Source: Hyphomonadaceae bacterium (GTDB lineage: Bacteria > Pseudomonadota > Alphaproteobacteria > Caulobacterales > Aquidulcibacteraceae). From it: 64,000 bases of DNA. Below, one piece after another: positions 1-64,000 of this stretch. Each line of letters starts with the position of its first letter. Position 1 is the first letter of the stretch. Below the pieces are notes generated by a model. The model made no database searches and was not told the DNA's origin. It saw only the letters and a list, made by a program, of their open reading frames with translations. The translations under genes and the position numbers were made by a program. The stretch lies in NCBI GenBank assembly GCA_016791445.1, contig JAEUMP010000006.1, positions 124,001-188,000 of the forward strand. Reading direction: 5' to 3'.

Positions 1-32
1 GAGGTGTGCGACCACGAGGGGAACTGGCGGGC

Positions 33-1382
33 TTATCCGCCGGCCGCCGCCACCGAAGGCTGATGCCAGTCCTTCTTCAGCCGCGGCGCGGCGATGAAGT
101 AGAGCGCGGCCGCGATCACATAGAACGCCACCGCCGTCAGCATCGAATAGCGTAGCGATTCATCGCCATACTGCGCCTTGTAGAAGTCCGACATGCGGCC
201 GATGAAGAAGTCGCCGAAGCCGATGCCGATCAGATTGTTGACGAGCAGGAACACCGCGCCCGCCGTCGCGCGCATATTGACGCCGACCATGTTCTGGAAC
301 GCCGCGAGCGCGGGGCCGAGCCAGGCGAGTGAGAACGCCGTCGGCAGCAGGAAGACGAGGAAGGCCGTCGACAGCGATGTCGTGTTCAGCCCGACGACCA
401 GGAACGGAATCGTCAACGTGAACGCCACCGCCGGCGCCAGCGCGTACACGCCCTTGTGCTTCGCGCCGAAGCGATCCGCGACCGCGCCGCCGAGCCAGAT
501 GCCGAGCACGCCGCCTACCGCGAGCAGCGCGCCGTAGAAATACGCCGCATAAAGCAGCGGTCCCGGATTCGGCGGCATGAGGAAAGACGGCACCCATGCC
601 ATCGCGCCCGGCAACGCATCGCCGAAGGTCCGCAGCAGGAACGCCGGCATCCACGCGAACATGCCGTAGGCGACGATCGACGAACACGCTGCGCCGATGG
701 ACAGGAGCCAGAAGCTCGGCTTTTTCAGCAGCGTGGAGAACACCTCCCCGATCGGCGCCGGCACGGGTTTGGCGCCATCGCCGTCGAGCGCGCCGCGCGC
801 GGGCTCGCGCACCGTCAGCAGGAAGATCGGCGCGATGAGCACGCCGAGACCGCCGACGATGAAGAACGCCGAGCGCCAGTCGAGCACCGTCGCGATAACG
901 CCGCCGAACACGATGCCGATGGCGCTGCCGAGCGGAATGCCGAACGAGTAGATCGCGAGCGCCGTCGCGCGCTTCTCCGGCGGGAAATAGTCGCTGACGA
1001 TGGAATAGGCCGGCGCGACGCCGCCCGCCTCGCCCACGCCCACCATCATGCGGGCGATGAACATCTGCACGAAGTTCGTCGCCAGCCCGCACGCCATCGT
1101 GAAGGCGCTCCACATGGTGAGCGCGATGGTCATGATGCGCACGCGGTGCCAGCGGTCTGCAAGCATCGCCACCGGCACGCCGAGCGTCGAATAGAACAGC
1201 GCAAAAGACACGCCGCGCATAAGGCCGAGTTGCGTATCCGAGAAACCGAGATCCTCCTGGATGGGGATCGCAAGGATGCCGAGGATCTGCCGGTCGATGA
1301 AATTGAACGTGTAAACGACGATCAGCGCGAAAAGGACATAGCCGCGATACGCGGCCGAAGCCGTCGTTGAGTCATTCGCCAT
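33..1382 (-). CDS. Spinster-like MFS transporter
   Basis: A 449-residue, very hydrophobic protein with about 12 membrane segments, predicted to move a small organic solute across the inner membrane. The N-terminal part reads FNFIDRQILGILAIPIQEDLG, followed by RDxxDR-type loops (ADRWHRVR) and MVGVGEAGGVAP, all typical of the spinster-like major facilitator group common in Caulobacterales and Sphingomonadales. The ATG at 1382 follows a GGGGG tract; a TTG five codons upstream is less likely. It lies 75 bp downstream of a TonB-dependent receptor on the same strand, so the pair probably imports one substrate in two steps. The substrate cannot be read from sequence. Confidence 0.9.
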   Translation of the reverse strand: MANDSTTASAAYRGYVLFALIVVYTFNFIDRQILGILAIPIQEDLGFSDTQLGLMRGVSFALFYSTLGVPVAMLADRWHRVRIMTIALTMWSAFTMACGLATNFVQMFIARMMVGVGEAGGVAPAYSIVSDYFPPEKRATALAIYSFGIPLGSAIGIVFGGVIATVLDWRSAFFIVGGLGVLIAPIFLLTVREPARGALDGDGAKPVPAPIGEVFSTLLKKPSFWLLSIGAACSSIVAYGMFAWMPAFLLRTFGDALPGAMAWVPSFLMPPNPGPLLYAAYFYGALLAVGGVLGIWLGGAVADRFGAKHKGVYALAPAVAFTLTIPFLVVGLNTTSLSTAFLVFLLPTAFSLAWLGPALAAFQNMVGVNMRATAGAVFLLVNNLIGIGFGDFFIGRMSDFYKAQYGDESLRYSMLTAVAFYVIAAALYFIAAPRLKKDWHQPSVAAAGG

Positions 1383-1457
1383 CACTACCCCCGGCAAGAA
1401 AGTGGCCGGACGCTCTCACGTCCGGCCAGTGGTGTCCACAAGGGAGGAAGGGGACGC

Positions 1458-3773
1458 CTAGAACTTCACGCCGACGGACGCCGTGACCGTGCGCGGCGGT
1501 CCGTAGAACGCCGTGTACGAGCTGTCGTTGCCGAGGAAGGACGCCGGCGGAAACGCGAAGTTGTAGAGCGCCGTGCGGTAGCGTTCGTCGGAGAGGTTCT
1601 TGCCGTGCAGGCCGACCGTGAGGTGGCCATTCGACGAAGTCCACACCGCGCTGAGATCAAACAGCGTCACCGAGTCCGCATCGAGCTTCGGACCGCCGGC
1701 GGGGTATTGCGGGCTGGCGCCGGCGGCGAAGCCCTGATTGAAGAGGCCGCTGAAGATATAATACTCGGAGCGGTACGAACCCGAGCCGGTGATGAGCAGA
1801 TCGCCGAGATCGCCGAGGCTGTGGTTGTACGAAAGGCCCAGAGAGCCGGTCCATTCAGGCGTGTTCTGCGCGACGAAGTTGTTGAGCGGATTGGCGTCCG
1901 TCTGGACGTTCACGCCGTTCGAGATGACTTCGTCGATCGACGCATCGATCCAGCCGAGCGAGAAATTGGCCCGGAGGTTGCGCACGATATCGAGCGAGCC
2001 TTCGATCTCGACGCCCTGGTATTCCGCCGACGCCGCATTGAGCACCGTGGACACGAAGGTGTCGTTGATGCCGTCGCTGTTGGTGTCGGCGCCCTGCTGC
2101 ACCGTCACCTGCTGGTCGTCGTACTTCGAGAAGAAGTAGGCCGTGCGCAGCGTCAGACGATCGAAGAAGGTGCCCTTCAGGCCCAGTTCGAAGCTGTCGA
2201 CCGTTTCCGGCGCGAAGCCGGCGAGCACGGTCGGTTGCAGCGCGACGTTGGTCGCCGAGAAATTGGCGCGCGGGTCAAAGCCGCCGGACTTGAAGCCCTG
2301 CGAATACGATGCATAGAGCGACAGGTTGTCGGTCGGTTCGAAGTTCACCGAAACGCGCGGCGAGAACTTGGAGTCCGTCCGCTCGCGGGTGAAGTTCGTC
2401 GCAAAGCCGCCGAGCTGGATGGCGGCTGCATTGTTCGACACGAGCGGCGAGCCGAGCCCGAGGAAGTTCGCGCGCACGACGGTGCCCGTCTTCTGGTCCT
2501 CGGTGTAGCGGCCGCCGAGCGACACCGACCACTGGTCGGTGAAGTCGTAGGTGAAGTCCGCGAAGGCCGACGTCGAGATCGTCTTCATCTTGCCATAGAC
2601 CATCACGGTCAGGCCGAGGCTGGAGAGGACGGTGTCGAAGGCGCCGTCCGCGATGCCGTTGAGGTAGTAGACGCCCGCAACGCCGGACAGGTTGCCGACA
2701 TTGATCAGCGCCTGGAATTCCTGCGTCACTTGCTCGTCGGCGTAGAAGGCCGGCACGTCGAGATCGCGTTGCGGCAGGCCGTCGAAATCGATGGCGGTGG
2801 TGGATTCGCCTTCGCGATACGCCGTGATCGACTTGATCGTCAGCGCGTCGTTCACCGTCCACTCGGCCTGGGCGGACATGCCCTGCGTGAGGACGTAGTT
2901 GATGTCGCCGGCGCCGGCGCGGGTGTCGTAGACATCCGGCAGGACCGTCAGCGCGCCGTTGCGGCTGGGCAGTTCGCGGTGACCGTGCTTGGCGTTGGAG
3001 TTGTCTTCCGTGCGGTCGGCGGCGAGGCGCAGGAAGAAGTTGTCCGACGGCGTGAACTCGAGCGAGACGCGGCCCGAGGTCACGTCCTTGTCGTAGTGCT
3101 CGGCGCCGGTGGTCACGTTGCGGCCGAAGCCGTCGCGCGTCAGCGCCGCGAAAGCGCCGCCGATGGCGAAGGTGTCGTTGCCGATCGAGCCGGAGACGAT
3201 GCCGTCGAGCTGGTTGTAGCTGCCGACATTGACCTTCGCCGACACAGACGGATCGGAACCCATGCGCCGCGTCACATACTTGATCGCGCCGCCGATGGTG
3301 TTGCGGCCGTAGAGCGTGCCTTGCGGGCCGCGCAGAACTTCGAGTCGCTCCACGTCATAGACATCGAGCAGCGCGCCCTGCGGACGCGAGATGTAGACGT
3401 CGTCCACATAGAGGCCCACGCCCGGCTCGAAGCCCCAGACCGGATCCTGCTGGCCGACGCCGCGGATGAAGGCGGTGAGCGTGGAGTTGGTGCCGCGCGA
3501 GACTTCGAACGTGACGTTCGGCGTGGAGCGCGTGAGCACCGTGATGTCGGCGGCGCCGATGGCCTCAAGCTGCTCGCCGGTGACGGCGGTGACCGCAAGC
3601 GGCACGTCCTGCAGCGATTCCGCGCGACGACGGGCGGTGACGACGACTTCCGTGGAGTTCTCCTCCGCGGACGGCGCCTGTTGCGCAAGCGCGGGCGCAG
3701 CGATCGCGAACGGCGTCGCGGCGATGGCGCCCAACAGGAGCGCGTATTTCATGGAACGGTCCTTCATGGTCAT
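1458..3773 (-). CDS. TonB-dependent outer-membrane receptor
   Basis: A 771-residue outer-membrane receptor. A signal peptide (MKYALLLGAIAATPFAIA, ending near ALAQQ) is followed by the plug domain (VVVTARRRAESLQDVP, LEVLRGPQGTLYGRNTIGGA) and a long beta-barrel ending in Phe (VGVKF), the usual assembly signal. It should use TonB-ExbBD energy to take up a substrate too large for porins. Two in-frame ATGs (3773 and 3767) follow a purine-rich GGGGAAGAGGG; extending further upstream would overlap the hydrolase gene, so I reject that. It is flanked by an MFS carrier and an alpha/beta hydrolase on the same strand, suggesting an uptake-and-processing unit. Substrate unknown. Confidence 0.95.
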   Translation of the reverse strand: MTMKDRSMKYALLLGAIAATPFAIAAPALAQQAPSAEENSTEVVVTARRRAESLQDVPLAVTAVTGEQLEAIGAADITVLTRSTPNVTFEVSRGTNSTLTAFIRGVGQQDPVWGFEPGVGLYVDDVYISRPQGALLDVYDVERLEVLRGPQGTLYGRNTIGGAIKYVTRRMGSDPSVSAKVNVGSYNQLDGIVSGSIGNDTFAIGGAFAALTRDGFGRNVTTGAEHYDKDVTSGRVSLEFTPSDNFFLRLAADRTEDNSNAKHGHRELPSRNGALTVLPDVYDTRAGAGDINYVLTQGMSAQAEWTVNDALTIKSITAYREGESTTAIDFDGLPQRDLDVPAFYADEQVTQEFQALINVGNLSGVAGVYYLNGIADGAFDTVLSSLGLTVMVYGKMKTISTSAFADFTYDFTDQWSVSLGGRYTEDQKTGTVVRANFLGLGSPLVSNNAAAIQLGGFATNFTRERTDSKFSPRVSVNFEPTDNLSLYASYSQGFKSGGFDPRANFSATNVALQPTVLAGFAPETVDSFELGLKGTFFDRLTLRTAYFFSKYDDQQVTVQQGADTNSDGINDTFVSTVLNAASAEYQGVEIEGSLDIVRNLRANFSLGWIDASIDEVISNGVNVQTDANPLNNFVAQNTPEWTGSLGLSYNHSLGDLGDLLITGSGSYRSEYYIFSGLFNQGFAAGASPQYPAGGPKLDADSVTLFDLSAVWTSSNGHLTVGLHGKNLSDERYRTALYNFAFPPASFLGNDSSYTAFYGPPRTVTASVGVKF

Positions 3774-3786
3774 TTCCCTCTTCCCC

Positions 3787-4674
3787 TCAGGCGTGATGGG
3801 CCGCGGCGTCTTCGCCGAGGCGTCTGATGTCACGACGCACATCCTGGCCCGACAGGATGGCGGCGAAGTCGTTCAACAAGCGGTTAAACCGCTCGGGCTC
3901 TTCCAGATGCGGCGCGTGGCCAGAACGATGGAACGGCGCGCGCGCGGCGTTCGGCGCGGCTTCCGCCACGAACGCGCTGACGGCGGGCGTGTAGAGTTTG
4001 GAGCGCATGCCGTGCGTGACGAGCATGGGCGTGGAAATACGCGCGAGATCATCGCGCACGTCGGCATTGCAGAGAGAGTCCCACGCCGTCGCCATCAAAT
4101 CGGCGTCATTGTCGGCGAAAGACTCTTCAAACACGCGCAACAGCGCCGGTGCAGGTTTTTCCCCGGCAAGCGCATTCGCCGCGACGCGCGACGAAAACTG
4201 TTTCCAGTCTTCTTTCATCCGCAGCATCGCCCGCGCGCAGTCGAGCGCATCGAAACCGTCCGCGAGACCAAGCCGCCAGGCGACGTCGTTGAGAATGCGC
4301 GGCGTCATGTCGATGGTGACGAGCCCCGCAATGCGCGCGCCGCGCCCGCCGCCGAGCAGCTTCCACAGCACGGTTGCGCCCATGGACCAGCCGACAGCGA
4401 CGACGTCTTCGAGATCCAACGCCGCAAGCAGCGCCTCGATATCGTCGGCCATGGCCCCGATCGTCGGCGCCGCCCCTGCCCGGGACCGTCCATGACCGCG
4501 CAGATCCGGCGCGATGACGCGGCGGGTGCGGGCGAAATGATCGATCTGGGGCTTGAAGAAGGCGCCGGTGGCGGCCCAGCCGTGGACAAGCAGCAACGGC
4601 GCCGCGTCCCCGGATCGGGGTCCCTCGTCCGCGTACGCCAATGGCGCGCGACCGGGCGCTTCCAGGAGCGGCAT
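3787..4674 (-). CDS. Alpha/beta-fold hydrolase
   Basis: A 295-residue alpha/beta hydrolase. The oxyanion-hole region LLLVHGWAATG and the nucleophile elbow VGWSMG (Ser) are clear; the catalytic His is probably in the C-terminal FHRSGHAPH segment, with an Asp upstream. No signal peptide, so cytoplasmic. It is the first gene of the minus-strand group with the TonB receptor and MFS carrier, ending 13 bp before the receptor start, and is divergent from a TetR regulator. This context suggests it hydrolyses an imported ester or lactone, but the substrate is not identifiable. Esterase, lactonase and dienelactone hydrolase remain open. Confidence 0.88.
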   Translation of the reverse strand: MPLLEAPGRAPLAYADEGPRSGDAAPLLLVHGWAATGAFFKPQIDHFARTRRVIAPDLRGHGRSRAGAAPTIGAMADDIEALLAALDLEDVVAVGWSMGATVLWKLLGGGRGARIAGLVTIDMTPRILNDVAWRLGLADGFDALDCARAMLRMKEDWKQFSSRVAANALAGEKPAPALLRVFEESFADNDADLMATAWDSLCNADVRDDLARISTPMLVTHGMRSKLYTPAVSAFVAEAAPNAARAPFHRSGHAPHLEEPERFNRLLNDFAAILSGQDVRRDIRRLGEDAAAHHA

Positions 4675-4755
4675 AGCCTCTTTCGCTTCCTCGCGAGCGT
4701 CGCTTCGGCGACACTCGTTTTGTCTTGTCTTGTCCGCTCACTTAGCGGCTAATTG

Positions 4756-4779
4756 AAACATGAGTCAACGTTCAAGTTT
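4756..4779. promoter_or_regulatory. Candidate TetR operator (inverted repeat)
   Basis: The imperfect palindrome AAACATGA-N8-TCAAGTTT matches at 7 of 8 arm positions. It lies between the divergent hydrolase (start 4674) and the TetR gene (start 4802). A second perfect inverted repeat, CCGCT-N5-AGCGG, is 7 bp away at 4734-4748. Size and position suit a TetR-family operator controlling both directions (inference). Confidence 0.45.
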
Positions 4780-4801
4780 GACGGTCGGGAGGGGAATCGG
4801 G

Positions 4802-5446
4802 ATGGCGGCAGACGGCGCAGGGAGCGAAAACGCCAAGGCCCCCAAGACGGAGCGCGGCAGGCGGACGCTACGGAAACTGCTCGACGCCGCTGCCCTGGAG
4901 TTCGGGGAACGGGGCTTCCACGAGGCCTCCATCGCCGGCGTGACCAGCCGGGGCGGCCTCTCGATCGGGACCTTTTACGTCTATTTCGACTCCAAGGAGG
5001 CCATCTTCCGGGCCCTCGTGGAGGACATGGGCCGCCTCACCCGCGCCTGGATCGGGGACCGCATCAAGGGCGCGCCGGACCGCCTCACCGCCGAGCGCGT
5101 GGGCGTGACCGCCTACATTGAATTCGTCCGGCAGCACAAAAACCTGCACCGCATCGTCACCGAGGCGCACTCCGTCGCCCCCGACGCCTACCGCGCCTAT
5201 TACGAGACCTTCGCTGAAGCCTACCGCCGCAATCTCGAAGAGGCCGCCGCCCGCGGCGAGATCAGCGACGGCGACCACGAGGAGCGCGCCTGGGCGCTGA
5301 TCGGCATCGGCTCCTTCCTCGGCTGGCGCTACGCGATCTGGTCCGACGACGTCGACATCGCCGAAATCGGCGCCGCCGCAGGCGATCTCATCGAGAACGG
5401 CCTTGCGCCCCGCCCGCCCTTCGCGCCGCGAAAGGCCAAGCCATGA
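4802..5446 (+). CDS. TetR/AcrR-family regulator
   Basis: A 214-residue one-component regulator. The N-terminal helix-turn-helix is clear: TLRKLLDAAALEFGERGFHEASIAGVTSRGGLSIGTFYVYF, then SKEAIFRALVEDM; the rest is the ligand-binding half. The ATG at 4802 follows GGGAGGGGAATCGG, a strong ribosome-binding site. An upstream ATG at 4760 lacks one and would place the candidate operator inside the gene, so I choose 4802. The stop overlaps the start of the acyl-CoA synthetase gene (ATGA), so the two are co-translated. A fatty-acyl or acyl-CoA ligand is plausible from that coupling but is inference. Confidence 0.9.
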   Translation: MAADGAGSENAKAPKTERGRRTLRKLLDAAALEFGERGFHEASIAGVTSRGGLSIGTFYVYFDSKEAIFRALVEDMGRLTRAWIGDRIKGAPDRLTAERVGVTAYIEFVRQHKNLHRIVTEAHSVAPDAYRAYYETFAEAYRRNLEEAAARGEISDGDHEERAWALIGIGSFLGWRYAIWSDDVDIAEIGAAAGDLIENGLAPRPPFAPRKAKP

Positions 5447-6945
5447 TCGGCCCCGCGATTTTCGATTTCGCCGCAAAGCGCGCGGAACTGACGCCGGACA
5501 AGGTCGCCTTCGAGGAACTCGCCACCGGGCGGCGCGTCACCTACCGCGCGTTCAACGACCGCGCCGCGCGCGTCGCGCAATTGCTCTCCGACGAGGGCGT
5601 GCGCGAAGGCGACCGCGTCGCCGTGCTGTGCCGCAACCGCATCGCGTTTTTCGAGATCCTGTTCGCCTGCGCCAAGGCCGGCGCGATCATGGTCCCGCTG
5701 TCATGGCGCGCACCGCCTGCGGAACTCGATGGCCTCGTCGCCGACAGCACGCCGAAACTGCTGTTCCACGGCGCGGAAGACGCGGACGCCGCCCGGACGC
5801 TGAACATCCCGGCGCGCATCGCGCTCGATGCGCCGGACGGCTACGACGCGCGCGTGGAAGCAGCCTCGCCGCTGAAGGCGCGTGACCGCTGGCCGTCGGG
5901 CGATTGCTGGTATCTGATCTACACGTCCGGCACGACGGGCGCGCCGAAAGGCGTCATCCAGACCTACGGCATGGCGATGGCGAACTACGTCAACACGCGA
6001 CAGGCGACGGGTCTGCGCGGTGAAGACGTGATGCTGAACTTCCTGCCGCTGTTCCACACGGCCGGTATCAATCTCCACACCCTGCCGCTGTTCATCGCTG
6101 GGGGAACCTCGCTTATCGCGCCGCAGTTCGATCCCGATGAAATGCTGGATCTACTCGCCGGAAAGCGCCTCGATCTGTTCTTCGCCGTGCCCGCCATCTA
6201 CCAGCAGATCGCGCTGCATCCGAAGTTCGCGCAGGTGGACCTCTCGCATGTCCGCAACTGGGGTTGCGGCGGCGCGCCGTTGCCGGACGTGCTCGTCGAA
6301 ACCTACAAGGCGCGCGGCGTGCGCGTGTGCAACGGCATGGGCATGACGGAGACCGGCCCCACCGCCTTCCTCGTGGAGTCCGAGCGTGCCTGGGACAAGA
6401 TCGGCACAGTGGGCAGACCTCAGATTCTGACCAGCGTGCGCATCGTCGATGCAGACGGCGTCGATGTGCCGGAAGGCGAAACGGGCGAGCTCCTGTTTGC
6501 CGGCCCGAACATCACGCCCGGCTACTGGAACAAGCCCGAAGAGACCGCGAGAGCCTTCTACGAAGGCGGCTGGCTGCGCAGCGGCGACCTCGCGCGGCGC
6601 GACGCCGACGGCGACTACTTCATCGTCGGTCGGTCGAAGGACATGTATATCTCCGGCGGTTCAAACGTGTATCCGGCAGAGGTCGAGAACGTGCTGGCTG
6701 AACATCCCGACATTCTCGAAGCCGCGATCATCGGCGTGCCGGATGAACGCTGGGGCGAAGCGGGCGAAGCCTATGTGCTGCTGCGGCCGGGGCATGCAGC
6801 GCCGGAAGAAAGCGATCTCACGCAGTTCCTGCGGGCGCGCCTCGCGCCATACAAGGCGCCGAAGCGCTATGTGTTCGTGCCGGATTTCCCGCGCACGGCG
6901 GCCGGCAAGGTGCAGAAGCACAAGCTGCGCGACTTCACGGGGTAA
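5443..6945 (+). CDS. AMP-dependent acyl-CoA synthetase
   Basis: A 500-residue member of the ANL superfamily that activates a carboxylic acid with ATP and CoA. Visible motifs are the P-loop-like YTSGTTGAPKGV (about residue 165), GMGMTETGP (A5), YxSGDLARRD (A7), GRSKDMYISGG (A8) and the C-terminal catalytic lysine motif PRTAAGKVQK (A10). Length is usual for FadD/FadD3-like ligases. It starts inside the stop codon of the TetR gene, so it is likely under that regulator. The acid could be a fatty, aromatic or branched acid. It ends with an 11-bp convergent overlap with the globin gene. Confidence 0.93.
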   Translation: MIGPAIFDFAAKRAELTPDKVAFEELATGRRVTYRAFNDRAARVAQLLSDEGVREGDRVAVLCRNRIAFFEILFACAKAGAIMVPLSWRAPPAELDGLVADSTPKLLFHGAEDADAARTLNIPARIALDAPDGYDARVEAASPLKARDRWPSGDCWYLIYTSGTTGAPKGVIQTYGMAMANYVNTRQATGLRGEDVMLNFLPLFHTAGINLHTLPLFIAGGTSLIAPQFDPDEMLDLLAGKRLDLFFAVPAIYQQIALHPKFAQVDLSHVRNWGCGGAPLPDVLVETYKARGVRVCNGMGMTETGPTAFLVESERAWDKIGTVGRPQILTSVRIVDADGVDVPEGETGELLFAGPNITPGYWNKPEETARAFYEGGWLRSGDLARRDADGDYFIVGRSKDMYISGGSNVYPAEVENVLAEHPDILEAAIIGVPDERWGEAGEAYVLLRPGHAAPEESDLTQFLRARLAPYKAPKRYVFVPDFPRTAAGKVQKHKLRDFTG

Positions 6946-7333
6946 GCCGCCGCGCAACGATGGCGTCGACGCGGGCGATGAGATCGGCCCAGCCCGACTC
7001 CATCGAGGGCGTCCAGTCATCGCCGCACTGCGTCTTGGTCACTGCGCGCATCGTTGCGTAGAACGAGACGAAGACATCCGGCGCAACGCCAAGATTCTGA
7101 TGGTTCACCACTTCGCAACCGATCAGATTCGCCCCGTAGCCATGGGGATTTTCGATGTCGAGCGCCGCCTCGATCGCCTCATAGAGCATGTGCGCCTTGA
7201 TGCCGCCGTCGGCGTCGCGCTGGAACAGGGGCGCTGTATCCGGGTGCGCCGCAAACATGCGCGCATAAATCTCCGCCGCAGGATCGACACCGCGCTGCGA
7301 GAGACACTCGAAACTCTCGGCGACGCCGCTCAC
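6935..7333 (-). CDS. Single-domain bacterial globin
   Basis: A 132-residue protein with a globin-like helical pattern: SFECLSQRGVDPAAEIYARMF (A-B helices), APLF (CD region), and CEVVNHQNLGVAPDVFVSFYATM, where H78 fits the proximal F8 haem ligand and the sequence after it matches the flavohaemoglobin/Vitreoscilla-globin style. The distal residue is not obvious. The start is a GTG at 7333 that overlaps the TGA of the upstream GNAT gene (GTGA), implying translational coupling; reading the frame further upstream only gives an out-of-frame shadow of the GNAT. Likely role: O2 or NO binding. The haem assignment rests on one His and overall pattern. Confidence 0.72.
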   Translation of the reverse strand: MSGVAESFECLSQRGVDPAAEIYARMFAAHPDTAPLFQRDADGGIKAHMLYEAIEAALDIENPHGYGANLIGCEVVNHQNLGVAPDVFVSFYATMRAVTKTQCGDDWTPSMESGWADLIARVDAIVARRLTP

Positions 7334-7890
7334 CGCCGACGCTCGAAGACAATCGTCGGCGCGCCGCCGTACTCCGTGCGCCGCAGTTCGCGGAAGCCCA
7401 CCTTCTCCGCCACGCGGATCGACGCGCCGTTCTCCGGCGCGATAATGCACACGAACCGGTCCGATTTCAGATTGGCGTCGCCCCACGCCGCCGCCGCGGC
7501 CACGGCCTCGCTCGCCACGCCCTTGCCATGTGCGGCCGGCGCCAGCGACCATCCCATCTCCGGCGCGTCGCCGAAGGGCGGCTCGATCTCGCGCCTGAAA
7601 TCCGCGAGGCCCACCTCACCGAGAAAGGCGCCGGTCGCCTTGTCCTCGACGACCCAGAACCCATAGCCGAGCATCGCCCAGTGGCCGTGATAGCGCAGAA
7701 GGCGCGCCCATGTTTCGCTCCGCGAGAACGGCCGTCCGCCGATAAACCGGGTCACGTCCGGATGCGCCCACATCGCCGCGCAGGCGTCGAAGTCCGAAAG
7801 CACATGGCCGCGCAGGATGAAACGCGGCGTGTCGAGTACCGGGATGAGGACGGGCGATTGAACGGGCGATTGGATTGGGGCTGTGCTCAT
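7330..7890 (-). CDS. GNAT-family N-acetyltransferase
   Basis: A 186-residue RimJ/RimL-type acetyltransferase (Acetyltransf_3-like). TPRFILRGHVLSDFDACAAMW opens the domain; WSLAPAAHGKGVASEAVAAAAAW is the acetyl-CoA-binding motif A and ENGASIRVAEKVGFRELR the motif B region. The ATG at 7890 is preferred; an in-frame ATG at 7926 would reduce the gap to the divergent flavoprotein gene to 8 bp. The stop overlaps the GTG of the globin gene. Substrate unknown: protein N-termini and small amines are both possible. Confidence 0.9.
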   Translation of the reverse strand: MSTAPIQSPVQSPVLIPVLDTPRFILRGHVLSDFDACAAMWAHPDVTRFIGGRPFSRSETWARLLRYHGHWAMLGYGFWVVEDKATGAFLGEVGLADFRREIEPPFGDAPEMGWSLAPAAHGKGVASEAVAAAAAWGDANLKSDRFVCIIAPENGASIRVAEKVGFRELRRTEYGGAPTIVFERRR

Positions 7891-7934
7891 CGGTCCGTCT
7901 TGCCGGGCCGGCCTGCCCGTGTCCATTGGCGGCC

Positions 7935-9119
7935 ATGACGACCTTCGACGCCATCGTGATCGGCGGCGGCGCTGCGGGCCTGATGGGCGCGGGCGTCGCG
8001 GGCCAGCGCGGGCGCCGCGTGCTGCTCCTGGAACACAACGCCCGCGTCGGGGAGAAAATCCTGATCTCAGGCGGCGGGCGCTGCAACTTCACCAACCGCG
8101 AAACGCGACCCGACCGTTTCCTCTCGGAAAATCCGCACTTCGCGAAGTCGGCGCTGGCCCGCTACACCGCCGCCGATTTCCTCACCCTCGTGGAGCGGCA
8201 CGGCATCGCGTGGTACGAAAAGACGCTGGGCCAGCTGTTCTGCGAAGGCGCGGGGTCGGCGCGGAAGATCGTGGCCATGCTGCTCGACGAATGCGCGCGC
8301 GGCGGGGTGCAGATCGACACCGGCGTCCGCGTCCACGATGTGCGGCGCACCGACCGCTTCATCGTCGAAACCTCCAGCGGCGCGGCGGAAGCGCCTGTCG
8401 TCGTCCTCGCCACGGGCGGGCCGTCGATTCCGAAAATGGGCGCCACCGATTTCGCGTGGCGCATCGCGCAGAAGTTCGGCCTGCCGCTGACGGAGACGGC
8501 GCCCGCGCTCGTGCCCCTCACATTTGGCGCCGACGATCTCGCCTGGATGCAACCGCTGAGCGGCGTATCGCTCGACGTGGTCGCGCAAGCCGGGCGCGCG
8601 CGGTTCCAAGAGGCCGCCCTCTTCACCCATCGCGGCCTGTCCGGCCCCGCTATCTTGCAGGCGTCGAGCTACTGGCGGCCGGGCGCGGACGTGACTCTTG
8701 ATCTCGCGCCCGGCGTCGATGCGGAAGCGTTCCTGAAGGAGCGCAAACGCACGCGGCCAAAGGCGCTGGCGCGCACGGTGCTGGCGGAGGTGTTGCCGGC
8801 GCGCCTGGCGGAGTCGCTGATGAACCGGCGCGATGACGCCGATCGACCGCTCACGGATCTCAGGGATGCGGCGCTCGCCGAGATGGCGCGCACCCTGTCC
8901 GCCTTCACGGTCCGCCCGATCGGCGACGAAGGCTACGCCAAGGCGGAGGTGACCCGCGGCGGCGTCGACACCCGCGCGCTCTCCTCGCAAACGATGGAGG
9001 CGCGGGCCGTGCCGGGGTTGTTCGTCATCGGCGAGGCGGTGGACGTCACCGGCTGGCTCGGCGGGTACAATTTCCAGTGGGCGTGGGCGTCCGGCTGGTG
9101 CGCCGGGCAGGCCCTTTGA
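7935..9119 (+). CDS. HI0933/YhiN-family FAD-dependent oxidoreductase
   Basis: A 394-residue flavoprotein. The dinucleotide-binding motif VIGGGAAGLMGA lies at the N-terminus, followed by the family signature GEKILISGGGRCNFTN, and a C-terminal FAD motif GLFVIGEAVDVTGWLGGYNFQ. This matches the HI0933-like (BaiN/YhiN) family, whose physiological reaction is poorly defined. The ATG at 7935 starts directly at the Rossmann strand; a longer frame from 7875 would run into the divergent GNAT gene. It stands alone between the GNAT and the tRNA-Ala gene. Confidence 0.93.
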   Translation: MTTFDAIVIGGGAAGLMGAGVAGQRGRRVLLLEHNARVGEKILISGGGRCNFTNRETRPDRFLSENPHFAKSALARYTAADFLTLVERHGIAWYEKTLGQLFCEGAGSARKIVAMLLDECARGGVQIDTGVRVHDVRRTDRFIVETSSGAAEAPVVVLATGGPSIPKMGATDFAWRIAQKFGLPLTETAPALVPLTFGADDLAWMQPLSGVSLDVVAQAGRARFQEAALFTHRGLSGPAILQASSYWRPGADVTLDLAPGVDAEAFLKERKRTRPKALARTVLAEVLPARLAESLMNRRDDADRPLTDLRDAALAEMARTLSAFTVRPIGDEGYAKAEVTRGGVDTRALSSQTMEARAVPGLFVIGEAVDVTGWLGGYNFQWAWASGWCAGQAL

Positions 9120-9225
9120 GGCGACGCAGGGGGACCGAAGATCGCGCCTTGAATCGGCCCGAGGGCGCGTCTATACCCCCCGCTTCGCGAAACGGGCCGC
9201 CCCAATCGGCCCGGCACGATGCGTC

Positions 9226-9301
9226 GGGGCCGTAGCTCAGTTGGGAGAGCGCGTGAATGGCATTCACGAGGTCAGCGGTTCGATCCCGCTCGGCTCCACC
9301 A
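9226..9301 (+). tRNA. tRNA-Ala (anticodon GGC), CCA encoded
   Basis: A complete cloverleaf can be folded. The acceptor stem GGGGCCG pairs with CGGCTCC (one G-U). The D arm starts GCTCAGTTGGGAGAGC, the anticodon stem CGTGA/TCACG holds a loop with GGC, and the T arm contains GGTTCGATCC. The 3' CCA is encoded at 9299-9301. GGC reads GCC, the likely commonest alanine codon in this genome. It is a single tRNA gene with no rRNA nearby. Confidence 0.97.
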
Positions 9302-9337
9302 TCCCTTTCCCCTGTTCGCTTCCTTCGCACTTTGGCT

Positions 9338-9363
9338 TGATCCGCTTGGCCATGGCGGGATCA
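9338..9363. promoter_or_regulatory. Inverted repeat upstream of the ECF sigma gene
   Basis: TGATCC-N14-GGATCA is a perfect 6-bp-arm inverted repeat in the gap between tRNA-Ala and the ECF sigma gene (start 9404). It could be a protein-binding site controlling the sigma-kinase-protease group. Short arms make chance occurrence possible. Confidence 0.25.
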
Positions 9364-9403
9364 TTGCATAAGACTCATGTTCGCATTCGCGGGACGAGGG
9401 ACG

Positions 9404-9997
9404 ATGGACGGCGAAGATCCCATCGAGATCGATCTCAAGACGCTCTGGGACGGGTTCGGCCGGGGCGATCCGAAGGCGCGCGACCGCCTCCTCGCCCTGC
9501 ACTATGACGAGATGCGCCGCGTGGCCCGCAAGGTCCTGCGCGACGAAGGGGCTAAGCTGAACATCCAGCCCACCGAACTTGCGAACGAGGCAGCGATCCG
9601 GCTGATGAACCTCGACCGCATCCAGTGGAAGGAGCGCACGCATTTCCTCGCGATGTCCGCCCGGGTGATGCGCCAGATCCTGATCGACGAGGTCCGCCGC
9701 TTCCGCGCACAGAAGCGCCAGGCGCCGCCGGTCGTCACCCGCTGGGTCGATCACGCCGCCGACGAGAAGGCCCGCGCGCCGCTCGACCTGGAAGCCTTCG
9801 ACGACAGTCTCACCCGGCTCGCCGCGATTGATCCCGACAAGGCGCGGCTCGTGGAGATGCGCTTCTTCGCGGGGCTGACCATCGAAGAGATCGCTCAGAT
9901 GGACGGCATTTCGGAGTCCACCGTGAAGCGCCAGTGGCGCACGGCCCGCGCCTGGCTGCTGAAGGATCTCGGTCAGGACGAGTCGGACGACGGCTGA
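9404..9997 (+). CDS. ECF-type RNA polymerase sigma factor
   Basis: A 197-residue sigma factor of the Sigma70_ECF (PF07638-like) type. Region 2 is visible in LLALHYDEMRRVARKVLRD and THFLAMSARVMRQILIDEVRR, and region 4 in GLTIEEIAQMDGISESTVKRQWRTARAWL. It should direct polymerase to a small regulon. ATG 9404 follows GAGGGACG. The kinase gene starts 2 bp after its stop. Such sigma factors are known to be paired with Ser/Thr kinases (for example EcfK-PknS in Xanthomonas, ECF43), where phosphorylation replaces a classical anti-sigma factor. No anti-sigma gene is present here, which fits that model. Confidence 0.9.
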   Translation: MDGEDPIEIDLKTLWDGFGRGDPKARDRLLALHYDEMRRVARKVLRDEGAKLNIQPTELANEAAIRLMNLDRIQWKERTHFLAMSARVMRQILIDEVRRFRAQKRQAPPVVTRWVDHAADEKARAPLDLEAFDDSLTRLAAIDPDKARLVEMRFFAGLTIEEIAQMDGISESTVKRQWRTARAWLLKDLGQDESDDG

Positions 9998-9999
9998 CG

Positions 10000-12450
10000 A
10001 TGGACCTCGCCCTCGAACGCCGCGCGATGAAGACGTTCGAGGAGTCGCTCCTCGAAGCGCCGGATGATCAGGACGCCTGGATCGAAGCGCAGTGCGCCGA
10101 CGACCCCGCCCTGCGCAAGGCGGCTCTGGCGCTGCTTAACGCCGCCCGCCACGCCACCGCCTTCCCGACAGAAATGCCCGCTGCAGGCTCGACGCGCATC
10201 GCCGAGATCGCGCCGCCGGAACGCGTCGGCGCATGGAAGCTGACGGAACGCATCGGCGCCGGCGGGATGGGGGATGTGTGGCGCGCGGAACGCGACGATG
10301 GCCTCTTCGACCAGTCGGTTGCGGTGAAGCTGCTTCGACCCAGCCTCTACGCCGCCGCGTCGGCCGCCTATTTCGACACCGAGCGCCGCGTGCTCGCGCG
10401 TCTGCGCCACAAGAACATCGCGCAGCTCTACGACGGCGGCGCTGCGGAGTCGGGCATCGCGTGGTTCGCGATGGAATTGCTCACGGGCGATCCCATCGAT
10501 GTGCATGTGAAGAAGAACGCGCTGGAGCCGAAGGCCGTCGCCCAGCTGGTGATCGACGTGTGCGCCGGCGTGCAGCACGCGCACGCGGCGTCGGTGGTCC
10601 ATGCGGACATCAAGCCGTCCAACATCATCGTCGATGGCGACGGCGTGGTGAAACTGCTCGACTTCGGCATCGCGCAGGTTCTGACGGCGCAGGCCGGCGA
10701 CGACAAACTGGAAACCGGCGCCTACCCGCTGACACCCGCCTATTCGAGTCCCGCGCGTCTTGCCGGCGAGCGTCCGACGCCGAGCGACGACGTCTTCGCC
10801 CTCGGCGCGATGCTGTTCGAGCTTCTCACCGGCACACCGCGCGATGCGACGGCGCGCCTTCCGTTATCGCTCGTCGACGCGCTCGAACCGGGCGACCCCC
10901 GGACGGAAATTCTGGAGGGTGATCTCGCCTTCATCGTCGCCAGAGCGACCGATCCGCGCCCCGATCACCGCTACGCCAGCGCCAGCGCCCTCGCGAGCGA
11001 TCTGGAGAACTGGCTCGCATTGCGCCCCCTTGCCGCGCGTCCGCGCGACTGGCGCTACGAGACCAGACTCTTCGTGCGCCGTCACCGCATCGGCGTCGCC
11101 GCCACCGCGGCCGCGATCCTCGGCCTGCTTACGGCGCTCATCGTGACGGGCATCCTGTACAGCAACGCCGAGCACTCCCGCGCCGAAGCGGAGAAGCGGT
11201 TCTCGGAAGTCCGCGCGCTCTCGAAATTCCAGCTCTTCGATCTCTACGACGCACTCGCACAGATCCCCGGCACGACCGAGACCCGCTTCCGCCTTGCGCG
11301 CGTGGGGCAGTCCTATCTCGACAATCTGGTCTATTCGCCCGGCAACTCACCCGAACTGCGTCTGGAGGCCGCCGCCGGGTATATTCGCCTTGCGGAAGTT
11401 CAGGGCGTGCCGACCGTGCCGAACCTCGGCGATCTCGAAAGCGCCCGCAACAATCTGCATCTCGCCGACGTGATGCTGCAGTCGATCAACCTGCCGGGCG
11501 CTTCGCTCGAACGGGCGCGGGCGAACCTGCTGCTCGCCACCATCGCCATCCAGGCGGACCAGGACATGGACGCAGGCAAGAAGCACGTGGCCGAAGCGGC
11601 GCGTCTGCTCGGCCCGCCGCCGTCGACGCCGAACATGGAGTGGCTCGACACGCAGCAGGCGCTCTATCTCCGGGAAATGCAGATCGCCGACTGGGAGGAG
11701 CGTTTCGCCGACGTGCGCGCGATCGCGGCGAAGGCGCTCGCCGCTCTCGAAACCTGGCGCGGAGACATGCGCCTCGACGACAAGTATCCGCGCTGGCGGG
11801 CGCGCGCGATGGCCATGGCCGCAAGCGCGCGCTGGTATCAGGGCGACAAGGTCGGTGCGTTGCCTGTCTATGAGAACGCCAACGCCCTCCTCCGCGAGGC
11901 GCTGGTGCGGATGCCCAACCGCGCGAGCCTGATGAAAGAGCTGATCATCAGCAACTACGAGATCGTCACGACGCTGGAGAGTCTCGGCCGCTCCCGGGAG
12001 GCGATCGTGCGCATGCGCGAAAGCCTCGCCTACACCAGCCGTCTGCTCGAGATCGAAGCCCGCGACCAGAGCCTGCGCCGCATGCGCGCGTTGCACCGCG
12101 ACGCGCTGGCGCAGTTGCTTGCCACGAACGGCCGGTTCGAGGAGGCGCTCCGGGAGGAGGCCGCCGTGGTGGAGGAGACGCGCGCGATCCATCTTGAGAG
12201 CCCCGGCGAGCCGCGCACGCTGCGCGATCACGCTTTTCACGTCATGGTCTTCGGCACGATCAACTGGCGCGCGGGTAACCGGAAGGCTGCCTGCACGCAC
12301 TGGGCGGAAGCCGAGTCCATGTTCAAGACGCTCAAGGCAGGTGCTGCGCTCACGCCGTACGACGAGCGGGTCAATCTCGGATTTGTCACGCACAATCTGG
12401 AGGTCTGCGCCGGCAAGAAGCCCGCTTCCGCCATCAAACTCTCCGAATGA
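10000..12450 (+). CDS. Membrane Ser/Thr protein kinase with TPR-like sensor
   Basis: An 816-residue Hanks-type kinase. A short helical N-terminus precedes the kinase domain: glycine loop GAGGMGDVW (about 86-94), K110 in VAVKLL, catalytic loop H201-A202-D203-IKPSN, D221 in LDFGIAQ, and TPAYSSPARL. The usual HRD arginine is Ala, so this is a non-RD kinase not expected to need activation-loop phosphorylation. One membrane segment follows at about 364-386, then about 430 residues of helical repeats resembling TPRs, probably periplasmic. The gene is 2 bp after the ECF sigma gene, so the sigma factor is the likely target. Confidence 0.93.
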   Translation: MDLALERRAMKTFEESLLEAPDDQDAWIEAQCADDPALRKAALALLNAARHATAFPTEMPAAGSTRIAEIAPPERVGAWKLTERIGAGGMGDVWRAERDDGLFDQSVAVKLLRPSLYAAASAAYFDTERRVLARLRHKNIAQLYDGGAAESGIAWFAMELLTGDPIDVHVKKNALEPKAVAQLVIDVCAGVQHAHAASVVHADIKPSNIIVDGDGVVKLLDFGIAQVLTAQAGDDKLETGAYPLTPAYSSPARLAGERPTPSDDVFALGAMLFELLTGTPRDATARLPLSLVDALEPGDPRTEILEGDLAFIVARATDPRPDHRYASASALASDLENWLALRPLAARPRDWRYETRLFVRRHRIGVAATAAAILGLLTALIVTGILYSNAEHSRAEAEKRFSEVRALSKFQLFDLYDALAQIPGTTETRFRLARVGQSYLDNLVYSPGNSPELRLEAAAGYIRLAEVQGVPTVPNLGDLESARNNLHLADVMLQSINLPGASLERARANLLLATIAIQADQDMDAGKKHVAEAARLLGPPPSTPNMEWLDTQQALYLREMQIADWEERFADVRAIAAKALAALETWRGDMRLDDKYPRWRARAMAMAASARWYQGDKVGALPVYENANALLREALVRMPNRASLMKELIISNYEIVTTLESLGRSREAIVRMRESLAYTSRLLEIEARDQSLRRMRALHRDALAQLLATNGRFEEALREEAAVVEETRAIHLESPGEPRTLRDHAFHVMVFGTINWRAGNRKAACTHWAEAESMFKTLKAGAALTPYDERVNLGFVTHNLEVCAGKKPASAIKLSE

Positions 12451-12505
12451 CCCATTCCACGGCGGCGCGACGCCTTTGCACTATCACCCCGATGGAGATC
12501 GCCCC

Positions 12506-13291
12506 ATGACTGGCTGGCAGCACCTGTCCCAAGAACCGCCGAAGCCGAAGAGGGGATTCTCCAATCCGTTCGGCGGCGCGCCGCGCGACCCATCGGGCGA
12601 TCCGACTGGCGGACAGAAGCGCAAGCGCTGGGGCCTCGCCATTCTCGGCCTGATCGTCGTGCTCGCCGGCGTCGACCAGATGACGGGCGGCAAGATCTTC
12701 AACGAGAGCGGCACGAACCAGTTCGTCCAGCAGAACAACTACGACCCGAGGGCCGGCGTCTGGCAGCCGAAGCCCGGCGAACCGATTCCACCACCCGTCG
12801 ACCTGCCGATCCAGAACCTGCGTCAGGAAACGGAAGTCTGGTGCTGGGCGGCGGTGTCGCAGCAGATCATCTATTCGCTCCGCGGGCAGCAAAACACGCC
12901 GGCGCAGTGCGCCCTCGTGGCGATGGCCAACGGCGCGGAGCCGGGCGTGTGCTGCAACGGCTACAACCAGCAATGCGTCACCACCGGTTCGCTGGACCAG
13001 ATCCGCAGCCTCATCCAGCAATTCGGCGGCCGCCCCTCGAACATCGCCGAGCCCACCGACCCGATGACGCTCTACAAGACGCTGGCCGCCGGCCATCCCG
13101 TCATCATCGCCATCCAGCAGCAGGGCGCGCAGTCCGGGCACGTCATCGTCGTGCGCGGCATGACTTTCATGCAGACCCAGAATGGCATCGAGCCGGTGTT
13201 GCACATCAACGACCCGATGGCCGTCTACACGCAGCCCGTGCCCTTCCGGCAGCTGCAGCAGATGTGGAAGGCCGCAATCATCGTGAACTGA
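12506..13291 (+). CDS. Membrane-anchored papain-like cysteine peptidase
   Basis: A 261-residue protein: a Pro/Gly-rich cytoplasmic N-terminus, one membrane segment (about 42-56, WGLAILGLIVVLAGV) and a periplasmic domain resembling papain-like bacterial peptidases (PF12385 type). Catalytic candidates are C113 in VWCWAAVSQ, H212 in SGHVIVVRG and N235/D236 in HINDP. C149, C150 and C157 could form disulfides. ATG 12506 follows GGAG with 8-nt spacing; the longer frame upstream only shadows the kinase gene. It is 55 bp after the kinase, so the group sigma-kinase-protease may be one unit. Substrate unknown. Confidence 0.82.
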   Translation: MTGWQHLSQEPPKPKRGFSNPFGGAPRDPSGDPTGGQKRKRWGLAILGLIVVLAGVDQMTGGKIFNESGTNQFVQQNNYDPRAGVWQPKPGEPIPPPVDLPIQNLRQETEVWCWAAVSQQIIYSLRGQQNTPAQCALVAMANGAEPGVCCNGYNQQCVTTGSLDQIRSLIQQFGGRPSNIAEPTDPMTLYKTLAAGHPVIIAIQQQGAQSGHVIVVRGMTFMQTQNGIEPVLHINDPMAVYTQPVPFRQLQQMWKAAIIVN

Positions 13292-13312
13292 GCGGACGAC
13301 GCGACGCACAAC

Positions 13313-13343
13313 AAAAAAGCCCCGGCGCCGGCCGGGGCTTTTT
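13313..13343. terminator. Bidirectional rho-independent terminator
   Basis: A perfect stem AAAAAGCCCCGGC/GCCGGGGCTTTTT with loop GCCG is followed by a T-run on the plus strand and, by symmetry, on the minus strand. It ends the plus-strand protease transcript and the convergent minus-strand operon that finishes at 13361. Confidence 0.93.
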
Positions 13344-13360
13344 CAGTTCTGTCGACACGA

Positions 13361-13951
13361 TCAGGTGGAATAGGTGTCCACGCCCTCGTCGTAGCTGTCG
13401 GCGTTCTCGGCGTCCTCGATCTCGTCGCCGCCGCCGCCGTAGTCCGCCGCCACCTCGACTTCGTCGGCGGCGTCATCGGCAAGGTCCTCTGCGGTTTCGA
13501 ATTCGCCGGCTTCCGCCGCATCGACAGCCGCTTCGGCTTTGTCGTCGGCGATTTCCTGATGGTAGTCGGCGTTGTCGAGATCCATCTGGTCGTAGTCCGC
13601 ATCGCGGATGGCCAACTGGGCCTCAAGCGGGTCGTCGCCCTTTTCCTCGACTTCCTTCAGTTCGTATTCGGCCTTGTCCGAAAGCTCCCGCGCCTTGTCG
13701 TAATCCCCGTCGGCGGCGGCCTTCGCCTGGTCGACCTGCAGGTCCTCGGCATTCTCGCGGGACTCGTCGGCGTCACGGGCGTTGGAGATCACTGCGTCGA
13801 GATCGAGATCTGCCAGAGTGCCGTCGGCGGCCGCCTGTTCGAGAACATTGCGGGCCGATTGCTGCGCGCCATCGGAGAGGCTCGCCATCTGGATCTGGAA
13901 ATCGCTCGTCCCCTCCGTGGGGAACAGGTCATCGAGAGTACGTGCGGCCAT
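13361..13951 (-). CDS. Acidic Ala/Asp/Glu-rich helical protein, unknown
   Basis: A 196-residue, strongly acidic protein with no signal peptide or membrane segment. After LDDLFPTEGTSDFQIQMASLSDGAQQ it becomes a run of short amphipathic helices built on Ala, Asp and Glu (AEYELKEVEEKGD, AEAAVDAAEAGEFETAEDLA), ending in a Gly/Asp/Tyr tail. I recognise no family. It is the last gene of the eight-gene operon, 32 bp after the coiled-coil gene and just before the bidirectional terminator. A scaffold or sequestering partner is possible but unsupported. Confidence 0.72.
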   Translation of the reverse strand: MAARTLDDLFPTEGTSDFQIQMASLSDGAQQSARNVLEQAAADGTLADLDLDAVISNARDADESRENAEDLQVDQAKAAADGDYDKARELSDKAEYELKEVEEKGDDPLEAQLAIRDADYDQMDLDNADYHQEIADDKAEAAVDAAEAGEFETAEDLADDAADEVEVAADYGGGGDEIEDAENADSYDEGVDTYST

Positions 13952-13983
13952 GTTTCAAACTCCTCTGCTTCTAGAGGCGCAGC

Positions 13984-14703
13984 TCAGTCGGAATAGGGGT
14001 CATCCTCATCGTCTTCATCGTCGTCGTCTTCGTCGGCTTCCGCCTCGATGGCCTCCTCGCGCTCTTTCGCCTCCTGCTCGATGCGCTCCATTTCGGCTTC
14101 GTGGCGCTCCTGCTGCTGGTCCATCAACTCCTGTTCGCGCGCCTGGCGATCGGCGGCGGCTTCGGCCTCCTCCGCTTCACGCTTGCGCTGGGCGGCGGCC
14201 TCTTCCTCGTGAAGGTTCTCGACGTGCACATCCTCCTGGACCTCACGCACCTCGAGTTCGCCGGCGGCGGTCGCCGTCTCGATCACCTTCTGCGCGGCGG
14301 CGTTCTGGGCTTGTTGCATCTGCTGGGCGTACTGGGAGGCTGCCTGCGCGGCCTGCATGGCCTGCTGTGTCGCCCACGGCGTACGTCCAGATTCCTCGGT
14401 CTGCGCTTCGACCTCGGCATGCTCGAGCGCTTCTGCGGCGCCGTCCACGATCGCCTCGCCCTGCACCTGCGCCTCGGAAACGTCGAACTCCGCCGCCCCA
14501 TCCGCGAGGCCGTCGGCGATCTTGCTTGCGCTTTCGCCGATCGTCGCCATCGACGCGTTCAATGCTTCGCTGATCGTGCCGAGCTGCGACGTCGCGGCCT
14601 GACCGATATTCGTCGCCGCAGGACTGATGGCGTCCTTCACGCCGCCGATGGCGTCGCCGATACGGCCCATGAAACCGCCGGAGGATTTGTCGTCGTCGGC
14701 CAT
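13984..14703 (-). CDS. Coiled-coil protein with acidic tail, unknown
   Basis: A 239-residue protein. The first 90 residues (GFMGRIGDAIGGVKDAISPAA, then ASMATIGESASKIADGLADG) are small-residue amphipathic helices, as in membrane-surface-binding proteins. The middle is Gln/Ala-rich (AMQAAQAASQYAQQMQQA), then a long Glu/Arg/Gln coiled coil, ending in about 20 almost purely Asp/Glu residues. ATG 14703 with AAGGAG 9 nt upstream is preferred over a TTG six codons earlier. It starts 14 bp after the M48-like gene ends. The pattern loosely recalls PspA-like or tail-anchored scaffold proteins; I do not assign it. Confidence 0.75.
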   Translation of the reverse strand: MADDDKSSGGFMGRIGDAIGGVKDAISPAATNIGQAATSQLGTISEALNASMATIGESASKIADGLADGAAEFDVSEAQVQGEAIVDGAAEALEHAEVEAQTEESGRTPWATQQAMQAAQAASQYAQQMQQAQNAAAQKVIETATAAGELEVREVQEDVHVENLHEEEAAAQRKREAEEAEAAADRQAREQELMDQQQERHEAEMERIEQEAKEREEAIEAEADEDDDDEDDEDDPYSD

Positions 14704-14717
14704 CGTCTGGTTCTCCT

Positions 14718-16049
14718 TCAATCACCGACCTGGTCAGGACGCGGCTGCGCCGGCTTCTTCGGCTTCACCGCCAGGACTTTCCCGCATGACGGGTTCGGGC
14801 AGCGGACATTCACGGGCTTTTCGCCCACCAGTGCGGCGCGCTTCACGCGCATCGGCGCCTGACAGGAGACGCAGGTGAGGCGCACCGTGTCGTCGTCTGC
14901 CTTTTCCTTCTTTCCGGCGCCGGCGGCCTTCACTTCCTTCGGCGGGCGGAGGCGTTTGTCTTCCGCGTCGTGGTGTTCGATCACCGCGCGCCAGCCCTGC
15001 ATGTCCTCGCTGCCGTGGAAGTCCCGCGCGAGCTTCAGGCGCCGGGCGATGAAGGGCACCGAGCTCATCGTCGCTTCGACGGCCTGCATGGTCACGTCAT
15101 CGCTCTCGTCTTCCTGCAGCGCCCAGTCCTCCATGTTGAGACGGGCGTGGATCGGGAAGGATTTCAGCGTCCACTGCAGCAACACGCGGCGCGTAATGTC
15201 GAGATTGCCCAGCGCGAGCTGACCGGCGCGATCCGCCGTGATCTCCGAATGCCGCGCCCACGCCATGAGCGGCGCCTCGAACGCGCTCTCGACGATCTTC
15301 GCGGGGTTCAGGAACTGCATGACGCCGTCGCCCATGATGGTGCGCTGCGACTGCTTGCGCCCCATCAGAAGCTCGAACGCCGTGCGCCAGACAGCGTGGC
15401 CGGCGCGCACCCGGCCCATCTCGCGCGCGATCATGAAGGCGAGGTCGTCGCCCTTGAAACTGACGAGGACCGACCCGAGCACGACGAAGGCATAGCTGTC
15501 CGTGCCGAGCGTCTTGGCGTCCCACATCTGCTCGCCGGAAACGTATATCTCCGGCATGCGATCGAGGCCGACGATGCGCGCCATGCGCACGGCGAGCGCA
15601 AACACATCCGGCATCTGGTTTTCCGAGAGGCGCACGCCGTTCACGGACGCTTCGAACCATGGTCTTCCGTAGCGCTCGGAAATGTGATGCGCAGCCGCGG
15701 TCACCGGCCCCAGCGACTGCAGGCGCGACATCGCTTCGGCGTCGAAGCGCCAGAGGAAGGCGTCCACCGGCAGCTGGTAACCCACGCCAAGCGGACGCAG
15801 CCACCGGCACTCCCGGCAAATCACCTCCTGGACAGGCAACTTCGAGCCATCGCCGCCGCAGGTGGTGCAATGGTAGCCCGGCATGTACGCCGCGCCATGA
15901 TCGGCGGCGGCGACGCCCGGCGGCGGCGCATGCATGTCGAGGCCGCAGCCCTGACAGAAGCGCACGCCTGCCTCCGACCGCGTCCCGCAATTGGTGCAGA
16001 AGGCCGCGCCGCCTGCGGGAGGTGTTGTCGGAGGGACGGGCGCGTTCAT
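14718..16049 (-). CDS. Zinc-ribbon M48-like protein with degenerate catalytic site
   Basis: A 443-residue protein. N-terminal zinc knuckles are C18-C21-C32-C35 and C61-C64-C78-C81. The middle resembles an M48 metallopeptidase: FAFMIAREMGRVRAGHAVW aligns with the usual HELGH helix, and SEITADRAG (E269) matches the third zinc-ligand motif. The two zinc histidines are Arg (R209-E-M-G-R213), so the protein should not bind catalytic zinc. A C-terminal CxxC zinc finger (LTCVSC and CPNPSC) follows. No membrane segment is obvious, unlike HtpX. It is in an operon with a second zinc-ribbon protein. A pseudo-protease binding or scaffold role is inference. Confidence 0.8.
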   Translation of the reverse strand: MNAPVPPTTPPAGGAAFCTNCGTRSEAGVRFCQGCGLDMHAPPPGVAAADHGAAYMPGYHCTTCGGDGSKLPVQEVICRECRWLRPLGVGYQLPVDAFLWRFDAEAMSRLQSLGPVTAAAHHISERYGRPWFEASVNGVRLSENQMPDVFALAVRMARIVGLDRMPEIYVSGEQMWDAKTLGTDSYAFVVLGSVLVSFKGDDLAFMIAREMGRVRAGHAVWRTAFELLMGRKQSQRTIMGDGVMQFLNPAKIVESAFEAPLMAWARHSEITADRAGQLALGNLDITRRVLLQWTLKSFPIHARLNMEDWALQEDESDDVTMQAVEATMSSVPFIARRLKLARDFHGSEDMQGWRAVIEHHDAEDKRLRPPKEVKAAGAGKKEKADDDTVRLTCVSCQAPMRVKRAALVGEKPVNVRCPNPSCGKVLAVKPKKPAQPRPDQVGD

Positions 16050-16059
16050 CGCATCGGAC

Positions 16060-17016
16060 CTAGAGGCGCTTCAGGAGTTCGGCCTTCTTGGCCTCGAATT
16101 CCTCGGTCGTGAGGATGCCGCTGTCGCGCAGCTTCCCGAGGCGCTCGAGCTGCTCGATCGGCGAAGGCTCGGCGGCGGCCACAGGCGGTGCAACCGGCGG
16201 CGCCGCAGGGGGCGCAACTGGGGGCGCAACCGGGGGGGGCGTGTACTGCTGCGCCGGTTGTTGCGGTTGTTGTTGTGCGAACGGGTTCGACCCGCCGCCC
16301 ATGCCGGGCACCTTGAGATCCATCTTCGGCATCTGGAAGCCGCCACCCTGCACCGGCGCAGCGCCGCCGCCGCCGGCGAGATCGAGCAGAAGCTTGTTGG
16401 CGACCTTGCGCGGAAAATCGCTTGAGAACTGCCACGCCGTCAGCGCCAGCGCGATGACCATGATGAGGATGTTGAACCCCGCGAGATGCATTGTGTAGAT
16501 GTTCGACGCCGTCATCATCGCGGACAGCACGCCGATCACAGCGAGCGCCGCGAACATGCCGATCGTCGAGCCCCAGTCCACCGACATCCGCGCCTGCACC
16601 ACGGTCTGCTGCGGCCCCTGCGGCGTCAGCGTCAGCGTGCCGCGATAGCGCTGGGTCATGCCCAGCTTCTTGTCGGCGACTTCGACCATGATCGTCGACG
16701 GCGGTTGCTGGCCGATCGGCTGGGCGTTGCACGACGGCAGCGTGCGAACGATGTGATCGAAGGTGGCGCGCTGGTCCATCGGCGCGACGCTCTGCGCCTG
16801 GAAGGCGCCCGCCATGCCGCCGCCCATGCCGAAGCGCGAGTTCAACGGCGGTTGCGGAGGCATCGGCGGCGGCATGGGCGGCAGCGGCGGGGGAACAGGC
16901 GCGCCGCCGCCGGCCGCCATGGGCGCACCGCACGATCCGCAGAATTTCGCCGTCTGCGCATTGGCGGCGCCGCACGCCGGACACGCGACCGTTCCTGCTC
17001 CTGCCGTCGTATTCAT
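16060..17016 (-). CDS. Zinc-ribbon membrane protein with C-terminal SHOCT domain
   Basis: A 318-residue protein with C12-C15-C26-C29 zinc ribbon (CPACGAANAQTAKFCGSCG), a Pro/Gly/Met linker, a globular segment of about 90 residues, two membrane segments (STIGMFAALAVIGVLSAMM and FNILIMVIALALTAW), a long Gln/Pro spacer of repeated PPVAP units, and a C-terminal SHOCT motif (IEQLERLGKLRDSGILTTEE). SHOCT domains are short oligomerisation modules often found at protein ends. It ends 10 bp before the M48-like gene start. Probably the membrane anchor of whatever complex this operon builds. Confidence 0.83.
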   Translation of the reverse strand: MNTTAGAGTVACPACGAANAQTAKFCGSCGAPMAAGGGAPVPPPLPPMPPPMPPQPPLNSRFGMGGGMAGAFQAQSVAPMDQRATFDHIVRTLPSCNAQPIGQQPPSTIMVEVADKKLGMTQRYRGTLTLTPQGPQQTVVQARMSVDWGSTIGMFAALAVIGVLSAMMTASNIYTMHLAGFNILIMVIALALTAWQFSSDFPRKVANKLLLDLAGGGGAAPVQGGGFQMPKMDLKVPGMGGGSNPFAQQQPQQPAQQYTPPPVAPPVAPPAAPPVAPPVAAAEPSPIEQLERLGKLRDSGILTTEEFEAKKAELLKRL

Positions 17017-17114
17017 GTCTGCTGCTCCAACCCCGGATTCGAAGAGATCATACCTTGAAGCGCAAACGCGCGGGAGATCGGGTCAACCGGCTTCTCCGTC
17101 CGCGCGCGCGCCGT

Positions 17115-17585
17115 TCAGCGCTTCGCGAAAATACTCTCCCACCACGCGACGAGCGGATTGGGATTGGCGGGCTTCGGCGGCGTCGGCACGACGCACGCGC
17201 CAGATGGCGGCCCGCAATAAGCGACCGCGCGCACCGACGGCACGATCGATATCTGGTCCCGCGCGACGGCGAGCCTGCCGCCTTCGCGATTGAAGAAACC
17301 TTCGAGCACGCGCGCGCGCATCAGCGCGTCCATGTCCGTCCAGATCGTGCCGCCGGCCGGGATCCGGGCGTCGCGTGTGGCGCAGGACACCTCGAACACG
17401 ACCGTATCCCCCACCCGAAGCCTGCCGCGAAAAACCTGCGCCACCCGCCCGTCGACGCGGCACTGGCCGTGATCGCCGTCGGGGCTGTAGGGCGAGACGG
17501 CGGGCCGGGCCACCTGAAGCACCTCCACCTGGATGTGCTCGGTCGCGGACATGCGCGCCTCTTCATAGACGTAGGGCGGCAGCAT
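17115..17585 (-). CDS. Hypothetical protein, possibly beta-rich
   Basis: A 156-residue protein of unknown family. A beta-rich N-terminal half (IQVEVLQVARPAVSP, GRVAQVFRGRLRVGDTVVFEVSC) suggests a small barrel; a helix (DALMRARVLEGFF) and a Pro-rich tail (PTPPKPANPNPLVAWW) follow. Three cysteines are present but there is no CxxC. ATG 17585 has GGAG 8 nt upstream; an upstream GTG at 17594 is possible. It lies between the 59-residue gene and the zinc-ribbon/SHOCT gene in the same operon. Confidence 0.7.
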   Translation of the reverse strand: MLPPYVYEEARMSATEHIQVEVLQVARPAVSPYSPDGDHGQCRVDGRVAQVFRGRLRVGDTVVFEVSCATRDARIPAGGTIWTDMDALMRARVLEGFFNREGGRLAVARDQISIVPSVRAVAYCGPPSGACVVPTPPKPANPNPLVAWWESIFAKR

Positions 17586-17609
17586 GGTCCTCACTCCACT
17601 CCGGATCGA

Positions 17610-17789
17610 CTATTCGCCGTCGCCGTCACCGTCGCCGCAGTCGTCGCCCTCGTCGATATCGAACTCTTCGGCGACGTCTTCGGCGATGTCCTGGACAGCT
17701 GTGCCCTGAGGCAGTCGATCTTCGATGATGGCCGCGATCCGCGGAACGTCGGGATCGAGGCCGTCTTCATCGGGTTCCCGCGCTACCAT
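17610..17789 (-). CDS. Small acidic 59-residue protein, unknown
   Basis: A 60-codon frame whose ATG overlaps the end of the lipoprotein gene (AATGGTAG), a normal translational-coupling arrangement. The product starts MVAREPDEDGLDPDVP, has a helix-like middle (RIAAIIEDRLPQGTAVQDIA) and ends in an Asp/Gly repeat (GDDCGDGDGDGE). It contains one Cys. Without it the operon would have a 197-bp gap, far larger than most of its other spacings. The acidic tail resembles those of the two acidic proteins later in the operon. Function unknown; the Asp/Gly tail could bind a divalent cation (inference). Confidence 0.65.
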   Translation of the reverse strand: MVAREPDEDGLDPDVPRIAAIIEDRLPQGTAVQDIAEDVAEEFDIDEGDDCGDGDGDGE

Positions 17790-18511
17790 TGGCCGCCCGG
17801 TTGCGGATAACCGCCGCCGCCCATGCCGGCGTGCTGCTGCACGGTGTTCATCATGACGGGCGCCGTCTGGTTGAAGCGCTCGGCGGCGTCGAACATCAGA
17901 TAGGCGCGCCCGCCATTTTGGCCGTTGGAGATCACCGCGATCATGCCCATGATCGGACGCCCCTGCATCGTGGTCTGGAAGCCGACCTGGCCGAACATGT
18001 CGGACGGGTCGTTCATCGCGCCCATGATCTGCGGCGGGCGATCAAAGTAACCCTGCTGGAGGCTCATCACCATCGCCTGCGAGAGCTGCGAGGCGGAGCG
18101 TGACCCGTTCAGCGTGGTCTGGAAGACAGCGCCGGCGGGCGACTGCAGCGGCTGCATGCCCTGCGGCGCACGCGCCTGCATCTGCCCGCCGCCGCCGCCC
18201 GGATAGCCGGGCTGGCTCGGATAGTTGGGTTGCTGCGGGTAGCCGGGCTGGTTCGGATAGCCGGGCTGGCCCGGATTGTTGGGGGCGTTGCTGCCAGGCC
18301 AGCCGGGCTGCTGGGGCTGCCCCGGAGTCGGCTGCATGGGCGGCCAACCGTTGGCGCCGGGGTTTTGCTGACCAGGACCCTGGGCGAAGGGACCCTGCGC
18401 ATTCGGATTGTTCGGATCGTTCGGATTCTGGCCGGCGGGGTTGCAGGCGGCGAGAACGCCGAGCATCGCCAGAACCACTACGCCGCGCTTCAGGTTCGAA
18501 GCTGTCCGCAT
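17783..18511 (-). CDS. Pro/Gly/Asn-rich lipoprotein
   Basis: A 242-residue predicted lipoprotein: MRTASNLKRGVVVLAMLGVLAAC, with lipobox LAAC. It is followed by a low-complexity region of about 85 residues rich in Pro, Gly, Asn and Gln, including repeated QPGYP units, then a globular domain (SPAGAVFQTTLNGSRSASQLSQ, MIAVISNGQNGGRAYLMFDAA). The ATG at 18511 has AGGAGG 7 nt upstream; the ATG at 18517 would sit on that site, so 18511 is chosen. Probably membrane-anchored on the periplasmic side. Family unknown. Second gene of the operon. Confidence 0.82.
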   Translation of the reverse strand: MRTASNLKRGVVVLAMLGVLAACNPAGQNPNDPNNPNAQGPFAQGPGQQNPGANGWPPMQPTPGQPQQPGWPGSNAPNNPGQPGYPNQPGYPQQPNYPSQPGYPGGGGGQMQARAPQGMQPLQSPAGAVFQTTLNGSRSASQLSQAMVMSLQQGYFDRPPQIMGAMNDPSDMFGQVGFQTTMQGRPIMGMIAVISNGQNGGRAYLMFDAAERFNQTAPVMMNTVQQHAGMGGGGYPQPGGQW

Positions 18512-18600
18512 GACCATCCCTCCTTGGCGACCGGGCCGGCCCGTTCCGGGCGAACTCTCGGTCTCATGTCAGGAGAGGCGCAGGGGCCCGGAAAACCGGG

Positions 18601-19077
18601 TCAGAAGCGGCGGCGGCACGCCTCGAGCAGTCGCTGGACGAGGCCCTGGGCGGGCCGCGCAAGCGTGCTTTCATAGTGCGCGCGGTTGGCCGCCAGCACC
18701 GCATCGTTGAGCAGCGGTTCGTCGATCGGGCCTTCGGCGCCGGCGGAGCGCACATAGCGCGCCGAGGCGTCGATGATGTCGGGCCAGTGGCGGTGCCCTT
18801 CGCGGCGGCCCTTCGCAGCCAGCGCTTCGAGTGTCGCCACATACTGGGCGCGACCGTCGCGGTCGGCGTTGGCGACCCCGGTCCACAGGCTCACGCGGCG
18901 CAGGAGCGTCTCGGTGGGCTGGGCGTCGGGATCGACCTTCGCGCCGGCGTCGTCGAGGCGCGCGTTCTGGAACGAGAACCAGCGGCCTCGGCGGCGACGG
19001 TTCTCGCCCTCATAGCCGGGGCTCACGACCCAGCTTTCGGGGGCGATGTCGGCGGGCTTCGGGTTGGCGTTGGCCAT
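18601..19077 (-). CDS. Hypothetical protein, first gene of the operon
   Basis: A 158-residue, soluble, basic-patch protein of unknown family. It starts MANANPKPADIAPESWVVSP after AAGGTG, has an arginine cluster (ENRRRRGRWFSF), and a helical C-terminal half (TLEALAAKGRREGHRHWPDI, RPAQGLVQRLLEACRRR). The frame remains open far upstream but that part only shadows the TetR gene and is rejected. It leads the minus-strand operon and has two palindromes just upstream. Confidence 0.72.
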   Translation of the reverse strand: MANANPKPADIAPESWVVSPGYEGENRRRRGRWFSFQNARLDDAGAKVDPDAQPTETLLRRVSLWTGVANADRDGRAQYVATLEALAAKGRREGHRHWPDIIDASARYVRSAGAEGPIDEPLLNDAVLAANRAHYESTLARPAQGLVQRLLEACRRRF

Positions 19078-19094
19078 CGTATTCACCTTGGGCG

Positions 19095-19122
19095 CGGGAC
19101 GCGCGTCCCGACCTTGTAGGTC
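19095..19122. promoter_or_regulatory. Two abutting palindromes upstream of the operon
   Basis: A perfect 16-bp palindrome CGGGACGCGCGTCCCG (19095-19110) abuts GACCTTGTAGGTC (19110-19122, 5-bp arms). They lie 18-45 bp upstream of the first operon gene (start 19077) and about 100 bp before the divergent TetR start (19219). They could be operators, or a leader hairpin. Confidence 0.45.
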
Positions 19123-19218
19123 AAGCGCCGTTAAGGCTGGGTGTGGGGGCAGCGTGAACGAAGTGTTGCCGCCCGCCGCCCTTGCGCGCGCGGTCGGACG
19201 GGGTTTGATGCGCCCATC

Positions 19219-19788
19219 ATGGCCGGCGCCGACACCCGCACCCAGATCGAACGCGCCGCGCTCGCCCTCTTCGTGCGCGACGGCTTCGACGCCGCCACCA
19301 CGCGGCTCATCGCGGCGGAAGCCGGCATTTCCGAGGGCGCGATCTACCGGCACTTCAAGTCGAAGGACGAACTCGCCGGCGCGCTCTTCCTCGACATCCA
19401 TCGCCGTCTGACGGACGTGATCGAAACCGCCGCCGCTTCGGCCAAAGGCATCGATGCGCAGGTCGATGCGGCGGTCTCCGCCTATTGCGCCGTCGCCGAC
19501 GAGGACTGGCTGCTTTATGCCTTCCATCTCCTTTGCCTGCACCGCTTCCTGCCGCTCTGGGAGGAAACCGGCCGCGACCCCGTAACGGCCGTCGAGAAGA
19601 TCATCAGTCGCGCCATCCGCGCGAAGGAGATTCCGAAGGGCGATCCCGCCGTGCTCGCGGCGATGGCGCTCGGCATCGTCAGCCAGACGGCGCAGAACAT
19701 CGCCTATGGCCGCATCAAGCCGCCGCTCGGCGCGCATGCAGGGACATTCTCGAAGGCGATCAAGGCCGTGCTGCACGCGGGGAAATAA
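19219..19788 (+). CDS. TetR/AcrR-family regulator
   Basis: A 189-residue regulator with a clear N-terminal helix-turn-helix (TRTQIERAALALFVRDGFDA, then LIAAEAGISEGAIYRHFKSK) and a C-terminal ligand domain of the kind seen in lipid- or drug-responsive TetRs (FHLLCLHRFLPLWEETG). ATG 19219 is chosen as it begins directly before the domain; no strong ribosome-binding site is visible, and the frame continues upstream to 19141. It is divergent from the eight-gene operon, so it may control it through the palindromes at 19095-19122. Confidence 0.88.
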   Translation: MAGADTRTQIERAALALFVRDGFDAATTRLIAAEAGISEGAIYRHFKSKDELAGALFLDIHRRLTDVIETAAASAKGIDAQVDAAVSAYCAVADEDWLLYAFHLLCLHRFLPLWEETGRDPVTAVEKIISRAIRAKEIPKGDPAVLAAMALGIVSQTAQNIAYGRIKPPLGAHAGTFSKAIKAVLHAGK

Positions 19789-19799
19789 GCGCCGGTATC

Positions 19800-19911
19800 C
19801 ATGCCGGACCGCGCGCTTCCCGCTGCGCATGCGCCGGCGCCGCCAGACTCCGAAGAATCTCGCGTGACGCAGACATGGTTGTGCGCAGCAGGAGCTGCGC
19901 GGTCCGGCATG
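19800..19911. repeat. Long intergenic inverted repeat
   Basis: CATGCCGGACCGCGC at 19800-19814 is the exact reverse complement of 19897-19911. Inside the arms, TGCGCA-containing sequences also pair imperfectly. This fits a dispersed palindromic element between the convergent TetR and hypothetical genes; it may also serve as their terminator. Confidence 0.7.
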
Positions 19912-19916
19912 ACTGG

Positions 19917-20411
19917 TCATGACGTGTCTGCGGCGTCGGTGGCGGGTGCGATGATCTGCACGCCGAGAGCGATCGTCACGGCGAGGACCGTGACGATGGC
20001 GCCGGGCGTTGCGCCAGTCCTTGGCAGGCGCGCGAGGGCGCGCTTCACCACTTTGTCCAGATCCGCGAGCGCATCGCGCATGTCCGCGAGCGTGCGCAAC
20101 GGGATCCCGCGCGTGAAAGCGTGAATGATGCGGATCTTGCGGCGTTGGTAGCCGAGGATTCCGTGCGGATGATGCGTGAAAGTCGGGTGATCGCTCCGGA
20201 AGGTCAGGCGCGAACACATCGATAGAAAGATCAGCTTGCGAATGTCGCGCCGCGCTTTGCGCACTTCCTGCTGGAAATCGATACGCAACACGCGCGGCAG
20301 GCGCACGCGCGCCGCGACCCAGGCGAGCACCTGCAAGAGCCACAGATGGATCTCGCGCGCGGCGGCGGCGTAGGCTTCGCGGCGGTGACGTAGCGGTTTT
20401 GCGATCTGCAT
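19917..20411 (-). CDS. Hypothetical protein with C-terminal membrane segment
   Basis: A 164-residue basic protein: MQIAKPLRHRREAYAAAARE, a hydrophobic helix (LWLLQVLAWVAARV), an Arg/Lys-rich middle with HPTFTHHPHGILGYQRRK, and a C-terminal membrane segment (GAIVTVLAVTIALGVQIIA). ATG 20411 has AGGAG at 9 nt spacing; an upstream start at 20444 is not needed. No family recognised. It stands alone between inverted repeats on both sides. Confidence 0.65.
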   Translation of the reverse strand: MQIAKPLRHRREAYAAAAREIHLWLLQVLAWVAARVRLPRVLRIDFQQEVRKARRDIRKLIFLSMCSRLTFRSDHPTFTHHPHGILGYQRRKIRIIHAFTRGIPLRTLADMRDALADLDKVVKRALARLPRTGATPGAIVTVLAVTIALGVQIIAPATDAADTS

Positions 20412-20472
20412 CTCTGGCTCTCCTCTCCGTGGCCCCGGAACCATTCCGGCGCGACGTGGGAGGAGTGTGACC

Positions 20473-20589
20473 CGGGTCCGGACCCGGTCGGATTGCGGAG
20501 GCGATTTTTCTGCAGCGGACCGCCGGCGCCTTCGCCGGCCTCCTTGTGCGCCAAGGGGATGCGGTTTGCCGGCGAGGCGCCGGCGGTCC
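20473..20589. repeat. Hairpin-rich gap: palindrome plus long inverted repeat
   Basis: CGGGTCCGGACCCG (20473-20486) is a perfect 14-bp palindrome. It is followed by a 22-23-bp inverted repeat (20517-20539 with 20568-20589, one base missing in one arm; arm core GGACCGCCGGCGCC). No coding frame is supported in the 251-bp gap between the hypothetical gene and the hydrolase gene. Both elements are probably dispersed palindromes. Confidence 0.7.
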
Positions 20590-20662
20590 TCATCGCGAGG
20601 GGAATGGCTGTCGCGTTTCCCCCTAATGGACGTTCATGTTCGCGCAGCGCGCGAACGGCGCT

Positions 20663-21736
20663 TCACAGCGGCGTCCATTCCTCGCCCGCGGGAAGCGGGG
20701 CGAAAATTTCGTCGAGCATGGCTTCCGTCACGCCGTCGAGCGTCGCGGGGGACCATTTCGGCGCGTTGTCCTTGTCGACGATCACCGCGCGCACGCCTTC
20801 GATGAAATCGTGGCGGCCGACGACGCGCGCGCCGATGCGGTATTCCATGCGCATGTTGTCCGCGAAGGTCTGCGCCTTCGCCCCTTCGCGCAGCTGGCGC
20901 AGCGCGACCTTCAGCGTCTGCGGCGACTTCGTTTTCAGCGTCGCCAGCTGGCTCGCACACCACGGGTTTCCGCTGTCTTTCTCGAGCGCCGCAAAGATCT
21001 CTTCCACCGTGTCGAAGCCGAACAGCGGCTTCAGCGCACCCGGCGCCGGCACGATTGGCTTGCGCATCGCCTCGCAGAGCGCATCGAGACCCGAGCGGAT
21101 GGCGTTCATCGGATCATGCGTGTCCGCGGCCCCCGCGATCTGCGCGCGCGCGGCGCCGAGAAGCTCCGACGGAACGAGATGCGTCGCGATGCCGGCGGTG
21201 ACGCATTCTTCGCCCTTCAGCCGCGCGCCCGTCAGCGCGAGCCAGGTCCCGAACTCCGGCTCCGGCAGGCGCGGCAGGAACCAGCCGCCGCCCACGTCGG
21301 GAAAAAGACCGATGCCCGTTTCAGGCATGGCGAATGTGGTGCGGTCGGTGGCGACGCGGAAATGCCCGTGAACGGAAATGCCGACGCCGCCGCCCATTGT
21401 GACGCCGTCGATCAGCGCGACATAAGGCTTCGGATAGGCATGAATGAGATGGTTGAGCCGGTACTCGGTGAAGAAGAAGTCGCGCGCTTCGACGCCGTCC
21501 TTCGCGCCGCTTTCCGCGAGCATGCGGATGTCGCCGCCCGCGCAGAAACCGCGCGTGCCCTCCGCGTGATCCACGAGGATCGCCGTGACATCCGCATCGT
21601 CCCGCCACGCGACGAGCGCTTCGATCATCAACCGGCACATGTTCGTGTTCAGCGCGTGCAAAGCGCCGGCGCGGTTGAGCGTGAGGCGGCCGAGGCGGCC
21701 TTCCTTGCGGACGAGGACTTCGGGGGCGTCTGTCAT
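20663..21736 (-). CDS. 3-hydroxyisobutyryl-CoA hydrolase (enoyl-CoA hydratase family)
   Basis: A 357-residue crotonase-fold enzyme. Length and motifs fit the HIBYL-CoA hydrolase branch: RGFCAGGDIRML (oxyanion hole), YPKPYVALIDGVTMGGGVG, and the catalytic-Glu region FAMPETGIGLFPDVGGGWFL. It would release 3-hydroxyisobutyrate from its CoA ester in valine breakdown, in the cytoplasm. The start ATG overlaps the stop of the upstream GDPD gene. The acyl-CoA dehydrogenase and mmsA genes a few kb away support the pathway. Confidence 0.9.
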   Translation of the reverse strand: MTDAPEVLVRKEGRLGRLTLNRAGALHALNTNMCRLMIEALVAWRDDADVTAILVDHAEGTRGFCAGGDIRMLAESGAKDGVEARDFFFTEYRLNHLIHAYPKPYVALIDGVTMGGGVGISVHGHFRVATDRTTFAMPETGIGLFPDVGGGWFLPRLPEPEFGTWLALTGARLKGEECVTAGIATHLVPSELLGAARAQIAGAADTHDPMNAIRSGLDALCEAMRKPIVPAPGALKPLFGFDTVEEIFAALEKDSGNPWCASQLATLKTKSPQTLKVALRQLREGAKAQTFADNMRMEYRIGARVVGRHDFIEGVRAVIVDKDNAPKWSPATLDGVTEAMLDEIFAPLPAGEEWTPL

Positions 21737-22788
21737 CCCGGCTGTCTAGCGGCGACGGCGACGGCGGGAAAGTCCACGAACACGCCGTCGACGCCGAGCG
21801 CGTAGAACTGCCGCAGCTCTCCGAGGAGATCGCCGCGCACGGCGGGCGTTCCCGCGCTGCGACGCTCGAGCGGGAGAAAATGGTTCTCCGCGCGGAACGT
21901 CCACGGATGCACCTTGAGGCCCGCCGCGTGCGCGCGATCGACGAGATCGGTCGGCGTGATCGATCGGCCCTCGGCGTCCCGCGGAACGATCAGCGATTTT
22001 TCAGGTCCGACGCCGTCGGCGTAGGCCGCGATGCGCTTCATGCCATCGCCACGCAGCATGTCGGCATAGGTCAAACCCATGCCGGTCGGCAGATGATCGA
22101 AGGGCATGCCCTGTGCGGCGCAGAGCTGAATGAGGCGAAGCGACGTGCGTGCGCGCAGGCGCTTCAGATTGCCGGTCTCGAAGCTCTGGATGAAGACGGG
22201 CGCCGAAGCGTCGCGCCAGCCGTGCCTTGCGAGCGTGTCGAGCAACACGTCGTCGAAGGACTGGCCGCGCTTCTCGAAATGGGTTGGGTGCTTGGTTTCA
22301 GGATAGACGCCGACGCATTCGGCCTTCGCGAGCGCGCAGACTTCGTCGAAGGTCGGGATCGCTTCCTGCCCGTCGAACGCGGTGTTTGCGGGGCGCAGCT
22401 GCGGCAGGCGCTCGCGGCAGCGCAGCGTCTTCAACTCGGCAAGTGTGAAGTCCTCCGTGAACCAGCCTTCCACTTCGTCCCAGTCCACCGTCTTCTTCGT
22501 GCGACGCGACGCGAATTCCCGACGGTGCGCCACGTCGGTCGTGCCGGAGATCTCGTTTTCGTGGCGGCAGACGAGATGACCGTCTTTGGTCAGCACGAGA
22601 TCAGGTTCGATGAAGTCCGCGCCCTGTGCGATGGCGAGGCGATAGGCGGCGAGCGTGTGCTCGGGCCGCTCCCCGCTCGCGCCGCGATGGGCGATGACGA
22701 GGGGCTTCGTCTCAGCGCTCATCCGCGCACCTGTCGCACACGCACCGAGCAGCGCACCCGTTCCGATCAGCATGTCGCGACGATGCAT
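21733..22788 (-). CDS. Exported glycerophosphodiester phosphodiesterase
   Basis: A 351-residue GlpQ-type GDPD. It shows IAHRGASGERPEHTLAAY with the catalytic HRG, then GADFIEPDLVLTKDGHLVCRHE (metal-binding ExD and second His) and the conserved VYPETKHP. The N-terminus, MHRRDMLIGTGALLGAC, combines an RR pair and a lipobox-like LLGAC, so it is exported and perhaps lipid-anchored. It should cleave glycerophosphodiesters to glycerol-3-phosphate. ATG 22788 has GGAG at 9 nt. It is coupled (ATGA) to the HIBYL-CoA hydrolase gene, though the functions are unrelated. Confidence 0.9.
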   Translation of the reverse strand: MHRRDMLIGTGALLGACATGARMSAETKPLVIAHRGASGERPEHTLAAYRLAIAQGADFIEPDLVLTKDGHLVCRHENEISGTTDVAHRREFASRRTKKTVDWDEVEGWFTEDFTLAELKTLRCRERLPQLRPANTAFDGQEAIPTFDEVCALAKAECVGVYPETKHPTHFEKRGQSFDDVLLDTLARHGWRDASAPVFIQSFETGNLKRLRARTSLRLIQLCAAQGMPFDHLPTGMGLTYADMLRGDGMKRIAAYADGVGPEKSLIVPRDAEGRSITPTDLVDRAHAAGLKVHPWTFRAENHFLPLERRSAGTPAVRGDLLGELRQFYALGVDGVFVDFPAVAVAARQPG

Positions 22789-22851
22789 GGGCGCGATCTC
22801 CGTGCTTGCAAGTCGCGCACCATGCGCCCGAAGCGTGACACGCGCACGACA

Positions 22852-23250
22852 TCACGCACGCGCCTGCGGGTCATACGGCCCGAATCCGCGCATCGCGGGC
22901 ACAAGATCGCCGACAACGCCCGCCAGCACCGACAGGCACAGCGGAAACAGGAGGAGACGCTGCGCGCCGCACGCGTGCGCTTTTGCGGCAATGTCGGGAT
23001 CCATGACCGCACACGAGCAGAAAACGGCGGGCGTCTTCGCATCGAAACGGCGCAGCCGCCTCAGGAATTCGAAACCCGACATGTCCGGCAGATTGTCGTC
23101 GACCAGGATGATGTCGAGAATGTAGGTGTGAGCAAACTGAATCCCCTCGTCGCCGATGTCGGATTCGATCACCTCGAACCCCTCCGCCGACAGGTGACGC
23201 GCAATCATCCGCGACAGCACGGCGTCGTCCTGGATCACCAGCGCCCTCAC
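22852..23250 (-). CDS. Atypical single-domain response regulator
   Basis: A 132-residue receiver domain. D8/D9, phosphoacceptor D51 (LVDDNLP) and S79 are in place, but the invariant switch lysine is missing: the usual KP is FP (LLLFPL, F102). There is no output domain. The start is a GTG at 23250 overlapping the stop of the channel gene (GTGA). Phosphorylation may still occur but signalling through the Lys would not, so the protein may be constitutive or a pseudo-receiver. No kinase is adjacent; the nearest is at 33395. Confidence 0.82.
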   Translation of the reverse strand: MRALVIQDDAVLSRMIARHLSAEGFEVIESDIGDEGIQFAHTYILDIILVDDNLPDMSGFEFLRRLRRFDAKTPAVFCSCAVMDPDIAAKAHACGAQRLLLFPLCLSVLAGVVGDLVPAMRGFGPYDPQARA

Positions 23251-23867
23251 GCGCCGCGCTCCCTGAATCCCGGCAGCGTCCAGCCCCACACGATCGCGCC
23301 CGCGCGCACGGCGAGCGCGCTTGCGACGCCGATGCCGATCGCGACCAGTTCGATCGCGCCCGCCGCATCCGCAACGACGAACGCCGACGCGCCCGCGAGC
23401 GCCGCCGTCGCATAAATCTCACGGCGCAACAGGATGGACGGTTCCCCCGCGAGCACATCGCGGATCACGCCGCCGAAGCAGGCCGTCAGCACGCCCATCA
23501 CCACCGCCACAGGCGCCGCGACGCCGAACGCCAGCGCCTTCGCCGCACCGATGACGCAATAGGCCGAAAGCCCCGCCGCATCGAGCCAGAGCAGCGCGCG
23601 CATCCGCGCCAGGCGCTCGCCGATCAGCCATACCGTCACCGTCGCCGCCGCGCAGGCGATGAGATAGCCCGCGTCCTTCACCCAGAACACCGGCGCCTCG
23701 ATCAGGAGATCGCGCAACGTCCCGCCGCCTATGCCGGTCACTGCCGCGAAGAAGGCGAAGGTGATGATGTCGTGCTTCTTCTGCGCCGCCGCGAGCGCGC
23801 CTGTGGCCGCGAACACGAACACGCCGAGATAATCGAGCGCGCCGAGCAGCAGCGAGACGGGAGGCAT
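23247..23867 (-). CDS. TRIC/UPF0126 (YicG-like) channel or transporter
   Basis: A 206-residue inner-membrane protein with about seven segments. It has an internal duplication typical of UPF0126/YadS (PF03458, also linked to TRIC cation channels): GVFVFAATGALAA with TGIGGGTLRDLL, and GLSAYCVIGAAKALA with ACFGGVIRDVLAG. ATG 23867 is preferred to a GTG at 23879. It carries small solutes or cations; glycine and K+ have both been proposed for relatives. Coupled by GTGA to the atypical receiver gene. Confidence 0.88.
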   Translation of the reverse strand: MPPVSLLLGALDYLGVFVFAATGALAAAQKKHDIITFAFFAAVTGIGGGTLRDLLIEAPVFWVKDAGYLIACAAATVTVWLIGERLARMRALLWLDAAGLSAYCVIGAAKALAFGVAAPVAVVMGVLTACFGGVIRDVLAGEPSILLRREIYATAALAGASAFVVADAAGAIELVAIGIGVASALAVRAGAIVWGWTLPGFRERGA

Positions 23868-23926
23868 GGTTTCCAGCACGATGACCGCTTATGCTGGCGC
23901 CCTCGCCCGCGTTCAAGGTCTCGTGC

Positions 23927-24217
23927 ATGCTGATTGTCACCGGCGCCCTCACGGCCCGCCCTGAAACACTCGCGCGGCTGACGGCGATCTGCATCGAACA
24001 TTCGCAGCGCTCGCGTGCGGAGCCGGGCTGTCTTGCACACAATGTCCATGCGGACTGCGAAATTCCGCTGCGCCTGTTCTTCTATGAGGAATGGACGGAC
24101 GATGCGGCGCTGAAAGCGCATTTCCGCGTCCCTGAGTCGAATGCCTTCATGGTCGAGGCGCGTGCGCTGGCCGCGTCGGCGGAGGGTCCGACCATCATTT
24201 CGGGAGAAAGGCGATGA
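23927..24217 (+). CDS. Antibiotic biosynthesis monooxygenase-fold protein
   Basis: A 96-residue ABM-domain protein (dimeric alpha-beta barrel): MLIVTGALTARPETLARL, a central SRAEPGCLAHNVHAD and FFYEEWTDDAALKAHF, matching the family layout with the conserved EPGC and EEW. ATG 23927 has AAGG at 8 nt spacing; the frame is also open from 23891. Relatives act as quinol or haem monooxygenases, or have no known substrate. The stop overlaps the DUF72 gene start. Confidence 0.87.
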   Translation: MLIVTGALTARPETLARLTAICIEHSQRSRAEPGCLAHNVHADCEIPLRLFFYEEWTDDAALKAHFRVPESNAFMVEARALAASAEGPTIISGERR

Positions 24218-24996
24218 TCCGTGTCGGCATCGGCGGGTGGGCGTTCGACCCGTGGAAGGACAACTTCTATCCGAAAGGTCTCTCGGCGGCGAAGGAGTTG
24301 GGGTATGCGAGCCGCAAAGTCACAAGCATCGAGGTCAACAGCACGTTCTATTCCACGTTCAAGCCGCCGACCTTCCGAAAATGGGCGGACGAGACGCCGG
24401 ACGATTTCGCCTTTTCGCTCAAGGCGAACCGCTTCTGCGTGAACCGCAAGGTGCTGGGCGATGCGGGCGAGAGCATCGAGCGCTTTCTCGGCTCCGGCGT
24501 CGAAGAGCTGGGACCGAAGCTCGGCCCGATCCTGTGGCAGCTTGCGGGCACGAAGAAGTTCGATCCGACGGATGTGGAGGCGTTTTTCAAGCTGCTGCCG
24601 AAGAAACTCGGCAAGCTGAAGTTGCGCCACGTCATCGAACCACGCCACGACAGCTTCATGACGCCGGACTTCATCGCTCTCGCGCAGAAGTACAAGGTCG
24701 CGATCGTCGTCGCGGATTCGCCCGACTATCCGATGATCAGCAATCCGACGACGGACTTCATGTATGCGCGCCTGCAGGCCACGCAGGCCAAGCGCAAGAC
24801 CGGATACGCGCCCGCCATGCTCGATTCCTGGGCGAAGATCGCGAAGGGCTGGGCCGCTGGCGAGGCGCCGACCACCGTCGAATATGTAGGAGACTGCAAA
24901 GGCGACGGCGTGAAACGCGATGTCTTCATCTACATGATCGCCGGCGCGAAAGAGCGCAATCCGGCAGCGGCGATGGCGTTGTTGGAGCGGTTGTGA
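24214..24996 (+). CDS. DUF72 family protein
   Basis: A 260-residue TIM-barrel-like protein of the DUF72 (YecE) family. Conserved stretches include VGIGGWAFDPWKDNFYPKGL, VTSIEVNSTFYSTFKPPTF, FAFSLKANR and RHVIEPRHDSF. Cytoplasmic. The biochemical function of the family is not established. It is translationally coupled (ATGA) to the ABM-fold protein, suggesting related roles. Confidence 0.9.
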   Translation: MIRVGIGGWAFDPWKDNFYPKGLSAAKELGYASRKVTSIEVNSTFYSTFKPPTFRKWADETPDDFAFSLKANRFCVNRKVLGDAGESIERFLGSGVEELGPKLGPILWQLAGTKKFDPTDVEAFFKLLPKKLGKLKLRHVIEPRHDSFMTPDFIALAQKYKVAIVVADSPDYPMISNPTTDFMYARLQATQAKRKTGYAPAMLDSWAKIAKGWAAGEAPTTVEYVGDCKGDGVKRDVFIYMIAGAKERNPAAAMALLERL

Positions 24997-25148
24997 CCCC
25001 CTCTCCCGCCTGCGGGAGAGGGGTATGCCAACGCAGTGAGCGAGGGTGAGGGCCCGGTCTCGCAGAACGAGACTCATCCTGCACCACTGCGCCCTCACCC
25101 TGACTTCGCTCACGCTCAGTCTGCCCCTCTCCCGCAAGCGGGAGAGGG
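24997..25148. repeat. Palindromic repeat family, copy 1
   Basis: Terminal hairpins CCCTCTCCCGC/GCGGGAGAGGG at both ends frame a core with GAGGGTGAGGGC and its complement GCCCTCACCC, plus a short GTCTC/GAGAC stem-loop. It fills the gap between DUF72 and the acyl-CoA dehydrogenase, ending one base before the latter's stop codon, so it may act as a terminator. Confidence 0.92.
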
Positions 25149-26285
25149 TTATTTCATCAACTCCCGCGCGATGATCACGCGCATGATCTCGTTGGTCCCT
25201 TCCAGGATCTGGTTCACGCGCACGTCGCGGACGATGCGTTCGATCTCGTAGTCCTTGAGATAGCCGTAGCCGCCGTGGATCTGCAGCGCTTCGTTGGCGA
25301 CGCGGAAGCCGGCGTCGGTGACGAAACGTTTCGCCATGGCGCAGAATTTCGTCGCTTCGGGATCCTTTGCATCGAGACGCGCGGCGGCTTCGTAGAGAAA
25401 GACGCGCGCGGCTTCGAGTTCGGTCGCCATGTCGGCGAGCTTGAATTGCGTAGCCTGGAAATCGCCGATCGGTTTGCCGAAGGCCTTGCGCTCCTGCGAA
25501 TACTGAAGCGCGCGCTCAAACGCATCCGTCGCGCCGCCGAGGGACGACGCCGCGATGTTCAGGCGCCCGCCATCGAGGCCCATCATCGCGATCTTGAAGC
25601 CGAAGCCTTCGTCATTGATGAGATTTTCCGCAGGCACGCGGCAATCCTCGAAGATCACCTGCGCGGTCGGCTGCGCGTTCCAGCCCATCTTCTTTTCGAG
25701 CGCGCCGAAGGAGAGCCCGGGCGTGCCCTTCTCGACGACGACGGTCGACACGCCCTTCGCGCCGCCCTCGCCGGTGCGCACCATGCAGACATAGAGATCG
25801 TTTTCCGGCGCGCCTGAGATGAAGGCCTTCGTGCCATTCAGAATGTAGTGCGAATTGCCGTCCTTCTTCGCCGTCGTGCGCAGCGCCGCCGCATCGGAGC
25901 CCGAGCCCGGTTCGGTGAGCGCATAGCTCGCCATCAGGTCCATCGACGTCAGCTTCGGCAGCCAGCGCCGGCGCTGCTCCTCATTGCCGAAGCGATCGAT
26001 CATCCACGACGCCATGTTATGGATCGAGATGAAGGCCGCCGTCGCCACGCAGCCGCGCGAGAGCTGCTCAAAAATGAGCGCCGCATCGAGCCGCCCGAGC
26101 GCCGAGCCGCCCACGTCTTCCTGCACATAGATGCCGGCAAAACCGAGTTCGGCCGCCTGCTTGATCACATCGCGCGGAAACACCGAGCCCTGATCCCACG
26201 CGGCGGCGTTGGGACGGAGCTGGTCGAACGCGAACTGGCGCGCAGTGTCCTGGATGAGGCGCTGGTCTTCGGTGAGCTGGGGCAT
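25149..26285 (-). CDS. Acyl-CoA dehydrogenase, isobutyryl-CoA type
   Basis: A 378-residue FAD enzyme. The two family signatures are present: ALTEPGSGSDAAALRTTA and QIHGGYGYLKDYEIERIVRDVRV; the catalytic Glu is in ILEGTNEIMR. The overall sequence resembles ACAD8 isobutyryl-CoA dehydrogenase (ATAAFISIHNMASWMID). It would convert isobutyryl-CoA to methacrylyl-CoA in valine catabolism. It is 11 bp downstream of the small membrane protein gene and part of the mmsA group. Confidence 0.9.
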   Translation of the reverse strand: MPQLTEDQRLIQDTARQFAFDQLRPNAAAWDQGSVFPRDVIKQAAELGFAGIYVQEDVGGSALGRLDAALIFEQLSRGCVATAAFISIHNMASWMIDRFGNEEQRRRWLPKLTSMDLMASYALTEPGSGSDAAALRTTAKKDGNSHYILNGTKAFISGAPENDLYVCMVRTGEGGAKGVSTVVVEKGTPGLSFGALEKKMGWNAQPTAQVIFEDCRVPAENLINDEGFGFKIAMMGLDGGRLNIAASSLGGATDAFERALQYSQERKAFGKPIGDFQATQFKLADMATELEAARVFLYEAAARLDAKDPEATKFCAMAKRFVTDAGFRVANEALQIHGGYGYLKDYEIERIVRDVRVNQILEGTNEIMRVIIARELMK

Positions 26286-26296
26286 GGTCTCTTACT

Positions 26297-26629
26297 CTAT
26301 CCAAGCCATCGTTCGATGATCGGCTTCGGCGGGCGGGAATGCGCCCACGCTTCGATCCCGAGAATGGCGCATTGTGCGACCGCGGAAAACGCGAGAATGC
26401 CAAGGAAAATGCGCGGCCAGCGCCGGAAGATCAATGCGGCTGCGGCGAGGACGGGGGCGAGAAGCGCGAGCCAGCCGAGCGGGACGTAGAGCGTGCGGAG
26501 CAGCATCAGGAGCCAGTCGACGCCTTGAGGCGATATATCGGCGCCGAATTTGAGCGCGGTGACGGCAATCGCCGCAACGCTCAGCGCCGTGAGTGCGGCC
26601 CAGAGGAGCCAGAGGGAGCTCGGTTTCAC
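26297..26629 (-). CDS. Small three-segment membrane protein, unknown
   Basis: A 110-residue membrane protein with three or four hydrophobic stretches: LWLLWAALTALSVAAIAVTA, LYVPLGWLALLAPVLAAAAL and FLGILAFSAVAQCAILGI. The start is a GTG at 26629 overlapping the stop of the PhyH-like gene (GTGA); the frame runs further upstream but only as a shadow. No family recognised. It sits inside the valine-catabolism gene group. Confidence 0.75.
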   Translation of the reverse strand: MKPSSLWLLWAALTALSVAAIAVTALKFGADISPQGVDWLLMLLRTLYVPLGWLALLAPVLAAAALIFRRWPRIFLGILAFSAVAQCAILGIEAWAHSRPPKPIIERWLG

Positions 26630-27281
26630 GCGACAGCCATGTCGGAAGCGTCCGCCCACTCAAGCGGCGTCGGCAACGGCACGGTCGCATAGTCCACCCG
26701 GATGGCGCGGCGCGGCGACGACACCCTGGATACGCCAGAGCGATGCAGCAGCAGGGCGGAAGCGGCAAGCACATCCCCTCGAAGCGCGACGCACACTTCG
26801 CAATCACCCCGCTCCGCAACCGCGGCCGCGTCTTCGCTCCGAACGCGCCCTGCCCGCTGCGAGCCCAGCGCGATTTCCAAAGCACCGTTATCAGCGTCTG
26901 CATCGTCAAGATGAACCCGCAGGAAGAACATCGATCGGAGAAATTCGAGCGGCGGCTCCACGTGCCAGACGCCCGCTTTGCGTGTCCAGGCCGAAAAGCC
27001 GTCAACTTCAGCGCGCTCTTGCACCGCGATGACCCGGTCCTGATGCCAACCAAGCGACCAGTTCACTTCGCTATGCTTGTCGAATGCGATGACGCGCACC
27101 ACACGCGCCGTCGGCGCTACGCGCGACGCTATGCCCGCGAGCGCATCCGCAGCGATACCGAGCGCCGATAACGTCAGACGCACGCCCGGACCATCGTTGG
27201 TGGAGATGGACGCATCCAGCGCAGCAAGCTCGGCTTCACCAAGCGCGCCGCGAAACCATTCGCGCCCGGTCTCGTCCATCA

Positions 27282-27282
<1 letters not shown>
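26626..27282 (-). CDS. Phytanoyl-CoA dioxygenase-like Fe(II)/2OG enzyme
   Basis: A 218-residue protein of the PhyH-like 2-oxoglutarate dioxygenase group. Candidate iron ligands are His and Asp in LGWHQDRV and His in LLHRSGVSRVSS; RRAIRVDY supplies the 2OG-binding Arg. Length is short but complete. The ATG at 27282 shares a base with the mmsA stop (TGATG), so it is coupled to mmsA; the open frame upstream is an mmsA shadow. Substrate unknown; the context suggests a CoA ester or branched acid. Confidence 0.82.
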
Positions 27283-28775
<1,493 letters not shown>

Positions 28776-28815
28776 GGGGCGCTCCTTGATCTGATGGGCG
28801 TGGAGTAGCGCCGCC

Positions 28816-28965
28816 CCCCCTCCCCCGCAAGCGGGGGAGGGAAAGCTTTCGCGAAGCGGAAGCAAGGTGAGGGCAAAGTGGTGCGGAATGGAGCGCCATC
28901 CTGCGAGACCGGCCCCTCACCCTGACCGCTGCGCGGTCTGTCCCTCTCCCGCAGGCGGGAGAGGG
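28816..28965. repeat. Palindromic repeat family, copy 2
   Basis: Terminal arms CCCCTCCCCCGC/GCGGGGGAGGG and CCCTCTCCCGC/GCGGGAGAGGG frame an internal AAGGTGAGGGC...CCCTCACCCTGA core. It lies between the mmsA start and the mltA stop and ends 5 bp from the mltA stop codon. Confidence 0.9.
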
Positions 28966-28970
28966 TTGAT

Positions 28971-30251
28971 TCAGTTCATTGCGATGCGCTGCGGCGCGAG
29001 GGTGTTCGGCAGGAGCGTCCAGAAGCGCGCCGGCGCGTTCTGCGCGGCCGCCGCCGCGAACGCCGCATCGCCCGTGCCGAAGAACACGTCCCCGCGCACC
29101 GGTCCGCGACGGATCGCGCCGCCGGTGTCTTGCGCGACGAGAAGCCGGCGCAGGCCGTTCTCCGCATCGACGAACAGCACCGCGCCGTAGGGGTGGAACG
29201 CCGGATCGACGGCGATGGAGCCGAGCGGCGTCAGCGGCACGCCCTGCGCGCCGTTCGGTCCCGCGAGCGGATCGCGGATCGGCTCCAGCTGGAAGAACAC
29301 ATAGCTCGGATCGAGATTCATCGCCGCGCGCACCTGCTCCGGCGTCTGCGCGGCGAGCCAGTCGCACACGCCCTGCTTCGTCGCCGACGCCGCGCCGCGA
29401 TCGCGGATCTGCGGATAGATGGAATTCCACTTCCAGCCGTTCTGCGCCGCATAGGCCATGCGCATCTGGATACCGTCCTCAAATTGCACGCGCGCCGAAC
29501 CCTGCACCTGCACGTCGTACACATCGCAGGCGCGCGCATAGCCGAGCACGCCGGAGCGCAGATCAAGCTCGCCGCGCTTCGGCACGGGCACGATCTTGCG
29601 ATCGCTCGTCAGCCTGCCCCACATCGAGGTCTTGAATCGGCGCTCGAGCCGTTCGCTGAGCGCTTCGCCTGCACGGGCCTCCACATCGTCGGCGAGGATC
29701 GGCGCGATGCTCTTCATCACGTCCTCGGCGATCTGCTTCGACATGCCGGCGGCTTCGTCGAAGGCGGCGAAGTCGATCTGCACGAGATCCGCGGGGCGCG
29801 CGAGGAACGGCTCTTCGAAGCCCGGCTGCGGCGTGCGACGCGCCTGCACGACGGGTTCGTAATAGCCGGTAAGGCGACGCAATTGATCGCTGCGCGCAAT
29901 CACTTCGTGCGGTGTGAAATTGGCTTCAAAGAAGGCGCGCGCATCTTTCGCGTCCGCCGCTGCGGCGCAGACGGCGCGCCAGTCCGCGACGGTTCCGCCA
30001 TAGGCGGCGGTACGGCCGTAGGCAGCGGAATCGTCCCGCCGCGTCTGCGCGGCGCAGGAGCGGCGGAAAGCATCCAGCGCGGGATGCGGATCGTTCTCCG
30101 TCCAGCCCGGCAGCTGCGCGAACGACGCGGGGCGCAGCTGGAACACGGGGCCTGACGGCGTCGTCGGCGCGACGGGCCCGACAGGCGGTTTTTCGGAACT
30201 CGCACAGGCGGCGAGCGTGACGGCGAGAGCGAGGGCGGCGAACTTCTTCAT
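28971..30251 (-). CDS. mltA: Membrane-bound lytic murein transglycosylase A
   Basis: A 426-residue MltA-family enzyme, cleaving the glycan strand of peptidoglycan. MKKFAALALAVTLAAC is a lipoprotein signal (LAAC). The mature part has LTGYYEPVV, the 3D-domain region VLFVDAENGLRRLLVAQDTG, and GPVRGDVFFG with the catalytic Asp. ATG 30251 has AGAAGG upstream. It ends in a repeat and follows msrA by 18 bp, so the two are probably co-transcribed. Predicted location is the periplasmic face of the inner or outer membrane. Confidence 0.93.
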   Translation of the reverse strand: MKKFAALALAVTLAACASSEKPPVGPVAPTTPSGPVFQLRPASFAQLPGWTENDPHPALDAFRRSCAAQTRRDDSAAYGRTAAYGGTVADWRAVCAAAADAKDARAFFEANFTPHEVIARSDQLRRLTGYYEPVVQARRTPQPGFEEPFLARPADLVQIDFAAFDEAAGMSKQIAEDVMKSIAPILADDVEARAGEALSERLERRFKTSMWGRLTSDRKIVPVPKRGELDLRSGVLGYARACDVYDVQVQGSARVQFEDGIQMRMAYAAQNGWKWNSIYPQIRDRGAASATKQGVCDWLAAQTPEQVRAAMNLDPSYVFFQLEPIRDPLAGPNGAQGVPLTPLGSIAVDPAFHPYGAVLFVDAENGLRRLLVAQDTGGAIRRGPVRGDVFFGTGDAAFAAAAAQNAPARFWTLLPNTLAPQRIAMN

Positions 30252-30269
30252 GCCGCCTTCTAGCACGCG

Positions 30270-30881
30270 TCAGGAGGCGTTGCGCCACACCTGGCGCAGC
30301 CGCGCGTCGCGACCGCAGGCGGCGCGATAGGTGTTGTAGCGGATGGCGTTCTTCCGCGCGTAATCGCGGTGATATTCTTCCGCCGGATAGAAGCGCGCGA
30401 GCGGCAGGACCGGTGTGACGACCGGCGCCGTGAGACGGTTCGATGCGACGAGGGCCGCCTTCGACGCCTCCGCGTCCGCGCGCTGCGACGGCGCTGCGAA
30501 AATGGCGGAACGGTAACTCGGGCCCCGGTCACAGAACTGGCCGCCGGAGTCCGTGGGGTCGATCAGACGCCAGTAGCGGTCGACGAGCTGGCGATAGCTG
30601 ATGCGCGCGGGATCGAAGGTGACGCGCACGGCTTCGTAGTGGCCGGTCGTTTCGGTGATCACGTCCTCGTAGGTCGGATTCGCGGTGTGGCCGCCGGTGT
30701 AGCCGGAGAGCACCTCGACGACGCCGGGGATGGCCTTGAAGTCGTGCTCCACACACCAGAAGCAACCACCCGCGAAGACGGCCTCCTGCGTGACGGCGGG
30801 GCGTTCCTTGGGCTGCGACTGCGCCGGCGCGCTGCAGGCGGCAAGGACGAGGACGGCTAGGAGGGTGAAGAAGCGGGCCAT
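30270..30881 (-). CDS. msrA: Peptide methionine sulfoxide reductase A, lipoprotein form
   Basis: A 203-residue MsrA that reduces Met-S-sulfoxide. The catalytic motif GGCFWCVEHDF carries C40; VVEVLSGYTGGHTANPTYEDV and GHYEAVRVTFDP are standard family blocks. Unlike most MsrA proteins it starts with a lipoprotein signal (LVLAAC, C16), so it should act in the periplasm. C-terminal recycling cysteines differ from E. coli: a single late Cys in AACGRD is visible. It precedes mltA by 18 bp. Confidence 0.93.
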   Translation of the reverse strand: MARFFTLLAVLVLAACSAPAQSQPKERPAVTQEAVFAGGCFWCVEHDFKAIPGVVEVLSGYTGGHTANPTYEDVITETTGHYEAVRVTFDPARISYRQLVDRYWRLIDPTDSGGQFCDRGPSYRSAIFAAPSQRADAEASKAALVASNRLTAPVVTPVLPLARFYPAEEYHRDYARKNAIRYNTYRAACGRDARLRQVWRNAS

Positions 30882-30923
30882 GCGGGCTTGTACGATGGAA
30901 TGGCGCGAGTGGTTGCACGCCTT

Positions 30924-31062
30924 CCCTCTCCCGCCAGCGGGAGAGGGATATGCGAGCGGAGCGAGCGCGGGTGAGGGCCAGTGAGACGATTATCGCGAAC
31001 GTCTCACACACCCTTACCCTGATCGCTTCGCGATCTGTCCCTCCCCCGCGCGCGGGGGAGGG
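30924..31062. repeat. Palindromic repeat family, copy 3
   Basis: CCCTCTCCCGC and CTCCCCCGCG hairpins at the two ends, with GAGGGATATGCGAGCGGAGCG and a GGGTGAGGGCC core. It separates the msrA start from the end of the M2 peptidase gene, 8 bp before the latter's stop codon. Confidence 0.9.
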
Positions 31063-31070
31063 TTAGAACA

Positions 31071-32918
31071 TCACCAGCCGCAGGACTGCCCGCGGTTCTG
31101 TTCCTCAAGCCAGCCTTGCAGCGGCTTGAAGTAATCGATCACGGCGCTCGCATCCATTTCGCGCTGGCCGGTGAAGGCTTCGAGCGCATCCGGCCACGGC
31201 TTCGAAGCGCCCATCTCCATCATCGCGTTGAACTTCGCGCCGACTTCCTTGTCGCCGAAGATGGTGCAGCGGTGCAGCGGACCTTCCCAACCCGCTTCCT
31301 TGCAGGCCGCGCGGTAGAACTGGAACTGCAGGATGTGCGCGAGGAAATACCGCGTGTACGGCACGTTCGCGGGCACGTGGTACTTCGCGCCGGCGTCGAA
31401 CGCATCGGCGGGACGTGCGCCGCCCGGCGGCACGATGCCCTGATACTGCGTGCGCAGCTTCCACCACGAGGTGTTGTAGTCGCTCACAGGCGTATCGCCC
31501 GAATAGACCTGCCAGCGCCACTTATCGACGAGCAGGCCGAACGGCATGAACGCGACCTTGTCGAGCGCCATGCGCAGCAGCAGCCCCGTATCCGCCGACG
31601 CATCGGGGACCTGGTTGATGAGGCCGATGCGGCGCAGATATTCCGGCGTGATCGCGAGCGCGACCATGTCGCCGATGGCTTCGTGGAAGCCGTCGTTCGC
31701 GCCATCCTTGAAGATGAAGGACTGATCCTTGTAGGCGCGCTGGTAGTAGTTGTGCCCGAGTTCGTGGTGGACCGTCTGGAAGTCTTCCGCATTCACCTGC
31801 GTGCACATCTTGATGCGGATGTCCTCGATGTTGTCGAGGTTCCACGCGGAGGCGTGGCACACCACGTCGCGGCCCTGCGGGCGCACGATCATCGAGCGGT
31901 CCCAGAAGGTCTGCGGCAGCGGCGCAAAGCCGAGCGACGAGAAGAAACCTTCGCCCGTCTTCACCATCCGCACAGCGTCATAGCGGTTCGCGCGCAGGCG
32001 CGCCGTGACATCGATGTTCGGCGTGCGCGTGCGCGGCGCGACGATGTCGTAGATGTTGCCCCACGACTGCGCCCACATGTTGCCGAGAAGATCGGCGCGG
32101 ATCGGGCCCGTCTTCGGCTGCACGGCGTCGCCGTAGCGCGCGTTGAGACGCGAGCGCGTGTAGCAGTGCAGCTGGTTGTAGAGCGGCGCCACCTGGCCCC
32201 ACAGGCGATCCGTCTCGGCGGCGAATTCAGCCGCCGGCATGTCGTACTTCGACCGCCACAGCGCCCCGGTATCGGCATAGCCGAGTTCCTTCGATCCTTC
32301 ATTGGCGAGTGCGACGAGGCGTGCGTAGTCCTCCTTCATCGGCGGCGAGATGGAGTGCCAGCCCGTCCAGATCGCCGCGAGCCGCGCGGGATCGCGCGAG
32401 GACGCCATCTCGATGGTCGCGCGTTCGAGGTCCATCTTGCCGCCGGCGATATCGAACGTGCCGGTGGCGTAGATCTCCTCGAGCTTGGTGCCGATATCGG
32501 CCATCTGCTGCGCGGCGCCCGTGCGCCCTGGCGCCGGCAGCGTGAGGCCGCGCTTCAGAAGGTCGAGCTTGCGCGCGACGACGGGATCGAGACCAGCGGT
32601 CGAATACGTCGCGGCTTCCTTGGCGAGTGCGGAGAAGCGCTCCGTGATCTGCGCATTCGCGCGCGCGGCGAGCCAGTTGGTGTCGAAGGTGATGTTGGTC
32701 TGGCGCATCCAGTCGGCGCGCGCGGCGGCCTCGGCGAGCGCCGCGAGTTCCGCTTCCGCCTTGGCGACGAAGGTCGCGGCGTCGGGCCTCGCGGCTTCAG
32801 TCGTCGCGGCGACGGCCGGTGCGGCGGAGACCTGCGCGGCGTTGTCGGTCACGCAGGCCGCCACGAGCGCAAGCGCTGCGGCGGCGGCGAACCAGCGCGC
32901 CTTCTTCATTGAAAACAT
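31071..32918 (-). CDS. M2-family peptidyl-dipeptidase (ACE-like), lipoprotein
   Basis: A 615-residue zinc dipeptidyl carboxypeptidase of the M2 (angiotensin-converting-enzyme-like) family. The zinc motif HHELGHNYYQRAYK and the third-ligand segment GANDGFHEAIGD are intact. The N-terminus, MFSMKKARWFAAAAALALVAAC, is a lipoprotein signal, so it works in the periplasm. ATG 32918 follows GGAGG at 6 nt. It releases dipeptides from peptide C-termini. Standalone gene between a repeat and the two-component genes. Confidence 0.93.
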   Translation of the reverse strand: MFSMKKARWFAAAAALALVAACVTDNAAQVSAAPAVAATTEAARPDAATFVAKAEAELAALAEAAARADWMRQTNITFDTNWLAARANAQITERFSALAKEAATYSTAGLDPVVARKLDLLKRGLTLPAPGRTGAAQQMADIGTKLEEIYATGTFDIAGGKMDLERATIEMASSRDPARLAAIWTGWHSISPPMKEDYARLVALANEGSKELGYADTGALWRSKYDMPAAEFAAETDRLWGQVAPLYNQLHCYTRSRLNARYGDAVQPKTGPIRADLLGNMWAQSWGNIYDIVAPRTRTPNIDVTARLRANRYDAVRMVKTGEGFFSSLGFAPLPQTFWDRSMIVRPQGRDVVCHASAWNLDNIEDIRIKMCTQVNAEDFQTVHHELGHNYYQRAYKDQSFIFKDGANDGFHEAIGDMVALAITPEYLRRIGLINQVPDASADTGLLLRMALDKVAFMPFGLLVDKWRWQVYSGDTPVSDYNTSWWKLRTQYQGIVPPGGARPADAFDAGAKYHVPANVPYTRYFLAHILQFQFYRAACKEAGWEGPLHRCTIFGDKEVGAKFNAMMEMGASKPWPDALEAFTGQREMDASAVIDYFKPLQGWLEEQNRGQSCGW

Positions 32919-33004
32919 GGGGTTCCTCCCGGAAGTCGGCTGGGCCGACCGATTGGGGGAAACCTAAGTGCGGCGTTTGGCCGATTGCAAGCGCTTCGCG
33001 ACGA

Positions 33005-33382
33005 TCAGGCGACTTGTGCGGCGCCGGGCACCAGCCGCTCCATGGTCGCGATCAGTCCGGGCAGATCGACGGGCTTGGTGGCGTAGGCGTCGCAGCCCGC
33101 TTCGAGGCAGCGCGCGCGATCGCCGTCCATGGCGTGCGCCGTGAGCGCCACGATCGGCGTCTTCGAGACGTCCGCGTTCTGGCGGATGGCGCGCGTCGCC
33201 TCGAGCCCCGACAGCACCGGCATGGACACGTCCATCAGCACGATGTCGGGCTTCAGCGCGAGCGTCTGCTCGATCGCCTGCTGGCCGTCGGCGGCGGCGA
33301 AGACCGCATAGCCGCGACGCTCAAGGCGCCGACGCAGCATGTCGAGATTTTCCGTGTTGTCCTCGGCGATGAGTACGCGCAT
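33005..33382 (-). CDS. Single-domain response regulator
   Basis: A 125-residue receiver with full conserved set: E7/D8, phosphoacceptor D51 (LMDVSMP), T81 and K103 (ATKPVD). No output domain. It is 12 bp downstream of the hybrid kinase gene on the same strand, so it is very probably its diffusible partner. Resembles DivK/CheY-like regulators. Confidence 0.92.
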   Translation of the reverse strand: MRVLIAEDNTENLDMLRRRLERRGYAVFAAADGQQAIEQTLALKPDIVLMDVSMPVLSGLEATRAIRQNADVSKTPIVALTAHAMDGDRARCLEAGCDAYATKPVDLPGLIATMERLVPGAAQVA

Positions 33383-33394
33383 GGCCTTTTCTCC

Positions 33395-35902
33395 TCAATT
33401 CTGCTGCCGCGCCGCATGGGCGCTGCCGATGGCGTCGTTGAGCGCTTCAAACAGCGCAACGCGATCGGCAGGTTTGGTGAAATGCGCGACGGCGCCGCGC
33501 GCCAGCGCTTCGCGCCGCTCCGCAAGGCCGGTGAGCACGATGACGGGCGTGCGCGCGGTGGCGGGATCGGCGCGCAGCGTTTCGAGAACCTCCCAGCCGG
33601 ACATGTCCGGCAGGCCGATGTCGAGCACGATCGCATCCGGCGCCATGGCGCGTGCGGCGGCGATCGCTTCAGCGCCGGTGCGCGCCTCGCAAAGCTGGAA
33701 GCGCTCCGGCGCCTGGCGACGAATGAGATCGCGCGCGGAGGACTCGTCCTCGATCACGAGCAGCACCGCAGGCTCGCCCGCAGCATCGGTCGAGGCGATG
33801 CGTTCAATCGCCGGCGTCGAGTCCGTCTCGCGCAGCGGCACGGTGAGCGTGAAGCACGAACCCTCGCCAGGCGCGCTGTCGACCGTGACATCGCCGCCCA
33901 TGGCGCGCGCAAGGCGCCGCGTGATCGCCAGACCAAGGCCGGTGCCGCCGAAGCGGCGCGTCGTCGACGCATCCGCCTGCACAAAGGCCTCAAACAGCCG
34001 CGCCATCTGCTCGGCGGTCATGCCGATGCCCGTGTCGCGCACGCTGAACGCGACGAAGCCGCCGCACTCGGTGACGCGCAGATCGAGACCGATTTCGCCG
34101 GCATGGGTGAACTTCGCCGCGTTGGCGAGCAGATTGACCACGCACTGGCGGACCTTGCCGGCATCGGCGAGGCCGTGCGGAATCTCTCCGGCAAACGTCA
34201 GCGCCAGCGTGTTGGCGTTCTTCTGCACCGCCGGCGTCACCAGATCTGCGGCATCCTGCGCGAGGCGCTGGAAGTCCGTGTCGATCTCCTCGAGATCGAG
34301 CCGTCCGGCTTCGATCTTCGACAGGTCGAGAATTTCGTTGATGAGCGAAAGCAGCTGTCGGGCCGCATTCTGGATGCGACGCAGATCTTCCGGCCCCGTC
34401 GCGTGCTCGGCGGCGACGAGATCCTCTTCAAGCAGTTCCGCATAGCCGATCACGGCGTTGAGCGGCGTGCGCAGTTCGTGGCTGACGTTCGCGAGGAACT
34501 GCGACTTGGCGAGGCTGGCTTCTTCCGCCGCGCTGCGCGCCGCCGCCAGATCATCGACGAGTTGCACGATCGCGGCATCGCGCGCGTCGAACTCCGCCAG
34601 CAGGCCCTCCAGGCGCGCGGCCATCATCTCGAAGGATTCGCCGCCGCAGGATGCCGCGCCATAGGTTTCGAACGACGTCGACTGCAGTTCGTCGCGCCCG
34701 AGACGCCCCAACAGCGCCTGCTTGGCGGCGACGGCGGCTTCCACGCGCGCCATGGCCCGCAGGAGGTTGTCGTCCGCGCGCTTGCGTTCGGAGATATCGA
34801 TGGTGACGTTCAGCAGCCGCTCGAGGCTGCCATCCGCCTGGCGCTGGCCTTCCATGATGTTGCGCACCCAGCGGATTTCACCGTCCGGCCGCACAATGCG
34901 CACTTCGTAGTCGACGCGGTCGCCGGCCTTCTGCAGCCGTGCGGCCATCTCGCTGGGAATGTGGCGATCGTCGGGATGCACCCACTCCTGCCCCGTCGAC
35001 TCGGATATGCGGCCCGGCAGCGTGCGGCCCACGATCTTGGCCATCGTCGGCGAGCACGAGACGCGGTCGCGCTTGAAGTCCGCTTCCCAGACGCCGCCCT
35101 GCACGAGATCGAGCGCGAGATTGGCCCGGTCCGCAACGCGTTCCGCCGCGACCTGCGCTTCGACGAGCGCGGTCATTTCCTCGCCGATGATGAGGACGCC
35201 GTCCACTTCGCCCGTTGCAGCGCGCCACGGGCTCACAGTCCAGCGCAGCCAGCCGCGCCGGCCGTCCGTCGCGCGCACATAAAGATCGCGTTCGCCGTGC
35301 GAGGTATTGCCTGCAAGCGCCTGGCGATAGGCTTCGCGCCAGTGCGCCGGGATCATCGGGATGACATCGAAGATCGATCGGCCGAGCACCGACTTCCTGT
35401 CGAGACCGAAGCTCGCGATCCAGGTATCGCTCACCCAGACGAAGGCGAGGTTGCGATCGAGCCGCGCCGCCGACATCGAGGAAAGCCTGAAGGCGGCGGC
35501 GGAAATTTCGACGCCCATGGTCGGGCTCTCGGAGACGACCGCCGCGTCTTCAAGGATGGCGCCGCGCACGAGGCCGTCGCCGCACGCGCCTTCGCAGACG
35601 ATGCGCACCGTACGCGGTCGGCCGGCGATGTCGCCGAGGGTGAGGGTCACGGTCGCACGCGCGCCGGAAACGATGGCGTTCAGCAGGCGGGCCCAGTTGG
35701 CGGAGTCCGCCGGGCTCGCGGTCGCCGCAACGGCGGCGAGCCGCAGCAGCATGGCGCGGCGCACGCCGAACAGCGCTCGGGCCGCAGGCGACCCCGACAG
35801 CAGTCCTGTGAGCGGGTCGAAGCGCCAGAAGACAGGCGCCAGCGGCCGCACGACGCGCGTGCGTGTCTCCGGCGTTGTCCGGTTCCCCACCGTTGCCTGC
35901 AT
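33395..35902 (-). CDS. Cytoplasmic PAS hybrid histidine kinase
   Basis: An 835-residue hybrid kinase without membrane segments. After an N-terminal PAS-like region come two further PAS domains ([20 protein letters not shown] and [19 protein letters not shown]; the second with [11 protein letters not shown]), a helical linker, HisKA with H475 ([16 protein letters not shown]), the ATP-binding domain ([11 protein letters not shown]-like N box, [18 protein letters not shown]), and a C-terminal receiver with D761 ([11 protein letters not shown]). ATG 35902 has GGAG at 7 nt. Signal unknown: redox, light or a ligand could be read by the PAS domains. It is followed by a single-receiver gene. Confidence 0.94.
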
Positions 35903-36022
35903 GCCTGCTCCTGTCCGCGGCCGGGCCGCAGCTTCGGGCAGGATGCTAAAGGATGAACGTCGCCAAAGAATTGACGCCGCGTCTCAACGGAATGGAAACC
36001 GCTTTGTGCGCATCATGGCCCG

Positions 36023-36451
36023 ATGAGCGCGACCCAGCCCCTCGTGAAAGACCCCTTCGCCGCCGAGGCCGCCTGGCCGCGCGTGCTGGTGGTCGACGAT
36101 ATCGAAGACAACCGCGAGATCCTGCGGCGGCGGCTGATGGCGGCGCGCTTCGAGGTCGAAACCGCCTGCAGCGGCATGGAATGCCTCGAGATGCTGGCGG
36201 CCAAGCCGTTCGACATCGTGCTCCTCGACCACATGATGCCCGGCATGGACGGGATGGAGACCCTGGCGGTCATCCGTTCGAAGTGGGCCAAGACCCAGCT
36301 GCCGGTGATCATGGTCACCGCGCGTGACGACGATCCGCTGATCGTGAAGGCCTTCGACATGGGCGCCAACGACTTCGTCGCCAAGCCCTTCTCGTTCCCG
36401 GTTCTGGCCGCGCGCACGCGGGCCCAGATCGAGGCGCTCCGCGGGGCCTGA
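36023..36451 (+). CDS. Single-domain response regulator
   Basis: A 142-residue receiver protein with 18 extra N-terminal residues. D25/D26, D69 (LLDHMMP), T99 and K121 (VAKPFSF) are all conserved; no output domain. It is divergent from the hybrid kinase (120 bp between starts) and convergent with rcdA (14 bp between ends). A second phosphorylation target of the same kinase is plausible. Confidence 0.9.
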   Translation: MSATQPLVKDPFAAEAAWPRVLVVDDIEDNREILRRRLMAARFEVETACSGMECLEMLAAKPFDIVLLDHMMPGMDGMETLAVIRSKWAKTQLPVIMVTARDDDPLIVKAFDMGANDFVAKPFSFPVLAARTRAQIEALRGA

Positions 36452-36465
36452 GCCCCCGTTTCAGG

Positions 36466-36984
36466 TCAGATTTCGCCGAACGCCGAACGCAGACGCGCCA
36501 TCTGCGAGGACACCTCGTTGGAGGCGACGGTTTCGGCTTCGTACATGTTCTCGTCGAGGCGACGCACGCGCTCATAGAGCATCTCGCACCGCGCCATCAG
36601 GCCGCGCAGCGAATCCGGCAGGCCGTCCGCGCCGTGGAAGCTCTCGAGATCCGCCCGGTCGCGCGCGGTGAAGCGGTACTTGTCGGAACGGGCCTCGGTC
36701 ATCGCCATCTCGCCGTCACGCACCGCGCGCTGCACAAGCAGCCATGAGGCGACCTGCATCAGCCGGGTCGTCAGGCGCATGCTTTCGCCCGCATAGGCAA
36801 GTGCGCCGAGGCGATCGAGGCGCTTGGAGGCGGCGCGGCCGGGTCCATCAAGATAGGCGGCCGTCTCCTCGACGAGCACCATGCCCTCCTTGAAGGTGCG
36901 TTCGAACACCTCCGAGCGGGCAAAATCGAGAATCCGGCGGTTTGCGGCGTCCATGGCCAGGGGGATTGCTGTCGTTTCGGTCAT
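36466..36984 (-). CDS. rcdA: RcdA-like CtrA-degradation adaptor (DUF1465)
   Basis: A 172-residue protein of the DUF1465/RcdA family. The core LVEETAAYLDGPGRAASKRL and LAYAGESMRLTTRLMQVAS closely match my memory of Caulobacter RcdA. There it is an adaptor in the CpdR-RcdA-PopA hierarchy that brings CtrA and other substrates to ClpXP at the cell pole during G1-S. The tail is acidic/helical. The neighbouring DUF1192 gene, upstream on the same strand, is the usual arrangement. Start at 36984 has no strong ribosome-binding site; ATG 36954 is an alternative. Confidence 0.9.
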   Translation of the reverse strand: MTETTAIPLAMDAANRRILDFARSEVFERTFKEGMVLVEETAAYLDGPGRAASKRLDRLGALAYAGESMRLTTRLMQVASWLLVQRAVRDGEMAMTEARSDKYRFTARDRADLESFHGADGLPDSLRGLMARCEMLYERVRRLDENMYEAETVASNEVSSQMARLRSAFGEI

Positions 36985-37020
36985 TGCCGGGGCTGTTCTG
37001 CAAGGCGCGGGCCGCGCGCC

Positions 37021-37209
37021 CTACTCCTCTTTCTTGCCGAAAACGGCGTCCGCCGCCGCCTTCTGGCGCTTCTTGGACTCGATCATGGCTTCTGCCGCGG
37101 CGATGTCGGCCTTCAGCGACTGCACACGCTCCTCCAGCTCCTCGATCGACATCATGTCGAGCGTGCGGGCGGTTTTCTTCAGCGGGCTTCCGGGATCGTC
37201 CTCGAACAT
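37021..37209 (-). CDS. DUF1192 family protein
   Basis: A 62-residue protein. The coiled-coil pattern MSIEELEERVQSLKADIAAA, followed by KKRQKAAADAVFG, is the DUF1192 signature. ATG 37209 has GAGGAGG at 7 nt. Such genes usually lie next to rcdA and a quinone oxidoreductase in alphaproteobacteria, as here. Function not established. Confidence 0.9.
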   Translation of the reverse strand: MFEDDPGSPLKKTARTLDMMSIEELEERVQSLKADIAAAEAMIESKKRQKAAADAVFGKKEE

Positions 37210-37270
37210 GGGGTGACCTCCTCGCCCAGTCTAACCTAAAGGGTGGTGAACGATGAAGCCGGAGGAAACC

Positions 37271-38251
37271 ATGAACACGCCGAAATCGATGCGCGCCGTG
37301 GCGCATGCCAGCGGCGAGCCTCTGCGGATCGAGGAACTTCCCGTCCCTACGCCCGGCCCGAACGCGGTGCTGATCCAGGTGGCCGCCGCCGGCGTGAACC
37401 GCCCGGATCTCGTGCAGCGCTCCGGCCTCTACCCCCCGCCCCCGGGCGCGCCGCAGACCATGGGCCTCGAAGTCGCCGGAACCATCGTCGCGACGGGCGG
37501 GGCCGTGACTCGCTGGAAGACCGGCGACGCGGTCGTCGCCCTGCTCGGCGGCGGCGGCTACGCGGAATATGCGCTCGCGCACGAAGGCTCGGTGCTGCCC
37601 GTGCCGAAGGGCCTCTCCATGGAGGAAGCGGCGGGCCTGCCGGAGACGGTCTTCACCGTCTGGGCGAACGTGTTCGAATCCGGCGCACTGAAGCCTGGCG
37701 AGCGCTTCCTCGTCCATGGCGGCGCATCCGGCATCGGCACGACGGCGATCCAGATGGCCAAGGCCCACGGCGCGATCGTGTTCGCCACCGCCGGCGACGC
37801 CGACAAGGTCGCGCTCTGCGAGAAGCTCGGCGCGACGCGCGCGATCAACTACAAGACCGAAGACTTCGAGTCCGTCCTGCGCGGCGACGGCGGCGTCGAC
37901 GTGATCCTCGACATGGTCGCCGGGCCTTATGTCCAGAAGAATCTAGACATCCTGAACGAAGGCGGGCGCTGCGTGCTGATCGCCTTCCTGCTCGGCCCGA
38001 CGGCGCCGCAGCTCAACATCATGCGCATCATGCTGAAGCGCCTGACACTCACCGGCTCCACCCTGCGCGCGCGACCTCTGGCGGAAAAGGCGCGGCTGGC
38101 GGCCGCCGTGGAGAAGAACGTCTGGCCGTGGATCGAGAGCGGCAAGGTGAAGACCGTCGTTGACGCGGTGTTCCCGCTCGCCGACGCTGAAGCTGCGCAA
38201 GCGCGGATGACGGCGGGCGTGAATGCGGGAAAGATCATCCTGAAGCCGTGA
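37271..38251 (+). CDS. NAD(P)H-quinone oxidoreductase (zinc-free MDR family)
   Basis: A 326-residue medium-chain dehydrogenase/reductase of the quinone oxidoreductase (PIG3/TP53I3-like) type. GVNRPDLVQRSGLYPPPPGA and LGLEVAGT-like TMGLEVAGTIVATG mark the catalytic domain, and VHGGASGIGTTAIQMAKAHG the NADPH-binding Rossmann fold. No zinc-binding cysteines. ATG 37271 follows GGAGG and is preferred over the ATG at 37253. It reduces quinones, perhaps one-electron, in the cytoplasm. Divergent from the DUF1192 gene. Confidence 0.92.
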   Translation: MNTPKSMRAVAHASGEPLRIEELPVPTPGPNAVLIQVAAAGVNRPDLVQRSGLYPPPPGAPQTMGLEVAGTIVATGGAVTRWKTGDAVVALLGGGGYAEYALAHEGSVLPVPKGLSMEEAAGLPETVFTVWANVFESGALKPGERFLVHGGASGIGTTAIQMAKAHGAIVFATAGDADKVALCEKLGATRAINYKTEDFESVLRGDGGVDVILDMVAGPYVQKNLDILNEGGRCVLIAFLLGPTAPQLNIMRIMLKRLTLTGSTLRARPLAEKARLAAAVEKNVWPWIESGKVKTVVDAVFPLADAEAAQARMTAGVNAGKIILKP

Positions 38252-38363
38252 CCTGCGACGATCCTCCGCGCCGTGGCGGCGTCCGGGATTGATCTCGGTC
38301 AATCGCACGCGGCGGCGCTGACGCACTCTGTGCGGCGCAACGAAAACAGCCGAGGGTCGAAAC

Positions 38364-39875
38364 ATGTCCGGGACTGCCGTGAAGTCCGCACCCGCGCCGA
38401 AAGCGAAATCGAGCGCCGAACACGTCGATGTACTCATTGTGGGCGCCGGCATTTCCGGCGTCGGCGGCGCCTATCACCTCAAGCAGCAATGCCCGGGCAA
38501 GAGTTTCGTCGTGCTCGAGGGTCTCGAGAGCTTCGGCGGGACGTGGCTGATGCACCGCTATCCGGGCATCCGCTCCGACAGCGATCTCTACACCTTCGGC
38601 TACCGCTTCAAACCGTGGGTCGGCCCGCCCATCGCGACGGCGCAGGAAATCCTGACCTATATGGGCGAAGTGATCGACGACAACGATCTCGCGCCGCACA
38701 TCCGCTACAATCATCACATCGAGACCGCGAGCTGGTCGAGCAAGGACAATCTCTGGACCATCGAGGCCACGCGGAAGGACACGGGCGAGCGCCTCACGTT
38801 CACCGCGAACTTCCTCTGGATGTGTCAGGGATACTACCGCCATTCCGAGGGCTACACGCCGCAGTGGCCGGGCATGGAGCGCTATCGCGGCCGCATCGTG
38901 CATCCGCAGACCTGGCCGGACGATCTCGACTACAAGGACAAGACGGTCGTCATCATCGGCTCGGGTGCGACGGCGGCGACGCTCGCGCCGGCCATGGCGC
39001 CGGACTGCAAGCATCTCACCGTGCTGCAACGCTCTCCCACCTATTTCATACCCGGCCGCAACCAGAACGATCTGGCCAACATCCTGCGCGAGATCGAGGC
39101 GCCGGAGGAATGGGTGCATGAGCTCGTGCGCCGCAAGGTGCTGTTCGACCAGGAGGTGTTCACCCGTCGCGCATTCGAGGAACCGGAGGCGGTGCGCGCC
39201 GAACTGCTCGAAGGCGTCCGCCTCTTCCTCGGTCCGGACTACGACATCGAAAAGCACTTCACACCGAAATATCGCCCGTGGCGTCAGCGCATCGCGTTCG
39301 TGCCGGACGGCGACCTCTTTCAGGGCATTGCCTCAGGCAAGGCCTCGATGGTCACGGACGAGATCGAGACCTTCACGGAGACGGGCCTTCTGCTGAAGTC
39401 CGGCGAAAAGCTCGACGCCGACATCATCATCACGGCCACAGGCTTCAATCTCAGCGTTCTGGGCGACATCGCCTTCAGCATCGACGGCAAGCCGCTCGAC
39501 TTCGCCAACACCGTCACCTATCGCGGCATGATGTTCACCGGCGTGCCGAACATGGTCTGGGTGTTCGGCTATTTCCGCGCGAGCTGGACGTTGCGCGCCG
39601 ACCTCGTCGCGGATTTCGTGTGCCGCCTGCTCAATCACATGGACAAGAAAGGCGTGAAACGCGTCGTGCCCGCCCTGCGCGCGGAAGACCGCGATATGCC
39701 GCTGCTCCCGTGGATCGACCCGGAAAACTTCAACCCCGGCTACCTGATGCGCGGCATGCACCTCCTGCCCAAACGCGGCGACAAGCCGGAGTGGCAACAC
39801 TCGCAGGACTACTGGCGCGAAAAGAACGAACTGCCGGCGATCGATCTCGACGACGCGGCGCTGCAATACGACTGA
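38364..39875 (+). CDS. Flavin-containing monooxygenase, Baeyer-Villiger type
   Basis: A 503-residue FAD/NADPH monooxygenase. VLIVGAGISGVGGAYHL binds FAD; YRGRIVHPQTWPDDLD resembles the Baeyer-Villiger fingerprint FxGxxxHxxxW with Tyr for Phe; VVIIGSGATAATLAPAMA binds NADPH; DIIITATGFN is the usual ATG-containing motif. It should oxidise ketones or soft nucleophiles. ATG 38364 has GAGG at 8 nt. It converges with the nitronate monooxygenase gene (9 bp apart). Confidence 0.92.
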   Translation: MSGTAVKSAPAPKAKSSAEHVDVLIVGAGISGVGGAYHLKQQCPGKSFVVLEGLESFGGTWLMHRYPGIRSDSDLYTFGYRFKPWVGPPIATAQEILTYMGEVIDDNDLAPHIRYNHHIETASWSSKDNLWTIEATRKDTGERLTFTANFLWMCQGYYRHSEGYTPQWPGMERYRGRIVHPQTWPDDLDYKDKTVVIIGSGATAATLAPAMAPDCKHLTVLQRSPTYFIPGRNQNDLANILREIEAPEEWVHELVRRKVLFDQEVFTRRAFEEPEAVRAELLEGVRLFLGPDYDIEKHFTPKYRPWRQRIAFVPDGDLFQGIASGKASMVTDEIETFTETGLLLKSGEKLDADIIITATGFNLSVLGDIAFSIDGKPLDFANTVTYRGMMFTGVPNMVWVFGYFRASWTLRADLVADFVCRLLNHMDKKGVKRVVPALRAEDRDMPLLPWIDPENFNPGYLMRGMHLLPKRGDKPEWQHSQDYWREKNELPAIDLDDAALQYD

Positions 39876-39884
39876 ACGACAGGT

Positions 39885-40838
39885 CTATCCGTACCGCTTG
39901 CCCATCGCGCGGACCGTTTCCTCGAACTCCCGCACCGTCTCGGCGATGATCTCCGCGACGGGCTTCACGCTGTCGATGCGTCCCGCGACCTGTCCCGAGA
40001 GCGCGATGGACGCCTCCATGTCGCCGCCGAAATAAAGATCGAGCGCGTTGCCGAAGGCGGCCATCGGCGGCGGGCCCGCATAGTCGTTCTGCAGGACGTC
40101 GCGTTCGAGTTTTTCGGTGCGCCTGGTGCGCAGCGCGCGCAGGGCGGGCTTGCCGAACTGGTTGAGGAAGAGCGTATCGGTCTCATCCGCGTCGATGATC
40201 GCCTGCTTCCAGTTCATGTGCACGGGACTTTCCGCCGCGCTCACCATCCGCGTGCCCATCTGCACCCCTTCGGCGCCGAGTGCGAAGGCCGCCGCCATCG
40301 TGCGCCCGCAGGTGATGCCGCCGGCCGCGATGATCGGCACGTTCACCTTCTCCGCCACGAGCGGCAGGAGGACCATGGTCATCACCGGCTGCGGATTTTT
40401 GAAGCCGCCGCCCTCGCCCCCTTCGACCACGAGGCCATCCACGCCCGCCTCGATGGCTTTCAACGCCGCCTTCAGGGTCGGGACGACGTGAAAGACCGTA
40501 AGCCCCGCCGCCTTCAGCGGGCCGCAATACTTCGTCGGATCGCCGGCGCTCGTCGTGACGAATTTCACGCCCTGGTCGATGACGAAATTGGCGATGCCGG
40601 GGTCGCGCACGAAGGCCTGCGCGATGTTCACGCCGAAGGGCTTCGCGGTGAGATCGCGCATCTTCGCGATCTCACCCTTGATCTCGTCGAGCTGTCCGGA
40701 CGAGGTCTCGATGATCCCCATGCCGCCGGCGTTCGACACCGCCGACGCGAGCTGCGCCCGCGCGATCCAGCCCATCGGCGCCTGCACGATGGGGTACTCG
40801 ACGCCGAGCATGTAGGTGATGCGGTTCCTGATGGGCAC
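39885..40838 (-). CDS. Nitronate monooxygenase
   Basis: A 317-residue FMN enzyme of the NMO/2-nitropropane dioxygenase family, a TIM barrel. Landmarks are YPIVQAPMGWIARAQLASAVSNAGG, FGVNIAQAF, KFVTTSAGDP, VDGLVVEGGEGGGF and VPIIAAGGITCGRTMAAAFALGA (phosphate-binding). The GTG at 40838 with AGAGG about 9 nt upstream is chosen; the frame is open further upstream. It detoxifies nitronates such as propionate 3-nitronate in well-studied members, but some relatives are enoyl reductases. Confidence 0.9.
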   Translation of the reverse strand: MPIRNRITYMLGVEYPIVQAPMGWIARAQLASAVSNAGGMGIIETSSGQLDEIKGEIAKMRDLTAKPFGVNIAQAFVRDPGIANFVIDQGVKFVTTSAGDPTKYCGPLKAAGLTVFHVVPTLKAALKAIEAGVDGLVVEGGEGGGFKNPQPVMTMVLLPLVAEKVNVPIIAAGGITCGRTMAAAFALGAEGVQMGTRMVSAAESPVHMNWKQAIIDADETDTLFLNQFGKPALRALRTRRTEKLERDVLQNDYAGPPPMAAFGNALDLYFGGDMEASIALSGQVAGRIDSVKPVAEIIAETVREFEETVRAMGKRYG

Positions 40839-40903
40839 GGGCGGTTTCCTCTTTGAGGGCATCATCCCCGCACGCAACCAGAGTGCAAGTTTGCGCCGCG
40901 TCA

Positions 40904-41065
40904 CCCCTCTCCCGCGCCTGAGCGGTAGAGGGATAAGCGAACGCAGTGAGCGAGGGTGAGGGCGCAGTCTCTCAGAACGAGACTCAATCCTGCGCCACCG
41001 GGCCCTCACCCTGCTTCTCGCCCTGCTCGAAACTGTCCCTCTCCCGCTCGGACGCCGGAGAGGGG
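40904..41065. repeat. Palindromic repeat family, copy 4
   Basis: Full-length copy: CCCTCTCCCGCGCCTGAGCGG at the left end, then CGCAGTGAGCGAGGGTGAGGG, the CAGTCTCTCAGAACGAGACTC stem-loop, GGGCCCTCACCCTG and a right arm CCCTCTCCCGC...GCCGGAGAGGG. It separates the NMO and pheA genes, which point away from each other. Confidence 0.92.
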
Positions 41066-41105
41066 TTGGCGCGCACGCGGAAAATCCTCTACGCCCCCCA
41101 TCGCC

Positions 41106-41948
41106 ATGACCAAGCAGCGCATCTCCTTCCAGGGCGAACTGGGCGCCAACTCCCACATCGCCTGCCTCGAAGCCTTCCCCGACATGGAGCCGCTGCCGTG
41201 CGCCTCCTTCGAGGATGCGTTCGCGGCGGTGAGCGAGGGCCAGGCGGCGCTGGCGATGATCCCGATCGAGAATTCGGTCGCCGGGCGCGTGGCGGACGTC
41301 CACCACCTCCTGCCGGAGGGCGACCTCTACATCATCGGCGAGCGCTTCATTCCGATCCGCCACCAGCTCATGGCGCCGAAGGGCGCGACATTGCAGACGC
41401 TGAAACGCGTGCATTCGCATCCGCAGGCGCTGGGACAATGCCGCAAAACCCTGCGGGATCTCGGACTGACGCCGGTGAAGAGCGCGGATACGGCGGGCGC
41501 GGCGCGCGAAATCGCCGAGCTGAACAGCCTGGAAGACGGCGCGCTCGCCTCCACGCTCGCCGCGGAGGTCTATGGCCTCGACATCCTGAAGCCCGACGTC
41601 GCCGACGCGCAGCACAACACCACGCGATTCATCGTTCTGGCGCCGGAGCCGGACGACGCCGAGCCCGACGACGGCCCCTGCGTGACGAGCTTCGTCTTCC
41701 GCGTGCGCAACGTGCCCGCGGCGCTCTACAAGGCCATGGGGGGCTTCGCGACCAACGGCGTGAACATGACCAAGCTCGAGAGCTACCAGATCGACGGCAG
41801 CTTCACCGCCACGCAGTTCTACGCCGACGTCGACGGCCACCCGACGGACCGGAATGTCTCCCTCGCCCTGCAGGAGCTGAAGTTCTTCTCCTCCGAGCTG
41901 AAGGTGCTGGGCGTCTACAAGGCCGATCCCTTCCGCAGCAAAAAATAG
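41106..41948 (+). CDS. pheA: Prephenate dehydratase
   Basis: A 280-residue prephenate dehydratase making phenylpyruvate for phenylalanine synthesis. The catalytic part begins ISFQGELGANSHIACLEAFP, with IPIENSVAGRVADVHHLL and QHNTTRFIVLA (the TRF motif). An ACT domain follows (TSFVFRVRNVPAALYKAMGG, TKLESY) and should bind Phe for feedback control. ATG 41106 lies just before the conserved start; an upstream frame is within the repeat. No chorismate mutase domain is fused. Confidence 0.94.
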   Translation: MTKQRISFQGELGANSHIACLEAFPDMEPLPCASFEDAFAAVSEGQAALAMIPIENSVAGRVADVHHLLPEGDLYIIGERFIPIRHQLMAPKGATLQTLKRVHSHPQALGQCRKTLRDLGLTPVKSADTAGAAREIAELNSLEDGALASTLAAEVYGLDILKPDVADAQHNTTRFIVLAPEPDDAEPDDGPCVTSFVFRVRNVPAALYKAMGGFATNGVNMTKLESYQIDGSFTATQFYADVDGHPTDRNVSLALQELKFFSSELKVLGVYKADPFRSKK

Positions 41949-42102
41949 CCCCCTCTCCCGTTAACGGGAGAGGGATATGCGATCGCAGCGAGCGAGGGTG
42001 AGGGCCCGGTCTCTCAGAACGAGACTCTTCCTGCACCACTGCGCCCTCACCCTGACGTCGCTGCGCTCCGTCTGTCCCTCTCCTGCTCAGGCCGGGAGAG
42101 GG
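41949..42102. repeat. Palindromic repeat family, copy 5
   Basis: Directly follows the pheA stop codon. Arms CCCTCTCCCGTTAACGGGAGAGGG and CCCTCTCCTGC...GCCGGGAGAGGG bracket the GGTGAGGGCCCGGTCTCTCAG and GCCCTCACCCTGA core. Its right arm ends 2 bp before the candidate SigF promoter, so it may also insulate the sigF unit. Confidence 0.92.
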
Positions 42103-42104
42103 TT

Positions 42105-42130
42105 GTAACCGGCGATGCTTCGAGAGCGTA
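42105..42130 (+). promoter_or_regulatory. Candidate SigF-type promoter of sigF
   Basis: GTAACC-N16-CGTA lies 20 bp upstream of the sigF start. The Caulobacter SigF promoter motif, as I recall it, is GTAACC-N16-CGAA; this site matches 9 of 10 positions with exact spacing. It suggests autoregulation. Confidence 0.7.
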
Positions 42131-42149
42131 ATGCGATCGGGAGCGCGGT

Positions 42150-42695
42150 TTGATCGAGGCGGAGACACACCTGAAGGCGTTGATGCTGCGTGGGCTCGCC
42201 GGCGACGCCGGCGCGCACCGGGCGTTCCTGACCGCCGTCAGCGGCAACCTGCGCGCCTTCCTGCGCGCCCGGCTGCGCACGGCGCCGGAGGATGCAGAAG
42301 ACCTGCTGCAGGAAACCCTCATCGCGATCCACACGCGCCGCGACACCTACGACCCCGCCTACCCCGTCACCGCGTGGATCTATGCCATTGCGCGCTATCG
42401 CCTGATCGACCACTGGCGGCGCCGCCAGCGTCGGGGCGAGCACATTCCCGTCGAAGACGCGCGCGAACTCTTCACCGCGTCCGAAGATGAAGCTGTAGAT
42501 GCGAGGCGCGACGTGACGAAGCTTCTCGCCATGCTGCCGCAGAAACAGCGCGACTCCATCCGGCTGGTGAAGCTTGAAGGCGTCAGCGTGAAGGACGCCG
42601 CCGCGCAGATCGGTCTCTCGGAGTCCGACGTGAAGATCTCCACGCACCGGGGCATGAAGACACTGATGCGCCTGATGGCCGAGGCGGAAACATGA
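42150..42695 (+). CDS. sigF: SigF-like ECF sigma factor
   Basis: A 181-residue ECF sigma factor. Region 2: FLRARLRTAPEDAEDLLQET and AWIYAIARYRLIDHWRRR; region 4: LLAMLPQKQRDSIRLVKLEG and AAAQIGLSESDVKISTHRGM. The downstream nrsF gene, overlapping by 4 nt, identifies it as the SigF type that in Caulobacter responds to chromate and cadmium. The start appears to be a TTG at 42150 with GGGAG upstream. It probably drives its own promoter (42105) and that of the doxX-YHS genes (43326). Confidence 0.88.
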   Translation: MIEAETHLKALMLRGLAGDAGAHRAFLTAVSGNLRAFLRARLRTAPEDAEDLLQETLIAIHTRRDTYDPAYPVTAWIYAIARYRLIDHWRRRQRRGEHIPVEDARELFTASEDEAVDARRDVTKLLAMLPQKQRDSIRLVKLEGVSVKDAAAQIGLSESDVKISTHRGMKTLMRLMAEAET

Positions 42696-43324
42696 AAACC
42701 GACGATCTCATCGACGCGCTCGCGCGTGACAGCGAAACGCCGAGGACCGGACTCGCGCCGCGACTGGCCTTCGCGCTCATCGTCGGGCTGCTGCTGGCGA
42801 CGGGACTGCTCCTCGCCTTCTTCGGCATGCGGCCGGACATCGGTGCGGCGCGCATGATGGTGATGATGAAGGCGGGATTTGCGGCGCTCGGCGCGGGCGT
42901 GGTGCTTCCTCTTCTGTTGCAGCTTGCGAAGCCGGGACGCGCACCGGGGTGGCGCATCGCCGCGATCGGCGGTTTCGTACTGCTGTGCGCGGGCGTCGTC
43001 GCGGCGGCTCTTCTTGGCGGCGATCCGTCGGAGCGCTTCGAGTTGTGGATGGGCGGCGCGTTTCCATGGTGCGTGGTCATCATCCCCCTGCTGGCGACGC
43101 CGACGGCGGCGCTGCTTGGTTGGCTGGTGCGCGATCTCGCGCCGACACGGCTCACCATGACCGGGGCGGCTCTCGGCGCAGTCTCCGGCGGGATCGGCGC
43201 GATGGCCTACGCCATGTACTGCCCCGTGGACTCAGCGGCCTTCGTGGCGACGTGGTACGCCGTGGCGATCGCGCTCTGCGCGGTGATCGGCGCGGTGGCG
43301 GGCCAGAAATTGTTGCGGTGGTGA
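42692..43324 (+). CDS. nrsF: NrsF-family membrane anti-sigma factor (DUF1109)
   Basis: A 210-residue inner-membrane protein with six segments and a short cytoplasmic N-terminus (MKTDDLIDALARDSETP) that should hold the sigma factor. C127 (FPWC) and C177 (YAMYCPVD) are 50 residues apart, the same spacing as the two functionally important cysteines reported for the Caulobacter protein (Cys131 and Cys181). They likely sense heavy metal or oxidation and release SigF. ATGA overlap with sigF. Confidence 0.9.
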   Translation: MKTDDLIDALARDSETPRTGLAPRLAFALIVGLLLATGLLLAFFGMRPDIGAARMMVMMKAGFAALGAGVVLPLLLQLAKPGRAPGWRIAAIGGFVLLCAGVVAAALLGGDPSERFELWMGGAFPWCVVIIPLLATPTAALLGWLVRDLAPTRLTMTGAALGAVSGGIGAMAYAMYCPVDSAAFVATWYAVAIALCAVIGAVAGQKLLRW

Positions 43325-43325
43325 T

Positions 43326-43351
43326 GTAACCGGGCACACGATGGCGACGAA
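43326..43351 (+). promoter_or_regulatory. Candidate SigF-dependent promoter of doxX-YHS
   Basis: GTAACC at 43326-43331 and CGAA at 43348-43351, exactly 16 bp apart, match the SigF consensus at all ten positions. It begins one base after the nrsF stop codon and 51 bp before the DoxX start. This also supports the ATG at 43377 over one at 43341, which would lie inside the promoter. Confidence 0.78.
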
Positions 43352-43376
43352 CTCCCGGTCACTGGAGTTCGCCACC

Positions 43377-43901
43377 ATGTTTCAGACCGTGTCCCGTTGG
43401 CTGCCGTTCGGCGTTTCCCTGTTCGGCGCAGCCGTCTTTCTCGACAGCCTGCGATTCAAGTTCACCGATGCCCCGGAGACGCAGGAAATCTTCGGTCGTC
43501 TCGACGGCTGGGCCGCCTCGTTCGGCGCGGCGGGATTGTTCGGCCACACCGGGCTGTTCAGCCAGTATGTGATCGGCTCCGCAGAATTGGTCGCGTCCGC
43601 GCTCCTGCTCGTCGGCCTCGTCCGCGGCCTCAAGCGGCTGCACAGCCTCGGCGCCGCGATCGGCTTTGCGGTGATGAGCGGCGCGGTGAGCTTCCATCTC
43701 TTCACCCCGCTCGGCATCGATCCCAACAATGACGGCGGCGGGCTCTTCATCGCCGCATGCGTTCTGTGGGCGCTGACAGGCGCGTTGCTCGTGCTGCGCC
43801 GCGCCGACCTTTTCGCGCTGCTGGGGGATCTACAGCGCGCTTTCATCCCCGGCCCGGTCGGCGGCAGGCGCGCCGACATGCGCAAGCCCGTCGCGATCTG
43901 A
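43377..43901 (+). CDS. DoxX-like membrane protein
   Basis: A 174-residue membrane protein with four segments: WLPFGVSLFGAAVFLDSLRFK, SAELVASALLLVGLVRGL, AIGFAVMSGAVSFHLFTPLG and FIAACVLWALTGALLVL. Layout and the LRFKF segment fit the DoxX/DoxD group, implicated in thiosulfate or redox stress chemistry. ATG 43377 with TGGAG upstream. It follows a perfect SigF promoter and precedes the YHS gene by 28 bp, so both are predicted members of the SigF regulon. Confidence 0.85.
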   Translation: MFQTVSRWLPFGVSLFGAAVFLDSLRFKFTDAPETQEIFGRLDGWAASFGAAGLFGHTGLFSQYVIGSAELVASALLLVGLVRGLKRLHSLGAAIGFAVMSGAVSFHLFTPLGIDPNNDGGGLFIAACVLWALTGALLVLRRADLFALLGDLQRAFIPGPVGGRRADMRKPVAI

Positions 43902-43929
43902 TCCAACCGTTCAACGCTGGAGCCCTTCC

Positions 43930-44403
43930 ATGACCATCGTCAAACTCGTCCGCACGCTTTCGCTCGCCGCCGGTCTCGCCATCGCAGGCATCGGCGCGAC
44001 CGCGACAGTCGCGCACGCCGACAAGCCCGCCGTGTTCGTCGAACGCTTCCAGAGCGTCGCCGCCGGCGGCTACGATCTCACATCCTTCTTCGCGGGAACG
44101 CCGGTGCGTGGAAATGCGCAGTTCGCCGCCACGCACAACGGCGCGACCTATCACTTCGTCAACGCCGCCAACCGCGCACGCTTCCAGGCCAACCCTGCCG
44201 CGTTCACGCCGCAGTATGGCGGCTATTGCGCGTGGGCGGTGAGCCAGGGCTACACCGCGCCGGGCCGCCCGCAACACTGGCGCGTCGTCGACGGCAAGCT
44301 CTACTTCAACTACGACGCCGGCGTGCAGCGGAAGTGGGAACGCGACATCCCCGGCTTCATCCGCAGCGCGAACGAGAACTGGCCGACGGTGCTGCGGCGA
44401 TAG
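43930..44403 (+). CDS. Secreted YHS-domain protein
   Basis: A 157-residue exported protein. A signal peptide (SLAAGLAIAGIGATATVAHA) is followed by the YHS-type fold: FFAGTPVRGNAQFAATHNGAT, NRARFQANPAAFTPQYGGYC and WAVSQGYTA. YHS domains often bind metals. A single cysteine (YGGYCAWAV) is conserved in this family. GGAG 7 nt upstream. Likely co-transcribed with doxX from the SigF promoter, suggesting a periplasmic role in metal stress (inference). Confidence 0.87.
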   Translation: MTIVKLVRTLSLAAGLAIAGIGATATVAHADKPAVFVERFQSVAAGGYDLTSFFAGTPVRGNAQFAATHNGATYHFVNAANRARFQANPAAFTPQYGGYCAWAVSQGYTAPGRPQHWRVVDGKLYFNYDAGVQRKWERDIPGFIRSANENWPTVLRR

Positions 44404-44406
44404 CGC

Positions 44407-45297
44407 CTAGCCGCGGGGGGCGTCTCCTTGTGCCGCCAGCTTGTCTTGCGTCTTCGTCTCGAAGTCGCTCGCGTCGTGACGCTCGTGCAGCTGGCTTGAA
44501 GGCTCGCCGAAAGCGCGATTGACCATGCGGCCGCGCTTCACCGCCGGGCGCGCGCCGATCTCGTCGGTCCAGCGCTGCACGTTCTTGTACTCATGCACCG
44601 AGAGAAATTCGCCGGCCTCGTACACGAGTCCCTTCACGAGCGCGCCGTACCACGGCCAGATCGCCATGTCGGCGATGGTGTAGTCATCACCCGCCATGAA
44701 CTTGCGTTCCGCGAGGTTGCGGTCGAGGACGTCGAGCTGGCGTTTCACTTCCATGGCGAAACGGTCGATCGCGTATTCGATCTTGAACGGCGCGTAGGCG
44801 TAGAAGTGCCCGAAGCCGCCGCCGAGATAGGGCGCCGAGCCCATCTGCCAGAAGAGCCACGACAACGTCTCCGCACGCTTCGACGGCTCGGTCGGCAGGA
44901 ACGCGCCGAACTTCTCCGCGAGATAGACGAGGATCGCGCCGGATTCGAAAATGCGCGTCGGCGTCGCCGTGGAACGATCGAGCAGCGCGGGAATTTTCGA
45001 GTTCGGGTTCACCGACACGAAGCCGCTGCCGAACTGGTCGCCGCTGCCGATATTGATCAGCCACGCATCGTACTCCGCACCCGCATGACCGAGGGCGAGC
45101 AGCTCCTCCAGCATGACGGTGACCTTCACGCCGTTGGGCGTGGCCAGCGAATAGAGTTGCAGCGGATGCTTGCCGACGGGCAGCTCCTTGTCATGCGTGG
45201 GACCCGCGATCGGGCGATTGATGTTGGCGAAACGCCCCCCGCTCTCCTTGTTCCAGGTCCAGACTTTCGGCGGGGTGTAGGCGGGCGTGTCGGACAT
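44407..45297 (-). CDS. yghU: YghU-type glutathione S-transferase
   Basis: A 296-residue GST-fold disulfide-bond oxidoreductase. The family block NRPIAGPTHDKELPVGKHPL, then SLATPNGVKVTVMLEELLAL, and SVNPNSKIPALLDRS with RIFESGAILVYLAEKFG are unmistakable YghU/YfcG-like features. These enzymes use two glutathiones to reduce disulfides and peroxides, without a catalytic Cys. GAGGAG 9 nt upstream of ATG 45297. Convergent with the YHS gene (3 bp between them). Confidence 0.95.
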   Translation of the reverse strand: MSDTPAYTPPKVWTWNKESGGRFANINRPIAGPTHDKELPVGKHPLQLYSLATPNGVKVTVMLEELLALGHAGAEYDAWLINIGSGDQFGSGFVSVNPNSKIPALLDRSTATPTRIFESGAILVYLAEKFGAFLPTEPSKRAETLSWLFWQMGSAPYLGGGFGHFYAYAPFKIEYAIDRFAMEVKRQLDVLDRNLAERKFMAGDDYTIADMAIWPWYGALVKGLVYEAGEFLSVHEYKNVQRWTDEIGARPAVKRGRMVNRAFGEPSSQLHERHDASDFETKTQDKLAAQGDAPRG

Positions 45298-45398
45298 CGG
45301 GCGGGCTCCTCTGGATCGGCCCCATATATGGCGCCCCGCCGCGCGGGAACACCGGCGCCGTCGCTAAACCACGACCCTGCCCGCGCTTTCGAATGGGA

Positions 45399-46322
45399 TC
45401 AGGCCCCGCCCACCCACGCCTTCACCAGCTGGTGCGCGATGGCGAAGGGCGGCGGCGCGAAGACCTTGCGGCCATCCGGCATCGTGCAGCCGCCCGAAAT
45501 CGCGGCGCGCGCCTCCTCGCGGGTGAGCCAGATGGCTTCGTCGATCTCGTCCTGGTCGAGCGTCAGCGCTTCGTCCGCCACCTCCGCGATCAATCCGATC
45601 ATCAGCGAATGCGGGAATGGCCAGGGCTGGGTGAAGTGATAGCGCACGTCGATCGTGTCGAGGCCGACCTCCTCCTTCACCTCGCGCGCGCACGCCTCCT
45701 CAAGACTCTCGCCCGGCTCCACGAATCCCGCGAGGGCGGAGAACATGCCGCGCGGGAAGCGCGCCTGGCGCCCGAGACAACAGCGATCGCCGCGCACGGG
45801 GAGCATAATCACGACCGGGTCGACCTTCGGAAAATGTTCGGCCTTGCATGCCGGGCACTGGCGCCGCCAGCCGCCGTCGGTGATGAAGGTCGCCGCGCCG
45901 CAGTTCGAGCAATGGCTGTGGCGACCGTGCCACTCGTAGAGCGCGCGCGCACACCCGACGATGGACGTCTCGCGATCCGACAACCGCGCGGCGGCGGCGC
46001 GCATATCCTCGAATGCGCCCATGTCGGCGATGAAGGAGTCTGAAGGGTCGCGCGTCATCTCTGCCGCGAAATAGGGCCGTCCGTCGCCATCGACGCCGAG
46101 AAAGACCGTGTTCGCTTCCGGGCCGCACAGCGCGTCGCGCGCGGCGCCCGCGAACCAGACCACGCCGTCCTCGTTGCAGAAGGGATTGAGCTTGCGGAAG
46201 AGCGCGAGTTGCGAGGCCTCATGCGCCAGCGCATCCGCAAGCCACGCGCTGTCGCGGCGCCGGAAGCCGGCCTTGTCGAGCGGATAGTCGGCGAAGGCGT
46301 TGGGGTTTCTCAAGAGCGGCAT
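45399..46322 (-). CDS. nudC: NADH pyrophosphatase / RNA decapping Nudix enzyme
   Basis: A 307-residue NudC. Zinc ribbon CSNCGAATF...CPAC, Nudix box GFVEPGESLEEACAREVKEEVG and the NudC tag TQPWPFPHSLMIGL are all present. It hydrolyses NAD(H) to NMN(H) and AMP and removes NAD caps from RNA. ATG 46322 has GAGG at 8 nt; the preceding in-frame TTG is less likely. It follows the Yip1-like genes by 24 bp on the same strand. Confidence 0.95.
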   Translation of the reverse strand: MPLLRNPNAFADYPLDKAGFRRRDSAWLADALAHEASQLALFRKLNPFCNEDGVVWFAGAARDALCGPEANTVFLGVDGDGRPYFAAEMTRDPSDSFIADMGAFEDMRAAAARLSDRETSIVGCARALYEWHGRHSHCSNCGAATFITDGGWRRQCPACKAEHFPKVDPVVIMLPVRGDRCCLGRQARFPRGMFSALAGFVEPGESLEEACAREVKEEVGLDTIDVRYHFTQPWPFPHSLMIGLIAEVADEALTLDQDEIDEAIWLTREEARAAISGGCTMPDGRKVFAPPPFAIAHQLVKAWVGGA

Positions 46323-46346
46323 CAATTGATCCTCGCAGGCGCCCGC

Positions 46347-47501
46347 TCACAATCCCCGGGCGACCTGATCCACGCGCTCCATGTCCACCAGACCCTGTGC
46401 GCTCGTCAATTCGTTCATGGTCACCCCGCCGGTTCCTTCCAGCGCGAGCGCCACGCGATTGCGCACGATGGTCACCGCACGCGCAACGCCGGCGTTGCGG
46501 CTCTCCTCGGTGATGAGGAAGCGCTCGCCCTCCGCAGCGTAACCCACATGGCCATCGGCGTCGCGCCGCGCGGGATGAAGCGCCTGCCGATCCTCGACCA
46601 TCTTCGCCGCGCCTTCAGGGCCGACATCGATGAGCCGGATATACAGCCGCTGGCGCTCGCGTTCGTACACGGCTTCGAGCGTGCGACCGCTGACGCCGAG
46701 CGCGCCGCTGTTGCGGAAAGTCATGCCTGCGCGCACCCACCCGCCCGGAATGGCGTCCGGCATCAGGCGGCGGAACTTCTCGATATCGATCGGCGCCGAC
46801 GGATCGGCGGCCTTCACCGGCGCTGCGGGCGCGATCACCGGCGCAGCGACCGGCGCGGCGACGCGCGACGTCGGCGCGACCACCGTCAGGCAACCAGACA
46901 GCGTCATCAGCACCACGCCGATCACGGCGCAGGCGGCGATCACGAGCGCGGCGTACGGCAGCGCGCGGTCGCCGTCCGATTTCATCAGCAGCGGAAGACC
47001 GCGATACAGCGTGTAGAACGAGACGATCCCGAGCACGCCGAGCAACGAGATCGACGGAAACAGTCCGAAGACGCCCGACAGCCACAGCCCCGTGCCGGCA
47101 TAGGCGGCAAGCTTCAGCGCCGACATGAAATCGCGTCGCCCGCCGAACGCCGGCGCCAGACGATCGATCACCCACGCCGCGCCCCACACGCCACCGAGCA
47201 TGAACAGCGTGCCGAAGAAGATGATCGACAGCGCACGCACGGCGGACGGCGCGCTGGCGACGCCCTCCACCCGAACCGGAAACGCCATCGAGCCGATGGC
47301 CTGCGCGAGGAAGAAGAACACCGTGAGCGGCAGCACCCAGCGCACGAAGAGCTGGCGCAGCGTGGGACGCTCGGCGTCGATCAGCCGCCACTCCTCGCTC
47401 GGCGCGAGCAGGAGCCCACGCGCGCGCGCCCACATGTTCTGCGCAGTCGGCCGGTCGAGCGGCCCCGCCTGCGTTCCCGCAGGCGTTCCGGCTTCGGTCA
47501 T
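46347..47501 (-). CDS. Yip1-domain membrane protein (paralogue 2)
   Basis: A 384-residue inner-membrane protein. The N-terminal half has five segments of the Yip1 domain (ARGLLLAPSEEWRLIDAE, WVIDRLAPAFGGRRDFM, ALKLAAYAGTGLWLSGVF), the sixth segment has GCLTVV, and the C-terminal part is a soluble domain of about 170 residues (LMPDAIPGGWVRAGMTF). The same architecture is seen in the gene upstream, so the two are a tandem duplication that has diverged strongly. Function unknown in bacteria. Confidence 0.85.
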   Translation of the reverse strand: MTEAGTPAGTQAGPLDRPTAQNMWARARGLLLAPSEEWRLIDAERPTLRQLFVRWVLPLTVFFFLAQAIGSMAFPVRVEGVASAPSAVRALSIIFFGTLFMLGGVWGAAWVIDRLAPAFGGRRDFMSALKLAAYAGTGLWLSGVFGLFPSISLLGVLGIVSFYTLYRGLPLLMKSDGDRALPYAALVIAACAVIGVVLMTLSGCLTVVAPTSRVAAPVAAPVIAPAAPVKAADPSAPIDIEKFRRLMPDAIPGGWVRAGMTFRNSGALGVSGRTLEAVYERERQRLYIRLIDVGPEGAAKMVEDRQALHPARRDADGHVGYAAEGERFLITEESRNAGVARAVTIVRNRVALALEGTGGVTMNELTSAQGLVDMERVDQVARGL

Positions 47502-47564
47502 GGCGAATCCTTTCGCCGAAGCCTTAGCAATGACCGCTCCGGCGGGGGAGCGAAAATGGCGGCT

Positions 47565-48770
47565 TCAGTTCTTCGCCATCGCCTCGAGCCGGCCCGGTCC
47601 GACCGCGTCGAACGCCGCCTTCACTTCCTCGGGGCTGGCATTGCTGCCCTCCACGGTGAGCATGAAGCGGTTGGCGATCATCTGGCCGTATTCGGCGGAG
47701 TTTGAGCCCCGCGAGAATTTCTCGATCGTCATGCGCCCGTTGACTGTGCGCACGCGCTCGTAGCCATCGGCGTTCTCGGTCGTGCTCTGCACGCCCACCG
47801 CGCCCGCCATGCTGCCCAGCGCGCCCATCGCGCCCATGTCCACGAGCGAGATGGAGAGACGCTTTTCACCGTTCTCGTAGCGCGCGCTCGCACCGCCCAT
47901 GCCGGCAGCGCCGCCAGTGGAAAGCTCGGTGCGCGTGAAGCCGCCCAGACGTTCCGGCAGGAGGCCCTTCAGCGCCTCGCCGTCCACAGCGCCGGTGGTG
48001 ATGACGACGGAGCCGTCCGCGCCGGTTGAGGCGCTCTCCATCTGCTTGGCCGCGCGTTCGATCGCCGACAGGTCGATCTTGGCGCCGTTGACCTCGATGG
48101 TCGCACCCGAGGACGAATTGCTCGATGCGCCCGGGAACCCCGACGCGAACGGATTGGCCCCGCGCATCGGCATGAGCGCGCCCATCACCGCGCCGAGCAC
48201 GACCCACGCGATGATCATGATGACGACGACGCTTGCAGTGTAGCCCGTCGTCTTCTCAGGCGCGGACTTCATCAGCACGGGCAGGCCCTTGTGCATGATG
48301 AAGATGCCGTAGAGGCCGAGCACCGCGAGCAGGCCGAGACCCGGAATGAGCTGGAATGCGCTCGCAAGGCAGAACGCGACCGACGAATACGCGGCCACCT
48401 TGAACGCCTGCAGCGGATTCTTCTGGCCGCCGAAGTTCGTCGCGATCGCGTCGATCACGAGGCCCATGAGGTACGTCATGCCGAGGAAGCACACGAACTG
48501 CACCGCCGAACGCACGACGCTCTCGAGCAGCGGCAACTTCATCACCGCAAAGCCGGGCACGCCCACGCCATAAATGGACTGCGACACCACCATCGCCACC
48601 GCCGGTATGATGGCGAGCGGCACGAGCCACGTCGTGAAGATGCCCTGCACCGTCGACGCTTCCAGCTCGATCTTGCGCCACTCCGCCGTGGGCGTGAGGA
48701 TCAACCCCTTGGCGCGGTCGACGATGCTGGACGCCGCGCCAGGCGCGCCGCCGGGTTCAATGACAGACAT
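47565..48770 (-). CDS. Yip1-domain membrane protein (paralogue 1)
   Basis: A 401-residue paralogue of the next gene. AKGLILTPTAEWRKIELEAS, VIDAIATNFGGQKNPLQAFK and LGLYGIFIMHKGLPVLMKS match the other copy block by block. A Ser/Gly linker leads to a C-terminal domain (LKGLLPERLGGFTRTELSTG, RYENGEKRLSISLVDMGAMG) that also aligns with its partner. GAGAGG before ATG 48770. Probably co-transcribed with paralogue 2 and nudC. A heteromeric membrane complex is possible. Confidence 0.85.
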   Translation of the reverse strand: MSVIEPGGAPGAASSIVDRAKGLILTPTAEWRKIELEASTVQGIFTTWLVPLAIIPAVAMVVSQSIYGVGVPGFAVMKLPLLESVVRSAVQFVCFLGMTYLMGLVIDAIATNFGGQKNPLQAFKVAAYSSVAFCLASAFQLIPGLGLLAVLGLYGIFIMHKGLPVLMKSAPEKTTGYTASVVVIMIIAWVVLGAVMGALMPMRGANPFASGFPGASSNSSSGATIEVNGAKIDLSAIERAAKQMESASTGADGSVVITTGAVDGEALKGLLPERLGGFTRTELSTGGAAGMGGASARYENGEKRLSISLVDMGAMGALGSMAGAVGVQSTTENADGYERVRTVNGRMTIEKFSRGSNSAEYGQMIANRFMLTVEGSNASPEEVKAAFDAVGPGRLEAMAKN

Positions 48771-48860
48771 GAGACCTCTCCCGGGGTGATTTGTGGCGGG
48801 AGGATAGCACGGGGTGGCGATAGAGGGAGAATTCTCGTCGCGAAGGCGAAAGAACTTCCC

Positions 48861-50150
48861 CTACCCCCTGAACGGATCCCGCATCAGGATCACGTCATCC
48901 CGCTCCGGGCTCGTCGACACCAGCGCCGCCGGGCACGAGATCAGTTCCTCGATGCGGCGGATGTATTTTATGGCGTTCGCGGGGAGATCGCGGGAGGTGC
49001 GGACGCCCTTGGTCGATTGCGTCCAGCCTTCCATGGTTTCGTAGACCGGTTCGACGGCGGCCTGTTCCTTCACGCCGCTGGGCAGGTAATCGAGTTCGCG
49101 GTCGCCGAGTTTGTAGCCGATGCAGAGCTTGATCTCGGGAAAGCCGTCGAGCACGTCGAGCTTCGTGAGCGCGACGCCGTCGATGCCGGAGAGCGCGATG
49201 GACTGGCGCACCAGCACCGCATCGAACCAGCCGCAGCGGCGCGCGCGGCCCGTGTTCACGCCCACTTCCTTGCCGATCTCGCCGAGTTTCTTGCCCACGT
49301 CGTCGAACAATTCCGTGGGGAACGGCCCTTCGCCCACGCGCGTGGTGTAGGCCTTCACGAGACCGAGCACATAATTGATCGCGCCGGGCCCGAGGCCCGA
49401 GCCCGCCGCCGCCTGCCCCGCCACGACATTCGACGAGGTGACGAACGGATAGGTGCCGTGATCGACGTCGAGCAGCATGCCCTGCGCGCCCTCGAAGAGG
49501 ATCTTCTTCGAATCCCGCCGCTGCTGTTCCAGTACGCGCCACGCGACCTGCGCGTAAGGCAGCACCTTCGGCGCCACTTCCAGCAATTCACGCTTCAGCG
49601 CCGCCGCATCCACTTCCGGCAGTTCGAGTCCGCGCCGCAGCGAGTTGTGGTGCGTGAGCAGGCGGCTGATCTTCCACTCAAGCGTGCCCTCGTCGGAGAG
49701 GTCCGTCACCCGCAACGCGCGACGGCCGACCTTGTCCTCATAGGCAGGCCCGATGCCGCGCCCTGTCGTGCCGATGCGCGCAGCGCCGGCGGCGGCTTCG
49801 CGCGCGACATCGAGATCACGGTGCAGGGGCAGGATGAGGGACGCATTGTCCGCCAGCACGAGATTGTCCGGCGTGATCCTCACGCCCTGCTGTGTCAGCT
49901 TCTCGATCTCGCCCACGAGGTGCCACGGATCGACGACGACGCCGTTGCCGATGACGGAGAGCTTGCCCTGCACGAGGCCGGACGGCAGCAGCGCGAGCTT
50001 GTAGGTCTGCCCGCCGACGACGAGCGTGTGGCCCGCATTGTGACCGCCCTGGAAGCGCACCACGACGTCCGCGCGATGGCACAGCCAGTCGACGATCTTG
50101 CCTTTGCCTTCGTCGCCCCACTGGGCGCCGACCACGACGACGGATGACAT
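48861..50150 (-). CDS. purA: Adenylosuccinate synthetase
   Basis: A 429-residue enzyme forming adenylosuccinate from IMP, Asp and GTP, the first committed step to [23 protein letters not shown] (GTP loop), [13 protein letters not shown], the PurA signature [16 protein letters not shown], and [10 protein letters not shown] are all conserved, and length is normal. ATG 50150 has GGAG at 10 nt. It is a standalone housekeeping gene with about 90 bp on the Yip1 side. Confidence 0.97.
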
Positions 50151-50267
50151 GATACAACTCTCCCGCCTGCCCGGCAGGACCACACGCGCCCTTCGACAAG
50201 CCCTCGGCGCGCGGGCTTTCCAGATTGTCGCCGTCAGCTAACGGCTGCCGGCCTTTCGTTCAAGTAT

Positions 50268-50852
50268 TCAGCCGCCGAAGCGGTACCCGATCCGCACGCC
50301 CGCCTGATCTGTGCCCTGATTGCGGCCGCTGCCGAGGATCTGGCCGTGGCTGTAGTGGGCGTAGACGACTTCGCCGGTCCACCGATCGCCGAATTCCCGC
50401 TGGAGCGCGAAGGTCGTGCGGAAGAGATCGCGCGAGCCGTAGAGGACGTTGTCCTGCGAGAACTGCAAAGCTTGCGGCGTGCCGTTCGGGAACTTGTTCT
50501 TCACTTCGCCGTCGTGCACCGCGTAGCCGAAGCCCGGCACGAAGGCCCAGCCGTCCGCGAACTCGAACGTCCACTCGAGGCCGACCGCCGCGAAGCTCGT
50601 GTCGCCCGACACGTTCGGCGCGATCGCCACATAGGGCTGCGGGCTGAAGGCCCAGCCCAGAAAGCCCGGCGACTTGAAATTGACCTGGATGTCGACGACC
50701 GGGCCGTCTTCCTTGTCGGCGTTCTTGCAATTGGTGATGCAGATATTGTGCGCGAGCGCGCCGACTTTCACCTCTTCCACGCCGCCGGCATGGGCAGGCG
50801 CCGCCGCACCCATTCCAACGGCGGCAAGCGCCAACAAGGCCACGCGATTCAT
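50268..50852 (-). CDS. PagL-like outer-membrane lipid A deacylase/acyloxyacyl hydrolase
   Basis: A 194-residue secreted beta-barrel protein. A signal peptide (VALLALAAVGMGAAAPAHA) precedes alternating strands and a C-terminus ending in GYRFGG. The HYSH motif near the end matches the catalytic His-x-Ser of PagL; the expected Glu is Asp (NQGTDQAG), one to two residues out of register. It may remove the 3-O acyl chain of lipid A. ATG 50852 has GGGAG. Alone between purA and serA. The catalytic claim is moderate. Confidence 0.72.
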   Translation of the reverse strand: MNRVALLALAAVGMGAAAPAHAGGVEEVKVGALAHNICITNCKNADKEDGPVVDIQVNFKSPGFLGWAFSPQPYVAIAPNVSGDTSFAAVGLEWTFEFADGWAFVPGFGYAVHDGEVKNKFPNGTPQALQFSQDNVLYGSRDLFRTTFALQREFGDRWTGEVVYAHYSHGQILGSGRNQGTDQAGVRIGYRFGG

Positions 50853-50921
50853 CGACAGCTCCCCGCTGATTTGACCGGCAACCTAACCAACCCGCAACGC
50901 GAAGGCGAGAGCCCCCGGCAG

Positions 50922-50945
50922 CCCTCCCCCGCCCGCGGGGGAGGG
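50922..50945. repeat. Solo terminal hairpin of the repeat family
   Basis: CCCTCCCCCGC/GCGGGGGAGGG without the core. It is the same sequence as the terminal arms of copies 2 and 3 and lies 9 bp after the serA stop, so it may end transcription of serA. Confidence 0.75.
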
Positions 50946-50953
50946 TGAGAACC

Positions 50954-52534
50954 TCAAAACGCCAGCACCCGGACATACCGCACCTGCGGCAGCGCCTTGA
51001 TGGCCGCGAGGACCGGGTCGGGGAGCTGCTGGTCCACGCCCACCAGCGCCACCGCATCCTCTCCCGCCGCCACGCGGCCGAGATTGAAGGTGGCGATGTT
51101 GACCTGCGCCTCGCCGAGCATCGTGCCCAGCGCGCCGATGAAGCCCGGCTTGTCGGAGTTGTTGACGTAGAGCATCAGCGGGTGGAAGGCGGCTTCGAGG
51201 CTCATGCCCTTCACTTCCACGATCTTCGGCGCGCCGGCGATCACCGCGCCGGCCACCGTGCGCCAGCCGCCGCCCGTCTTCACCTTCACGCGGATCAGGC
51301 TGTCATAGGTGGGCGAAAGCTCGCGCTTGGACTCGGTCATCGACGTGCCGCGTTCCTTGAGCACCGCCGGCGCGGAGACCATGTTCACTTCCGCGAGCAT
51401 CGGACGCAGCAGACCCGCAAGCGCCGCCGCCGTCAGCGGCTTCACGTTCATCGCCGCGACGTGGCCTTCGTATTCAATCTCCACCGCTTCCAGATCGTCA
51501 TCGACGATCTGCCCCGCAAACATGCCGAGCTTCTCCGCGAGCGCCGCGAACGGCTTCAGGCGCGGCGCCTCTTCCGCCGTGATGGACGGCATGTTCAGCG
51601 CGTTCGTCACCGCGCCGGACATGAGATAATCGCTCATCTGCTCGGCGACCTGCAGCGCGACGTTTTCCTGCGCTTCTGAGGTGGAAGCGCCGAGGTGCGG
51701 CGTGGCCACGAGGTTCGGCGCACCGAAGAGCACGTTTTCCTTCGCGGGCTCCTGCGTGAACACGTCGAAACCCGCCGCCGCGACGTGGCCGCTTTCGAGC
51801 GCGGCGCGTAGCGCGACTTCATCGACCAGGCCGCCCCGCGCGGCGTTGACGATGATGACGCCCTTTTTGGTCTTGGCGATGTTTTCGGCGGAGAGGATGT
51901 TCTTGGTCTTCTCCGTCATCGGCGTGTGCAGCGAGATGAAGTCCGCGCGCGCGAGCAGGTCTTCCAGCTCTACCTTCTCCACGCCGATCTCGATGGCGCG
52001 TTCCGGCGACAGGAAGGGATCGTAGGCGATCACCTTCATCTTGAGGCCGAGCGCCCGCTCCGCGACGAGCGAGCCGATGTTGCCGCAACCGATGAGTCCC
52101 AGCGTCTTGGCATAGAGCTCCACGCCCATGAATCGGTTCTTCTCCCACTTGCCGGCCTGCGTGGACGCGTCCGCCGCGCCGAGCTGACGTGCGGCGGCGA
52201 AGAGGAGCGCGATCGCGTGCTCGGCTGTGGTGATCGAATTGCCGAAGGGCGTGTTCATCACCACAATGCCCTTGGCGGTCGCAGCGGGGATGTCGACATT
52301 GTCGACGCCGATGCCCGCGCGACCGATGACCTTGAGGTTTGTCGCGGCGGCGATGATGTCCGGCTTCACCTTGGTGGCGGAGCGGATGGCGAGGCCATCG
52401 TAATTGCCGATGATTTCCTTCAGCTTCGCAGCATCGGGGCCCAGCTGCGGCTGGAAATCCACCTCGATGCCGCGCGAGCGGAAGATTTCGACCGCAGCGG
52501 GGCTGAGTTCGTCACTGATCAGGACTTTGGGCAT
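50954..52534 (-). CDS. serA: D-3-phosphoglycerate dehydrogenase
   Basis: A 526-residue dehydrogenase starting serine biosynthesis. LIGCGNIGSLVAERALGLKM is the NAD+ Rossmann motif; RSATKVKPDIIAAATNLKVI, RAGIGVDNVDI, and the catalytic Arg/Glu/His region ending TPHLGAST are conserved. The C-terminal half holds an intervening domain and an ACT-like domain (LMLYVNNSDKPGFIGALGTM), the long type. ATG 52534 has GAGGG; 9 codons are left off the longest frame. A palindromic element follows upstream, then a GNAT gene and serC. Confidence 0.97.
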   Translation of the reverse strand: MPKVLISDELSPAAVEIFRSRGIEVDFQPQLGPDAAKLKEIIGNYDGLAIRSATKVKPDIIAAATNLKVIGRAGIGVDNVDIPAATAKGIVVMNTPFGNSITTAEHAIALLFAAARQLGAADASTQAGKWEKNRFMGVELYAKTLGLIGCGNIGSLVAERALGLKMKVIAYDPFLSPERAIEIGVEKVELEDLLARADFISLHTPMTEKTKNILSAENIAKTKKGVIIVNAARGGLVDEVALRAALESGHVAAAGFDVFTQEPAKENVLFGAPNLVATPHLGASTSEAQENVALQVAEQMSDYLMSGAVTNALNMPSITAEEAPRLKPFAALAEKLGMFAGQIVDDDLEAVEIEYEGHVAAMNVKPLTAAALAGLLRPMLAEVNMVSAPAVLKERGTSMTESKRELSPTYDSLIRVKVKTGGGWRTVAGAVIAGAPKIVEVKGMSLEAAFHPLMLYVNNSDKPGFIGALGTMLGEAQVNIATFNLGRVAAGEDAVALVGVDQQLPDPVLAAIKALPQVRYVRVLAF

Positions 52535-52563
52535 GGCATTTCCCTCACTTGAATTGAACAAGC

Positions 52564-52673
52564 CGTCATTCCGGACGCGCTGAAGGCGCGATCCGGAACC
52601 CAGGTGACCGGTTGAGATATCTCGCGTGAACTCCTGGGTTCCGGGTTCGGCCTTCGGCCGCCCCGGAATGACG
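52564..52673. repeat. Nested inverted repeat (dispersed palindrome)
   Basis: CGTCATTCCGG at 52564-52574 pairs with CCGGAATGACG at 52663-52673. Nested within it, GGAACCCAGG pairs with CCTGGGTTCC. It occupies almost the whole gap between serA and the acetyltransferase gene. This type of element is common in alphaproteobacterial genomes. Confidence 0.85.
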
Positions 52674-52686
52674 GAGAAAGAAGTGA

Positions 52687-53214
52687 TCAGGAGTCATGAG
52701 CCTCCCAATCTTCCCGCGTAAGCTGATGAACGAGGCAATCGTCGTCGCCGAACATGCGGCGGCCGACGACAGTGAATCCGAGGCGCTGGTAGAAGCGATG
52801 CGCGGCGGTGTTGGAGTTCAGCGGATCGATGACGATGCCGATCACGTCCGGGTTGGCGAAGCACTTCTCGAGCGCGAGCCGCATCATCTCCGCGCCGATG
52901 CCGCGATTGCGGTCGATGGCGTCGCCGATCCAGATGTCGATGGCGCGGAGGTTCGGCGGGCATTCGCCCCAGTAGTGCGTGGGTTCGAGATGCGGGTCGA
53001 TGATCTGCATCGCGCCGACGGGACGGCCGTCTTCTTCCGCGATCCAATAGGCCCACACATCCGAGAACGTCGCGATCTCCTCGGCCCAGTCGGCGCCGAA
53101 CGCCTGTTCGGCGTCCGGATCGTCGCTGGAGCAGGCGATCACGCCGGGATCGCGATCCCAGAGCTCGAGGATCGCGACATCATCGAGCGTGGCGGGGCGA
53201 AGGGTGATGGTCAT
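52687..53214 (-). CDS. GNAT acetyltransferase, AAC(6')-like
   Basis: A 175-residue acetyltransferase related to the Acetyltransf_8/AAC(6')-Ib group by DIWIGDAIDRNRGIGAEMMR (motif A) and VIDPLNSNTAAHRFYQRLGF. That group includes aminoglycoside modifiers and many proteins of unknown role; resistance is not implied. The start ATG 53214 lies 2 bp from the right end of repeat copy 6, whose GAGAGGG arm supplies the only visible ribosome-binding site. It separates serA and serC. Confidence 0.87.
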   Translation of the reverse strand: MTITLRPATLDDVAILELWDRDPGVIACSSDDPDAEQAFGADWAEEIATFSDVWAYWIAEEDGRPVGAMQIIDPHLEPTHYWGECPPNLRAIDIWIGDAIDRNRGIGAEMMRLALEKCFANPDVIGIVIDPLNSNTAAHRFYQRLGFTVVGRRMFGDDDCLVHQLTREDWEAHDS

Positions 53215-53216
53215 CG

Positions 53217-53359
53217 CCCTCTCCCGCTTGCGGGAGAGGGAAAGACCGAACGAAGTGAGGTCAGGGTGAGGGCCAGTGAGGTGATAGGCCGTGTCGTCTT
53301 ACTTGCCCTCACCCGCGTTCGCTTCGCGAACCGCACCCTCTCCCGCTCGCGGGAGAGGG
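53217..53359. repeat. Palindromic repeat family, copy 6
   Basis: CCCTCTCCCGCTTGCGGGAG and TCCCGCTCGCGGGAGAGGG at the ends, with GTGAGGTCAGGGTGAGGGCC and CTTGCCCTCACCCGCGTTCG in the core. It fills the gap between serC (downstream end) and the acetyltransferase start. One arm overlaps the ribosome-binding site of that gene. Confidence 0.92.
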
Positions 53360-53365
53360 TCGCCA

Positions 53366-54532
53366 TCACAATGCCTCGACACAGGTCGCGAACGCCCACT
53401 CGATCCACGGGACGAGCGCTTCGACATCGCTCTTCTCGATCGTGGCGCCGCACCAGATGCGCAGGCCCGGCGGCGCCGTGCGATAATTCGCGGCGTCCAC
53501 CGCTACGCCTTCCTTCTCGAGAAGATCGTTGAGCTTCTTCGCGAACGCGGCCTTGGCGTCCTCGTCGAGCGACGTTACGCGCGGATCGACGATGGCGAGG
53601 CACACGCCGGTGTTCGACCAGGTGCGCTCATCCTCCGCAAGCGGCGCGATCCACGGCGTCTTCTTCGCCCAGTCGTAGAGCACGTTCGCGTTCGCATCGG
53701 CGCGTGCATGCAGCGCCTTGAGGCCGCCGATTCTCTCGCCCCATTTCAGCGTGTCGAGATAATCTTCCGTGGCGAGCAGCGACGGCGTGTTGATCGTCGC
53801 GCCCTCGAAGAGCTCGGCGTCGAGCTTGCCCTTCTTCGTCATGCGGAAAATCTTCGGCAGCGGACGATCCGGCTCGTAGCTTTCCAGACGCGCCACGGCG
53901 CGCGGGGAAAGGATGATCATGCCGTGCGCGGCCTCGCCGCCCATCACCTTCTGCCAGGAATAGGTGACGACATCGCATTTCGACCAGTCGATCGGTTGCG
54001 CGAACGCCGCCGAGGTGCAGTCGTTGATGGTGATGCCTTCGCGGTCGGCGGCGATCCAGTCGAAGTCCGGGATTTTCGCGCCGGCGGTCGTGCCGTTCTG
54101 CGTGAAGATGATGTCGGCGTTCTTCCGCGCTTTCGAGAGATCGGGCAGCGCGCCATAGGGACGGCCCACATGCAGCGCGGCGTCGAGCTTCAGCGCCTTC
54201 GCGTCCGTCACCCATTCTTCGCCGAAGCTTTCCCATGCGAAGACGTCGACCGGCCGCTCGCCCAGCATCGACCACATGGCCATTTCCACCGCGCCGGTAT
54301 CGGAAGCCGGCACGATGGCGATTTTGAAGTCCGCCGGGACTTCGAGCAGCGCGCGCGTGCGGTCGATCGCTTCCTTGAGCTTGGCTTTCCCCGCCTTCGA
54401 GCGGTGCGAACGGCCGAGCGCGGCGCCTTCCAGAGCGCTCAGCGTCCAGCCGGGGCGTTTTTTGGTGGGGCCCGAAGAAAAACGGGGATCAGCCGGTTTC
54501 GCCGCCGGCTTCGGCGGAGCATTGCTCGTCAT
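53366..54532 (-). CDS. serC: Phosphoserine aminotransferase, long alphaproteobacterial type
   Basis: A 388-residue PLP enzyme making phosphoserine from 3-phosphohydroxypyruvate and Glu. The PLP lysine is in YSWQKVMGGEAAHGM, which differs from E. coli (QKN) and is typical of the SerC_long group. Other blocks: RFSSGPTKKRPGWTLSALEG, SDTGAVEMAMWSML, FTQNGTTAGAK. ATG 54532 follows GAGG at 10 nt; the preceding in-frame TTG is not needed. Product feeds serB; with serA it forms the serine pathway although an acetyltransferase gene intervenes. Confidence 0.96.
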   Translation of the reverse strand: MTSNAPPKPAAKPADPRFSSGPTKKRPGWTLSALEGAALGRSHRSKAGKAKLKEAIDRTRALLEVPADFKIAIVPASDTGAVEMAMWSMLGERPVDVFAWESFGEEWVTDAKALKLDAALHVGRPYGALPDLSKARKNADIIFTQNGTTAGAKIPDFDWIAADREGITINDCTSAAFAQPIDWSKCDVVTYSWQKVMGGEAAHGMIILSPRAVARLESYEPDRPLPKIFRMTKKGKLDAELFEGATINTPSLLATEDYLDTLKWGERIGGLKALHARADANANVLYDWAKKTPWIAPLAEDERTWSNTGVCLAIVDPRVTSLDEDAKAAFAKKLNDLLEKEGVAVDAANYRTAPPGLRIWCGATIEKSDVEALVPWIEWAFATCVEAL

Positions 54533-54538
54533 CAATAA

Positions 54539-54575
54539 CCATCCTCACAGATGGACGTCCGCCGGTGGGAGCGGA
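54539..54575 (-). promoter_or_regulatory. Candidate structured serC leader
   Basis: Two hairpins lie just upstream of serC. GCGGA/TCCGC pairs 54571-54575 with 54558-54562, and CCATC/GATGG pairs 54550-54554 with 54539-54543. The second hides part of the serC ribosome-binding site (GAGG at 54543-54546). A serC leader motif is known in alphaproteobacteria; I cannot confirm that this is it. Confidence 0.3.
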
Positions 54576-54715
54576 TGGCCCGCAGCGTGTGTGACTGCGC
54601 CGCGCCTTCCGGTCAAACGAAATTGCTGCGTTGCGTCATTCAGCGCGCGCATTGCGAGCGCCGCCGAGTGTGGCCAGTGTGAGTTCAACAAGGCACGCGA
54701 AGCACGCGCGCACCT

Positions 54716-54868
54716 CCCTTCTCCCCCGCGAGGGGGAGAAGGTGTCGTCGAAGACGACGGATGAGGGGGCGGGTTTCAGGATGAAGTCGGGCGCCGGAGG
54801 CAATCTCCACCTCGCCCCCTCATCCGACCGCTTCGCGGCCACCTTCTCCCCCTCGCGGGGGAGAAGGG
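54716..54868. repeat. Palindromic repeat family, copy 7
   Basis: A diverged copy: arms CCCTTCTCCCCCGCGAGGGG and CCTTCTCCCCCTCGCGGGGG with a GATGAGGGGGCG...CGCCCCCTCATCC core. It occupies the 364-bp region between the divergent serC and DMT genes. Besides it, 54576-54715 shows no gene. Confidence 0.88.
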
Positions 54869-54896
54869 AGAGTCTGAGTATTGGGGGAGAATATCC

Positions 54897-55817
54897 GTGC
54901 AGGCCGTCAGCGCATCCAGCTGGATGCTCTTCTTCCTGTGCGTGGCGCTCTGGGGCTCCGCCTATGCGGGCGTGCATGTGGCGCTTGAAGGCGGCGCGCC
55001 GCCGTGGACGATCGTGGCCGGGCGGCTCTGGATCGCGGCGGGAATCCTCAATGCGCTGCTCTGGATGCGTCGCCGGCAAGGCAAGGAGCCGCCGCCGACC
55101 AGGGGCGTGACGGTGAAACTGGCCTTCCTCGGCCTGCTCGGCGCATCGGCGCCGTTCGCGCTGCTTTCCTACGCGCAGCAGACCATCAGCTCGGGACTCG
55201 CGGGCATCCTCGCCGCGCTGACGCCGCTGCTCGTCGGCGTGGCGGCACCACTCGTCGCGCCGGACGAGCGCGTCACGACCAATCGCATCGTCGGCCTCCT
55301 GCTCGGGTTCGCGGGCGTCGTGGTTCTTACCGGCGCCGATGCGCTCAAGGGACTGGGCGGCGGCGCCATCATCGGTCAGCTCGCGGCGGCGGGCGCGGCC
55401 ATCGCGTATGCGATCAACACGCTCGTCGCACGTTCGGGCAAACCTATCCCGGCGCTGGAAGCGGCGGCGGGCTGGATCTTCTTCGGCGCGCTGTGGTCGA
55501 CACCCATGGCGCTCCTCACCTTCGGCGATGCGCAGATCGACATGAGCGCCGTGACGATGATCACCCTACTCGGCATCGGCCCGACCGCCATCGCAAGCAT
55601 CGCCTACTTCCACCTGCTCAACACCGCCGGCCCGAGCTTCGTGACGCAGACAAATTACGTGCTGCCGCTCTGGGCCGTGGCGCTCGGCGCGGTCGCCTTC
55701 GGCGAAGTGCTGCACTGGAACGCCGCGCTCGCGCTGTTGCTGATCGGGTTGGGGCTGATGACGACGCAGGGCCTGTGGCGCACGTTGCTCATGCGCTTCG
55801 CGGCGATGCGATCGTGA
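54897..55817 (+). CDS. EamA/DMT-family transporter
   Basis: A 306-residue inner-membrane exporter of the drug/metabolite family with ten segments in two EamA repeats: MLFFLCVALWGSAYAGVHVA and IGQLAAAGAAIAYAINTLVA start each half; LGASAPFALLSYAQQTISSG and YFHLLNTAGPSFVTQTNY are the matching later parts. GTG 54897 with GGGGAGA 6 nt upstream. Amino acid or metabolite efflux is typical; the neighbouring serine genes are not evidence of substrate. Confidence 0.92.
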   Translation: MQAVSASSWMLFFLCVALWGSAYAGVHVALEGGAPPWTIVAGRLWIAAGILNALLWMRRRQGKEPPPTRGVTVKLAFLGLLGASAPFALLSYAQQTISSGLAGILAALTPLLVGVAAPLVAPDERVTTNRIVGLLLGFAGVVVLTGADALKGLGGGAIIGQLAAAGAAIAYAINTLVARSGKPIPALEAAAGWIFFGALWSTPMALLTFGDAQIDMSAVTMITLLGIGPTAIASIAYFHLLNTAGPSFVTQTNYVLPLWAVALGAVAFGEVLHWNAALALLLIGLGLMTTQGLWRTLLMRFAAMRS

Positions 55818-55868
55818 CCTTTGCTTTCCCCTGAGGGAAAGAATGGAAATGCGCCCAAGAGAGCGTGA

Positions 55869-56885
55869 TCAGCCGCTGACGGCGGACTTCATCTCGGCCT
55901 GATCGTTCGCGGGATCCGCGTCGAACAGCTGCGGCTGCGCGTCGTCGTAGCCGACGGTCTCCGCACCAAGCGCTGCGGCGGTTTGAGTCGTCGGACGCGA
56001 TGCAGGAATCACCGGGGCGACGGGCGTGTTCGCATCGGTTGCGGGGCGCATGCGCGCGGGCGTGCCGCCGAAGCGTTCGATCGAGGGATCGAGTTCGCCG
56101 CGCAGATAGACCGCGATGCGGCCCAGAAGGCGCGAACTGGACAGGGTCTGCAGGCCGCGCACCGTGCCGGTGCGCTTCGACGCCTGGAAGCCCGTGACGC
56201 TGTCGCGGTCGAGGCGGTCGCACCAGTAGGGCGTGAGATCGGCGAAGGACGAGCCCGTCACCGGGTCTTCCGCGAGGCCGACGCCCGGCGCGAAGAAGCG
56301 CATCACGAAGTCATAGGGCTTGCCCTCGTCGGCCATCGCGGTGACCGCAAGGCAGCCCACGCGCGGGCCGCGCACGAGTTTCTCGATGGCCTTGAGATCG
56401 GGCTTCAGGCCGCGCACGGCGGCTTCGCTGTCGAGCACGACGTTGGCGTATTCGCCGACGAAGCCGTCGATCACCCGCACATTGCCGAGGCCGGTGACGA
56501 GTTCGGCGGGCGGCGTCCACGGCTGGCGCACGCGGCGCGGCAGATCGAGGGTGAACCCTTCCGGCGTCGCGCGCACGACGAGGGGGCCCGCCTGCGTGTC
56601 GAACACGACCACTTCCAGATCGCGCTCGATTTCCGTCAGCAGCACGCCGCCGGCGGCGAGCGTGGCGTGACCGCACAGCGGCACTTCGGTGATCGGCGTG
56701 AACCAGCGGAGCTGGTAGTTGCCCTTCAGGCCGGTCGGCACGAAGAAGGCGGTCTCGGAGCAGCGGTTTTCCGCCGCGATCGCCTGCAGCACCTCATCGG
56801 CCAGCCAGGCCGTCAACGGCACCACGGCGGCGGTGTTCCCGGCGAACACCTTGTCGGTGAAGGCGTCGACGAACCAGATGCGCAT
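55869..56885 (-). CDS. PhzF-family isomerase-like protein with C-terminal extension
   Basis: A 338-residue PhzF/DAP-epimerase-fold protein. VDAFTDKVFAGNTAAVVPL, RCSETAFFVP (catalytic Glu), TEVPLCGHATLAAGG and FFAPGVGLAEDPVTGSSFAD are conserved. The first 275 residues make the complete fold; about 60 Pro/Ala/Thr-rich residues follow (ASRPTTQTAAALGAETVGYD), which is unusual. ATG 56885 begins just before the first strand; a TTG-starting extension is not needed. Substrate unknown. Convergent with the DMT gene. Confidence 0.88.
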   Translation of the reverse strand: MRIWFVDAFTDKVFAGNTAAVVPLTAWLADEVLQAIAAENRCSETAFFVPTGLKGNYQLRWFTPITEVPLCGHATLAAGGVLLTEIERDLEVVVFDTQAGPLVVRATPEGFTLDLPRRVRQPWTPPAELVTGLGNVRVIDGFVGEYANVVLDSEAAVRGLKPDLKAIEKLVRGPRVGCLAVTAMADEGKPYDFVMRFFAPGVGLAEDPVTGSSFADLTPYWCDRLDRDSVTGFQASKRTGTVRGLQTLSSSRLLGRIAVYLRGELDPSIERFGGTPARMRPATDANTPVAPVIPASRPTTQTAAALGAETVGYDDAQPQLFDADPANDQAEMKSAVSG

Positions 56886-56987
56886 GAGCCAGGACCCCGA
56901 AGTGGCGAGCAAGGGCGCGCGAACCGCGCCGCAGCGGATTTTGATACCAACCTGTAAATAGGACGGAAACTTCCCCGCGCGCGAGGC

Positions 56988-57788
56988 CTAACCCCTCTCG
57001 CGGGTAGTCCAGCCATGATCGAGCGGGCCGTGCCCGGCCCCGAAACCCGGCGCACGCCGGATCGCCTCGAGCAGATATTCCCGCGCCAGGCGAACGGACT
57101 CCTCGATGACTTCGCCCTGCGCGAGCTTCGCGGCAATGGCGGAGGCGAGCGTGCAGCCTGTGCCGTGCGTCGCGCGCGTCTCGATGCGGTGCGCTTCGAA
57201 GACCATGACGCCATCCGCCGTCGCCAGCACGTCACGGACCATCGGGCCATCGACATGGCCGCCCTTCACCAGTGCAGCCGCCGCACCGAGCGCGAGCAGC
57301 TTTTCGGCGGCGCGTTTCTGGCCATCGAGATCGCTCACTGTGAGGCCTGTGAGCGCTTCCGCTTCCGGGGCATTGGGCGTCACCAGCGCCGCGCGCGGCA
57401 GCATAAGCGACCGCACCGTCTCCTGCGCGCGCGCTTCGAGCAGCGGGTGCCCGCCCTTGGCGATCATCACCGGATCGACGACGAGCGCGACGCCCGTCGC
57501 ATAGGCGTCGATGGCTTCGGCGACGGTCTCGACCGTCTCCACCGTCGCCAGCATGCCCGTCTTCAGCGCGTCGGCGCCGATATCTTCCATGACCACGCGG
57601 ATCTGGTCGCGCACGATGTCGAGCGGGATCGGATGCACGCCAAACACGCCGAGCGTGTTCTGCACGGTGATCGCCGTCACCGCCGTCGCCGCATAGCCTC
57701 CCAGCGCCGTCACCGCCTTGATGTCGGCCTGTATCCCCGCCCCGCCGCCGGAGTCGGAGCCCGCGATGATGAGGACGCGACCTTTCAT
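56988..57788 (-). CDS. thiD: Hydroxymethylpyrimidine/phosphomethylpyrimidine kinase
   Basis: A 266-residue ThiD, phosphorylating HMP and HMP-P in thiamin synthesis. IAGSDSGGGAGIQADIKAVT, ALKTGMLAT, VALVVDPVMIAKGG, and THGTGCTLASAIAAKLAQG are the ribokinase-like family hallmarks. ATG 57788 overlaps the folP stop (ATGA), so translation is coupled; residues before it are a short unsupported extension. No other thi genes are in the window. Confidence 0.95.
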   Translation of the reverse strand: MKGRVLIIAGSDSGGGAGIQADIKAVTALGGYAATAVTAITVQNTLGVFGVHPIPLDIVRDQIRVVMEDIGADALKTGMLATVETVETVAEAIDAYATGVALVVDPVMIAKGGHPLLEARAQETVRSLMLPRAALVTPNAPEAEALTGLTVSDLDGQKRAAEKLLALGAAAALVKGGHVDGPMVRDVLATADGVMVFEAHRIETRATHGTGCTLASAIAAKLAQGEVIEESVRLAREYLLEAIRRAPGFGAGHGPLDHGWTTRERG

Positions 57789-58615
57789 GCCGCCCCCTCT
57801 TCCATCGCCCGCCACACGCGCATCGCCTGCACCGTCTCGCGCACGTCGTGCACGCGCAGCATGTCAGCGCCGAGAGAGACGGCGCGGATCGCCGCCGCGA
57901 GCGAGCCGCCGAGGCGCTCGCGTGCGTCCGTTGCAGCGGGATCGATCCGGCCGATGAAGCTCTTGCGCGAGGCGCCGTAGAGCAGCTTGAATCCCGTCTC
58001 TTCCTTTAACGCGCCGACAGCGCGGGTGAGCGCGAGATTGTGTGCCAGCGTCTTGCCGAAGCCGATGCCCGGATCGATCCAGATCTTCTCCGCCGCAATG
58101 CCAGCCTGCATCGCCGCATGCGCCCGCGCGCGCAGGAACGCCATGACATCCGCGACGACGTCGTCGTACTTCGGATTGGCCTGCATGGTGCGCGGCTCGC
58201 CCTGCATGTGCATCAGCACCACGTCGCAACCCATGTCGGCTGCGAGTTCGAGGGCGGTCTCCTCCCGCAGGGCGTTCACGTCGTTCCAGATCGTGGCGCC
58301 CGCATCCATCGCCTCGCGTGCAACGGCAGGCTTCATCGTGTCGATGGAGATCGTCACACCTGATCTCCGACGGATGCCCTCGATCACCGGAAGCACCCGC
58401 GCAATCTCCTCCGCGACGGGGACAGGCGCTGCGCCGGGTCGCGTGGACTCGCCGCCGACATCGATCACGTCCGCGCCCTCGGACTCCATGCGCAGCGCCG
58501 CATCGACCGCCGCACGCACATCCGCGTGACGCCCACCGTCCGAAAAGGAATCCGGCGTCACGTTGAGAATGCCCATGATCCACGGGCCGCGTTCGATCTT
58601 CGGCGGCGCGATCAC
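57785..58615 (-). CDS. folP: Dihydropteroate synthase
   Basis: A 276-residue DHPS joining pABA and hydroxymethyldihydropterin pyrophosphate. IMGILNVTPDSFSDGG, DVIDVGGESTRPGA, TISIDTMKPAVAREAMDAGA, VVLMHMQGEPRTMQ, and KLLYGASRKSFIGRI are all standard. The start is a GTG that overlaps the stop of the VOC gene (GTGA). It sits in VOC-folP-thiD; the usual glmM neighbour is absent. Confidence 0.96.
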   Translation of the reverse strand: MIAPPKIERGPWIMGILNVTPDSFSDGGRHADVRAAVDAALRMESEGADVIDVGGESTRPGAAPVPVAEEIARVLPVIEGIRRRSGVTISIDTMKPAVAREAMDAGATIWNDVNALREETALELAADMGCDVVLMHMQGEPRTMQANPKYDDVVADVMAFLRARAHAAMQAGIAAEKIWIDPGIGFGKTLAHNLALTRAVGALKEETGFKLLYGASRKSFIGRIDPAATDARERLGGSLAAAIRAVSLGADMLRVHDVRETVQAMRVWRAMEEGAA

Positions 58616-58992
58616 TTCAGGTGCTGCACGAACGAAAGCACGTTGAAATCGGGATCCTTGAACCAGGCGACTTTCGCGCCACCGTCGGGGCTGTCCCAGA
58701 CGCCGCGCGCATCCTGCTGCAGGAAACCATAGCGCTCCATGGTCACGCCCTTGGCGACGATGGCGTCGATTTCGGCCTCGATGTCCGTGACACGGAAGCC
58801 CATGATCGCGAAGGCGGTCGGGATCAGCGCAGGTACTTTGGACAGGCGCAATTCCACGCCGTCGACGTCGAACACGTAGGCGAACTGGTTCTCATCGCGC
58901 AGCTTCAGCCCCAGTGTGTCGCGATAAAAGTCGCGCGCCGCATCACCACGCATCGTGCCCACCATGGCGATAAGTTTCGCGTCGCCGATCAT
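58612..58992 (-). CDS. VOC-superfamily (glyoxalase-like) protein
   Basis: A 126-residue single VOC domain: IAMVGTMRGDAARDFYRDTL, YVFDVDGVELRLSKVPAL, RYGFLQQDARGVWDSPDG and AWFKDPDFNVLSFVQ. The pattern resembles glyoxalase/bleomycin-resistance proteins. Metal-ligand residues are not clear. It is first in the coupled group with folP and thiD. Confidence 0.85.
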   Translation of the reverse strand: MIGDAKLIAMVGTMRGDAARDFYRDTLGLKLRDENQFAYVFDVDGVELRLSKVPALIPTAFAIMGFRVTDIEAEIDAIVAKGVTMERYGFLQQDARGVWDSPDGGAKVAWFKDPDFNVLSFVQHLK

Positions 58993-59048
58993 CCTGCCCT
59001 CCCTGCCTGCGCTTTGCCGCGTGCGCCGCGGCGCGCTACGACCGCCCG

Positions 59049-59675
59049 ATGACCTATAAACTCTATGCCTCGCCCGGCTGCGGGTCCATGCTTGTGGAGG
59101 CCGCCTTTGCGAAGGCGGCGATGCCGCTCGAGATCGTCGACATCGACTGGGAGGAGACCGGCTGGGGGAGTGAAGCGCTGAAAACGCTCAATCCGCTCGG
59201 GCAGGTGCCGGTGCTCGTGCTGCCGGACGGCGCGGTGATGACGGAGAGCGCCGCGATCCTGATGCACCTCACGGAGATCGCGCCGCATGCGGACCTCGCG
59301 CCGCCGCCCGGCGATCCGTCGCGCCCGCACTTCCTGCGCTGGCTGCAGTTTCTCGTCGGCGCCGTCTATCCGACCTTCACCTATGGCGACCGGCCCGAAC
59401 GCTGGCTGCCCGGACATGAGAGCGCGGGCGAAGCGCTGACCCACGCCAACATCGAACACCGCAAATCGCTCTACCGGCACATGGAGGCGCACGCCGCCGC
59501 GCCGTATTTCCTCGGCGCGCCGATGAGCCTGATCGACATCTATCTCTGGGCGATGAACCACTGGCGGCCGCGCCGGGAATGGTTCGCCCGGGAAACGCCG
59601 AAGCTGCACGCGATCGCGGAGGCGATGCGGCGCGAAGCGTGGATCGCAAGCGTGGCGCAACGGAACGGGCTGTAA
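59049..59675 (+). CDS. Glutathione S-transferase family protein
   Basis: A 208-residue GST. The thioredoxin-like N-terminal domain (KLYASPGCGSMLVEAAFAKA, NPLGQVPVLVLPDG, MTESAAILMHLTE) includes the cis-Pro VPVL motif; the helical C-terminal domain has PMSLIDIYLWAMNHW. A Cys-containing PGCGS near the start suits a Beta/Omega-like class. ATG 59049 has no clear ribosome-binding site. It is divergent from VOC-folP-thiD, 56 bp apart. Confidence 0.9.
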   Translation: MTYKLYASPGCGSMLVEAAFAKAAMPLEIVDIDWEETGWGSEALKTLNPLGQVPVLVLPDGAVMTESAAILMHLTEIAPHADLAPPPGDPSRPHFLRWLQFLVGAVYPTFTYGDRPERWLPGHESAGEALTHANIEHRKSLYRHMEAHAAAPYFLGAPMSLIDIYLWAMNHWRPRREWFARETPKLHAIAEAMRREAWIASVAQRNGL

Positions 59676-59681
59676 ATTGAA

Positions 59682-59831
59682 CCCTCTCCCGCCTGCGGGA
59701 GAGGGACAGCTTGAGCAGGGCGAAAGCAGGGTGAGGGTCCGGTCCATCAGAACGAGACTCGTTCTGCGCCACCGCGCCCTCACCCAGATCGCTTCGCGAT
59801 CATCCCTCTCCCGCTCAGGCGCGGGAGAGGG
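59682..59831. repeat. Palindromic repeat family, copy 8
   Basis: Arms CCCTCTCCCGCCTGCGGGAGAGGG and CCCTCTCCCGCTCAGGCGCGGG bracket GCAGGGTGAGGGTCCGGTCC, AGAACGAGACTCGTTCTGC and GCCCTCACCCAGATCGCTTC. Between the convergent GST and ftsH genes. It may terminate both. Confidence 0.92.
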
Positions 59832-59842
59832 TGGAGACAGCG

Positions 59843-61774
<1,932 letters not shown>

Positions 61775-61906
61775 CGGGCTTGGGCCTCATGACCCCCGCC
61801 GGAAGGCCGGGGTGCTCTTCGTCATACAAGATAGGCGCCCGGAGGCCCCTGTGAACACCGCACCCTAACAAAGGCTGCTCAAGGGCGCGTGAAAGAAGAT
61901 GAATAA

Positions 61907-63175
61907 TCACCGGAAAGGCAGCGAAATCCCGCGCCAGAGCAGGTGCGACATCCGCGCGTCGATCAGCCAACGGGCCGTGACCGCCTCGCCCGGCTCCTGG
62001 GGAGAGCCGTCCCTCAGGAACACCGGCGCGGTGGATCGTCCGTCCGGCGCGCGCGCTGCGGTCCATCCGGGGGCGTGGGCGGTGAGTTCGAGCCGCCGGT
62101 CCCACACAACCGGCTCCCCCGGCGCCAGCGTCAGCGCCGGATGCGGCTTGCCGCCGCCACGCCGGCCGTGAACCCCGCCGGGGTCGCGGCTGACGAAGAT
62201 CTGTTCCCCCTTCCGGACGAAGATCGCACCGCCGAGCGCGGTGTGGCCGTCCTGCCGGAGCCGCCGCAGGAGACCTGCCCCCGCTTCCTCCGGAATGTCC
62301 CGGGTGCGGGCGCCCACGGCCACGGCCAGCGCCGCGAGGGCGATGGGACCGCCCTTGTGGTCGAGCAACGGCGCATGGACGACCGCGTCGGAGCCCTCCA
62401 GCCGCACGAAGAGACCGGCGGCGAGACGGGCCTCCCCGTGCAAGGTCATGCCGAGCCGCGTCGACGCGAGCGCCTGCTCAATAAGCCCTTCCGTCTCGGC
62501 GCTGTCGCGCAGTTCGCGGCGCGCCCGGACACGCGCATAGCGCAGCATCTCGTTGGACGGATCCTCGATCCAGTGCAGGCCTTCGCGGCGCAGGTGATCG
62601 CGCAGCGCCTCCCGCGAGACGGACAGCAACGGCCGCGCGATCCGAAGATCGCGCCCCTCCGGCCAGACCGGCGACGGCGAGAGCGGCGACATGGCGGCCA
62701 GACCGAAGGAACCGCTGCCCGCCTGACGCCGGATCAGCACGGTTTCCGCCTGATCGTCCCGCGTGTGGCCGAGATAGAGAACCGATGCGCCGCGCGCGCG
62801 CGCAAGGTTTGCGAGCGCCGCGTGCCGCGCAATGCGCGCGGCTTCCTGGGAGCGCCGTTCGCCGTGCGGCCAGTCGAGCCGCAGGACGACCGGTTCCGCG
62901 CCGAGGCCGTGCGCGATGTCTGCGGCGGCGACGGCTTCAGCCGCGGACTCCGGACGCAGCGCATGGTCGACGATCGCCGCAATGCGGAGACGGTCCGGCG
63001 CGACGACGCCCATGAGGTGCAGCAGCGCGACTGAATCCCCGCCCCCCGAGACGCCGACCAGCAGCGGTCCCGACGCCCTCAGCGACAGCCGCAGCGTCGG
63101 CGCCGCCTTAGCGACGAGGCTGTCCGGCAGGTGCGCGGGGAGCCGTACCGGGGCGGGAAGCGAGGAAAGCGGCAT
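61907..63175 (-). CDS. tilS: tRNA(Ile)-lysidine synthase
   Basis: A 422-residue TilS that modifies the CAU-anticodon tRNA-Ile with lysidine. The P-loop SGGGDSVALLHL begins at residue 43, and further blocks include VDHALRPESAAEA, LYLGHTRDDQAETVLIR and IEDPSNEMLRYARVRARREL. The C-terminal tRNA-binding domain is complete. The ATG at 63175 makes it overlap ybjN by 68 nt with a weak ribosome-binding site, so the real start may be at a later non-ATG codon. It precedes ftsH as usual. Confidence 0.93.
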   Translation of the reverse strand: MPLSSLPAPVRLPAHLPDSLVAKAAPTLRLSLRASGPLLVGVSGGGDSVALLHLMGVVAPDRLRIAAIVDHALRPESAAEAVAAADIAHGLGAEPVVLRLDWPHGERRSQEAARIARHAALANLARARGASVLYLGHTRDDQAETVLIRRQAGSGSFGLAAMSPLSPSPVWPEGRDLRIARPLLSVSREALRDHLRREGLHWIEDPSNEMLRYARVRARRELRDSAETEGLIEQALASTRLGMTLHGEARLAAGLFVRLEGSDAVVHAPLLDHKGGPIALAALAVAVGARTRDIPEEAGAGLLRRLRQDGHTALGGAIFVRKGEQIFVSRDPGGVHGRRGGGKPHPALTLAPGEPVVWDRRLELTAHAPGWTAARAPDGRSTAPVFLRDGSPQEPGEAVTARWLIDARMSHLLWRGISLPFR

Positions 63176-63671
63176 AGGTCTCGAGCGCGGCGCCCCACGT
63201 CTCCAGGTGCAGCCTGAGGCTCTCCGGAGAAAGCCCGCCTTCCAGGCTTATGTCCATCTGCAACGCCGGATCGCCGCTCTGCACCAGGAACGCGCGCGCG
63301 AAACGCGTGCGGTTGTTCCAGCCGTTGATGCGCTCGAGCGGCATGCGCTGGCCGCCGGTGAATCCGGCGTAGAGTTCGATGTCGGCGCACCGCTCGCCCG
63401 CCGGGTTGCAGGCGCCGAGGAACGCCTGGAACGGGATGTCGCCGGCGCGCCCGACCACGGTCGTCTCGCGCCCCTCGACCTTCACTTCACCCGCGAGGTC
63501 CGCGCTGCGGAGTGCAGCCGCGAGCCCGTTCGCGTCGATCGCGGTGATGAGAGTCGATGCGACCGGACGCTGCGGGGCGGCGGGACGGCCCACGGGCTGG
63601 TCGGTCACGACCTGCGCCGATACGGGCGACGCAAACAGGATAATGACGGCGGCGAGCGCGGCGAGGCGCAT
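63108..63671 (-). CDS. Exported YbjN-domain protein
   Basis: A 187-residue protein with a signal peptide (RLAALAAVIILFASPVSAQ) and a YbjN-like domain (LAAALRSADLAGEVKVEGRE, MPLERINGWNNRTRFARAFL, LQMDISLEGGLSPESLRLHL), ending in a Pro/Arg tail. The NGWN and DISLEGG blocks are typical of YbjN-domain proteins. ATG 63671 has GGAG at 6 nt. It lies between cpoB and tilS and overlaps tilS by 68 nt. A periplasmic role, possibly chaperone-like, is speculative. Confidence 0.85.
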   Translation of the reverse strand: MRLAALAAVIILFASPVSAQVVTDQPVGRPAAPQRPVASTLITAIDANGLAAALRSADLAGEVKVEGRETTVVGRAGDIPFQAFLGACNPAGERCADIELYAGFTGGQRMPLERINGWNNRTRFARAFLVQSGDPALQMDISLEGGLSPESLRLHLETWGAALETYAAFLASRPGTAPRAPAGQPRR

Positions 63672-63698
63672 GGGCGGCTCCCTGGACGTGCGCGCGGC

Positions 63699-64000
63699 TC
63701 AGCGCGCGGGGCACTGCGTGGCGCGCGCTTCGCTGACGGCGAGCTGCTTCAGGGCGGCAGGCGCCGCGGGATACTTCGTCGGGAAGTCCCGGAAGGTGTT
63801 GCAGGCCTGGGCCGTCTCTCCCATCCCGCGCAGCGAAATGCCGAGACGGATCCACGCGTCAGGCGCGCGGGGCGAGTTCGGCGTTTTGCGCAGGAGTTCG
63901 AGGAAGGTCGCCGCAGCGTCGCTGTGACGACCGAGCACGATCTGCGTGCGGCCGAGGAAATAGCGAGCTTCCGGCGCGTCGGGCGATTCCGGATACGCGC
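63699..64000 (-). CDS. cpoB: Cell division coordinator CpoB (YbgF), C-terminal part
   Basis: Only the last 99 or so codons are inside the window; the gene continues beyond 64000. The visible sequence is the last TPR motifs: YPESPDAPEARYFLGRTQIV, DAAATFLELLRKTPNSPRAP, ACNTFRDFPTKYPAAPAALK. These match CpoB, which follows pal and tolB in the tol-pal cluster and coordinates outer-membrane constriction with peptidoglycan synthesis. The next genes, ybjN, tilS and ftsH, follow the tol-pal order seen in Caulobacterales. Confidence 0.9.
   Translation of the reverse strand, partial: AYPESPDAPEARYFLGRTQIVLGRHSDAAATFLELLRKTPNSPRAPDAWIRLGISLRGMGETAQACNTFRDFPTKYPAAPAALKQLAVSEARATQCPAR

Follow-up and report, generated by a model that had tools for sequence, protein, structure and literature searches.

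The locus lies in a window of 64,000 nucleotides (G000:C6:124001-188000), by which we mean the whole stretch of DNA that was analysed, from a genome of 3.6 Mb in 28 contigs; all positions below are those of the window unless another locus is named. Directly 3' of a tRNA-Ala gene stands an island of ten genes and ~9 kb (~9307-18600, as delimited by synteny), in which three genes on the plus strand converge on seven on the minus strand. The features of the island and its borders are as follows.

9226-9301, plus strand: tRNA-Ala (GGC), found by Aragorn and Rfam; left boundary of the island, outside the system
9404-9997, plus strand: ECF sigma factor of the Sig-70_X6 / ECF43-like type, whose region 2.2 holds QPTE (Thr57) (NCBIfam TIGR02999, motif alignment, tree)
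10000-12450, plus strand: transmembrane Hanks-type kinase, non-RD, with a TM helix at 363-390 and a C-terminal domain of ~425 residues, predicted to be periplasmic (Pfam Pkinase, alignment, hydropathy)
12506-13291, plus strand: papain-like cysteine protease with an N-terminal TM helix (42-62) and a predicted periplasmic catalytic domain (Pfam Peptidase_C70, three-genome alignment)
13313-13343, no strand: symmetric hairpin carrying A- and T-tracts, taken as a bidirectional terminator for both gene sets (read directly)
13361-13951, minus strand: core component, an acidic helical protein of pI 4.05 that genus g11, G001 and G768 also conserve
13984-14703, minus strand: acidic coiled-coil protein, fast evolving; its counterpart in place in g11 is an acidic protein of ~106-110 aa
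14718-16049, minus strand: M48-like pseudo-protease with N- and C-terminal zinc ribbons (core; Pfam M48)
16060-17016, minus strand: membrane protein with a zinc ribbon, an alpha/beta domain, two TM helices and SHOCT (core; Pfam SHOCT and Zn_Ribbon_1, hydropathy, homologues)
17115-17585, minus strand: uncharacterised protein, whose start MLPPYVYEEAR is kept in G001 (comparison with G001)
17610-17789, minus strand: small acidic protein of 59 aa, whose gene overlaps the lipoprotein gene at the latter's end (read directly)
17783-18511, minus strand: lipoprotein (lipobox ...AAC) with a Pro/Gln-rich linker and a conserved C-terminal domain; homologous in G001 and G768
18601-19077, minus strand: flanking gene; G001 and G002 have it next to TetR at sites that lack the island

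The plus-strand genes had been predicted to encode a sigma factor, a kinase and a protease, and the reading frames, together with their Pfam and NCBIfam matches, agree with that prediction in identity and position. The sigma factor, which matches Sigma70_ECF / Sig-70_X6 at 180.5 bits (cut-off 126.15), is followed after 2 bases by a kinase that scores above the Pfam cut-off and whose catalytic domain, predicted to be cytosolic, carries the motifs VAVK, HAD (in place of HRD, hence non-RD) and DFG. The non-RD character originally ascribed to the kinase holds for the window genome and its congener G001, to which this state is limited, but not for G768, a genome of another family, whose aligned kinase is RD. 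The protease matches Peptidase_C70 at 35.8 bits (Pfam cut-off 19) and conserves the Cys of a CWAA motif, the His of (G/N)HV and a HINDP motif, with the catalytic Cys (114 in P0003, 113 counted from Met) and His (213 in P0003) invariant in three genomes. Because of the N-terminal transmembrane helix, its Cys-rich catalytic domain would face the periplasm. Between the convergent genes lies the proposed shared terminator, a symmetric hairpin (AAAAAAGCCCCGG-CGCCGG-CCGGGGCTTTTT) that comes from a direct reading of the sequence and is absent from the list of the automatic scan.

The seven minus-strand genes are tightly packed, with gaps of 10-98 bases and one overlap, and their content is as anticipated: zinc ribbons in two proteins, SHOCT in one of them, similarity to M48 without HExxH, a lipobox, and very acidic proteins (pI 4.05). 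The M48-like protein scores 25.8 bits against a Pfam gathering cut-off of 20.3, and in all ten relatives aligned HExxH is replaced by R-[EQ]-M-G-[HR], so that the first zinc-binding His is an Arg; the third zinc ligand is Ala or Gln in most of the ten. In relatives encoded on plasmids of Tsukamurella, Thermus and Bernardetia the corresponding HE[LF]GH is intact. The protein has no TM helix and is, judged by its sequence, a conserved pseudo-protease whose zinc site has been lost, the conserved loss of the zinc ligand marking it as a pseudo-enzyme that has kept a structural role. In the SHOCT protein a hydrophobic stretch (146-201) offers enough length for two TM helices in the hydropathy profile, so the cytosol is the expected side for both the zinc ribbon and SHOCT, and the lipobox places the lipoprotein, by prediction, in the periplasm. 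AlphaFold models of the M48-like and SHOCT proteins, made from two-row alignments, had mean pLDDT values of 37 and 51, too poor to use. As the original prediction supposed, the minus-strand set is not described as a system in any family library: no PADLOC, PHROGs or NCBIfam family covers the operon proteins as such, PHROGs yielded only similarity to SHOCT, searches of PDB sequences gave nothing convincing, and a literature search on this gene set found nothing.

Metallopeptidase, SHOCT and zinc-ribbon partners have been described around PspA systems (PMC11237479), and the island could be a phage-shock-like variant for membrane maintenance, comparable to operons that combine PspA with a metallopeptidase and SHOCT-like proteins. 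A Pfam scan of the ten island proteins, however, detected no PspA, PspC, Toastrack or Band-7 domain, and we consider this reading very unlikely.

Boundaries and insertion site

The limits of the island emerge from comparison with two congeners. Collinearity between G001 and the window extends from 2742 to 9306, through the tRNA-Ala gene, after which the two diverge, and left-flank synteny with G002 stops at window position 9310. The flank on the right (from window position 18613 or 18677 to ~19770), which contains the gene at 18601-19077 and a TetR gene, is found at island-free sites in both congeners. Because both keep the gene at 18601-19077 beside TetR without the island, it is chromosomal flank and is ruled out as a member of the operon; the island thus ends at ~18600, and of the eight operon genes originally proposed seven stand. 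The tRNA-Ala and TetR sites of G001 itself are without the island, and no M48-like gene occurs anywhere in G002.

Directly after the tRNA-Ala gene, G001 carries an unrelated reading frame (L110, G001:C218, 7512-7849) that starts MQLHPRAPAPPQARLSVGVTGHR..., ends at the contig end and has no Pfam match; it includes a GVTGHR stretch, which we take to recall SLOG-type domains. At the right boundary we found no direct repeat of the tRNA end of the kind that integrases produce (within the window, allowing up to 3 mismatches), and no integrase among the island's own genes in the Pfam scan. The tRNA-Ala gene seems to be a variable insertion site, and the island is best read as a mobile module inserted after it. 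Elsewhere the window contains a gene for a bacterial M2 (angiotensin-converting-enzyme-like) peptidase (31071-32918; 712 bits, Pfam) and, on the minus strand, a match to the serC leader RNA (54534-54585; 42.7 bits).

Recurrence and distribution of the gene set

The two halves of the island, on whose co-occurrence the original prediction depended, are found together at another site in G001 and in another family of the same order in G768. In G001 the whole set lies at a different chromosomal site, beside RND-efflux and P-type ATPase genes (neighbours identified by inspection), in the order lipo-h148-SHOCT-M48-coil-acid converging on protease-kinase-sigma, with identities to the window of 92% for the sigma factor, 70% for the kinase, 63% for the protease and 80% for the M48-like protein. 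In G768 the sigma factor, kinase, protease, SHOCT protein, M48-like protein, acidic protein and lipoprotein also occur together, rearranged: the sigma and kinase genes are divergent from an operon that begins with the protease, the SHOCT protein and two further small membrane proteins (one of them without a match in Pfam) and continues with the M48-like protein, two acidic proteins, the homologue of the acidic helical protein and the lipoprotein, followed by one more gene and then a tyrosine integrase. The G768 protease is 69% identical to that of the window over the catalytic part, and the lipoprotein 41% over 111 residues. A WD40-repeat protein (L037, 1594-2871) adjoins the G768 sigma-kinase pair.

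The set of protease, core and lipoprotein is therefore present in three genomes, two families and three contexts, a recurrence far beyond chance, which rules out a chance neighbourhood. Since the same set recurs in another family with a switch of a different lineage, the parts belong together. The protease in particular is found solely in genomes that carry the core, next to the switch.

A core of four genes (SHOCT, M48-like, short acidic protein and homologue of the acidic helical protein) stands without an adjacent sigma-kinase-protease set in seven genomes of the sister genus g11. Five of these (L006, L031-L034) have the core between the same neighbours, with cysteine synthase and an M28 peptidase on one side (where covered) and GST and TauE on the other; in two it lies elsewhere (L035, G457:C6; L007, G022:C8), the G022 locus being near resolvase-like and RHS-like genes. 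No Sig-70_X6 sigma factor scores above cut-off in five of the seven core-only genomes. Because the core stands without an adjacent switch, the switch is not obligatory and the core can work under other control.

Beyond these genomes the module is scarce. Matches to the M48-like protein occur in 11 of 398 genomes of the order; in addition to the window itself, a class sample of 385 genomes gave a single generic M48 match, and a phylum sample of 398 genomes gave the window's own only, which rules out a wide distribution. Spread by phages, viruses or plasmids was likewise rejected for want of a close relative: plasmids yielded generic M48 matches of ~30%, and no viral contig encodes the protein. 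The module is real, recurring, narrowly distributed and mobile.

Such a patchy spread, the different insertion sites with a tRNA site and an integrase neighbour, and the unrelated accessory frame after the same tRNA-Ala in G001 are also what one would look for in an anti-phage or interbacterial conflict system, in which the switch would respond to attack, with the protease, the pseudo-protease and the acidic proteins serving as effector and control parts. However, PADLOC returned generic kinase matches and two at chance level (12.4 and 8.5 bits), the PHROGs similarity is confined to SHOCT, the M48-like protein has but one weak match of 24%, to a phage, and the conserved place of five of the seven g11 loci is more like a housekeeping role. 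We give a conflict system a fairly low, but not negligible, probability.

Descent and proposed mode of action of the switch

The switches of the window and of G768 differ in descent. In a tree of 33 Sig-70_X6 sigma factors, those of G000 and G001 cluster among unlinked sigmas from the family they belong to (support 100/98), the G768 sigma falls in another clade (95/91), and a joint clade of the island sigmas is rejected (p-AU 1.7e-6). The G768 kinase is 52.8% identical to an unlinked kinase of G022 versus 29.1% to that of the window. With sigmas that do not form a clade, distant kinases and proteases 69% identical, the module carries switches of different descent, acquired by separate pairing or by replacement; this conclusion is drawn from three loci, with long branches in some rows of the tree. 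Sigma-kinase pairs also occur away from the core in G022 and G457 (L069, L070), with a sigma factor 61% identical to the window's, and the pairs themselves may be reshuffled, because for G022 the nearest neighbour of the sigma differs from that of the kinase.

ECF43 sigma factors lack the acidic motif of region 2.2 and become active when a Thr in that region is phosphorylated (EcfK T51, EcfP); such kinase-phosphorylated sigmas are known from Xanthomonas, Vibrio and Hyphomonas neptunium (PMC13147305, PMC8999054). In the window sigma the acidic DxxD is altered to QPTE, with the first Asp gone, Thr third (T57) and Glu fourth, and aligns with the T51 site of EcfK (Q49, T51, E52). By these motifs the sigma factor and kinase are of the phospho-activated type, and the sigma is best read as ECF43-like. 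The predicted switching through phosphorylation of the sigma by the kinase fits this model, since Thr57 occupies the known phospho-site. We found no bipartite promoter motif shared by the sigma gene and the operon in G000 and G001, a weak test on four short sequences.

A rival view is that the island consists of two independent units that happen to have entered at a common hot spot: a kinase-sigma switch of generic type that serves other targets, and a core operon that is expressed constitutively. The solitary cores of g11, the sigma-kinase pairs apart from the core in G022 and G457, and the lack of a shared promoter motif point that way. Against it, three genomes from two families have the halves side by side, with sigmas of different lineages and in different arrangements, chance adjacency within ~10 kb amounts by our own estimate to <1% per genome (given that a genome has one or two such sigmas), and the protease accompanies only the core, next to the switch. 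Independence of the two halves is thus quite improbable, and the best reading is that a phospho-activated switch of the ECF43 type drives a rare mobile envelope module.

We envisage the following mechanism. The C-terminal domain of the transmembrane kinase would sense a periplasmic condition, and the kinase would phosphorylate the sigma factor, most likely on Thr57, in a region where the acidic residues for binding RNA polymerase are partly replaced. The phosphorylated sigma would then transcribe its own genes and the convergent operon, whose products would form a device at the inner membrane. There the SHOCT protein may tether cytosolic zinc ribbons to the membrane, the pseudo-protease may serve as a non-catalytic binding partner that the two acidic proteins, coiled-coil and helical, join in the cytosol, and on the periplasmic side the membrane-anchored protease and the lipoprotein may act. 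The purpose would be to protect the envelope against stress, predators or phage; for an assembly device, the other role suggested originally, there was no evidence. In this mechanism as a whole, a mobile, kinase-switched, envelope-protecting module of ten genes, we place moderate confidence.

Significance and comparison with known systems

Kinase-sigma pairs are predicted in many bacteria and very few have a known output, and the module offers a defined candidate regulon of one sigma, one kinase and one operon. Should it prove protective, it would count as a new envelope defence; otherwise, it provides a clean test case for the phospho-activation model outside Xanthomonas and Vibrio. The kinase-activated type of switch is known, and what is undescribed is the output set of membrane, zinc-ribbon and dead-protease components. 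Tentatively, we propose an undescribed mobile device for envelope defence or stress, in which a membrane-tethered complex of zinc-ribbon and pseudo-M48 proteins, together with a lipoprotein and a periplasmic protease, has been wired separately to different phospho-activated sigma lineages.

The nearest precedents for the switch are the ECF43 systems with Hanks kinases, EcfK/PknS of Xanthomonas citri and EcfP/PknT of Vibrio parahaemolyticus, in which, as here, the sigma gene adjoins that of a transmembrane kinase, no anti-sigma gene is present, and the acidic motif of region 2.2 is altered, with Thr at the phospho-site. The island differs from them in its non-RD kinase and in its output, which is not a T6SS or polymyxin resistance but the zinc-ribbon/pseudo-M48/SHOCT operon and the protease. 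With peptidase family M48 the island protein shares similarity across the protease domain and the ADRAG motif, but unlike that family it has HExxH replaced throughout, the third ligand mostly gone, zinc ribbons at both ends and no transmembrane segment. Operons of PspA-associated metallopeptidases and SHOCT proteins likewise place a protein resembling metallopeptidases at the inner membrane along with SHOCT and zinc-ribbon partners, whereas the island lacks PspA or any other PSP component and has a kinase and sigma factor for its control. Finally, the protease resembles the papain-fold Peptidase_C70 and C39-like enzymes in its Cys and His motifs and its above-cut-off profile match, but is membrane-anchored and encoded with a sigma-kinase pair, with no secretion ATPase or effector context seen around it.

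What the first reader, a model, noticed from the sequence alone, without database searches (positions are those of the whole stretch)
14718..16049. M48-like protein with both zinc histidines replaced by arginine
The helix that normally reads HELGH reads REMGR (R209 and R213), while the third-ligand motif SEITADRAG is kept. The nucleotides in this region read cleanly. Three zinc-finger clusters are added around the core. The conserved fold without the catalytic site suggests a pseudo-protease used as a binding scaffold or adaptor, comparable in principle to iRhom-type pseudo-enzymes.
Basis: partly seen in the sequence, partly recalled or inferred. Interest (0 to 1): 0.7.

Follow-up and report, generated by a model that had tools for sequence, protein, structure and literature searches.

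The report
Dead M48 protease in mobile cassette
A Caulobacterales bacterium and some of its relatives carry a protease-like protein whose zinc-cutting centre has been permanently dismantled but whose sequence is still kept by natural selection; it always travels with the same partner genes in a small insertable cassette, so it probably works as a binding scaffold rather than as an enzyme.

Summary
Window 14718-16049(-) encodes a 443-aa protein matching Pfam Peptidase_M48, with REMGR in place of HExxH and 12 cysteines in three zinc-ribbon-like clusters. The nine full-length family members (this one included), in two genera of one bacterial family, all lack HExxH. Arg209, the first zinc His, is invariant and written with different synonymous codons. 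The second His is Arg only in the window's genus; the sister genus keeps it but has Ala at the third-ligand Glu. The His of the HPx4R plug is lost everywhere. dN/dS is about 0.04-0.15. Profile comparison with intact M48 peptidases gives E 2.7e-26. The genome's seven other M48 genes are intact.

New here: the gene is the middle of an all-or-none module (zinc-ribbon/two-TM/SHOCT protein, pseudo-M48, acidic partner), found in 10 of 60 family genomes, in at least four genomic contexts, with a clean empty site showing a discrete insert of about 3.3 kb.

Best reading: a fixed pseudoprotease acting as cytosolic scaffold of a membrane-associated complex. Loss of canonical zinc-peptidase activity is near certain from sequence; the scaffold role is inference. 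Structure prediction was uninformative (only two admissible sequences).

The parts
14718..16049 (-). Pseudo-M48 protein, 443 aa: ZnR1 - ZnR2 - M48-like core (about 91-345) - linker - C-terminal ZnR3
   Evidence: ORF; Pfam PF01435; profile-profile match to intact M48 E 2.7e-26
15411..15425 (-). REMGR (residues 209-213), former HExxH
   Evidence: sequence; R209 invariant in 9 family members
15222..15248 (-). SEITADRAG (268-276), former third-ligand helix; E269 kept in this genus, Ala in the sister genus
15039..15062 (-). SVPFIARR (330-337), former active-site plug HPx4R with the His lost (V/T/N), Pro332 and Arg337 kept
   Evidence: motif definition from PMC7950410
15942..15998 (-). zinc-ribbon-like cluster 1 (C18, C21, C32, C35)
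   Evidence: Pfam DZR/Zn_Ribbon_1, below cut-off in this member; invariant Cys
15807..15869 (-). zinc-ribbon-like cluster 2 (C61, C64, C78, C81)
   Evidence: invariant Cys
14784..14873 (-). zinc-ribbon-like cluster 3 (C393, C396, C417, C422)
   Evidence: invariant Cys; pLDDT about 69-77 over 391-430 in the otherwise poor model; Zn_ribbon_4 hits in 6 of 9 members
16060..17016 (-). Partner 1: N-terminal zinc ribbon, two predicted TM helices (about 152-170, 176-194), Pro-rich linker, C-terminal SHOCT domain
   Evidence: Pfam SHOCT E 2.6e-9; hydropathy; same 10 genomes as the pseudo-M48
13984..14703 (-). Acidic, coiled-coil-like protein directly downstream (probable start ATG 14703 behind GAAGGAG); in the sister genus the slot holds a different, 93-aa acidic ORF
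13361..13951 (-). Partner 2: acidic (pI 4.05) protein, conserved in both genera
   Evidence: present in exactly the 9 genomes with a full-length pseudo-M48

Best explanation
The protein is a fixed pseudoprotease. It descends from a cytosolic-type M48 metallopeptidase (the kind annotated 'M48 family metallopeptidase' in Thermus, Bernardetia and Tsukamurella) that lost its zinc site and kept its core and substrate-groove segments. Shown: loss of the HExxH zinc site in all family members, purifying selection, three extra zinc-ribbon-like clusters, and obligate linkage to a membrane/SHOCT protein and an acidic protein in a discrete accessory cassette. Inferred: it now binds instead of cuts. The emptied cleft and/or the zinc ribbons hold the acidic partner (or another client), while the zinc-ribbon/2-TM/SHOCT protein tethers the complex to the inner face of the membrane. 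Inferred: Arg209 (with Arg213-Glu269 in this genus) fills the space and charge of the lost zinc and stabilises the helix pair. The most parsimonious order is loss of the first His before the two genera split, then loss of the second His in one genus and of the Glu in the other.
For: M48 homology across 234 columns; Pfam M48 in 9 of 9. Zinc-site positions: R209 9/9, 213 R or H, 269 E or A, 331 V/T/N. NG86 dN/dS about 0.04-0.15. All 7 other M48 genes of the genome and the sampled M48 loci of relatives keep HExxH. All-or-none co-occurrence of the three genes: pseudo-M48 10/60 (one cut by a contig end), SHOCT 10/60 in the same genomes, acidic 9/60. Discrete insertion: L036 flanks at 7714 and 11042 lie 58 bp apart in G031; G046 has the same site empty but carries the module elsewhere. 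Third-ligand helix and plug region have the highest invariance (0.65 each, against 0.42 overall). The pseudo-M48 is the most conserved gene of the module between genera: about 57%, against about 46% and 37%.
Against: No structural confirmation: two models with pLDDT 37 and 34. No direct evidence of binding or complex formation. Glu210 is kept in 8 of 9 although it would have no catalytic use, and His218/His267 are invariant, so some chemistry cannot be excluded. SHOCT was not found to oligomerise in the one published test (PMC3581485).
Confidence: 0.62

Rival explanations
1. The M48 core is only a structural carrier; the real function is nucleic-acid or protein recognition by the three zinc ribbons (a regulator or RNA/DNA-binding protein), with no role for the groove.
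For: 12 invariant Cys; ZnR3 20/43 invariant. [quoted passage not shown] Basic pI 8.2.
Against: The groove-associated segments (third-ligand helix, plug) are the most conserved, more than ZnR1 (0.37) or ZnR3 (0.47). The linked partners are a membrane protein and acidic proteins, not nucleic-acid enzymes.
Confidence: 0.2
2. The protein is still an enzyme: a rebuilt metal site (for example with His218, His267, Asp273 or Glu269) or metal-free chemistry with Glu210.
For: H121, H218, H267, H359 and D273 are invariant; Glu210 is kept in 8 of 9.
Against: His218, Asp273 and Arg274 are also present in intact M48 relatives, so they need no new role. Position 210 is Gln in L003, 269 is Ala in the sister genus and 213 is Arg in this one, so no classical metal/base set is conserved across the family.
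Confidence: 0.1
3. A decaying remnant on the way to a pseudogene.
For: Ligand residues differ between the genera, as under relaxed constraint on the active site.
Against: dN/dS about 0.04-0.15, open reading frames in all genomes, conserved partners.
Confidence: 0.02
4. The M48 match is spurious and the fold is different.
For: The pseudo family's own profile finds no solved M48 structure and the AF2 models are poor.
Against: Pfam above cut-off in the window protein and matches in 9/9; tblastn to annotated M48 peptidases at E 6e-14; hhalign E 2.7e-26 in register with HExGH, ExxxDRAG and the plug.
Confidence: 0.03

Closest known systems
Intact cytosolic-type M48 metallopeptidases (Thermus WP_244348179.1, Bernardetia WP_338815735.1, Tsukamurella WP_068742246.1)
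   Same: Core of about 230 residues aligned end to end, including edge-strand region, active-site helix, ADRAG helix and plug Pro/Arg
   Different: They keep HExGH, Glu and SHPx4R, and lack the zinc ribbons; none of the listed neighbours is annotated as a SHOCT protein
M48 peptidases HtpX and BepA (PF01435)
   Same: Same Pfam family; plug Pro and Arg retained
   Different: At least two of four metal ligands lost; no TM segment predicted in the protein; added zinc ribbons
FtsHi pseudo-proteases of chloroplasts (M41)
   Same: Fixed loss of HExxH, including first His to Arg in FtsHi4 (REAAV); kept as non-catalytic proteins (PMC11266112)
   Different: Different peptidase family (AAA+ M41), plant organelle, no zinc ribbons reported in what I read
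iRhoms (inactive rhomboids)
   Same: Pseudo-enzyme principle only (own knowledge)
   Different: Intramembrane serine-protease fold; unrelated
PSP-type operons with a membrane metallopeptidase, PspA-associated domains and an occasional SHOCT-like gene (PMC11237479)
   Same: A metallopeptidase gene next to a SHOCT-type protein
   Different: No PspA-family match among the module proteins by Pfam; the peptidase homologue here is dead and has no TM segment

Membership tests
Peptidase family M48 (PF01435), by descent | Profile match over the peptidase domain | tested here: met
   25.8 bits vs cut-off 20.3; 9/9 members match; hhalign E 2.7e-26 with intact members
Peptidase family M48, as active enzyme | HExxH motif | tested here: not met
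   REMGR here; REMGH or RQMGH in the sister genus
Peptidase family M48, as active enzyme | Third-ligand Glu on the next helix | tested here: inconclusive
   E269 kept in the window genus, Ala in all 7 members of the sister genus
Peptidase family M48, as active enzyme | HPx4R active-site plug (PMC7950410) | tested here: not met
   His is V/T/N; Pro332 and Arg337 invariant
Peptidase family M48 | M48 fold | tested here: inconclusive
   AF2 with two sequences gave mean pLDDT 36.6 and 34.1
Pseudoproteases (general class) | Catalytic residues lost in a fixed, conserved lineage under purifying selection | tested here: met
   9/9 lack HExxH, dN/dS 0.04-0.15
Pseudoproteases (general class) | No peptidase activity but a cellular function | not testable with these tools
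   needs purified protein and mutants
Known anti-phage defence systems (PADLOC-DB) | Match of cassette proteins to defence models | tested here: not met
   no match better than E 0.06 for the four cassette proteins

The most novel reading that the evidence does not exclude
The module is an undescribed accessory system of Caulobacterales, inserted as a cassette of about 3.3 kb at several sites, in which a metal-free M48 groove, with arginine in place of the first zinc-binding His, acts as a peptide-binding receptor that couples an acidic client to a zinc-ribbon/SHOCT membrane anchor.
Probability: 0.2. Interest if true: 0.72.

Novelty: new variant of a known kind. Interest (0 to 1): 0.5.

Why it matters
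A 2024 review of inactive metallopeptidase homologues contains no mention of M48 (term search, 0 occurrences), and I found no studied bacterial M48 pseudoprotease in the papers searched. This lineage gives natural variants at the ligand positions (R/H, E/A, V/T/N) in a protein under strong selection with defined, always co-occurring partner genes. That makes the question 'what does a metallopeptidase groove do without its metal' directly testable. The all-or-none cassette with a clean empty site also gives matched genomes for a gain/loss comparison.

Tried and rejected
Structure prediction of the full protein and of the core with the two admissible sequences was uninformative, so no fold search was run. 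Sequence search of the PDB with the protein or the pseudo family's profile gave no M48 hit; the 3cqb HtpX hit came from a profile that included intact members and is not used as evidence for the pseudo family itself. Phages and viral contigs gave no relative. The genome-contig scan with the single protein found only the congener, because its peptide patterns were window-specific. The phylum scan with the mixed profile returned M48 genes with intact HExxH, mostly HtpX-like by length and motif, and no close relative of the pseudo family. Defence-system models: no match for the module. Frameshift or pseudogene: rejected by open frames and dN/dS.

Full report
Observation. The frame 14718-16049 on the minus strand is open, starts with ATG and encodes 443 aa. 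The codons at 15411-15425 give REMGR at residues 209-213 and the sequence is clean. Pfam assigns residues 151-341 to Peptidase_M48 above the curated cut-off. Twelve cysteines form three zinc-ribbon-like clusters, two before and one after the core.

Family members. A search of the 60 held genomes of the bacterial family found nine full-length members, the window's own included, and one cut by a contig end. They come from two genera: 2 of 3 genomes of the window's genus and 8 (one of them the cut one) of one other genus. The one named relative, L011, is a MAG labelled Caulobacteraceae; its contig has the same length as that of G028 (105,891 bases), so G028 is very probably that MAG. Beyond the family none was found: 10 of 299 order genomes, the same ten, and 1 of 385 class genomes, the window's own.

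Catalytic site. In the nine-row alignment Arg209 is invariant and is encoded by CGC, CGG or CGT, so it is maintained and not a copying accident. Position 213 is Arg in the window's genus and His in the sister genus. The third-ligand position 269 is Glu in the window's genus and Ala in the sister genus. Position 210 is Gln once. M48 peptidases also share an HPx4R plug whose His can bind the zinc (PMC7950410). Here its Pro332 and Arg337 are invariant, but the His is V, T or N. Every member therefore lacks at least two of the four zinc-contacting residues, always including the first His. The most parsimonious history (inference) is loss of His209 and the plug His before the genera split, then His213 to Arg on one side and Glu269 to Ala on the other.

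It is a real M48 descendant. tblastn finds annotated M48 metallopeptidases of Thermus, Bernardetia, Tsukamurella and Rhodococcus at about 30% identity, down to E 6e-14. A profile-profile comparison with three such relatives aligns 234 columns at E 2.7e-26, in register with HExGH, the ExxxDRAG helix and the plug. The three relatives in that profile have intact sites. The seven other M48 genes of the window's genome and the sampled M48 loci of relatives keep HExxH. In a tree the two genera form one clade on a very long stem. Structure prediction could not confirm the fold, because only two sequences were admissible.

Selection. NG86 dN/dS between relatives is about 0.04-0.15. The segments with the highest invariance are the third-ligand helix and the plug (0.65 each), then the edge-strand region (0.58) and the pre-domain (0.56), against 0.42 overall and 0.45 for the former catalytic helix. 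This fits a kept groove without catalysis, but it is not proof.

Module. Upstream lies a protein with an N-terminal zinc ribbon, two predicted TM helices and a C-terminal SHOCT domain; downstream lie acidic proteins. The SHOCT protein occurs in the same ten genomes as the pseudo-M48 and in none of the other 50. The acidic protein 13361-13951 occurs in the nine with the full-length gene and in none of the other 51; the tenth module is cut by a contig end. The acidic protein was not found in a 240-genome class sample outside the window's own genome. The slot between the pseudo-M48 and the conserved acidic gene holds an acidic coil of about 240 aa in the window's genus and a different 93-aa ORF in the sister genus. 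These counts are not independent, since the genomes are related; the different genomic contexts below are the stronger argument for a functional unit.

Cassette. Five sister-genus loci carry the module between the same flanking genes; L034 and L040 carry it elsewhere, and the window's genus in a further context. In G031, which lacks the module, the two flanks that bound it in L036 (7714 and 11042) lie 58 bp apart, so the insert is about 3.3 kb. G046 has this site empty but holds the module at another locus. No integrase was seen in the conserved block; how it moves, or whether some of these patterns are losses, is unknown. GC content of the window's copy is not unusual.

Mechanism. Best supported: a pseudoprotease scaffold in a membrane-associated complex. 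Shown are the dead site, conservation and linkage. Inferred are the binding of the acidic partner, the tethering by the SHOCT protein, and the structural role of Arg209. SHOCT itself did not oligomerise in the published test (PMC3581485), but SHOCT-like domains are proposed as inner-membrane anchors (PMC11237479). Rivals are given with their tests in the structured fields.

Novelty. Pseudoproteases are a known kind, including metallopeptidase ones with a first-His-to-Arg change (FtsHi4, REAAV; PMC11266112). An M48 example with three zinc ribbons in an insertable obligate module appears undescribed in what I could search; the literature search was limited to the held open-access papers. I rate it a new variant of a known kind.

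Noticed in passing
window 12509-13291 (+): Single-TM papain-like protein (Pfam Peptidase_C70, E 2.3e-8, with WCWAA and GHVIVVRG motifs) convergent with the module; kept in the congener (L033) but not found at the sister-genus loci.
   Followed up: partly
window 9377-12450 (+): Sigma-factor-like gene followed by a Ser/Thr kinase-like gene with a long C-terminal part; the kinase matches PADLOC PD-T4-6 models only over the kinase domain, so this says little about defence.
   Followed up: no
window 17783-18517 (-) and 17115-17594 (-): Pro/Gly/Gln-rich lipoprotein-like protein and a small protein upstream of the module, both conserved in synteny in the congener L033 only.
   Followed up: partly
L036 7715-11041; G031 C1 about 3547207: Occupied and empty site of the cassette of about 3.3 kb, between an aminopeptidase-like gene and a glutathione-transferase-like gene; no integrase seen in the conserved block.
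   Followed up: partly
G054 C77:13937-14509, G041 C50:11542-12114, G045 C6:379827-380399: Frames of 613-834 aa with a partial M48 match (about 45 bits, profile positions 44-182 only), not examined.
   Followed up: no
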